A stretch of DNA of 33,321 bases. Origin: Desulfobacteraceae bacterium (GTDB lineage Bacteria; Desulfobacterota; Desulfobacteria; Desulfobacterales; Desulfosalsimonadaceae). The notes beneath the pieces were generated by a model. That model saw nothing but the letters and a program-made list of their open reading frames with translations, did not search any database and had not been told where the DNA came from. A program made the position numbers and the translations under genes. The number at the start of each line of letters is the position of its first letter. The stretch's first letter is position 1. Location of the stretch: NCBI GenBank assembly GCA_011389935.1, contig JAABTJ010000029.1, positions 1 through 33,321 of the forward strand, read 5' to 3'. Below are positions 1 through 33,321 of this stretch, in pieces.

Positions 1-76
1 GATCGTCCTTCGCCGTACGTGAGATTCTTCAAAAATTGTGCGCAACGCAGATATTGGACTTTTTACGAAGCCGTCA
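1..76. repeat. Half of a dispersed palindromic repeat (family R)
   Basis: Bases about 11-76 match the reverse complement of 28562-28630 with few differences and end in the arm GACTTTTTACGAAGCCGTCA. The rest of the copy would lie before the window. It stops seven bases before the ribosome binding site of the gene at 94. Seen directly by comparing the two copies. Confidence 0.8.
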
Positions 77-93
77 ATGAATAAGGAGGTGGC

Positions 94-669
94 ATGGACA
101 TAAGGCAGCGGCGAAAGGAAGTTGAAAACCAGCTTGCCGTTCTGCTCAAGCAGGTGGAAGGGATGGACAACAAAATCCGAATGTATCTTGCGGATCGCCA
201 AAACAATCCGCATCCGCGCCATGAGGAACTGGTGGAAAAAATCCAGCGGTTTCGCATAGACCCCGCCATTAGCAATAAATACCTGGAAACCCTGCTGGAT
301 AACCTCCAATGGAAAGTTTACTACCATACCCATGCGTGGAAGCAGTTGTGGCGAAACGCCGAGGCAAAGCGAAGAGAGGCGCGGAAAAAGGAGTTTGCCG
401 GGCAGAACGGACAAAAAGGGAATCCGGCGAAAGATCCGCACGATGACCGGTCCATTTATTCTGTAGACCGGCTTTGGGAGGTGCAGAAACAAAAGCTGGA
501 AGGTCTCGGTGAACACGCGGAACCGGAAGTAAAAGACGATTTCGTCCGGCGGATAAAACAATCCTACGGCCAGCTTGCATCTGAAAAACAAGAGGGGGAA
601 GAAATTTACATGACCTTCGATCAGGATGAAAAACGATGCGTCCTGGAAAAGCGAAAGCGGGGAGGGTAG
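94..669 (+). CDS. Hypothetical charged coiled-coil protein
   Basis: A 191-residue soluble protein very rich in Lys, Arg, Glu and Gln, with no signal peptide or membrane segment. The first 100 residues read as long amphipathic helices with a WKVYYHTHAWKQLW aromatic stretch near residues 73-86. The rest is polar, with a Lys/Arg-rich end. The start is well supported: AAGGAGGT at 83-90 lies just before the ATG, and a strong terminator follows the stop. I do not recognise the family with certainty. The helical N-terminal part is loosely reminiscent of the MXAN_5187 C-terminal domain found in Myxococcota and Desulfobacterota proteins, but that is only an impression. It appears monocistronic and converges on rluD. 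Confidence 0.7.
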   Translation: MDIRQRRKEVENQLAVLLKQVEGMDNKIRMYLADRQNNPHPRHEELVEKIQRFRIDPAISNKYLETLLDNLQWKVYYHTHAWKQLWRNAEAKRREARKKEFAGQNGQKGNPAKDPHDDRSIYSVDRLWEVQKQKLEGLGEHAEPEVKDDFVRRIKQSYGQLASEKQEGEEIYMTFDQDEKRCVLEKRKRGG

Positions 670-685
670 GGTGCAGGTGCATTTC

Positions 686-716
686 AAGGGCGGCAGGAAA
701 ACCGCCCTTTTTTTAT
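686..716 (+). terminator. Rho-independent terminator
   Basis: Stem GGGCGG (688-693) pairs with CCGCCC (702-707), extended by AA/TT, with loop CAGGAAAA, followed by a T-rich run to 716. It ends the gene at 94-669. Because rluD ends at 718 on the other strand, the hairpin may also serve there, but the minus-strand side lacks a good T tract. Confidence 0.8.
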
Positions 717-717
717 T

Positions 718-1782
718 TTACAGCGTGTTTTTCAGTAATTGGTGAAAATTGGCCATGTCCTCGGGAAGAGGAGCTTCAACGGTTGTTTGCAAGCCGGTTT
801 CCGGATGGGGAAATGTAATCGTCGATGCATGAAGCATCTGGCGGTGTATGGTTGAAATCAGCCCGGCCGTTTCCCCGGGCAGCTTCAATGCCCGAAGCGG
901 GTTTCGGTATCCGTACGTATCATCCCCTACCAGGGGGTGGCCGATGGCGGTGCAATGGACGCGTATCTGGTGCGTCCTGCCGGTTTTTATGCCCAGCCGA
1001 AGGAGGCATACGCCATTGAAACGATCGACGACGCGCCATGTCGTATCGGCCGCCCTTCCCTCGGCCGGGTCCGGCGATACCGCCATTTTTTTCCGGTGTT
1101 TCTTGTGCCGGGAAATCCGGTGCGTAACCCGGCCGCTTTCATCCACCGGGTTGCCGTAAACAAATGCCAGATAGGTTTTTTCAACTTTTCTGGATTGAAA
1201 AAGTCCGGCCAGGTGCGACCGGGCTTTTTCTGTTTTTGCCACAAGCAGGAGGCCGGAGGTGTCCTTGTCGAGGCGGTGAACGATGCCCGGCCGGTCCGGG
1301 GGGCCTGCGAGTTTTATTTCCGGATAATGGTAGCACAGGCCGTGGACGAGGGTGCCGCTCGGGTGCCCCGGTGCAGGATGCACCACGAGTCCCGGAGGCT
1401 TGTTGATAACGAGAAGGCAGTTGTCTTCGTAAAGGATGTCAAGGTCAAGGGGTTCGGGCAGGATTTCGCAGGGATCCGCATTGCCGGGCACCGGTATTTC
1501 CCCGGTAACCTGGTCCATAAACTGCAGGCGGTGTCCCGGTTTTTTTGCGGAGTTGTTCACTGTTATCCGGCCGAGACGGATCATTTGGTTGACGGTGCGC
1601 CGGGAGGATTCGGGCAGGTGCGCGGACACGAATTGGTCAAAACGGATGCCGGTTTCTTCTGCTTCCACTGTAACATCGATTTTGAAAAAATCGTTCCTGT
1701 CAGGCGGAGGAACCGTCACTGCTGCCGTTTCCGTTGTTCCCTGTGAAGAATTTTTCGATGGTCTGCCAAACGGCCGTTTCAT
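718..1782 (-). CDS. rluD: RluA/RluD-family 23S rRNA pseudouridine synthase
   Basis: Isomerises specific uridines of large-subunit rRNA to pseudouridine. An S4-type RNA-binding domain spans about residues 38-100 (RFDQFVSAHLPESSRRTVNQ), followed by the catalytic domain with NKPPGLVVHPAPGH and the hallmark HRLDKDTSGLLLVAK, whose Asp (about 172) is the nucleophile. Length of 354 is slightly long for the family. The ATG at 1782 overlaps the end of carD by 83 bases and has no clear Shine-Dalgarno at good spacing. An in-frame GTG at 1719 (residue 22, VTVPPPDRN) would almost remove the overlap and is a reasonable alternative start. Family assignment is secure; RluD rather than RluC or RluA is inferred from length and the S4 domain. 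Confidence 0.9.
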   Translation of the reverse strand: MKRPFGRPSKNSSQGTTETAAVTVPPPDRNDFFKIDVTVEAEETGIRFDQFVSAHLPESSRRTVNQMIRLGRITVNNSAKKPGHRLQFMDQVTGEIPVPGNADPCEILPEPLDLDILYEDNCLLVINKPPGLVVHPAPGHPSGTLVHGLCYHYPEIKLAGPPDRPGIVHRLDKDTSGLLLVAKTEKARSHLAGLFQSRKVEKTYLAFVYGNPVDESGRVTHRISRHKKHRKKMAVSPDPAEGRAADTTWRVVDRFNGVCLLRLGIKTGRTHQIRVHCTAIGHPLVGDDTYGYRNPLRALKLPGETAGLISTIHRQMLHASTITFPHPETGLQTTVEAPLPEDMANFHQLLKNTL

Positions 1783-2260
1783 CCTTGCCCAGTGCCGTGC
1801 AGAGTTCCCGTAAAAGCAGATTTTTGGAAGTATCCAGCAGTTTGCGCTCTCCGAAAGAGAGATCTTTGGTGAGTTTCAGGCAGTAGAGGTCGCGAAAGAC
1901 TTCCGCTACATCAAAAAGGGATCCGGACTTGATCTTGTCCATGTACTCCTTGTAGCGACGGTTCCAGGTCTGGTTGTCGTGGATATCGTCCTTTTTTTCT
2001 TTTAAAACCGCGTAGACGGCCGGCACTTCTTTCTGGTTGATCACGGCGCGCAACCCGACCGATTTCACATTGATGGTGGGAATCATGATCACCATGGCAT
2101 TGTCCAGGATTTTCATGATGTAGAAGTCATGCTGTGTGCCGTTGATCAACCGGCTTTCCACGGATTCGATCAGCCCGACGCCATGTGCGGGATACACCGC
2201 AAGATCCCCTGTTTGAAATTCGCCGGACGATTGCTCTTTTGCACGCACTTTTCCTGCCAT
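1700..2260 (-). CDS. carD: CarD family transcription regulator
   Basis: CarD binds the RNA polymerase beta subunit and stabilises the open promoter complex. The N-terminal RNAP-interacting Tudor-like domain is visible as FQTGDLAVYPAHGVGLIESVE and the following beta strands to about residue 72. A helical C-terminal DNA-binding domain follows, with NQTWNRRYKEYMDKIKSG and LSFGERKLLDTSKNLL. The last 15 residues are a Gly/Ser/Asn-rich tail. The family is usually about 160-170 aa; the extra length is this tail. The start has GGGTGA about 7 bases upstream. A probable promoter lies at 2284-2312. rluD follows and overlaps it, so the two are likely cotranscribed. Confidence 0.92.
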   Translation of the reverse strand: MAGKVRAKEQSSGEFQTGDLAVYPAHGVGLIESVESRLINGTQHDFYIMKILDNAMVIMIPTINVKSVGLRAVINQKEVPAVYAVLKEKKDDIHDNQTWNRRYKEYMDKIKSGSLFDVAEVFRDLYCLKLTKDLSFGERKLLDTSKNLLLRELCTALGKDETAVWQTIEKFFTGNNGNGSSDGSSA

Positions 2261-2283
2261 TTTATTTCACCCGAAAATTGATA

Positions 2284-2312
2284 AGTATGCAATATTTATT
2301 CCCAAAAATCAA
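2284..2312 (-). promoter_or_regulatory. Candidate sigma-70 promoter of carD
   Basis: On the minus strand TTGATT (2307-2312) and CATACT (2284-2289) are separated by 17 bases, about 25 bases before the carD start. The -10 matches four of six consensus bases. Prediction only. Confidence 0.35.
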
Positions 2313-2343
2313 CCATACCATTTTTTCAAGTTAAAATCAAATG

Positions 2344-2376
2344 AAAAAGGGCCGGTGAAATTCACCGGCCCTTTTT
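2344..2376 (-). terminator. Strong terminator downstream of hppA
   Basis: A near-perfect hairpin: GGGCCGGTGAA (2349-2359) pairs with TTCACCGGCCC (2361-2371), flanked by A5 on one side and T5 on the other. It can therefore work in both directions. It ends hppA (stop at 2414) on the minus strand and insulates it from carD. Confidence 0.85.
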
Positions 2377-2413
2377 ACGTGCCTTACGATCTTACAAATG
2401 AGATGCCTTCATA

Positions 2414-4465
2414 TTACAGCAGAAACGGCACCATCAGCAGGGCAACCACGTTGAGAATCTTGATCAACGGGTTGACCGCGGGGCCGGCTGTATCCTTGTA
2501 GGGGTCGCCTACGGTGTCGCCGGTAACGGCCGCTTTGTGGGCTTCGCTGCCCTTGCCGCCGAAGTAGCCGTCTTCGATGTATTTCTTTGCGTTATCCCAT
2601 GCTGCACCACCGGTGGTCATGGAGATGGCAACGAAAAGACCGGTTACGATACTTCCGATAAGCAGACCGCCCAGGGCAACGGGGCCCAGCAGGAAGCCGA
2701 CCAGAAGCGGCGCGATGACCGGGATAAGCGCCGGAATCATCATTTCTTTCAGCGCAAACTTGGTTACGATATCAACGCATGCACCGTAATCCGGTTTTGT
2801 GGTACCTTCCATGATGCCGGGAATTTCCCGGAACTGACGGCGTACTTCTTCAACAACCGCACCACCTGCGCGACCGACGGCCTGCATGGCAATGGAGGTG
2901 AAAAGGTACGGCAGCAGACCACCGATGAAAAGGCCGATGATGACGTTAACGTTGCTCAGGTCGAACCGGATCTGGTCAACGACATCCGAAGTTCCGCTGA
3001 CAATGGCAAACTCCTGCACGAAGCAGGTAAACAGTACCAGGGCGGCCAGACCGGCGGAGCCGATGGCATATCCCTTGGTAACGGCCTTGGTGGTGTTCCC
3101 GACAGCATCCAGGGGATCGGTAACAGCGCGCACGCTGTCGTCGAGGCCTGCCATTTCAGCGATGCCGCCGGCGTTGTCCGTGATCGGGCCGTAGGCGTCA
3201 ATGGCGATGACCATACCCGTCATTGAAAGCATTGCCGTGGCTGCGATGGCGATGCCGTAAAGGTCTGCAAAAGAGTATGCAAGACCGATGGCAACGCAGA
3301 TGGCAAGAACAGGAGCTGCAGTTGCCTGCATGCTGATGCCGAGACCGGCGATGATGTTCGTGCCGTGGCCGGTGGTGGAGGCTTCTGCCAGATGCTTGAC
3401 CGGGCCGTATATGCCGGTATAGTATTCGGTGATAATGACGATGAGAACGGTCAGTACCAGTCCGACCAGGGCGGCGTAGAACAGGTTGATCGCCGGAATG
3501 TCGCCGATCATGTCGACCTGGGTGACGGTAAAGGCGTAAAACGCGATTGCCGCAAGAATGGCGGATCCGAACATGCCCTTGTACAGCGCGCCCATGATGT
3601 ATTCATCTTTTCCGAGGCGGACAAATGTCGTGGCGATAACAGAAGCGATGATAGAAATCGCGCCGAGGACCAGCGGGTAAAAGGTTGCGATCGGATCTTC
3701 CGGATAAAACAACGCGCCCAGAAGCATGGAGGCCACAACGGTTACGACGTATGTTTCGTAAAGGTCGGCAGCCATGCCGGCACAGTCACCGACGTTGTCA
3801 CCGACGTTGTCGGCGATGGTCGCGGGGTTTCTCGGATCGTCTTCCGGGATGCCGGCTTCCACTTTGCCCACGAGGTCCGCACCGACGTCAGCGCCCTTGG
3901 TGAAGATACCGCCGCCAAGACGGGCAAAAATAGAGATCAAGCTGCCGCCAAAGCCCAGGGCGACCAACGGCATGATGTGCGCCTTGGTTTCGACCACTTC
4001 AGCATTGCCCAGCAGGTAAAAGAAATACCCGGCAATCGAGGTCAACGCCAGGCCCGCCACCAGCATACCGGTTACCGAGCCGCCGCGGAACGCCATTTTC
4101 AGGCCTGCTGCCAGGCCGTCCTTGGCTGCTTCAGCAGTGCGCACGTTGGCAATAACCGAAACGCGCATGCCAATGTAGCCGGCCAGATACGACGCCACAG
4201 CGCCGATCAGAAAGCCAATGGCGGTTTTGGGGCCCAAAGACAGCCAGATCACGATCAGGATCACGATGCCGACGGCACCCATTGATTTGAGCTGCCGGTT
4301 CAGGTAGGCGATTGCGCCTTCCTCGATCGCAGATGCAATCTGGATCATCTTTTCGTTGCCCTTGGGTGCGTTTTTGATCATCCCGGCGACGATCAGGGAA
4401 TACAGAATTCCGATCGCTCCGATGATCATTGCCGTCAAGGGGATGTTTGCCATCAATGTTTCCAT
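2414..4465 (-). CDS. hppA: Membrane H+-translocating pyrophosphatase, K+-independent type
   Basis: Couples pyrophosphate hydrolysis to proton pumping across the cytoplasmic membrane. The protein has 683 residues with about 16 hydrophobic segments. The substrate-binding signature is at about residues 192-232 ([20 protein letters not shown], then [15 protein letters not shown]). The second acidic cluster is [15 protein letters not shown] at about 424-438, and the third is [15 protein letters not shown] near the C-terminus. Lys460 in [10 protein letters not shown] is the residue known to distinguish K+-independent from K+-dependent enzymes (Ala there); since known Na+ pumps are K+-dependent, proton pumping is the best call. 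The start is set by GGGAGGAAGT directly before the ATG. Monocistronic, with a strong terminator downstream. Confidence 0.96.
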
Positions 4466-4516
4466 ACTTCCTCCCTTAAAACATTTTGGTTAATAGAACA
4501 CATACTGCGTATCAAT

Positions 4517-4538
4517 GCCTTGCCAAAGCCTTGCCAAA
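4517..4538 (-). promoter_or_regulatory. Tandem 11-bp repeat with sigma-54-like spacing upstream of hppA
   Basis: GCCTTGCCAAA occurs twice in tandem. Read on the minus strand it gives two TGGCA elements with the GG-N10-GC spacing of a sigma-54 promoter (4521-4536), which would put a start about 45 bases before hppA. Direct repeats CTGCGTAT at 4505-4512 and 4545-4552 bracket it. It could instead be a regulator site; low confidence. Confidence 0.3.
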
Positions 4539-4567
4539 TTTTTCCTGCGTATTGTTTTGCCTTGCGG

Positions 4568-5170
4568 TTATCCATTGTACCGGTTCATCGCTGCCGCTTG
4601 CCCCTTTTCCAGGACGGTCGACACGGCTTCGCGGACGGTCTCGAAAATCTCTTCGTAATGCTGCATTTCCCGTTTTGAAAATTTACCGAGCACGTAATCC
4701 GCTGCATCCGGACTGTCGTGCGTTTCAGGTGTTTCGGTAAAGGCTTCCGGACGTCCTATACCGATTCTGACACGCGTAAAATCATTTGTTCCCAGAGCAT
4801 CGATGATCGATCGGACACCCTTGTGCCCTCCATGCCCTCCTTTCACTTTAATTTTGATTCTTCCGATATCGATATCCATATCATCGTGGATGATCAAAAT
4901 ATGCGCCGAGCCGATGCCGAAATACCGTGCCAGCTGATATACAGGAGGACCGCTCCTGTTCATGAAATCCATGGGTTGGGCCAGCACCGTCCCCACGTTG
5001 TTGATAAACCCGCGGCCATAACGGTTTTTGAACATGGTCCGTTTCAGTCCAATATCATGATGCGCGCCAAGCCTGTCAATGGCCATGAAGCCGACATTGT
5101 GGCGCGTCTGCTGATATTTCCGCCCCGGATTGCCGAGCCCGGCGATGAGCCATATGCCGCTGCCGGTCAT
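4568..5170 (-). CDS. pth: Peptidyl-tRNA hydrolase
   Basis: Releases tRNA from peptidyl-tRNA dropped by ribosomes. The 200 residues match the bacterial Pth family: GLGNPGRKYQQTRHNVGF at residues 11-28 (Asn14, catalytic His24), MDFMNRSGPPV (substrate-binding Asn), LIIHDDMDIDIG (Asp) and GGHGGHKGVRSII. It lies 39 bases after rplY on the same strand, the usual rplY-pth arrangement, and is last in the run degP-ispE-tRNA-prs-rplY-pth. No terminator was seen in the 102 bases before hppA. Confidence 0.96.
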   Translation of the reverse strand: MTGSGIWLIAGLGNPGRKYQQTRHNVGFMAIDRLGAHHDIGLKRTMFKNRYGRGFINNVGTVLAQPMDFMNRSGPPVYQLARYFGIGSAHILIIHDDMDIDIGRIKIKVKGGHGGHKGVRSIIDALGTNDFTRVRIGIGRPEAFTETPETHDSPDAADYVLGKFSKREMQHYEEIFETVREAVSTVLEKGQAAAMNRYNG

Positions 5171-5209
5171 GCCGGATCCGGCCGATGAACCGGTTCAACG
5201 CCTCCGGTA

Positions 5210-5896
5210 TTACTCGTCTTCGCTTTTGCCTTCCGATGCATCCGCTTCTTCGCCTTCTTCGCCTTCTTCACCCTCTTCGCCTTCTTCTTCCTCTTCAGGC
5301 GCTTCTTCCGCGGCCTCCATCTTCGGGCTGACAACAGTTACCACGGTAAAGTCAACCTCATACGGAATTTCCACGTCTCCTTCCACCTCGATTTCACTGA
5401 CATGAATGGATTCCCCGATTTCCATATTCGACACATCAATGTCAATTTGTTCCGGGATGTTTGCGGGTAGACAGTAAACTTCCAGCTCCCGCCGGATTAT
5501 CTGGAGAATGCCCCCTTCTTCGACCCCTTTGGGGGTGCCGATGGTGTTTACGTAAACCATGGTGGAGATCTTTTTGTCCATGCTTATTTCAAGAAGATCC
5601 ACGTGGAGATAGTGCGCCTTGACCGGGTCGATCTGCAGCTCCTTGACCATCACGGTCTTTTTGTATGGCTGGCCGCCTTTTATATCCAGATTGATAAGCC
5701 CCCGGGAATACTGCGGGCTGTTGAACATTTTTTCAAGTTCGCTGGATTCCACGGATATCCTGATATTATCTACGCCGGGTCCGTATAGGATGCCGGGAAT
5801 CCTTCCCTGCGCGCGGAGCGACCGGGCCGCGCTCTTGCCGACATTGTCCCGTGTTTGTGCGGTTAATTTTGCAATATCCAAAAGTTTTGCCTCCAT
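5210..5896 (-). CDS. rplY: 50S ribosomal protein L25 / general stress protein Ctc
   Basis: Binds 5S rRNA in the large ribosomal subunit. This is the long two-domain (Ctc/TL5) form. The L25 domain is at about residues 1-95 (RDNVGKSAARSLRAQGRIPG, ILYGPG), followed by the beta C-terminal domain to about residue 190 (LEVYCLPANIPEQIDIDVS, IHVSEIE). The last 35 residues are an extremely acidic tail with GEE repeats, common in long-form L25 of this group. It sits 21 bases after prs and 39 before pth, and is expected to be cotranscribed with them. Confidence 0.95.
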   Translation of the reverse strand: MEAKLLDIAKLTAQTRDNVGKSAARSLRAQGRIPGILYGPGVDNIRISVESSELEKMFNSPQYSRGLINLDIKGGQPYKKTVMVKELQIDPVKAHYLHVDLLEISMDKKISTMVYVNTIGTPKGVEEGGILQIIRRELEVYCLPANIPEQIDIDVSNMEIGESIHVSEIEVEGDVEIPYEVDFTVVTVVSPKMEAAEEAPEEEEEGEEGEEGEEGEEADASEGKSEDE

Positions 5897-5917
5897 TCGA
5901 ATTGTATATTTTTTCTT

Positions 5918-6874
5918 TTAAATAAACAAAGAAGTCACTGAATCGCCGGTATGGCTTCTGATGATCGCCTCCCCGAAAAGCCTTGCAATGGAAAGCGTTA
6001 TAATTTTATTACATTTTTGCTTGGATGCTGTCATGGAAATCGTGTTGGTTACGACCAGTGACTTGATGCTTGATTGGTTGATCCGTTCAATGGCCGGGCC
6101 GGAAAGTACGGCGTGGGTACAGCAGGCATGAACCTCGCTGGCCCCGTCGGCCATGAGCGAATTTGCCGCCTCCGTCAATGTGCCGGCGGTATCGACCATG
6201 TCGTCCAGGATGACCACTTTTTTGCCTTTGACATTTCCGATAACGGCCATGGCGGTGGCCTGGTTGGGGGCCGTACGCCGCTTGTCGATAATGGCCAGTC
6301 CGGCATGGAGCCGTTTGGCAAATGCCCGCGCCCTCTCAACGCCCCCGGCATCCGGGGAGACGACAACCAGGTCTTCACCAAACGTTTTCAGCATATATTC
6401 GATCAGGACCGGGGCGGCAAAAAGGTTGTCTGCCGGGATATCAAAAAATCCCTGAATCTGGCCGGCGTGAAGATCCATGGTAATGATCCGGTTGGCACCG
6501 TCCGTGGTCAGCAGGTCGGCCACCAGCTTGGCGCTGATCGGCACCCGCGGCGCCACCTTCTTGTCCTGGCGGGCGTAGCCGAAATAGGGGACGACAGCCG
6601 TAATTCGCCTGGCAGAGGAGCGTTTGAATGCATCTATGAGAAGAAGCAGTTCCACCAGGTTGTCATTGACCGGGTAGGAAGTCGATTGTACGACAAAAAC
6701 GTCTTTTGCCCGCACATTGTCGTCGATTTCGATCTGGACCTCACCATCGCTGAAACGCTTCACCTTGGCATTGCCCAGCGGCTGACCCAGGTAATGGCAT
6801 ATCTCATTTGCCAATGCGGGGTTTGAATTGCCTGAAAATATGATGTATCCGTTGTTGTCCATCGCATCTGCCAC
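5918..6874 (-). CDS. prs: Ribose-phosphate pyrophosphokinase (PRPP synthase)
   Basis: Makes phosphoribosyl pyrophosphate from ribose 5-phosphate and ATP for nucleotide, His and Trp synthesis. The 318-residue class I enzyme shows [15 protein letters not shown], the [15 protein letters not shown]-loop region, the metal-binding [14 protein letters not shown], the [19 protein letters not shown] flexible region, and the PRPP-binding signature [14 protein letters not shown]. The gene follows tRNA-Gln on the same strand, and ispE lies just beyond the tRNA, a widely conserved ispE-prs pairing. Confidence 0.97.
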
Positions 6875-6926
6875 CGTCGGGTCCGTTGGATCCGGTGTTA
6901 AGGTTAAACCAGTATTCCGGTAGAAA

Positions 6927-7001
6927 TGGCTGGGGCGGGAGGATTCGAACCTCCGAATGCAGGAACCAAAGTCCTGTGTCTTACCGCTTGACGACGCCCC
7001 A
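6927..7001 (-). tRNA. tRNA-Gln (anticodon TTG)
   Basis: Read on the minus strand, the acceptor stem TGGGGCG pairs with CGCCCCA, followed by discriminator G and an encoded CCA. The anticodon loop CTTTGGT inside CAGGA/TCCTG gives anticodon TTG. The T arm contains GGTTCGAATCC. The tRNA lies between ispE and prs with 15 bases to ispE, so it is probably processed from the operon transcript. Confidence 0.96.
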
Positions 7002-7016
7002 GTAACAAACGGTTTT

Positions 7017-7862
7017 TTATGCCATCAACCGTGTGCGGAACACCTGCCACCGGTGCTCCCGGGAAAGCCGGTTGAAGGCTTTGTCAGCTGTTTCCGATTC
7101 GTTGTAGACGCCATATACCGATGATCCGCTGCCCGACATGAGGGCACCGGAGGCCCCGGAATCCAGCAATTTTTCTTTTATTTCCCGTATCTGCGGGCTG
7201 AGAGCAAATGCCGAAGGTTCAAGCGCATTAAAAAGCAGGCGGTGAAGATTCGTGCTCCAGTCCAGCTTGAAAATATTTTTTGTATGTATTTTTTCTTTTT
7301 TTGTCAATGTTAAATTGAAGTTTTTGTATACAGCGCGGGTAGACAGGACGTACCTGGGATAGATTAGGACGATAGGCAGGGGGCGTAAACCCGAAAGGGG
7401 GGTGACGATTTCTCCGATCCCTTCGGCAACGGCGGGTTCGCCGTACAGGAAAAAGGGAACGTCCGAACCGATTGTTTTTGCGATCTCCAGAAGCGCTTTA
7501 CAGGACAGGGGAGAGCCGAAATGCATGTTCAGGCCGGAAAGAACGGCGGCCGCATCGCTGCTCCCCCCGCCCAGGCCGGCGCCTACGGGGATGTTTTTCT
7601 TGATCTCTATTGCCACACCGTTGTTCTGGCGGCCCGAAGCTGCCAGAAACCGACTGGCGGCACTATGGGCAATGTTCTCCGGGCCGCCGGGAACATCGGG
7701 ATGATCGCACGAAACGTCGATTTTGCGGGATTCGAAAGACAACCGCAGCGTGTCGTAAAGTTCGATCGGGCACATGAGGGTAACCAGTTCATGATACCCG
7801 TCGCGGCGCTGCCCCACAATATCGAGGTACAGGTTGACTTTGGCGAACGCCTTGATTTCCAA
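7017..7862 (-). CDS. ispE: 4-diphosphocytidyl-2-C-methyl-D-erythritol kinase
   Basis: GHMP kinase of the non-mevalonate (MEP) isoprenoid pathway. The N-terminus [20 protein letters not shown] carries the substrate-binding Lys. The ATP loop is [19 protein letters not shown] at about residues 91-109. The catalytic Asp lies in GSDVPFFL, and the C-terminal glycine loop is [15 protein letters not shown]. Length of 281 is normal. It starts 9 bases after the degP stop, so it is clearly in an operon with it, and is followed by tRNA-Gln and prs. Confidence 0.96.
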
Positions 7863-7871
7863 TAGAGAATC

Positions 7872-9341
7872 CTACATTTCGATCCTGAGGATCTTTATGC
7901 CCGCACGGGGACGGATAACATAAAAAAGAAGCATGTCTCCCTCGTCCGCATCCGCGATAATGCGTTCGTAATCTTCTATGGTCCGTACCGGCTTCCTGTT
8001 GATCTCCTTTATGATATCCCCCCGGGCAAACCCGGCACTGGCGGATTTCGTGTCGGGGGCAACGCCTGAAACCATCACGCCGTGGGTGTCGTCCATGTCT
8101 AGCCGGTCGGCGGTTTCCCGGTCAATATCGGTTAACTCAAGGCCGAGCGCATCCGCGGCCTTCTCCTTTTGCTGCTTCCTGGGCGGTTTTGCACCGAGAC
8201 GCGATTCATCCCGTCGTTCAACCGTGGCCGTGACCGTTTTCTTTTCCCCGTCCCTGACAATACGGAGTTCAACATCCGAACCCGGCTTGATGTTGGCGAT
8301 TTTTCGGGATAGGGCCCTTGGAGAATCGATGGATTCGCCATTAACAGCGATAATGATGTCTCCTTTTTCAATTCCCGCCTGATCGGCCGGTTCATCCGGG
8401 AAAACTTCCGTAATAAGGACCCCTTCCGCAACGTTGTAGTAATCTTTCAGGTCTTGGTCAAGTTCCTGGATGCCGACGCCCAGCCATCCGCGGGTAACCT
8501 CGCCGGTCTCTTTCAGCTGTTCAATGATCCGTTTCGCCATGGATACGGGTATGGCAAATCCAATGCCGTCCCCGCCGGCGACGATGGCGGTGTTGATCCC
8601 CACGACGTTGCCTTCCATGTCAATCAGCGGTCCTCCGCTGTTGCCGGGGTTGATGGACGCATCCGTCTGGATAAAATCGTCATAAGCGCCCGCGCCGATG
8701 ACCCTGCCTTTCGCGCTGACGATTCCGGCGGTGACCGTGTGATCCAGGCCGAAGGGGTTGCCGATGGCGAGCACCCACTGACCGATCTCGAGGCTTTCCG
8801 AATCCCCGAGTTCGAGCAGGGGCAAATCGATTTCCGCTTCGATTTTAATCAGTGCGATATCGGTTCCGGGGTCGGTGCCAATGATCTCGGCATCATAGGA
8901 TTTACCGTTCTGGAGGGTCACCTTGATTTCATCGGCATTTTCAATGACGTGATTGTTGGTGACGATGTGTCCTTTTTCATCGAGGATGAAACCGGAACCC
9001 AGGCTTTGGCGCTGGAACTGCCTCGGATCCTGACGGCCGAAAAAACGCTCGAAAAACTCTTCCATGGGCGATTCCCGCTGTTCTTGGCCGGGAGGGCGGA
9101 AAAAATGCGGCAGGCGCTGCCCGTTGGTTTCCACTGTTTGCGTGGTGCTGATATTGACGACCGCCGGGCTTGCTTTTTTGGCGAGCGCTGTAAAGCTTCC
9201 GGGGGCGGCAATCGACCGCTCCGCTTTATCTTCCGAGGCGAAAACGTTCTGGCCGGCAAGGCCCAAAGCGCCGACAAGAACGGTGACCATAACGGCAATA
9301 ATCGGAAAAAAACGCCTTTTCCCTCTGTTGCGGTAAAACAT
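7872..9341 (-). CDS. degP: Periplasmic Do/DegP-type serine protease
   Basis: Envelope protein quality-control protease and chaperone of the HtrA family. The signal peptide lies at residues 1-35 (KRRFFPIIAVMVTVLVGALG core, cleavage near VFA-SE). The catalytic triad is His131 (TNNHVIEN), Asp161 (GTDIALIKIE) and Ser235 (NPGNSGGPL). Two PDZ domains follow at about 265-365 and 395-485, separated by a basic linker (KPPRKQQKEK). Length of 489 fits DegP/MucD. A Pro/Arg/Gln-rich LA-type loop is present at residues 78-112. It lies downstream of the DUF1844 gene and directly upstream of ispE. Confidence 0.94.
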   Translation of the reverse strand: MFYRNRGKRRFFPIIAVMVTVLVGALGLAGQNVFASEDKAERSIAAPGSFTALAKKASPAVVNISTTQTVETNGQRLPHFFRPPGQEQRESPMEEFFERFFGRQDPRQFQRQSLGSGFILDEKGHIVTNNHVIENADEIKVTLQNGKSYDAEIIGTDPGTDIALIKIEAEIDLPLLELGDSESLEIGQWVLAIGNPFGLDHTVTAGIVSAKGRVIGAGAYDDFIQTDASINPGNSGGPLIDMEGNVVGINTAIVAGGDGIGFAIPVSMAKRIIEQLKETGEVTRGWLGVGIQELDQDLKDYYNVAEGVLITEVFPDEPADQAGIEKGDIIIAVNGESIDSPRALSRKIANIKPGSDVELRIVRDGEKKTVTATVERRDESRLGAKPPRKQQKEKAADALGLELTDIDRETADRLDMDDTHGVMVSGVAPDTKSASAGFARGDIIKEINRKPVRTIEDYERIIADADEGDMLLFYVIRPRAGIKILRIEM

Positions 9342-9442
9342 GAATATTCCTCCCCGCTCCTTTTTCAGATTTTATCGAAAGGTTCGACTTTGCGGATGCC
9401 CATCAATGTTCGTTCCCGTGTTTCTGAAAGGAAAAAAACCCA

Positions 9443-9763
9443 CTACTTGCAGCCCTTTTCCTTTACATAGAGCAACCGTAATTCATATAATATGTTTGTC
9501 AACAGGCGCCTTTCGTCCTCGGTCAGGTTCCCCCTTGTTTTTTCTTCCAGCATGGCGATGACATCGATCGTCTGCTTGGCAATGGGAAGGTTCTTCACGG
9601 ATGCCTGGCCGGACGGGTCGGGATGGACACCCAGCTGGACCAGGGCGGACGCATTCAGCGACAGAAGAAACGTTGTAAAATTGAGCTCGGGCATCAGGCA
9701 TTTTTTCTGGTCCTTTGTAAATTCCTGCGCCTGCCCGTTGTCAGAACGGCTTGTTTCGCTCAT
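9443..9763 (-). CDS. DUF1844 family small protein
   Basis: A 106-residue soluble protein with FTTFLLSLNASALVQLG followed by NLPIAKQTIDVIAMLEEKTR and LTEDERRLLTNILYELRLLY, which is the DUF1844 pattern. Function unknown. It has a good ribosome binding site (AAGGAGGAT) before the ATG and precedes degP by 101 bases. A DUF1844 gene next to degP and ispE is familiar in this group of bacteria, so a link to envelope maintenance is possible but unproven. Confidence 0.88.
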   Translation of the reverse strand: MSETSRSDNGQAQEFTKDQKKCLMPELNFTTFLLSLNASALVQLGVHPDPSGQASVKNLPIAKQTIDVIAMLEEKTRGNLTEDERRLLTNILYELRLLYVKEKGCK

Positions 9764-9832
9764 ATCCTATCCTCCTTGAAACCCGGTTCGCATTGATTTG
9801 GCCGCAGGGCGCCTGGCCTGCGGGAGCTTTTT

Positions 9833-11182
9833 TTATCCGCCGGTGATCTTCCGGACGGTTGACTCGACCACGCTTCGTATCTCTTCCAGCCGTTTTTCGG
9901 AGAGGGCTTCAAAACGCATGACCAGCGCGGGCTGCGTGTTGGAGGCGCGCACAAGCCCCCAACCGTCGTCAAATACGATGCGGGCGCCGTCGATATCGAT
10001 CACCTCATATGTTTCACGCAAAACGGACGTGGCTTTTTCCACCACGGAAAATTTCATGCTGTCCGGGCATTCGACCCGGATTTCCGGGGTGTTGAAGGTG
10101 GCCGGCACCCCGGCAAGCAGCTCTTTGACGGTTTTCCCGGTTGCGGCAAGGATTTCCAGCAGGCGGCATGATGCATACACGGCATCGTCATACCCGAAAT
10201 AGCGGTCCGCAAAAAACATGTGCCCGCTCATCTCCCCGGCAAGTTCCGCATTTTCCTGCTTCATTTTCTCCTTGATCAGGGAGTGGCCGGTCTTCCACAT
10301 GATTGGCCGTCCTCCGTGCTTTTCGATGTCATCGTACATGGTCTTGGAGCATTTGACCTCTGAAATGAATGCGGCCCCCGGTTTCCTGGAAAGGATCTCC
10401 CTGGCGAAAATAATCATGAGCCGGTCGCCGTATATAATGTCCCCCTTGTCGTCCACAACGCCGATTCGATCGCCGTCTCCGTCATAGCCGATGCCCACGT
10501 CAAGGCCCTTGCGTTTCACCAGTGCGATCAGATCCTTCATGTTTTTTAGCACCGTGGGATCGGCTTCATGGTTTGGGAATCGTCCATCCATATCGCAGTA
10601 TATGTCGTGCACCTCGCACCCCAGGGCCTCAAACAGCGGCACGGCTACCACGCCGGCGGTGCCGTTGCCCGCATCCACGCCGATTTTCAATGGTTTTTCG
10701 AGATGGATGTTCCCCCGTATGTAATCATGATAATGGGGGATGATTTCCGAGGAGGCGGCTTCCCCACGGCCCTCGGCGAATGTTCCGGCTTCGGCGATTT
10801 TCCGGATCTCCTGCAGCTGCCCCCCATGGATGGAGTCGGTCCCCTTGCAGATTTTAAAACCGTTATATTCCGGAGGATTATGGGAGGCCGTGACCATTAC
10901 CCCGCCGTGGCCTTCAAGGTGGCGTATGGCAAAATAGAGAACCGGCGTGGGGCAGACGCCGACGTCGATCACCCCGCATCCTGTTGATACGAGGCCTTCC
11001 GACAGTCTTTGGGCGTAAGCCTCGGAGGTAAGCCGGCAGTCCCTGCCCAAAACGAGGGTTTTTGATCCGTGACGGATCATGTATGTGCCGATGGCTTTTC
11101 CGAGTACAACCACGTCTTTTTCGGTCACATCCTCGCCGGCGATTCCCCGTATATCATATTCCCTGAATATCTCCGGATTCAT
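9833..11182 (-). CDS. algC: Phosphomannomutase/phosphoglucomutase
   Basis: Interconverts hexose 6- and 1-phosphates to feed nucleotide-sugar and polysaccharide synthesis. It has the four-domain alpha-D-phosphohexomutase layout: N-terminal FREYDIRGIAGEDV, phosphoserine loop VMVTASHNPPEYNGFK, metal loop GYDGDGDRIGVVDD, sugar-recognition loop GEMSGHMFF, and phosphate-binding RASNTQPALVMRFE. I chose the ATG at 11182 (449 aa) because AAGGAG stands 5-6 bases before it; a TTG 15 bases upstream would be an alternative, longer start. algC-type naming is by similarity to bifunctional PMM/PGM enzymes. Confidence 0.92.
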   Translation of the reverse strand: MNPEIFREYDIRGIAGEDVTEKDVVVLGKAIGTYMIRHGSKTLVLGRDCRLTSEAYAQRLSEGLVSTGCGVIDVGVCPTPVLYFAIRHLEGHGGVMVTASHNPPEYNGFKICKGTDSIHGGQLQEIRKIAEAGTFAEGRGEAASSEIIPHYHDYIRGNIHLEKPLKIGVDAGNGTAGVVAVPLFEALGCEVHDIYCDMDGRFPNHEADPTVLKNMKDLIALVKRKGLDVGIGYDGDGDRIGVVDDKGDIIYGDRLMIIFAREILSRKPGAAFISEVKCSKTMYDDIEKHGGRPIMWKTGHSLIKEKMKQENAELAGEMSGHMFFADRYFGYDDAVYASCRLLEILAATGKTVKELLAGVPATFNTPEIRVECPDSMKFSVVEKATSVLRETYEVIDIDGARIVFDDGWGLVRASNTQPALVMRFEALSEKRLEEIRSVVESTVRKITGG

Positions 11183-11210
11183 CGTTGTCTCCTTCAAGGT
11201 TCGCTGGTCC

Positions 11211-11230
11211 GGGTGCGGCGCGCCGCACCC
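11211..11230. repeat. Perfect 20-bp GC palindrome
   Basis: GGGTGCGGCG is followed immediately by its reverse complement CGCCGCACCC, with no loop, in the 131-base gap between the phosphomannomutase start and the rtcB stop. No T run follows on either strand, so it is not an ordinary terminator; it may be a protein-binding site. Confidence 0.5.
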
Positions 11231-11313
11231 GCATGGATCATGTCGGGTCGCAATTCGCTTTTCATGGTGAATTGCGTATGGTTTTGTCCGGTTCCGTGAC
11301 CTTTTTCATCGCC

Positions 11314-12750
11314 TCACCCCTTAATAACGGCAATGGGTCGAAGTTTCGCCACTTTTCTGGAGATCCCGGATCCGTGGGCCACGCGGACCACTTCCGCAAC
11401 ATCCTTGTACGCCTCGGGCATTTCTTCCGCCATTGTCTGCTTTCCCGTCGCACGGACAAAAATACCCCTGCTTTCCAGTTCCTCCCGCAGCCGCCGCCCC
11501 CTGGATGCCTTGACGGCGGCCTTGCGGCTCAAAACACGGCCGGCGCCGTGGCACGTGGAGCCGAAGGTTTCTTTCATGGCGTTTTCTGTGCCTGCAAGCA
11601 CGTAGGATGCCGTTCCCATGTCTCCGGGAATCAGCACCGGCTGTCCTGCCGCCTTGTATTGGTCGCAGAGTTGGCTGCTGCCGGGGGCAAACGATCGGGT
11701 GGCGCCTTTTCTGTGGACGCACACCATCCGGCGGCCCCCCGCTGTCTCGTGGTGCTCCGTCTTGGCGATGTTATGGCAGACGTCGTATACCAGGCGTGCG
11801 CCCAGATCCCGCGGGCTGATGCCAAGTACGTCCATAAATACATCCATGGCCATGTGCATGAGCACCTGCCGGTTGGCCCAGGCGAAATTGGCCGCGCAGG
11901 CCATTGCATGGAAGTATTGCTCGCCTTCCGGCGAGCGGAACATGGCGCAGGCAAGCTGGCGGTCCGGCAGGCGGATGCCTTTGGGCTGCCTTCGGGTCAT
12001 CGACGATAGAAAATCGTCGCATACCTGGTGGCCGAGCCCCCGGGAACCGGTATGGAGCAGCACGGTCACAAACCCCTCCGCGATGCCGAATGCGTCCGCG
12101 GCAGCGGGGTCAAAGACGTTTTCAACCAGGCCGATTTCGATGAAATGATTTCCTGACCCGAGGGTCCCCAGCTGGGGGCGCCCTCGTTCCATCGCCCGCT
12201 GGCTGACCGCGTCCGGGTCGGCATTGGGCATGCAGCCCCCGTCCTCTATCCGCGTCCCGTCGGAGGCGTCCCCGTACCCCTGGTTGATGGCCCACTGGCT
12301 GCCCTGTTTCATCACCTTTTTGAGCTCGCTGTTGGTCAGTCGGATCGCCCCTTTTTGCCCCACGCCGGAGGGGATCTGTTTCTGCATGGCAACGGCAAGG
12401 GTTTCGAGGCTGCCCTCGACATCCTTTCGGGTCAGCTTCGTGCAGGAAAGCCGGACGCCGCAGTTGATATCATACCCGACGCCCCCCGGTGAAATGATGC
12501 CGGTATCACAGTCAAATGCAGCAACCCCGCCGATGGGAAACCCGTACCCCCAGTGGATATCCGGCATGGCAAGGGCGGCGTCCACAATTCCGGGAAGTTG
12601 CGCAACATTCACCAGCTGCTTGAAGGCTTCTTCCTGTTTGACCGCCTCGATGAGTGCCGTGCTGGAATATATCCGTGCCGGAACGTTCATGGCGCCGGCT
12701 TTTTTGATTTCCCAGCGATAGTCGTCTATCTGAAGGAGTTCCATGCCCAT
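11314..12750 (-). CDS. rtcB: RtcB RNA ligase (3'-phosphate/5'-hydroxyl, GTP-dependent)
   Basis: Joins RNA 2',3'-cyclic phosphate or 3'-phosphate ends to 5'-OH ends. Mn-binding and catalytic residues are visible: Cys97 in YDINCGVRL, His202 in GSGNHFIEIG, His233 in LLHTGSRGLGH, His326 in VCHNIAKTEHH, and the guanylated His401 in STCHGAGR. Length of 478 is typical of archaeal and Desulfobacterota RtcB. Two ATGs compete: 12750 and 12744. GAGGGT abuts the first and lies 6 bases from the second, so 12744 (MELLQID) may be the true start. The archease gene ends 5 bases upstream, the classic partner arrangement. Confidence 0.95.
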   Translation of the reverse strand: MGMELLQIDDYRWEIKKAGAMNVPARIYSSTALIEAVKQEEAFKQLVNVAQLPGIVDAALAMPDIHWGYGFPIGGVAAFDCDTGIISPGGVGYDINCGVRLSCTKLTRKDVEGSLETLAVAMQKQIPSGVGQKGAIRLTNSELKKVMKQGSQWAINQGYGDASDGTRIEDGGCMPNADPDAVSQRAMERGRPQLGTLGSGNHFIEIGLVENVFDPAAADAFGIAEGFVTVLLHTGSRGLGHQVCDDFLSSMTRRQPKGIRLPDRQLACAMFRSPEGEQYFHAMACAANFAWANRQVLMHMAMDVFMDVLGISPRDLGARLVYDVCHNIAKTEHHETAGGRRMVCVHRKGATRSFAPGSSQLCDQYKAAGQPVLIPGDMGTASYVLAGTENAMKETFGSTCHGAGRVLSRKAAVKASRGRRLREELESRGIFVRATGKQTMAEEMPEAYKDVAEVVRVAHGSGISRKVAKLRPIAVIKG

Positions 12751-12755
12751 ACCCT

Positions 12756-13169
12756 CTATATATCAAAGATAATGATTGCTTCCAACCCTTCAGGTGTTTT
12801 TCGTATATCGCCGCCGGCGTAAGTGACCGCCTTGATCTCATTGCGGATGGCATGTCTTTCAGGATCATATTTTTCACCGGCAATTCGCAGCGTCAATGCA
12901 GCTCCGGAAATGGATTGAATTGCAGCGCTTTTGACCAGCAGCCCTTTCCCCGTAAACAGGTAGAGCAGTTCGCGCAGCATGTTTATCAACAGATCGGTTT
13001 CGTCCGTCCCCTCGATGACCAGCGTGCGTGTACGGGAGGCCGTGATACGCTTTACATCGGTGATCTGCTCGAACATTCCCCGGGCGGCCTCCGTAAAAAG
13101 CGACGGCAGATCGGGCCCCCAAACGCGGATCCCCATATCGGCTGTATGGTCGATGACTTCAAATGGCAT
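12756..13169 (-). CDS. Archease
   Basis: Small chaperone-like activator of RtcB that promotes its guanylylation and turnover. The family start PFEVIDHTADMGIRVWG contains the conserved metal-binding Asp/His region, and the C-terminal acidic site is present in the last residues (EAIIIFDI). I prefer the ATG at 13169 (138 aa), which overlaps the moeA/PBP stop as TGATG, a translational-coupling arrangement, and matches where archeases normally begin; an ATG at 13184 is possible. rtcB follows after 5 bases. Confidence 0.92.
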   Translation of the reverse strand: MPFEVIDHTADMGIRVWGPDLPSLFTEAARGMFEQITDVKRITASRTRTLVIEGTDETDLLINMLRELLYLFTGKGLLVKSAAIQSISGAALTLRIAGEKYDPERHAIRNEIKAVTYAGGDIRKTPEGLEAIIIFDI

Positions 13170-15124
13170 CACGGCGTTTTCCATACCAGTTGACCCGTAT
13201 TTTCGGTATGGTATCCCCCGAGTCCGTTGACCCTGGAAATAAACTCGTCTGAGGCGATAATTTCCAGAAACCGTTTCACCTGGGGTGAATCGGCGAATTT
13301 TTCGGGGATGACGATGTCATACGACTCCGTTGCCACGGGCATGAAATCCAGTCCCAGCGCTTTTGCCGCGGCATGTATGCCAAGCCCCGCATCCGCCGTT
13401 TTTCCGAGTACCGCGACAGCGACGGCCATGTGGGTGAATTCTTCGTTTTCATATCCGTGTACGCTTTCTGCATCGATGCCCATCTTTTCCATGTGGTAGT
13501 CGAGCAGAACCCGGGTCCCGGATCCTGCCTGCCGGTTGATGAATACGACATCGTCCCGGGTCAGGTCCTGGATGGAGCGTATCTGCTTCGGGTTTCCGGG
13601 CAATATGAGAAGCCCCTGATCGCGCCGGACCAGGTGGACCAACCGGACGGGCGTGTCCGGGAGGTACTTTTTTATATAGGAGATGTTGTAGGAGCCGTCG
13701 GTTGTATCGAGCAAGTGCGTGCCGGCAATATGGCAAAGGTTTTTCCGTATGGCTACCAGTCCTCCCATGGAGCCGACATGGCTGGAGGAGAGGCTGTACC
13801 GGTGGCTTTTTGCGCGGATCAGATCGGCCAGAATGTCCAGGGTGTTGTCGTGGCTCCCCACGGCAACGATGGTGTCTTCAATGGCGTTTCTGGACTTGAT
13901 CAGCCGCGCGGGGACCGCTTCGTTTTCGCGGATTCCCTCGATGTCCGCCGGTATCCGTATGATGCCGTCGGCCTCGGTAATGGAGGTGATCGTACCGGCC
14001 CCCCGGGGCAGGGGGGTGGCCACGACCCGGTCATCCACGCGGCCGAGTTTGACCCGTAGAAATTCTTCCATGCCAAGCCGGGATGCCAGCTTCTTGGTGG
14101 GGCGCACGGTGATGGACGCTTCGTCGGGCATGGATTTGTTCAGCATGCCGGCAATCAGCGGGCCGATGAACTGTTCGAAGCAGATAATCGCGGATACGGG
14201 GTACCCCGGCACACCGAAAACCGGAACATCGCCAACCTTACCGATAATGGATGGCTTTCCGGGCATGATCGTCACCCCGTGGACCAACACTTCCCCAGTA
14301 TCCGCGATGACCGACCTGGCAAAATCCTCGCTGCCGGCGGATGATCCGCCCAGCACCAGGATCATGTCGAATCGTTCTTCCCCTGTTTCCGGCCGTGCAT
14401 GGCGCACTACCGTATCCCTGATGGTGTCGATGTCATCGGTTACAATGCCGTGAACCGCAACGTCCGCGCCAATTTCCCCGGCCATCTTGCCCAGTACGTG
14501 GGAGTTGGATTCGACCACCTTGCCCCGGGAAAGCGGACCGAACGCTGCTTCGGTGTACGGGACCAGTTCCGATCCGGTCGGCAGGATGAGCACTTTCGGC
14601 TTCCGTATGACGGGGACCTCCGTGATCCCCCCCGCAAGAAGGGCTCCCAGGCAATAGGGTGTAATAACGTGGTGCCGGGGGAACAAGAGCTCGGTGGCCA
14701 CGATATCTTCCCCCATCCGGCGGACGTTCTGCCAGGGGAATGCGGGCGCTTCGATTTCGATGGTCGTTTCATCGACGGCAACGATATGTTCGATCATGAT
14801 GACCGCGTCCGTCCCCGGGGGCATGATATGGCCGGTATTGATGAAGACGGCATCGGTGCCGATGGCAAGGGTTTTCGGCCGCGATTCGCTCGCCCCGAAA
14901 GTGAAGTCCGCCTTGACCGCCACGCCGTCCATGGCCGCGGCGTGGAACGCCGGCGATGAAAGCCTGGCAAAAATCGGTTCCGAAAGGACTCTGCCCACCG
15001 CGTCCGGCGGGGGCACCGTCTCGGTGCCGCAGCGTTTCCCCATATCCCCGAAAGCGTCGAACATGGCTTTTCGCGCATCTTCCAGGGAATGCATGTCAAG
15101 GTATATATTGCGGGAGCTGGTCAT
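13169..15124 (-). CDS. MoeA-like molybdenum insertase fused to periplasmic-binding-like domain
   Basis: Residues 1 to about 405 form a MoeA protein, which inserts molybdate or tungstate into molybdopterin: AMDGVAVKA, PGTDAVIMIEH, VLILPTGSELV, MPT-binding VLGGSSAGSEDFARS, MPGKPSIIG and GVPGYPVSAIICFEQ. Residues about 415-651 form a PBP-like (type 2 ligand-binding) domain: SHDNTLDILADLI, SSSHVGSMGGLVAI, FINRQAGSGTRVLLDYHMEK and AVLGKTADAGLGI. The combination is a known 'molybdopterin biosynthesis protein' architecture; the second domain is proposed to sense the oxyanion or a cofactor, which is inference. It is translationally coupled to archease. Upstream is the palindrome pair, then a stand-alone moeA. 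Confidence 0.92.
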   Translation of the reverse strand: MTSSRNIYLDMHSLEDARKAMFDAFGDMGKRCGTETVPPPDAVGRVLSEPIFARLSSPAFHAAAMDGVAVKADFTFGASESRPKTLAIGTDAVFINTGHIMPPGTDAVIMIEHIVAVDETTIEIEAPAFPWQNVRRMGEDIVATELLFPRHHVITPYCLGALLAGGITEVPVIRKPKVLILPTGSELVPYTEAAFGPLSRGKVVESNSHVLGKMAGEIGADVAVHGIVTDDIDTIRDTVVRHARPETGEERFDMILVLGGSSAGSEDFARSVIADTGEVLVHGVTIMPGKPSIIGKVGDVPVFGVPGYPVSAIICFEQFIGPLIAGMLNKSMPDEASITVRPTKKLASRLGMEEFLRVKLGRVDDRVVATPLPRGAGTITSITEADGIIRIPADIEGIRENEAVPARLIKSRNAIEDTIVAVGSHDNTLDILADLIRAKSHRYSLSSSHVGSMGGLVAIRKNLCHIAGTHLLDTTDGSYNISYIKKYLPDTPVRLVHLVRRDQGLLILPGNPKQIRSIQDLTRDDVVFINRQAGSGTRVLLDYHMEKMGIDAESVHGYENEEFTHMAVAVAVLGKTADAGLGIHAAAKALGLDFMPVATESYDIVIPEKFADSPQVKRFLEIIASDEFISRVNGLGGYHTENTGQLVWKTP

Positions 15125-15232
15125 TTCATTTTTTTCCTGTTGAGATTATGAATGGTAGCTTAACAATAATGATCCGCCTTGAAAATTCAAGGCTTTTTTC
15201 CGTCTCGTCGCAACGTGCGCGGATGGTCATTT

Positions 15233-15449
15233 GGTTCCATTTCCCCCGTCAGGGGGGCGGTGCTGCCTTTGGCAACTGTGATGGGCCTGGGATCGCTCTA
15301 CGGCTCGATACGCGGCGTCCTGAAAACTCGCCCTGCGGGCTCAAACAGTTCAGGACGCCCGGCGTATCTTCGCCAAGAGCGATCATCAGGCCATCCCAAT
15401 GTTGCCGTCAGGCAGCACCGCCCCCCTGACGGGGGAAATGGATCATTTA
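15233..15449 (+). repeat. Giant imperfect palindrome, family P, copy A1
   Basis: A 217-bp hairpin. The outer arms are a perfect 29-bp inverted repeat (15238-15266 with 15417-15445). Further stems use CGCTCTACGG/CCAAGAGCG and CGTCCTGAA/TTCAGGACG. The apical loop is a GCCC-TGC-GGGC mini-stem flanked by AAAACTC and TCAAACA. The ends read GGTTCCATTTC and GAAATGGATCATTT. Non-coding: an apparent 97-residue frame crosses it but has no start signal. About 29 bases upstream and 95 downstream also match copy A2. Confidence 0.9.
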
Positions 15450-15551
15450 TATGCCGGATGCATACGCCGTAAAGCAAATAGAAACCCCTGCTGTCACGAC
15501 TGGAACCGAATCCACGCAGCCAGCAATGCTTTTCCAGGCATGCGATGGTCT

Positions 15552-15764
15552 AAATGACCAATTTCATTGGGGGGGGTGTGGTATTGCCCGAAGGCAACAT
15601 TGGGAGAGATTGGCGGTCGCTCTTGGCGAAGTGGAGCCAAACATCCTGTATTGTTTGAGCCCGCAGGGCGAGTTTACAGGATGTGGCGGAACAAGCCGTA
15701 GAGCGACCCCAATCTCTCACAGTTGCCAAGGGCTATACCACACCCCCCCCAATGAAATTGAACC
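15552..15764 (-). repeat. Giant imperfect palindrome, family P, copy B1
   Basis: The reverse complement aligns with A1 through the core (GGCAACTGTGA, CGCTCTACGGC, the CTCGCCCTGCGGGCTCAAACA apex, CTTCGCCAAGAGCG, CCCAATGTTGCC), but the arms differ: ATTTCATTGGGGGGGG pairs with CCCCCCCCAATGAAAT, and the central stem is CATCCTGTA/TACAGGATG. It is oriented head-to-head with A1 across a 102-base spacer. Ends AAATGACC and, on the far side, GAACC. Confidence 0.9.
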
Positions 15765-15814
15765 TTTTGGGTAAACACGCATTGCGGGAGTTGATCTGTG
15801 TTTGTTTGGTCCAT

Positions 15815-17053
15815 TTACGATTGAAAGGGCATCACAAGCACGTTGGCCCCTTTTTCGAGCCCCTCGCTGTTCATGCCGATTTTTATGAGACCGTCGGCCT
15901 CCAGCATGGTGCGGATCAGCCCGGACGGCCCTAAAATCGGTTCTGCAAAACAGGCCCCGTCTTTTTCAACGATCCGCACCCGCACATAGTCGATGCGCCC
16001 CTGGGCCGATGACAGGTTTCGGGAGAGGGTGGCCGGAATACGGTAATGCTTGCCGGAAGGGGCCTGCTCCCCGCCGATATGCCGGATACAGGGCTTCACA
16101 AACACCTCGAAAATCACCATGGCTGAAGCCACGTGGCCGGGAAGCCCCCAGATGCTTTTCCCCCCGGCCTCCGCCAGGATGGTCGGTTTGCCGGGACGCA
16201 CCGGAAGGCCGTGGACCCGTATCCGGGCCCCGGAAAGGGCTTCGATCACCTCGATGGTCAGATCCCTCGTCCCCACGGAACTGCCCCCGGAAATAATCAC
16301 CATGTCCGATTCGGCGACGGCTTTTTGGGCGGTCCCGAGAAGGGCGCCGAATCGGTCTCCGACAATGCCGTAGGACCGGGGCGTGCCGCCGCACAGATGA
16401 ATGGCCGCTGAGAGGGTATAGGTGTTGATGTCGCGTATGCAGCCCGTCTCCGGAATGCTGTCGGCCGGGACCACCTCGTCGCCGGTCGAGATGATGCCGA
16501 TAACGGGTTTTTGATACACGCGGACAACGGGTTTTCCCATTGCGGCAATGATCCCGGTTTCCTGGGGGGAAAGGCGTCTTCCCGGCGACAGCAGCAACGT
16601 GTTTTTCCGGATATCCTCATCTTTTTGGATGACGTGGGTACCGGGCGCCACCCGCCGGTATACCTCGATGGTGGCATCGTCGATTTCGGAGGTGTGCTCG
16701 ATCATCATGACCGCGTCCGCTCCTTCCGGAAGCATTCCTCCGGTGGCAATCCTGGCGGCCTTTCCGGATGAAACGGCTACTTCGGGTTTCTGGCCCATTG
16801 CAATGGATCCGCAGATATCCAGGTACGCGGGGTTCGACTCGGACGCGCCAAAGGTGTCTGACGCGCGCACGGCATACCCGTCCATAGTGGAGCGGTCAAA
16901 CCCGGGCAGGTCGATATCCGACACGATTTTTTCCGCCAAAACCCGGCCGCCGGCTTCCAGCAGGCCGATTTTCTCAACGGCCGTTCGGGGAAATTCGGAT
17001 ATGTATTCAAAAACCGTTTCAACGGGTGTTACGCTGAAGAATTCCTTTGTCAT
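15815..17053 (-). CDS. moeA: Molybdopterin molybdotransferase (MoeA)
   Basis: Inserts molybdate or tungstate into adenylated molybdopterin. The 412 residues carry STMDGYAVRA, LPEGADAVMMIEH, IGIISTGDEVV, the binding loop ISGGSSVGTRDLT, RPGKPTIL and GLPGHVASAMVIFE, then the C-terminal beta domain with EADGLIKI near the end. The usual GNP in the GLPGNPVSA loop is GHV here, so it may be a metal-specialised paralogue. dapF lies 18 bases upstream. The next gene in the same direction is another MoeA (13169-15124), cut off from this one by the A1/B1 palindromes. Confidence 0.94.
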   Translation of the reverse strand: MTKEFFSVTPVETVFEYISEFPRTAVEKIGLLEAGGRVLAEKIVSDIDLPGFDRSTMDGYAVRASDTFGASESNPAYLDICGSIAMGQKPEVAVSSGKAARIATGGMLPEGADAVMMIEHTSEIDDATIEVYRRVAPGTHVIQKDEDIRKNTLLLSPGRRLSPQETGIIAAMGKPVVRVYQKPVIGIISTGDEVVPADSIPETGCIRDINTYTLSAAIHLCGGTPRSYGIVGDRFGALLGTAQKAVAESDMVIISGGSSVGTRDLTIEVIEALSGARIRVHGLPVRPGKPTILAEAGGKSIWGLPGHVASAMVIFEVFVKPCIRHIGGEQAPSGKHYRIPATLSRNLSSAQGRIDYVRVRIVEKDGACFAEPILGPSGLIRTMLEADGLIKIGMNSEGLEKGANVLVMPFQS

Positions 17054-17071
17054 AGGTGTTCGGCCCCTGTA

Positions 17072-17935
17072 TCAGCTTGCTGCCTGGTTGTGTTCTTCAT
17101 GGTCAAACATTTCCGTATCGAGCGTCCCCTGCCCGATGCGGGTCACCGGGCCGGACATGGTTACCGCATCGTCCTTTGCAATGGTGATGTCGAGAGTGCC
17201 CCCCGGCATATGCACGGAAACGTGGTTTCCGCAAAGCCCCAGCCGGTGAACGACGGCGGCAGTCGCCGACGCGCTGGAACCGGATGCGAGCGTGTATCCG
17301 GCCCCTCTTTCCCATATCTCGATGTCAATGCGCGCGCTGTTCACCACCGTTGCAAACTGAACGTTGGTGCGGTTTGGAAAAACCGGGTGGTTTTCGATTT
17401 TCGGCCCCAGGTTTTTTACCTTGCCGATATCCAGGACGTCTTCAAGGATAACGCAGTGGGGGTTGCCGATGGTGGCGGCGCAGAAAACCACCTCCGTGCC
17501 GTCGATATCGAGGCGTTCGTTGATGACTTCCCGGGGTGGACCTTCCACCGGAATGTTCCGGCTGTCAAAAGAAACCTGCCCCATTTCCACGGAAACGGAG
17601 CGCCCTCCGCCGGATACCTGTGCGATCACCTCGCCGCCGATGGTGGAGATGGCAAACGGCGTTTCTGCAACCAGGGAGCAGTCCAGGAGGTAGCGGGCAA
17701 AAATCCGCAGGCCGTTGCCGCTTTTTTCCGCCTCGCTGCCGTCCGGATTGAAAATTTTTACCGCAAACGGCTGGTTTTGATCCGAAAGCGGCCCCCATAA
17801 AATACCGTCTGAACCGATGCCGTAGTTTCGGTGGCATATTCGCCGGATCTGTTTTGCGTCCGGCTGGAGCGCTACCTCTCGCGGATCCATTACGATATAG
17901 TCATTTCCCAGTCCGTGGTATTTGTAAAAGTTCAT
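17072..17935 (-). CDS. dapF: Diaminopimelate epimerase-like protein with both catalytic Cys replaced by Ser
   Basis: The whole 287-residue fold is DapF: FYKYHGLGNDYIVMD at the start, NPDGSEAEKSGNGLRIFARY, TIGNPHCVILED, NRTNVQFATV, IEIWERGAGYTLASGSSASA and MPGGTLDI. In canonical DapF the two acid/base residues are cysteines (CGNGxR and ACGTGA); here codons AGC and TCC give Ser72 and Ser218. The other substrate-binding residues (Asn, Glu-Arg pair) remain. Either this is a subfamily with another substrate or chemistry, or it works with weaker bases; the standard LL- to meso-diaminopimelate reaction cannot be assumed. It lies between an M1 aminopeptidase and moeA, with no lysine or cell-wall genes in view. 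Confidence 0.85.
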   Translation of the reverse strand: MNFYKYHGLGNDYIVMDPREVALQPDAKQIRRICHRNYGIGSDGILWGPLSDQNQPFAVKIFNPDGSEAEKSGNGLRIFARYLLDCSLVAETPFAISTIGGEVIAQVSGGGRSVSVEMGQVSFDSRNIPVEGPPREVINERLDIDGTEVVFCAATIGNPHCVILEDVLDIGKVKNLGPKIENHPVFPNRTNVQFATVVNSARIDIEIWERGAGYTLASGSSASATAAVVHRLGLCGNHVSVHMPGGTLDITIAKDDAVTMSGPVTRIGQGTLDTEMFDHEEHNQAAS

Positions 17936-17975
17936 TTCGTTTCCATCCTTTAAAAAAAGCGGGCATACGGTTTTT

Positions 17976-20465
17976 TTATGTGCAAAGACGCAGACAAACC
18001 TCCCTTTTTGCGAGGCTCATCCGGATGGCCGGGGCGAAAAGCGGCTTTTCCCCCGCCATTTTGTCCAAAAAACACCTGATTTCTTCGTGTCGCTCAAGGC
18101 TGCCATGGGGGGTGATTGCGACAATAAGGCGTTCGAATATGATGGGGTGGATTTTCCGGAGTTCCGGCAGATTTCCGGTGAACCAGTCCCACAGGGTGTC
18201 TTTGGCATGGGGGTTCATGGCCATCCATGCGACGGGCAGATGCATGTTGCGCTGGGGCACCTCCGCCAGGACAAACTGTTTTGCCCTTTCGATAAGGTCG
18301 TCCTGAGAGAAACAGCCCATACCCCGGAGGACATTCTGGCGCTCCTGTTCGCTGGTGGCGGTTTCCAGCCGGTAGGCGAACCAGTCAAAGGCCTTGTCCC
18401 CCTCCAGAAATGCCCCGGCCTGAAGAGCGGCACGGCAGATATCCGGGTGAACCTCCCGGCCGCTGATCAGGCGATCGAACTGCTGTGCCGCAGTCTGCGA
18501 CACTTCGGGCATGTCAAGGAGCACGCCGTACCAGAGCGCCTTGTTTTTCAACCGCAGCATGCCATGGGTGTCTTTTTCTTTCGGGAGGCACCCGGTGCGT
18601 GCAAATGTGCTCTCCAAAAAATCCGCCATGGTTTTTCGGACTTTTTCGCGCGGTTTTTCCGCAAAGACCAGGTACAGGAAAAACAGGCTGTCCAATATTA
18701 CCGAGAGGGGGAGGGGGTCGTTTTCACCACTGAAATGCCGCAGGTCGGCTATCCATTCGTCTGCATCCAGGAGCCCTGCCTTGACAAGGGCGAACCGGTC
18801 GCTTATCAGGCCGCGGCGGTCGGATGCCGGAAGGTTTCTGTCCTGGGCCATGCGGCAAAGATGGCGCCAGTTGTCCGCATCGTCGTAGCGGGTGCGGTAA
18901 AATCCATTGTGGCCGTCATTGATTTTGTATGCGATCACATCGGGGGCAAGGTCAATGGCAATATTTTGCCCGTCAAACGTTTGGGTGATACGCCTTTGCC
19001 CGCCGTTTGCGTCAAACAGGCGGATGACCATGGGTATCGGCCATACCGTCTCATTTTCCCGGATCGGCAGAAAGGAGAAGCGCCTCTGGGAGAGCCGGAG
19101 GGTGTTCCCGGAGCGAGCCGCTTCGACAAGGGGATGGCCGGCCTGTTTTACCCATTTTTCCATGATGCGGGATACCGGTTCATCCGATTCCGCTTCCAGG
19201 GCATCCCATAGATCACTGCTGTTGGCGCATCCGTACGCATGGGTCTCAAGATACCGGAAAAGCCCTTCGGCAAAAGCGTCCTTTCCTGTGAAGCCTTCGA
19301 TCTGCCGGAGGATGCCCGCTCCCTTGCTGTAAATGATGGGCGCCGTTGAGCTGTTGATCACCACATGGTCGCCGCCGGGAATTTCGATGGAAAGGGTTTC
19401 GCCAAGAGCGTCCCGGTTCATTGCGGGTTCAACTTGCGATTCGGTGAAGGCGTCCCAGATTTGCCATTCCGGATGGTAATGATCGATAACGCCGTAGCCG
19501 AAGTAGGTGGCGAAGCTTTCGTTCAGCCACAGATATTTCCAGTCGGATGGAGTGACCAGGTTTCCGAACCACTGGTGCGCCATTTCATGGGCGATCACTT
19601 CACAGATGCGTTCTTCGCTTTCCGTATCGGTATTTTTCGGGTCATATAGAAGAAGGTTTTCCCGAAAGGTGATCGCCCCCCAGTTTTCCATGGCGCCGAA
19701 GGCGAAATCAGGCACCGCCACCAGGTCGATCTTGGGCAGCGGGTAAGGTATACGGTAATAGTTTTCGCAATAATAGAGGGCTTTACGGGCGAATGCCAGT
19801 CCGTAGCGCACCTGGCTTTCCATTTCGGGGAAAATGGCCGCCCGTACGCGCCGGTCCAGGTCATCGACCAGAATCCGGAATTCGCCGATGCCGAAAAACA
19901 GGAGGTAGGTCGACATGACCGGGGTCTGTTGGAATTCGACCTGTTTTTTCCCGCTGTCTAGATATATTTCCGATGCCGGCGGCATGTTTGCGATGGGCGT
20001 CAGGTGCGGATCGATAAGGAGCACGAATTCAAAGGTTGCCTTGTACAGGGGGTGGTCGATACACGGAAAAGCTCGCCGGGCATCGCTTTCCTGGAACTGC
20101 GTGACCGCGATGACGCGGGTTTTGCCTCCCCGATGATACGAACTACGATAGAAACCGGCCATTTTATCGGAGATTTCCCCGTAATAATCGATGATCATCT
20201 CAAAATCCCCAAAGATTGCCTCCGGCAGGAAGATGGATAGGATTTCCTCTTCGGGGTCTATCCGAAAAGCAAGGTCAACGGCGTTCTCAGCCCCTTTCAG
20301 GATGCACCGGGTGATTGACAGATCAATGCAGTTCAGTCGCACGGTATCGGTTTTTTCAGCGACGGACAGCGACAGTTCGAGCCTGCCGGCAAAACGGAAG
20401 TGGGTCATGTCCGGTTCTATGGTTACCCGGTAATTGACCGGACAAATGTTTGTTTCATGCGGCAT
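17976..20465 (-). CDS. M1 family zinc aminopeptidase
   Basis: Removes N-terminal residues from peptides, cytoplasmic (no signal peptide). It has 829 residues: beta-rich N-terminal domain, exopeptidase motif FGAMENWGAITF, zinc motif HEMAHQWFGNLVT with the distal Glu in WLNESFATYFGYG, the catalytic Tyr region NSSTAPIIYSKGAGIL, then a long helical C-terminal domain with an ERAP/APN-like layout (LIKINDGHNGFYRTRYDD-type region at about 530). Spacing to the dapF-like gene is 40 bases, so they are probably cotranscribed. The promoter region carries a TATAAT box and an inverted repeat. Confidence 0.94.
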   Translation of the reverse strand: MPHETNICPVNYRVTIEPDMTHFRFAGRLELSLSVAEKTDTVRLNCIDLSITRCILKGAENAVDLAFRIDPEEEILSIFLPEAIFGDFEMIIDYYGEISDKMAGFYRSSYHRGGKTRVIAVTQFQESDARRAFPCIDHPLYKATFEFVLLIDPHLTPIANMPPASEIYLDSGKKQVEFQQTPVMSTYLLFFGIGEFRILVDDLDRRVRAAIFPEMESQVRYGLAFARKALYYCENYYRIPYPLPKIDLVAVPDFAFGAMENWGAITFRENLLLYDPKNTDTESEERICEVIAHEMAHQWFGNLVTPSDWKYLWLNESFATYFGYGVIDHYHPEWQIWDAFTESQVEPAMNRDALGETLSIEIPGGDHVVINSSTAPIIYSKGAGILRQIEGFTGKDAFAEGLFRYLETHAYGCANSSDLWDALEAESDEPVSRIMEKWVKQAGHPLVEAARSGNTLRLSQRRFSFLPIRENETVWPIPMVIRLFDANGGQRRITQTFDGQNIAIDLAPDVIAYKINDGHNGFYRTRYDDADNWRHLCRMAQDRNLPASDRRGLISDRFALVKAGLLDADEWIADLRHFSGENDPLPLSVILDSLFFLYLVFAEKPREKVRKTMADFLESTFARTGCLPKEKDTHGMLRLKNKALWYGVLLDMPEVSQTAAQQFDRLISGREVHPDICRAALQAGAFLEGDKAFDWFAYRLETATSEQERQNVLRGMGCFSQDDLIERAKQFVLAEVPQRNMHLPVAWMAMNPHAKDTLWDWFTGNLPELRKIHPIIFERLIVAITPHGSLERHEEIRCFLDKMAGEKPLFAPAIRMSLAKREVCLRLCT

Positions 20466-20495
20466 GGAGAAAACCCTTTTGTGTTTTGTTCACGT

Positions 20496-20521
20496 TAACG
20501 GTTGCATAAACCGTTATTATA
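20496..20521 (-). promoter_or_regulatory. Candidate -10 box with overlapping operator for the M1 aminopeptidase
   Basis: On the minus strand a perfect TATAAT (20516-20521) is followed at once by the inverted repeat TAACGGTT-TATGC-AACCGTTA (20496-20516), which would cover the transcription start, 31-51 bases before the ATG. No good -35 is seen, so an activator or weak promoter is possible. TATAAT also reads on the plus strand. Confidence 0.4.
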
Positions 20522-20639
20522 ATCGCATTCGGAAAAGGATGAAAGCATTAAAGCATTCTTCGCAACATTCTTTGCTCCAAGCGTCCCGGTATTGATGCAA
20601 CCGTCGTTCGTTCGCGGCAACGCGTGCGGGTGGTTATTC

Positions 20640-20854
20640 GGTTCCATTTCTCCCGGCAGGGGGGCGGTGCTGCCTTTGGCAACTGTGATGCCCCGGGATC
20701 GCTCTACGGCTCGATACGCGGCGTCCTGAAAACTCGCCCTGCGGGCTCAAACAGTTCAGGACGCCCGGCGTATCTTCGCCCAGAGCGATCACCAGGGCCT
20801 CCCAATGTTGCCGTCAGGCAGCACCGCCCCCCTGCCGTGGGAAATGGATCATTT
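20640..20854 (+). repeat. Giant imperfect palindrome, family P, copy A2
   Basis: Very close to A1, with an identical apex and central stem. In the outer stem A1 has GTCAG/CTGAC and A2 has GGCAG/CTGCC, a compensated pair change. The left flank (about 20611-20639) and right flank (to about 20950) also match A1, so the two copies descend from one larger unit. Confidence 0.9.
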
Positions 20855-21166
20855 ATATGCCGGATGCATCCGCCGAAAGGCAAATAGAAACCTCTACTTT
20901 CGGGCCTGGAACCGAATCTCCACAGCCCGCAACGGTTTTCCGGGAATGCAAAGATTACAATCCATCTTACCATTCTGATTTCATTCCATTCACTTGTTTC
21001 CATTTCGTTTTTTCGGGATCGAAATCGGTTTTTTCAAACCCACGGAACACGACATCTTCCTTGTGACCTATTCTTTTTTTTCGATTGCGATACCGATAGT
21101 GATTTCGATTTCGATTATCCAAGAAAAAGATTGGGCTGAAAAATAATTTTGAGATGGCTTTTAGTA
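20855..21166. other. Spacer of palindrome pair 2, with an AT-rich insert
   Basis: The first about 95 bases match the spacer of pair 1 (15450-15545). From about 20950 to 21166 the sequence is unlike pair 1, visibly AT-rich, with runs of T and short GATTTCGATTTCGATT repeats. No gene is seen in it on either strand. Confidence 0.6.
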
Positions 21167-21376
21167 AAATGACCAATTTCATTGGGGGGCTGTGGTATTT
21201 CCCGAAGGCAACATTGGGAGGGATTGGCGGTCGCTCTTGGCGAAGTGGCGCCAAGCATCCTGTATTGTTTGCGCCCGCAGGGCGAGTTTACAGGATGTGG
21301 CGGAGCAAGCCGTAGAGCGACCCCAATCGCTCACAGTTGCCAAGGGGAATACCACAGCCCCCCAATGAAATTGACC
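21167..21376 (-). repeat. Giant imperfect palindrome, family P, copy B2
   Basis: Nearly the same as B1: outer arms CAATTTCATTGGGGGG/CCCCCCAATGAAATTG, central CATCCTGTA/TACAGGATG and the GCCCTGCGGGC apex. Head-to-head with A2. Its end lies 55 bases before the methyltransferase start. Confidence 0.9.
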
Positions 21377-21431
21377 GCTACCGTATGTTGTTTTTCTTGC
21401 AAAAATGGCTGTTTTTGCTTAAAAGATTTCC

Positions 21432-22238
21432 ATGGGATACATATTTGACGCAGAGGATGCGAAACAGTACGAAAAGTGGATGGCCGATGAAAAGAACCGG
21501 GCGGTTCTCGATCTGGAGACGCGCCTGATGGCGTCGATGCTGCGGCCGGTATGCGGGGAAAGCCTGCTTGATGTCGGTTGCGGCACGGGGGAAAGCATCA
21601 GTCCGTATCTCGGCAAGGGAATCAACCTGACCGGGATCGATGCGTCGCCTGCCATGCTCGAGATCGCACGGGAAAATCTCGGCCACCGGGTCGATTTCCA
21701 CCTTGGGTTTGCCGAGGACCTGCCGTTTTCCGACAACGCCTTCAACCATGTGAGCCTGTTTTTGACGCTTGAATTTGCAAGGAATCCCGAAGAAGCCGTT
21801 GCAGAAGCCTGCCGGGTGGCAAAGGACTCTGTGTTTATCGGAATATTGAACAAGCATTCGGCGTATGTGACGCAATTGAGAGTAAAACGCTTCCTGGTGC
21901 CGTCAATGTACCGGAAGGCCCGTTTTTTTAGCATCGGGCAGGTCAGGCAAATGGTTTTTAACCGGCTCGGGCGCGTTCCTTTTTCATGGAAGACGGTGCT
22001 GCAGTTTCCGGGCACCTCACGCGGCCCTTGTTTTCATATCGAGGCGGGAGGGTATTTATGGAAAAGCCCGTTCGGCGCGTTTGCCGGCATAAAGGCCATG
22101 CCCGTGCCCCGCTTCCAGGCAATGCCGTTGACATTGAAAACAAGGATCGAGCAGAAAGGGGTCGCCGGCCGCCGCGTGGCCAGCTGCCATGAATACAACA
22201 GGGAAACGGAAAAGGACGAAAACGGAAATTACCGATGA
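21432..22238 (+). CDS. Class I SAM-dependent methyltransferase
   Basis: A 268-residue methyltransferase of the Methyltransf_11 (UbiE-like) type. Motif I is LLDVGCGTGESI at about residues 45-56, the acidic motif II is LTGIDASPAMLEIA, and the post-II region is FAEDLPFSDNAFNHVSLFLTLEF. The C-terminal 60 residues are basic and unique to it. Substrate is not predictable. No clear Shine-Dalgarno is seen. TTGCAA (21397) and TAAAAG (21420), 17 apart, would give an almost leaderless transcript; alternatively the promoter is tied to the B2 palindrome just upstream. The gene is followed 100 bases later by amrS on the same strand. Confidence 0.85.
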   Translation: MGYIFDAEDAKQYEKWMADEKNRAVLDLETRLMASMLRPVCGESLLDVGCGTGESISPYLGKGINLTGIDASPAMLEIARENLGHRVDFHLGFAEDLPFSDNAFNHVSLFLTLEFARNPEEAVAEACRVAKDSVFIGILNKHSAYVTQLRVKRFLVPSMYRKARFFSIGQVRQMVFNRLGRVPFSWKTVLQFPGTSRGPCFHIEAGGYLWKSPFGAFAGIKAMPVPRFQAMPLTLKTRIEQKGVAGRRVASCHEYNRETEKDENGNYR

Positions 22239-22262
22239 AAAGGGGGTGGAACGGGTAAAAGG

Positions 22263-22291
22263 GTTGACATTCCGGCCTCCGGGTTCCAGAT
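22263..22291 (+). promoter_or_regulatory. Candidate promoter of the radical SAM gene
   Basis: A consensus TTGACA at 22263-22268 is followed 17 bases later by CAGATT (three of six -10 matches). It lies in the 100-base gap before the gene at 22339, which also has a strong GGGGGGAG ribosome binding site. Confidence 0.35.
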
Positions 22292-22338
22292 TCTTACCAG
22301 AGAAAGGATTGCCAACGTTTTTTTAGGGGGGAGAAGCC

Positions 22339-23361
22339 ATGGAAGCATTACTGTATGAGCGGATCAAGGAGAATGTCGTCCAATGCGGGCTTTGCAACCA
22401 TCGGTGCGTAATAAAAAACGGCAGGCGCGGCAAATGCAGCGTCCGGGAAAATAATAACGGCATCCTTGAAACACTGGTGTATGACAAAATCATTGCCAGG
22501 AACATCGATCCCATTGAAAAAAAACCCCTTTTTCATTTTTATCCCGGAAGCCTCTCCTATTCCATCGGCACCGTGGGGTGCAACTTCGGGTGCCGGTTCT
22601 GCCAGAACGCCGATATCGCACACATGGCGACGGATCATTCCGGCCGGATCATGGGGCAGGCTTTTACACCCGAACAAATGGTGGACGAAGCGCTCCAGGC
22701 GGGTTGTACGAGTATTTCCTACACGTATACCGAGCCCACGGTTTTTTTTGAACTGGCCCGAAGCACCGCCGAGCGCGCCCATGACAAGGGGCTGAAAAAT
22801 GTTTTCGTTACCAATGGGTACATGACCACGGCTGCCCTTGAAATGATCGCGCCGTATCTGGACGCGGCAAATGTCGATTTGAAGGCGTTTACGGAGGAAT
22901 TCTACGAAACCCAGTGCAGCGCAACGCTTGCGCCGGTGCTGGAGTCCCTTCGCACCATGAAAAAGCTGGGTATTTTTATCGAGGTAACCACCCTGTTGAT
23001 TCCCGGATTGAACGACAGCAGGAGCGAGCTTGAAAGCCTGGCGGGTTTTATCGCCTCGGAGCTGGGGGATCAAACGCCATGGCATGTCAGCCGGTTCCAC
23101 CCGACCTACCGGCTGACCGATCGCCCGTCGACCAGCCCGTCAACGTTGATGGAGGCGAGGCAGATCGGGATCGACAAGGGGCTTGCCTATGTGTACACCG
23201 GAAACATGCCGGGGCTTGGCACGGAAAACACTTCCTGCCCCGGCTGCGGAAACGATGTGATTGTAAGAAGCGGTTTTACGGTGCTGGAAAACCGGATTTC
23301 GCATAACCGGTGCCGGAATTGCGGCGCGCAAATTCACGGGGTGGGCCTCGGGGAGATGTAG
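22339..23361 (+). CDS. amrS: AmmeMemoRadiSam-system radical SAM enzyme
   Basis: A 340-residue radical SAM protein of the AmrS (PflA-like) family. It has an N-terminal zinc-type cluster CGLCNHRC (Cys16, 19, 23) plus Cys33, then SYSIGTVGCNFGCRFCQN with the cluster-binding Cys81, 85 and 88. The barrel includes SISYTYTEPTVFFE, VFVTNGYM and DAANVDLKAF. The C-terminus has a second Cys4 ribbon, CPGCGN and CRNCGAQIHGVG. The partners AMMECR1 and MEMO1-like proteins, which give the system its name, are not in the window. The reaction is unknown. The start is set by GGGGGGAG six bases before the ATG. Confidence 0.92.
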   Translation: MEALLYERIKENVVQCGLCNHRCVIKNGRRGKCSVRENNNGILETLVYDKIIARNIDPIEKKPLFHFYPGSLSYSIGTVGCNFGCRFCQNADIAHMATDHSGRIMGQAFTPEQMVDEALQAGCTSISYTYTEPTVFFELARSTAERAHDKGLKNVFVTNGYMTTAALEMIAPYLDAANVDLKAFTEEFYETQCSATLAPVLESLRTMKKLGIFIEVTTLLIPGLNDSRSELESLAGFIASELGDQTPWHVSRFHPTYRLTDRPSTSPSTLMEARQIGIDKGLAYVYTGNMPGLGTENTSCPGCGNDVIVRSGFTVLENRISHNRCRNCGAQIHGVGLGEM

Positions 23362-23375
23362 CCGCCCGGATACGG

Positions 23376-23867
23376 TTATGATGGCGTTTGATGTGGTCGG
23401 TGTTCGCATTCTTCGGGGGGCGCAGGCGGCGGTCCCGCTCTTTTCACCGCAAGGATTACGGGTTTGTACTTGTCTGTTTTTTTTGCCCTTCGTTCCATCA
23501 GCAGAATCACGCCGATGGCGATAAAAAAAGCTGCAAAACCGAGGCCCGCTGCCCCGGCCGACCGGTCGATGCCGTAGGAAGGGGCAAACGCATCCCCGAT
23601 GGCCGCGCCGGCGACCAGCACAATGATCGGGAAAAGGTAGAGGAGAAAAGAGAGCTGCAGCAGGCGCAGGGATTTGAAATCGAGCAGGACCGTATCCCCT
23701 TCTTTTGCACCGACCGGGTTCACCGCCAGAAAGGCCATGTCTTTGCCGCCGCCCAGGCTGTTGCACAGATTCCTTTCGGAGCATGCCGCACATCCTGCGG
23801 TTCGTTCCGTGCGCACCAGGGCGTACTCTCCCGAAAGGCTTACTACTATTGCGGTTTCCTTGGCCAT
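23376..23867 (-). CDS. rseC: SoxR-reducing system / RseC family membrane protein
   Basis: A 163-residue protein with an N-terminal soluble part holding GCAACSERNLC (Cys26, 29 and 35), the Cys motif of RseC/MucC proteins. Two transmembrane helices follow at about residues 70-92 and 104-124, then a basic Pro-rich tail. In enterobacteria RseC is part of the Rsx/Rnf-linked system that reduces SoxR; here it lies 13 bases after an rnfB fusion gene, which supports a role with the Rnf electron-transfer machinery. It converges on amrS with a 14-base gap. Confidence 0.88.
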   Translation of the reverse strand: MAKETAIVVSLSGEYALVRTERTAGCAACSERNLCNSLGGGKDMAFLAVNPVGAKEGDTVLLDFKSLRLLQLSFLLYLFPIIVLVAGAAIGDAFAPSYGIDRSAGAAGLGFAAFFIAIGVILLMERRAKKTDKYKPVILAVKRAGPPPAPPEECEHRPHQTPS

Positions 23868-23880
23868 GGGTAATAACGCG

Positions 23881-25953
23881 TTATCCCGCTTTTTTCATTT
23901 CCCGGCGCTGGTGGTCCGGCATGTAGCATATGATGCCGCATTGCAGGCACCGGAATGCTTCGGTTCGCGCCCCTTCTTCGGAAAAGCCCAGTTCAATTTC
24001 AGGGCATTTTTCAGAGACCTCTGATACTGCGCAGGCCGGCATGATATTCCGCTTGATGGGATTGACATTTTCCAGCGCGTCGACATCCTGCATTTCCGTG
24101 TCGGCGTTCACCACTTTTTCCGGAAGCGCGAGGTCCATATCGTACATGATCATATGAACGGACGCAGCCGATCGCCTGCCGCCTGCAATGGCGCGGATGG
24201 CGGCGCTGTAGTCCGTAATCGGTTCGCCGGAGGAGAGGAGCCCCTTCTCTTCGCTGTAAAACGGATTGTTATACGGCTGGATGCCTTCCCAGTAGACCGG
24301 TTCGATTCCAAGCGCCGCTTCTTCCCCGGTGCCTGCCGTCCCGGTTCTTCTGAAAATCATTTCCGGCAGCCTGCCGGAATCGATGAACAGGTTTCCTGCC
24401 GCAACAACATATGCTTTTTTACTTGTGCGGTCCTCGTACTCGATGCCTGTAAGCCGGTTGTCTTCCCCGGTCAGTTTCGTGATGGACGCATTGAAAACCA
24501 GGTTTGCACCGCTGTTTTCAAGCTGTTCCATCTGTTTGGACGCAATTGCCAAGGTCTCTTTTGGCTCACGGAATACGAGGAAAATGTTTTCGGCGCCGCG
24601 TTTTCGGCAGATGTCAACGGCAACCGGCGCAACCTCGGCCCCCCCGGCGATGACAACATCCGGATGAATGGAGACAGCCCCGTCCTTTTCCATGCCGGTT
24701 TTGATGAGATCGATAAGCAGGTGAACACCGGGCACAGGTTCCTCGACCGCTGCGCCACCGAGTCTTTCCGCCCGGCTGTCGAAACCGCCGGATGCAAGGA
24801 GCACGGTTTCAAATTCGTCCTGGAGCAGGGAGGAGATGGTGAAATCACGGCCGAGTGCAGTATTGGTAAGGGTATTGACGCCCAATTCACGGACGCCCTC
24901 AATATCCCAGTCGAGAACATCCGGAGGGAGCCGGTAGTTCGCAATGGCTTTCCGGAGCAGGCCGCCAAGCTTCTCCTGCGCTTCGAACACGGTTGGAGAA
25001 TGTCCCAGGCGCGCGGCAAAAAATGCGGCTGACAAGCCTTCCACGCCGCCGCCGACAACCGCTATCTTGCGTCCGGTGGCCGGCGCCGTATACGGCTGGG
25101 AACGCTTTCCGCTTTCCATTTCAACATCGGCAGCGTATCGTTTCAGAAAGTTGATGGCGACCGGTTCATCCACCAGATTGCGTCTGCATTCATTTTCACA
25201 GGGTCTCGGGCAGATCCTCCCGATAATTGTCGGAAAGGGATTTCGTTCCTTGATCACCCGGACGGCCCCCGAATAATCCTGTTCGCTGATATGCCGGATG
25301 TATTCGCATATATTTATTCCGGCGGGGCAAGCACGCTGGCAGGGGGTGGTACAGTCGTCCGTGGTATATTCCTGCAGAATGCGGCGGGTAACCGATGAGA
25401 GTTTTATGATGTGCTTGGGGCATACCCTTTCGCAGGTGCCGCAACCCGTACACTTGTCCTCCAGGACGACGGGGAGGCCGTCTCTGCCCATGACCATTGC
25501 GTCAAAAGGGCATGCGCGCACGCAGGAGCCCAGACCCAGGCATCCGATATCGCATATTTTCATGCCTCCATAGAGCAAAGATGCGGCCTGGCAATCGCTC
25601 AGGCCTTTATATTCGAATTTTTTCGCCGCTATTTCAACACCGTAAGTACATCCGGGGCGTGCGATGTCGGGCTCTTTTGCTTCAATGGTCATTCCCATGA
25701 CTGCCGCGATGGTTTCGGCAAGGTCGCTTCCCCCGGCAACGCAGGAAGCCGGTGAGGCCTTGCCTTTGACGATTGCTTCCGCGTTCGGGCCGCACCCGGG
25801 ATAGCCGCACCCCCCGCAGTTGGCGCCGGGCAGAAGCTCTTCAATCTGCTCCACCAGGGGATCCACGTAAACGTAAAAAACTTTGGATGCCACGGCCAGG
25901 CCGGAACCGATAATGATTCCCAGACCTCCCATCATAAGAATTGCAACGATCAT
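23881..25953 (-). CDS. rnfB: RnfB fused to a GltD-like flavoprotein module
   Basis: Residues 1-190 are RnfB, the ferredoxin-facing subunit of the Rnf ion-pumping complex: one N-terminal membrane helix, the cluster motif NCGGCGYPGCGPN with Cys71, and two [4Fe-4S] motifs at Cys134-148 and Cys168-178. Residues about 195-690 resemble the NADPH glutamate synthase small subunit family: CTTPCQRACP and ICPRPCENECRR cluster motifs, FAD loop VVGGGVEGLSAAFFAARLG, a second dinucleotide loop VVIAGGAEVAPVAVD in which the third Gly is Ala, and a final FRCLQCGIIC. It presumably passes electrons between NAD(P)H or another donor and the Rnf clusters; that is inference. No rnfA, C, D, E or G lies upstream. GGAG precedes the ATG. 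Confidence 0.92.
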   Translation of the reverse strand: MIVAILMMGGLGIIIGSGLAVASKVFYVYVDPLVEQIEELLPGANCGGCGYPGCGPNAEAIVKGKASPASCVAGGSDLAETIAAVMGMTIEAKEPDIARPGCTYGVEIAAKKFEYKGLSDCQAASLLYGGMKICDIGCLGLGSCVRACPFDAMVMGRDGLPVVLEDKCTGCGTCERVCPKHIIKLSSVTRRILQEYTTDDCTTPCQRACPAGINICEYIRHISEQDYSGAVRVIKERNPFPTIIGRICPRPCENECRRNLVDEPVAINFLKRYAADVEMESGKRSQPYTAPATGRKIAVVGGGVEGLSAAFFAARLGHSPTVFEAQEKLGGLLRKAIANYRLPPDVLDWDIEGVRELGVNTLTNTALGRDFTISSLLQDEFETVLLASGGFDSRAERLGGAAVEEPVPGVHLLIDLIKTGMEKDGAVSIHPDVVIAGGAEVAPVAVDICRKRGAENIFLVFREPKETLAIASKQMEQLENSGANLVFNASITKLTGEDNRLTGIEYEDRTSKKAYVVAAGNLFIDSGRLPEMIFRRTGTAGTGEEAALGIEPVYWEGIQPYNNPFYSEEKGLLSSGEPITDYSAAIRAIAGGRRSAASVHMIMYDMDLALPEKVVNADTEMQDVDALENVNPIKRNIMPACAVSEVSEKCPEIELGFSEEGARTEAFRCLQCGIICYMPDHQRREMKKAG

Positions 25954-26153
25954 AGTTTACTCCGGTAAAAGTATTAAATGGCAAATCACCGCTTACCCGT
26001 TCGCATCATGGCATAAAAAATCAAGCCTTTCCTATACCATGCTTTTTTTGCCATGTCCAATTGAAAAAAACGAATACGGAGCCCCCTTCCCACAGGGTCT
26101 TCCTGCAAATTGACGCGGGTTTTTTCCGGCGCTTTGGGAAGTGATTTGTATGC

Positions 26154-26183
26154 TTGACGAATGACGGGGTAAATGCGTAATAT
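26154..26183 (+). promoter_or_regulatory. Promoter of the purine phosphorylase-mtaD operon
   Basis: TTGACG (26154-26159), an 18-base spacer and TAATAT (26178-26183). The expected start is near 26190, leaving a leader of about 33 bases. Confidence 0.5.
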
Positions 26184-26210
26184 GCTTTTTACAAAACCAT
26201 GCCGGGTGCC

Positions 26211-26216
26211 GGAGGA
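26211..26216 (+). promoter_or_regulatory. Ribosome binding site that fixes a TTG start
   Basis: GGAGGA is followed by six bases and then TTG at 26223, an ideal spacing. The first ATG (26277) has only a weak purine run, so the TTG start is preferred. Confidence 0.6.
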
Positions 26217-26222
26217 TAGCGT

Positions 26223-27104
26223 TTGCAGCCGGTGGCTTGCTTTCAAAATCGGCTGGAGCGGATTTGCGGGAAAAAGATGGAAGAGTATTGGCAAAAAGTG
26301 GAGGCCGCCGCCGGATTTCTTTTACGGAAAATCGGGCGGCCGCCAAAGGTTGGATTGATGACGGGAACCGGGCTCGGCAGGAGCCTGTCGGCGCTTGAAA
26401 CCGTATTTGCCGTGGATTACAAGGATATCCCCGGTTTTCCGGTTTCCACGGTGACCGGCCATGCCGGTCGCCTGCGCGCCGGGAGCCTTGGCGGGAAGCC
26501 GGTTGTTGCAATGGAGGGGCGATTTCACCTGTACGAGGGGTATTCCCCCAAAGAAGTGGCCTTCCCGGTGCGGGTGATGCAGGCCATGGGGGTCGGCACC
26601 CTGATTCTCACAAATGCCGCCGGTGGATTGAATCCAGATTTTTCCGCCGGGGATATCATGATCATACGGGACCATATCAACCTGACCGGGGAAAATCCCC
26701 TTGTGGGGAAGAACGATGATCGCTGGGGGATCCGTTTCCCCGATATGACGGGAATATATACCCCGGCGCTTGCGGAAATGGCGTTACAGGCATCCGTTGA
26801 AAAAGGGATCTCCGTCAAAGAGGGTGTTTATATTGGCGTAAAGGGGCCATCTCTTGAAACGCCTGCTGAGACGCGCTTTATAAAAATGATCGGCGCAGAT
26901 GCCGTTGGCATGTCTACCATACAGGAAGTGATTGCCGCAGTACACGCCGGCATGCATATTCTGGGTTTGTCCGCCATTTCGAACATCAACGACCCGGACC
27001 GCCCTGCGCCCGTAACCCTGGAGGAAATTGTCCGTGCAGCTGAAAATGCGGCCGATGACCTCGCGGCCATGATAACCGTGATTACGGAGAGGATGGATGC
27101 ATAA
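26223..27104 (+). CDS. punA: Purine nucleoside phosphorylase (probable methylthioinosine phosphorylase)
   Basis: Phosphorolyses purine nucleosides to base plus sugar 1-phosphate; trimeric PNP/MTAP family. Visible motifs are MTGTGLGRSL, VTGHAGRL, MEGRFHLYEGYSP, TNAAGGLNPDFSAGD, GPSLETPAETRF and ADAVGMSTIQEVI. In the base-recognition loop SAISNINDP the Asn occupies the place of the PNP-type Asn, whereas MTA phosphorylases have Asp there, so 6-oxopurines (inosine, guanosine, methylthioinosine) are the expected substrates. The gene overlaps mtaD by 8 bases. MtaD would make methylthioinosine, so this enzyme plausibly takes it to hypoxanthine and methylthioribose 1-phosphate. 293 aa from the TTG start. 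Confidence 0.9.
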   Translation: MQPVACFQNRLERICGKKMEEYWQKVEAAAGFLLRKIGRPPKVGLMTGTGLGRSLSALETVFAVDYKDIPGFPVSTVTGHAGRLRAGSLGGKPVVAMEGRFHLYEGYSPKEVAFPVRVMQAMGVGTLILTNAAGGLNPDFSAGDIMIIRDHINLTGENPLVGKNDDRWGIRFPDMTGIYTPALAEMALQASVEKGISVKEGVYIGVKGPSLETPAETRFIKMIGADAVGMSTIQEVIAAVHAGMHILGLSAISNINDPDRPAPVTLEEIVRAAENAADDLAAMITVITERMDA

Positions 27105-28434
27105 GGCCGGAGAGAAAGATATTGTTATCACCAACGGTATTGTCGTGACGCAGGACGATTCCGGTGCAATCGTTGAAAACGGATCGGTCTGCGTTTCGGA
27201 AGACCGGATTTCGTATGTCGGAAACGCCGGCAGCATCGATATCCTCGGCGCCGGCCGTGTGATGGATGCCGCCGGCGGCATCATTATGCCGGGGCTTATC
27301 AATACCCATACCCACGCCGCCATGACCTGCTTTCGGGGTCTTGCGGACGACATGGAGCTGATGGACTGGCTCAACAATTACATTCTTCCTGCGGAAGCCC
27401 GGCTGGATTACGAAACCGTCTACACGGGAGCGAAGCTCGCTTGCGCAGAGATGATGCTCTCGGGGACGACCTGTTTTTCGGATATGTACCTCTTCGAGGA
27501 CGCGGTGGCGGAAGCTGCCCATGCGGCCGGTATGCGCGCGGTCGTCGGTGAAGTGCTCTATGACTTCGATTCCCCGAATTACGGGCCGATCGACAACGGG
27601 TTTGAATACACGCGCCATCTCATTGAAAAATGGCGGGAGGATCCCCTGGTGACCATCGCGGTGGAGCCGCATTCGCCGTATCTGTGTGCGCCGGATCTGC
27701 TTGAAAGGGCCGCTGCAATGGCAGAAAAGTACGATATTCCGCTGATTATTCATCTTGCCGAATCAAAGCAGGAGAGAGCCACGATCCTGGAGCGCTACGG
27801 GAAATCGCCCGTGGCGCATCTTGCCGGTATCGGCGCCCTGTCCCCCCGCGTTCTGGCATGTCACTGCGTGGATGTGGATGAAACGGATATCGAACTTCTC
27901 AGCCGTTGGGGGGTAAAAGTGTCCCACAATCCGGAAAGCAATATGAAGCTTGCTTCGGGTGTCGCACCGGTTCCGGCCATGATGGAAGCGGGTATTTGTG
28001 TCGGACTCGGTACGGACGGCCCGGCGAGCAACAACAACCTGGACATGTTCATGGAAATGGATACGGCCGCCAAGATCCACAAGGCAATCCTTTTGGATCC
28101 GACGGTAATGAATGCGCGCACCGTTCTTGCGATGGCGACGCGCAATGCGGCCCGCGCGCTTGGGCTGGAAAATGAAACCGGATCGCTTGAAATTGGGAAA
28201 AAAGCGGATATTATTGTGGTGGAGACGAATAAACCGCACATGACCCCCATGTATGACGTTGTTTCCCACCTCGTGTATTCGGCTTCGGGGAGCGACGTGG
28301 CGACCGTTCTGATCAACGGGCGACTTGTGGTTGAAAACAAGAGATTGCTTGCTTTTGATGTGCACGAGGCAATGGCGGCGATGGGGAAAGCTGCGGACAA
28401 GATCCGAACGCTCCATAACTGGCGGTCGAATTGA
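27097..28434 (+). CDS. mtaD: 5-methylthioadenosine/S-adenosylhomocysteine deaminase
   Basis: Amidohydrolase that deaminates MTA or SAH to the inosine derivative. It has the metal site NTHTHAAMTCFRGLADD, the substrate region VAVEPHSPYLC-like (TIAVEPHSPYLCAP), IIHLAESKQE, LACHCVDVDE, SHNPESNMKLASG and the catalytic GLGTDGPASNN. The C-terminal composite beta sandwich is present (GSLEIGKKADIIVVE). Length of 445 is normal. The ATG overlaps the end of the upstream phosphorylase gene, so the two are translated together. The operon seems to end here; the next gene begins after a 90-base gap plus a repeat. Confidence 0.93.
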   Translation: MHKAGEKDIVITNGIVVTQDDSGAIVENGSVCVSEDRISYVGNAGSIDILGAGRVMDAAGGIIMPGLINTHTHAAMTCFRGLADDMELMDWLNNYILPAEARLDYETVYTGAKLACAEMMLSGTTCFSDMYLFEDAVAEAAHAAGMRAVVGEVLYDFDSPNYGPIDNGFEYTRHLIEKWREDPLVTIAVEPHSPYLCAPDLLERAAAMAEKYDIPLIIHLAESKQERATILERYGKSPVAHLAGIGALSPRVLACHCVDVDETDIELLSRWGVKVSHNPESNMKLASGVAPVPAMMEAGICVGLGTDGPASNNNLDMFMEMDTAAKIHKAILLDPTVMNARTVLAMATRNAARALGLENETGSLEIGKKADIIVVETNKPHMTPMYDVVSHLVYSASGSDVATVLINGRLVVENKRLLAFDVHEAMAAMGKAADKIRTLHNWRSN

Positions 28435-28520
28435 TCTTTCCCGGATTTTTGGCACGTTACGGTTAAATAACAGATGTCTGGATCGGGTGGATGACGATAA
28501 GGGCTTACGGGGTGGAATTT

Positions 28521-29558
28521 ATGGATGCGGCAAGGTTTTGGTCATGTCGGTTGTTCAGTGTTGACGGCTTCGTAAAAAGTCCAATATCTGCGTTGCGTAC
28601 AATCTTTGAAGAATCTCACGTACGGCTAAGTACGCTCAATCCTTCAAAGATTGCACGCGCCTTGATCTTGAACTTTTACCTTTGCCGTCCAAAACCGACT
28701 TTTTACGAGTTCATCCGTGTCGGCCGGATTTTTCTTGCAGCCCTGTTTTTGACATGGTGTTTCTCCGGGCCGGCAGTGGCATATTCCCCATTGGAATCCG
28801 ATGAGCTGGAGCAAAAAGACCGCGACACGCAACAACAGGTTGATGAAGCGGTGGAATTCGATGAATTCGATGAATTTGATGAATTTGACGGCTTTGACGA
28901 TTTTGATGAATTTGATGAATTTGACGAATTCGATGAATTCGATCGGCATGATGAAGCGGTGTTTGATCCGCTTTCCGGTTACAACCGGGCCATGACCACA
29001 TTTAATGACCGGCTGTATTTTTGGGCGGTCAAGCCGGCCGCCACCGGATACGCCAGGATCACCCCGGTGCTGGTGCGGCAGTCTGTAAACAACTTTTTCC
29101 GAAACCTGGGATATCCGGCACGTTTCATCAACTGCATTCTGCAGCTCAAGGGAGAGGATGCAGTCAATGAAACCGCGCGGTTTCTACTGAATTCAACGGC
29201 TGGTATGGCGGGATTTTTTGACCCGGCCCGGGATTCGCTCGGCATTGAACCCCACGACGAAGATTTTGGCCAGACTCTCGGCCGGTACGGGTTGGGCGGC
29301 GGATTTCACCTTGTATTGCCGTTTCTGGGTCCGTCCAACCTCCGGGATGCAACAGGGCTTGTGGTTGACATGTTCATGGACCCGGTTTTTTACATGGAAG
29401 GATATTATACGGGGAGCATTTCCTGGACGGTGGACGGCTTTAACTACGCATCGCTTCACATAGGCGAATATGAAAGAATAAAAAACGAGGCGATCGATCT
29501 TTACGCTTTCCTGCGAAATGCATATGAGCAGAACCGTGAAAAGAAAATAAGGGAATAG
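28521..29558 (+). CDS. mlaA: MlaA (VacJ)-family outer-membrane lipid-asymmetry protein with acidic EFD repeat
   Basis: MlaA extracts misplaced phospholipids from the outer leaflet. The core is clear: FDPLSGYNRAMTTFNDRLYF, NNFFRNLGYPARFIN, RFLLNSTAGMAGFFDPA, DEDFGQTLGRYGLGGGFHLV and LPFLGPSNLRDATG. Before it lie a hydrophobic signal (VGRIFLAALFLTWCFSGPAVA) and about 30 residues of EFD repeats. The start is uncertain: the best signal is GGGGTGG followed by ATG at 28521, but then some 70 residues ahead of the signal peptide come from the R repeat (an ATG at 28491 would be longer). TTG codons at 28662 and 28668 are the only closer candidates. No lipobox is evident, unlike the enterobacterial lipoprotein. 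mlaC follows after 4 bases. Confidence 0.88.
   Translation: MDAARFWSCRLFSVDGFVKSPISALRTIFEESHVRLSTLNPSKIARALILNFYLCRPKPTFYEFIRVGRIFLAALFLTWCFSGPAVAYSPLESDELEQKDRDTQQQVDEAVEFDEFDEFDEFDGFDDFDEFDEFDEFDEFDRHDEAVFDPLSGYNRAMTTFNDRLYFWAVKPAATGYARITPVLVRQSVNNFFRNLGYPARFINCILQLKGEDAVNETARFLLNSTAGMAGFFDPARDSLGIEPHDEDFGQTLGRYGLGGGFHLVLPFLGPSNLRDATGLVVDMFMDPVFYMEGYYTGSISWTVDGFNYASLHIGEYERIKNEAIDLYAFLRNAYEQNREKKIRE
28562..28715. repeat. Palindromic repeat (family R), full copy inside the mlaA frame
   Basis: Arms TGACGGCTTCGTAAAAAGTC (28562-28581) and GACTTTTTACGAGTTCATC (28697-28715) are inverted. An inner pair AATCTTTGAAG/CTTCAAAGATT is also present. The left half matches the reverse complement of 11-76. 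It covers the region where the mlaA start should be. Confidence 0.8.
28854..28943 (+). repeat. Ten-unit EFD-type tripeptide tract in mlaA
   Basis: Ten consecutive 9-bp units encode EFD four times, GFD, DFD, then EFD four more times. The codons vary (GAATTCGAT, GAATTTGAT, GAATTTGAC), so the tract is protein-conserved rather than a fresh slippage product throughout. It lies between the signal peptide and the MlaA domain. Confidence 0.95.
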
Positions 29559-29562
29559 GGGT

Positions 29563-30180
29563 ATGAAAAAGCTGATTGGGGCATTGTTTATATTGTTGCT
29601 TATGGGGAACGTCGCTTTTGCCGAGAAGACGGATGCGGATGCGCCGGAAGCGGCTGAAGCGCTTTTGAGAAAAAGCATTGAATCGGTTTTTGACGTGCTC
29701 AAAAACGAGGCGCTGACCAGCCAGGAGCAAAAAGAGAAAATCGAGGCGATCGTGGACCCCGTGTTTAATTATGAACTGATTGCAATGCTTTCACTGGGGC
29801 GCCGAAACTGGTCGCGGCTGGACCCGGAGCAACGTGAGGTGTTTGTTGAAAGATTCGTCACCCGCCTGAAGGATTCCTATTTTGAAAACATCGCCATGAT
29901 CCAGGGAGATGCGGAAACGAACGTCGACTACGGAGAGCGGGAAGTGGAAAGCGGACGGGTTCATATTCCTGTCCGGGCCGGGATGAAGGATTCCTCCGTG
30001 GATATGCGATACAAGTTTCACTTTTCCGAAGGTGAAGGATGGCGGATATACGACGTGGAGATCAACGGCGTAAGCATCGTGGCAAGTTACCGCAGCCAGT
30101 TCAACCAGGTTCTTGCAAGCCAGTCGGTGGACGAGATGCTCGAGGCGCTCAAAACGCTGGAAGCACCGGAAGTGGAATAA
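29563..30180 (+). CDS. mlaC: MlaC/Ttg2D-family periplasmic lipid-binding protein
   Basis: Periplasmic phospholipid (or related lipid) shuttle. The signal peptide is at residues 1-20 (MKKLIGALFILLLMGNVAFA). The mature domain shows FNYELIAMLSLGRRNWSRLD, EREVFVERF-like helices, and the family hallmark WRIYDVEINGVSIVASYRSQF with FNQVL. 205 residues, normal. It lies 4 bases after mlaA and is followed by an RND transporter instead of MlaFEDB genes, which recalls the HpnM/HpnN pairing of hopanoid loci, where HpnM is also a Ttg2D homologue. Confidence 0.92.
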   Translation: MKKLIGALFILLLMGNVAFAEKTDADAPEAAEALLRKSIESVFDVLKNEALTSQEQKEKIEAIVDPVFNYELIAMLSLGRRNWSRLDPEQREVFVERFVTRLKDSYFENIAMIQGDAETNVDYGEREVESGRVHIPVRAGMKDSSVDMRYKFHFSEGEGWRIYDVEINGVSIVASYRSQFNQVLASQSVDEMLEALKTLEAPEVE

Positions 30181-30253
30181 AAAAAGGGGCTTTCCGGAAA
30201 TCCGGAACGCCGCACGGATGCGACGCACCTATGATGGAAAGACGGAATTCCCG

Positions 30254-32800
30254 ATGGCAATGCCTACCGAACCGATGAAATGGTTTTACGATCGGATTTT
30301 GTTCAAACACCCGATCGTCGTTCTGCTGGGTTTTTTTGTTGTGATGGGCGTCCTGGCCGCAAATGCCAGGAATTTCCAGATCGAGGCCTCCGCGGAGACG
30401 CTCATTGACCAGACGGATCAAAACTATCTGTATTTTCAAGAGGTAATAGATACATACGGGTTTGATGATTTTGTGTTCATCACCTATTCCCCCCACGAGG
30501 GGGATCTTTTATCCGATCCGGTTCTATCGGAGATTGCATCGCTGCGGGATGAAGTAAACGCCCTTGAAAGCGTCGATTCGGTGATGTCCCTTCTCGATGT
30601 GCCGCTGCTCGAAAGTCCGCCGCGCCCTATCGATGAAATAGTGAAGAATCTCCGGACCCTGCGCGATCCCGGCGTCGATATGGAATTGGCCAGGACGGAA
30701 TTCAAAACCAGTCCCCTTTACAGAAATCTTCTGGTGAGCCCGGACTTTACAACAACCGCCTTGCAGATCAATTTCAAGCCCGATGAAATCTATGAATCCC
30801 TCTGGGAAAGGCGCCAGGATCTTCGGCAGAAAGAAAGCGAGGAAGGGCTCTCGGCAACGGAAAAGCAGGAATTCGCCGAAGTCAGAAAGAACATCCGCGA
30901 GCGTCAGGGGGTCATGGACGCCAATCGGCACCAGGATATTCAAAAAATACGCGCGGTCATGGATCAATTCGCGGACGGGGCAGATCTGTTTCTCGGAGGG
31001 ATCAGCATTATCGCCGATGACCTGATGGCGTTCATCCGCTCCGATCTCAGGGTTTTTTCGCTGGCCGTCCTGGCGTTTCTCATCGTTGCGCTGGGTGTTA
31101 TTTTCAGGAGCTTTCGCTGGGTGGCGCTTCCCATTTTGTGCTGTGCGTTCTCGGTGATCGCCATGACCGGACTGCTCGGGCTTTTCGGCTGGCAGGTCAC
31201 CATTGTTTCGGCAAATTTCGTTGCCCTGCAGTTGATCTTTACCATGGCGATTTCCATACACATCGTCGTCCGTTACCGGGAGATCGCTGCGGACAACCCG
31301 GATGCGGACAACCGCCATATCACGCGGGAAGCGGTTCTGGCAATGAAGACGCCCATTTTTTATGCCGGGCTCACCACCATGGCCGGCTTCGGTTCCCTGT
31401 GGTTTTCGGATATCCTGCCGGTGGTGACGTTCGGATGGATGATGTCCGCCGGTATTTTCACGTCCCTGGTGGTGACCTTTGTCTTTTTTCCGGCCATGTC
31501 CGTGCTTCTGCCCGGCAGGGGGCCCACGCCCGCCGCCGGGGCCCCAAGGTCCCGGTTTGCGCTGCCGGCGATCCTGTCTGATTTTACCGCAGCCCACGGA
31601 CCAGTGGTATTGATTGTGAGCACCCTGGTTTTCATCATCGGCGTTGCGGGGATCTTCCAACTGCGGGTGGAAAATTCCTTTTTGAATTATTTCAAAAAGT
31701 CGACGGATATCTACCAGGGGCTCCTGGTTCTTGACCGGGAGCTCGGCGGGACCACCCCCCTGGATATTATCATCGGTTTTGATGAGGACCGAGATAGTGA
31801 GAACGTCGCCGGCATGGCGGCGGCATCGGAGGACGAGTCTGACGAATTCGATGAGTTCGACGAATTCGATGAGTTCGACGCGCCCGGGGGGGATGGCCGG
31901 TACTGGTTCACCCAGCACCGGCTGGAGCGTATCGAGGCGGTTCACGACTACCTTGATGAGATCGAATATACCGGCAAGGTATTGTCCCTTGCGGTGTTAA
32001 ACAAAATGGCCCGGCGGGTGACCGGGTCTGCGCTCGATACATTTCAGTTGAACCTGGTGTTCAACCAGTTTCCCGAGGAGTTCAGAAAGATTCTGGTTGC
32101 GCCGTTCGTGTCCATAGAAAAAAATGAAACGCGCATCAATCTTCGGGTAATCGATTCGGCCGAGAACCTGCGGCGCAACGAACTCATCGGGCAAATACGC
32201 CGCGATTTGACCGAAGACTTCGGTTTCAGGGCCGAAAACGTCCATCTTACCGGCATGATGGTCCTGTACAACGATGTTCTCCAGCAGCTTTTTTCCTCCC
32301 AGATCCTGACCATCGGTGTGGTCCTGGCGGCGCTTCTGGTCATGTTTCTTGTTCTTTTCCGATCTGTAAAGGTCGCACTTATCGCGCTGTTTCCGAACAT
32401 TCTCTCCACAAGCGTTGTTCTGGGCATGCTCGGATGGCTTGACATTCCGCTCGATATCATGACCATCACGATCGCCTCGGTCAGCATCGGCATCGCGGTG
32501 GACAATTCCATTCATTACATTTACCGATTCATGCGGGAATTTGCCAAAACCGGCGACTATATGGAGAGCATGCGCCGCTGCCACGGAAGCATTGCCTATG
32601 CCCTGTATTACACCTGTATCACCATTGTGGCCGGGTTTGCGATTCTATCCTTGTCCAATTTCATTCCGACGATTATTTTCGGCCTGTTTTCCGGGCTTGC
32701 CATGCTTATCGCCCTGATCGGGGCGCTGACCCTTCTGCCGCGGCTGATCATTCTTTTCAAACCCTTCGGGCCGGAGGGGGAAACACCGGCGGAAGCCTGA
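30254..32800 (+). CDS. RND/MMPL-superfamily transporter with periplasmic EFD tract
   Basis: A membrane pump with the two-fold RND layout: TM1 (HPIVVLLGFFVVMGVLA), a large periplasmic loop, TM2-6 (from LRVFSLAVLAFLIVALGVIF), then TM7 (GPVVLIVSTLVFIIGVAGIF), a second periplasmic loop holding DEFDEFDEFDEFD, and TM8-12 with ASVSIGIAVDNSIHYIYRF, the MMPL-type acidic motif in TM10. About 849 residues, near the size of HpnN-like lipid exporters. Likely proton-driven lipid transport together with MlaA and MlaC. The frame is open from 30113 inside mlaC. I prefer ATG 30254; 30218, 30260 and 30275 are alternatives, none with a strong ribosome site. Confidence 0.9.
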   Translation: MAMPTEPMKWFYDRILFKHPIVVLLGFFVVMGVLAANARNFQIEASAETLIDQTDQNYLYFQEVIDTYGFDDFVFITYSPHEGDLLSDPVLSEIASLRDEVNALESVDSVMSLLDVPLLESPPRPIDEIVKNLRTLRDPGVDMELARTEFKTSPLYRNLLVSPDFTTTALQINFKPDEIYESLWERRQDLRQKESEEGLSATEKQEFAEVRKNIRERQGVMDANRHQDIQKIRAVMDQFADGADLFLGGISIIADDLMAFIRSDLRVFSLAVLAFLIVALGVIFRSFRWVALPILCCAFSVIAMTGLLGLFGWQVTIVSANFVALQLIFTMAISIHIVVRYREIAADNPDADNRHITREAVLAMKTPIFYAGLTTMAGFGSLWFSDILPVVTFGWMMSAGIFTSLVVTFVFFPAMSVLLPGRGPTPAAGAPRSRFALPAILSDFTAAHGPVVLIVSTLVFIIGVAGIFQLRVENSFLNYFKKSTDIYQGLLVLDRELGGTTPLDIIIGFDEDRDSENVAGMAAASEDESDEFDEFDEFDEFDAPGGDGRYWFTQHRLERIEAVHDYLDEIEYTGKVLSLAVLNKMARRVTGSALDTFQLNLVFNQFPEEFRKILVAPFVSIEKNETRINLRVIDSAENLRRNELIGQIRRDLTEDFGFRAENVHLTGMMVLYNDVLQQLFSSQILTIGVVLAALLVMFLVLFRSVKVALIALFPNILSTSVVLGMLGWLDIPLDIMTITIASVSIGIAVDNSIHYIYRFMREFAKTGDYMESMRRCHGSIAYALYYTCITIVAGFAILSLSNFIPTIIFGLFSGLAMLIALIGALTLLPRLIILFKPFGPEGETPAEA
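31841..31879 (+). repeat. EFD tract in the RND transporter
   Basis: GAC followed by four 9-bp units encoding EFD; at DNA level two identical 18-bp blocks (GAATTCGATGAGTTCGAC). It lies in the second large periplasmic loop. The same tripeptide as in mlaA three kilobases upstream. Confidence 0.95.
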
Positions 32801-32885
32801 AGCCGAAGCGTTTTGCGGTATGCTGTGTTTGGTTAGGTTCATTTTTATCATCACACATGATTATGATAAGATTCTACGGGTCAAA

Positions 32886-33107
32886 GGTTCAATTTCCCAT
32901 GGCCGGGGGGTGGTATTGCCTTCAGCAACTGTGAGTACCTGGCGACCGCTTTATGGCTCGATACGCCGCGTCCTGAAAACTCGCCCCTAACGGGGCTCAA
33001 ACAATTCAGGCCGCCGGGCGTATCTTCGCCATGAGCGGTCTGCCATGTCCTCCCAATGTTGCTGTCAGGCAACACCACCCCCCGGCCATAAGGAAATTGA
33101 TCATTTT
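32886..33107 (+). repeat. Giant imperfect palindrome, family P, copy A3
   Basis: A diverged A-type copy. Outer arms use GGCCGGGGGGTGGT/ACCACCCCCCGGCC, the core CGTCCTGAAAACTCG is kept, and the apex stem has changed to GCCCC-TAAC-GGGGC while the flanks AAAACTC and CTCAAACA are unchanged. Ends are GGTTCAATTTC and GAAATTGATCATTTT. Its spacer (33108-33219) is unlike those of pairs 1 and 2. The 85 bases before it, after the RND stop, hold nothing recognisable. Confidence 0.88.
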
Positions 33108-33219
33108 GTTGTATGGCCCGTTTTTGCATGTCGTTAGTCGCATGATGCATAACGAACAGGCTTCGGAAAGACATATGCCTGACAATAGTGGCGCCAACAG
33201 CATGAATGATGCAATTTAT

Positions 33220-33321
33220 AAAATGGCCAATTTCCTTTAGGGGTGGGGGTTGCTGCCCGTGGGCGACATTGGGAGTGATTGTCGATCGCTCTTGGCGAAG
33301 TGAAGCAAAACATCCTGCATT
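33220..33321 (-). repeat. Giant imperfect palindrome, family P, copy B3 (cut by window end)
   Basis: Starts AAAATGGCCAATTTC and continues with GACATTGGGAG, TCGCTCTTGGCGAAGTG and CATCCTGCATT, matching the first half of B1 and B2. The second half lies beyond the window. Head-to-head with A3, as in the other pairs. Confidence 0.85.

Follow-up and report, generated by a model that had tools for sequence, protein, structure and literature searches.

Among described systems, REPINs come closest in logic to the repeats analysed here (PMC3116915). TnpA-REP is described as recognising a bulge plus a tag (PMC8266576), and both heterodimers and 'tail-tail' dimers of REPs are on record, with stems of 5–13 bp for the REPs covered there (PMC3733652). 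The elements found in the window, i.e. the whole 33,321-nucleotide stretch of DNA that was analysed, and in related genomes resemble REPINs in several ways: two imperfect inverted hairpins with a variable spacer in an intergenic position, doublets that are better preserved than singlets, conserved stem mismatches, a conserved motif at one foot, and one strand that is distinguished from the other. They differ from REPs in that the hairpin is ~210 bp with 53–77 consensus pairs against a REP stem of 5–13 bp, in that the foot (consensus AAAATGAYC and AACCTTWT in 65 copies) lacks GTAG and CGTC, and in that no Y1 gene lies beside the copies; spacers of 30–547 bp and tens of copies per genome set them apart from REPINs. 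We claim no membership of REP/REPIN for them, as the tag, the stem size and a neighbouring Y1 gene were each looked for and not found.

Other comparisons are more distant. Galileo, a foldback element of eukaryotes, is alike in features that are on record for it (PMC3573991): long inverted ends, two-TIR and solo copies, chimeric ends and a link to inversions, in which it has a role. The elements here, however, are bacterial, each end is a conserved hairpin, no target duplication is seen and no DDE transposase is known. ERIC is a short intergenic palindrome with MITE-like features, and bacterial MITEs and ERIC-type repeats are single palindromes. RU-1, a short intergenic repeat of 127 bp, also has MITE-like features (PMC2759123). 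The present repeats share the short intergenic character of bacterial MITEs and ERIC, but their unit consists of two different palindromes and is without target duplication. The attC sites are imperfect hairpins as well, with unpaired bases that set the strand, and they follow one another in arrays. Integrases have been compared with TnpA-REP (PMC8266576). Although imperfect hairpins are common to both, those described here are larger, stand in facing pairs rather than arrays, rarely carry a gene and have so far been linked to no integrase.

The hairpin pairs of the window

The window is contig C21 of assembly G000 (2.84 Mb, 58 contigs, 94% complete), from an uncultured relative of sulfate reducers, and holds three head-to-head pairs of imperfect ~210-bp hairpins, at 15227–15770, 20634–21383 and 32880–33321, with the following parts and syntenic counterparts in G001, the sister species, and in G002 to G004 of the genus.

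15227–15450, + (canonical) strand: hairpin A1, left half of pair 1; 214 bits; the - strand folds better, only slightly
15451–15549, no strand: spacer of pair 1; 99 bp, longest ATG ORF 39 aa
15550–15770, - strand: hairpin B1, right half of pair 1; 236 bits; the + strand folds better
15227–15770, no strand: whole of pair 1; inverted at the same syntenic spot in G001, hairpin not found there in G002, G003 and G004
20634–20856, + strand: hairpin A2; 94% identity to A1; the - strand folds better
20857–21164, no strand: spacer of pair 2; first ~95 bp like spacer 1, then ~200 bp of other sequence
21165–21383, - strand: hairpin B2; 90% identity to B1; the + strand folds better
20562–21387, no strand: stretch with all of pair 2; 35 bp in its place at the syntenic spot of G001
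32880–33108, + strand: hairpin A3, subfamily alpha; the - strand folds better
33109–33218, no strand: spacer of pair 3; 110 bp
33219–33321, - strand: hairpin B3; cut by the contig end

The original prediction had counted six copies in three gaps; the three pairs are present, with five copies complete and the sixth, B3, cut by the contig end. It had also described an A copy on the plus strand followed by a B copy aligning as its reverse complement, and this arrangement is seen in all three pairs, the comparison of A with the reverse complement of B giving 74–78% complementarity. B3 probably continues on contig C39 (positions 1–167), judging by synteny with G001. Folding energies of the five complete copies are -128 to -164 kcal/mol on either strand, ~13 to 18 sd below mononucleotide shuffles (100 for each hairpin; means -65 to -82, sd 4.3–4.9).

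By eye, the ~200-bp remainder of spacer 2 resembles a second repeat of other spacers (AATTTTGAGATGG end). Another dispersed repeat, of the GACTTTTTACGAAGCCGTC type, lies at window positions 1–77 and 28561–28637, with 94% complementarity between the two places, and by eye it also occurs within the spacers of the C35 and C44 hairpin pairs and in the gap of G002 and G004 that corresponds to pair 1. Nine-base repeats at 28824–28960 and 31823–31887 would encode EFDEFD-like acidic tracts. Six contig ends of G000 (C2, C13, C21, C24, C39, C51) lie inside hairpins, so that the hairpins probably break short-read assembly.

Copies, pairing and anatomy in the genus

Copies were searched for by BLAST, iterated nhmmer and a covariance model, R1 (222 positions, built from 42 copies). 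G000 has at least 41 copy places, namely 39 (150 of 530 first-look candidates were scored) and two contig-end pieces; by synteny with G001 these pieces, C39:1 and C51:1, are probably the missing parts of the counted hairpins C21:33219 and C13:1, which would leave 39 hairpins. Sixteen pairs, all in the order '+ then -' and with spacers of 70–547 bp, stand beside five lone copies and four further copies whose partner side is 800 bp or less from a contig end. In a combined count over G000, G001, part of G002–G004 and one further contig, with some G004 and G005 loci left out, there are 39 '+-' pairs, three '--' (two of these being touching copies), and no '-+' or '++', together with 29 lone copies and a further 18 near the end of a stretch. 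Facing in 39 of 42 pairs against an expected one quarter gives p = 2e-20, a value that overstates the evidence because many pairs are common to the species by descent. Lone copies score below paired ones, with medians of 159 versus 198 bits in G000 and 157 versus 185 in G001 (one-sided p = 0.02 each, excluding copies near contig ends and, in G001, the weak matches C108 and C109 and one fragment). A possible long-spacer pair was seen in G003 (L194, 1818–3502), where a '+' and a '-' hairpin stand 1.26 kb apart around a 274-aa ORF that by eye is ferredoxin-like and then nitroreductase-like.

These counts bear on two claims made from the window alone, that the hairpins always occur paired and that the pair, not the single hairpin, is the unit. 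Strict pairing fails on the five lone copies of G000 and on single matches in other families, but pairing is nearly general, and across the G000 genome the copies are mostly paired (16 pairs against five lone), with every pair in the same orientation. That the pair behaves as the unit is supported: facing pairs dominate, lone copies score lower and pair 2 is missing as a whole in G001. The original interpretation as a whole is supported in part, as pairing is not strict; mobility is read from the comparison of genomes.

The stem of each hairpin is AT-rich at its base, the middle is variable and rich in GC, and the apex is conserved. The consensus contains 53 pairs, or 71–77 with strand-neutral pair choice, and 42 of the 53 show double-sided changes that keep the pair. 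Fifteen comparisons of close copies (1098 pairs) gave 24 pair-keeping double changes, 85 one-sided changes and four broken pairs, and paired sites differed at 6.4% against 12.5% for unpaired ones. Over the whole family, by comparison, conservation within the hairpin is as high in unpaired as in paired columns (mean top-base frequency 0.77 and 0.76), which we read as loop recognition. In the 65 copies chosen by at least five of seven matches to the stem base, the foot motifs are WWYAAAATGAYCAATTTC (inner, consensus AAAATGAYC) and GAAATTGAACCTTWT (outer, consensus AACCTTWT), so placed that the unit is bounded by WWYAAAATGAYC ahead of the inner stem base and by AACCTTWT behind the outer stem base; beyond them are only weak peaks of 0.39 bit at -25 and 0.48 bit at +18. 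Copies other than near-duplicates differ widely, and their subfamilies alpha, beta and gamma are read from nearest neighbours rather than from a tree. The two halves of a pair are never more than 0.72 identical (27 pairs), while copies reach 0.97. An avoidance of equal ends was considered and is only suggestive, since random re-pairing gives a maximum that low in 6% (G000) and 2.4% (G001) of trials.

The two strands are not equivalent. With strand-neutral pairs the canonical strand has 47 G-T and 115 A-C among 3185 cells, and the other strand therefore 115 G-T and 47 A-C; the 73 copies of G000 and G001 give 80 and 190 in the same comparison. The non-canonical strand folds better in 66 of 67 copies with RNA parameters and in all 67 with DNA parameters, and the one-sided changes that separate related copies show the same tendency (17 versus 34), although formal p-values for this asymmetry are too small as the copies are related. 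In both hairpins of a pair the better-folding strand reads outward from the spacer; in the window this is the + strand for B1 and B2 and the - strand for A1, A2 and A3. Strand neutrality, suggested by a count on the canonical strand alone (30 G-T versus 48 A-C), is withdrawn: RNase P and a reverse-complement control led to the recount with strand-neutral pair choice, which shows the clear asymmetry. As RNAalifold pairs favour G-U, only shares of MFE pairs were compared with RNase P. The G-U share is 5.3% on the favoured and 3.2% on the canonical strand, against 9.0% in RNase P of relatives, and since reversed RNase P (9.6%) and shuffled hairpins (12.0%) are also high, these shares do not distinguish RNA from single-stranded DNA. 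Strand-biased mutation, or alternatively RNA, could give rise to the asymmetry.

Syntenic sites in related genomes

Empty sites in relatives, which the original prediction had made a check on the pair, do occur. At the site of pair 2, window positions 19536–20561 and 21388–26068 match G001 L144 1–1027 and 1063–5768, so that 826 bp with the pair in G000 face 35 bp in G001. No hairpin was found at this site in G004, and G003 has hairpin pieces at both contig ends, which leaves both gain in G000 and loss in G001 possible. The left flank was considered as having been copied along with pair 2, the flanks of pairs 1 and 2 being ~75% alike over ~30 bp by eye, and this is too weak.

At the site of pair 1, window 15255–15769 matches G001 L092 1447–954 on the minus strand inside a plus-strand block, i.e. 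the pair is inverted. The outer 40 bp agree with this: the right end in G000 scores 0.85 against the left end in G001 and 0.67 against the right, and the left end 0.70 against the right and 0.64 against the left. Spacer 1 scores 0.57 inverted and 0.49 direct, with 0.54 as the best of 200 shuffles. At the corresponding site of G002, G003 and G004 no hairpin could be detected. Where G000 has pair 1, G003 has a vapBC toxin-antitoxin pair identified by Pfam (L170 1276–1910), with an outer-end-like motif of 16.1 bits on its left (shuffles: 95% at 12.9, maximum 18.2) and no significant second motif on its right (7.8 bits, when unrelated G004 repeats reach 12.2). Further along G001 L092, ~1.85 kb (3607–5459) lie between the matches to window 17935 and 17995 and are missing in G000.

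A hairpin lies at the syntenic G001 flank for 12 of the 16 G000 pairs; the C20, C4 and C6 pairs have no match among the G001 stretches compared, which were chosen around G001 hairpins, so absence is not implied. From this synteny and the wide differences between copies, activity looks low. Orientation is the same in G000 and G001 for C44:131465 and C55, and pair 1 is the only clear in-place inversion. Content has nevertheless changed at several of these sites: at C21:32880, C24 and C14 the left hairpin is alpha in G000 and gamma in G001, and any right hairpin present is beta in both genomes (in G001, C14 has a single hairpin, and in G000, C24 is without a left flank), while C32 is alpha/beta in G000 and gamma/alpha in G001. 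Beta and gamma copies are closer to each other within a genome than to the syntenic copy, whereas the C44, C11:53462, C57 and C35 copies have the syntenic copy as their best match. The picture suggested is one of old addresses, some with turnover of content. The sequences beside the C2, C13 and C51 copies correspond to those of G001 C33 and C44 in swapped combinations, with breakpoints at the pairs, the result expected of a single recombination event involving two beta copies; an assembly error would give the same in a genus represented here by MAGs or draft assemblies only, with contig ends that fall within hairpins. Addresses that stay fixed while their content changes provide natural experiments in which to follow the persistence and recombination of long palindromes in bacterial chromosomes.

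Readings of the pairs and their reach beyond the genus

We favour, at a probability of about 0.45 and hence tentatively, the reading of the pair as a non-autonomous mobile element of REPIN-like logic that a hypothetical enzyme acting in trans would move whole, as folded single-stranded DNA. The facing pairs, the decayed singles, the absence of target duplication, the foot tag, the conserved loops and the strand preference are what point to REPIN logic. The moving unit would comprise the two giant hairpins and the spacer, the predicted enzyme would recognise the favoured strand that reads outward from the spacer, and the AAAATGAYC foot beside the 5' end of that strand would work like the REP tag. 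Such an enzyme might be of the HUH/Y1 kind or another single-strand recombinase. Lone hairpins would be remnants, and the changed halves and the rearrangement are likely due to ectopic recombination from one copy to another. Two Y1 transposase genes (PF01797) are present in G000, on C12 and C33, each with a weak DnaA-like C-terminal match below the Pfam cut-off; ~1.5 kb on either side of them contains no palindrome above the scan threshold, no R1 match lies nearby, and we regard them as candidate movers only.

If the favoured reading is right, the REPIN principle extends to hairpins that are several times larger and have no REP tag, and a wider range of single-strand elements and enzymes awaits discovery. 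A bolder version, which we consider rather unlikely, would make these repeats a new class of single-strand mobile element built from interchangeable giant hairpins, whose pairs would move, flip in place, trade halves (with the ends staying different), occasionally take in a gene and remodel the chromosome, by way of a recombinase that reads the foot tag and internal loops on the outward strand.

The heterotypic pairs, lone hairpins, changed halves and rearrangement breaking at pairs also parallel Galileo in Drosophila, and the closeness of beta and gamma copies within a genome (C44, C11:53462, C57 and C35 behaving otherwise) would fit the same origin: a relic of a foldback-like DNA transposon, in which each hairpin is the long TIR of a DDE-type element and the two-TIR leftovers have been reshuffled by ectopic recombination and gene conversion. 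We hold this to be unlikely. Target duplication is not above its control, the longest direct match averaging 3.9 in the 32 scorable of 39 pairs against 3.6 at mismatched sites, though age could hide it; moreover, each end forms a hairpin of its own, in which internal loops are conserved and the strands are asymmetric, and a DDE element is not known to need this. The longest spacer, 547 bp, is too short for the usual transposase gene, and no autonomous copy is therefore seen.

It is likewise improbable that the hairpins act as RNA, either as two divergent structured RNAs or as an insulator that puts a large hairpin into the transcripts leaving the spacer in either direction. The paired changes, the occurrence of G-U rather than A-C on the strand that folds better and the AT-rich AAAATG stretch just upstream of the 5' foot of that strand would all suit such a role, but no -35 region is conserved upstream of the foot in the 65 copies, and the sole promoter-like site found near pair 1, in scans that perform near chance, lies outside the pair. 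The G-U share of the favoured strand, 5.3% against 9.0% in RNase P, also speaks against RNA, as a weak measure given the reversed and shuffled controls above. The flanking genes occur in all orientations, as obtained by greedy ORF choice: four tandem, four divergent, four convergent and four unclassified around the 16 G000 pairs, and eight tandem, two divergent and one convergent in G001. Rfam 15 finds only one tRNA in the window, apart from a sub-threshold miRNA-family match over B1 (33 bits versus a cut-off of 140) that we take as chance. The view that this is not a named family stands in that neither Rfam 15 nor phages and plasmids (blastn) gave a match, and no description of the hairpins turned up in the limited selection of papers searched. 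Terminators or promoters are ruled against by the varied gene orientations, the lack of a -35 signal and the near-chance scans, and an origin from phages or plasmids was set aside as neither these nor IMG/VR, searched there with one exact pattern, contained a match.

Least probable, and to us very doubtful, are integron-like or invertase-like recombination sites with the spacer as cassette cargo and only rarely a gene, for although the in-place inversion, the different half at a fixed site, the 135-aa GNAT acetyltransferase gene in the C2 spacer and the gene-like 63-aa ORF without a Pfam match in the C32 spacer would suit them, the 42 spacers yield no more than this one gene with Pfam support and this one gene-like ORF (besides four ORFs of 52–69 aa), the hairpins face each other unlike the succession of attC sites, and the vapBC pair of G003 has one outer-end-like motif without a significant second. 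Gene cargo as the main point of the pairs was rejected, as it concerns one or two of 42.

The hairpin core reaches beyond the genus. BLAST matches occur in 10 of the 40 genomes searched, G000 included, among them all five other members of the genus. R1 matches, counted by the model rather than by single inspection, occur in at least 21 of 116 genomes and at least 21 of 297 sampled from the phylum (~7%; G000 is included in both), lower bounds because large searches score few candidates per genome; the family is thus searchable with R1. The closest copies in named MAGs are from Desulfobacteraceae, Desulfobacterales and one Desulfobulbaceae; we take the CSSed and GSL MAG sets to be soda-lake and salt-lake samples. 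Exact-pattern matches in a Nitrospirae and a Chloroflexi MAG reach 25 bits with the profile (L062) or no score (L073).

In G034 and G100, complete genomes of other families with 43 and 44 R1 matches, the matches are more than 1.2 kb apart, the exception being a run of four on the same strand in G034, and a palindrome scan of ten loci in each found no second hairpin, a scan that also missed the known hairpin in three of the ten G100 loci. Within the family, G009, of another genus, has a second palindrome of 108–160 bp at ~80–150 bp distance in three of ten loci (L109 1265–1424, L123 1297–1411, L126 1250–1357); these are 81–94% alike and unrelated to the hairpin over its length, and may form two-palindrome composites with another partner. 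G393 has two weak facing R1 matches 366 bp apart. Overall the hairpin core has a wide distribution, and this genus is the only one for which facing pairs of related hairpins are shown; with single hairpins of the same core elsewhere in the order and model matches in ~7% of the sampled phylum, strict pairing seems to be characteristic of the genus. In G034, hairpins that share the apical core (e.g. L116–L143) carry 17–18-bp ends, CAACTTTCGACTTTCAT, which led to no autonomous element. At one mismatch or fewer these ends have 270 sites in that genome (137 forward, 133 reverse), and among the exact matches listed each of the 48 below 2.9 Mb is on the + strand, which may reflect a bias by replication strand.
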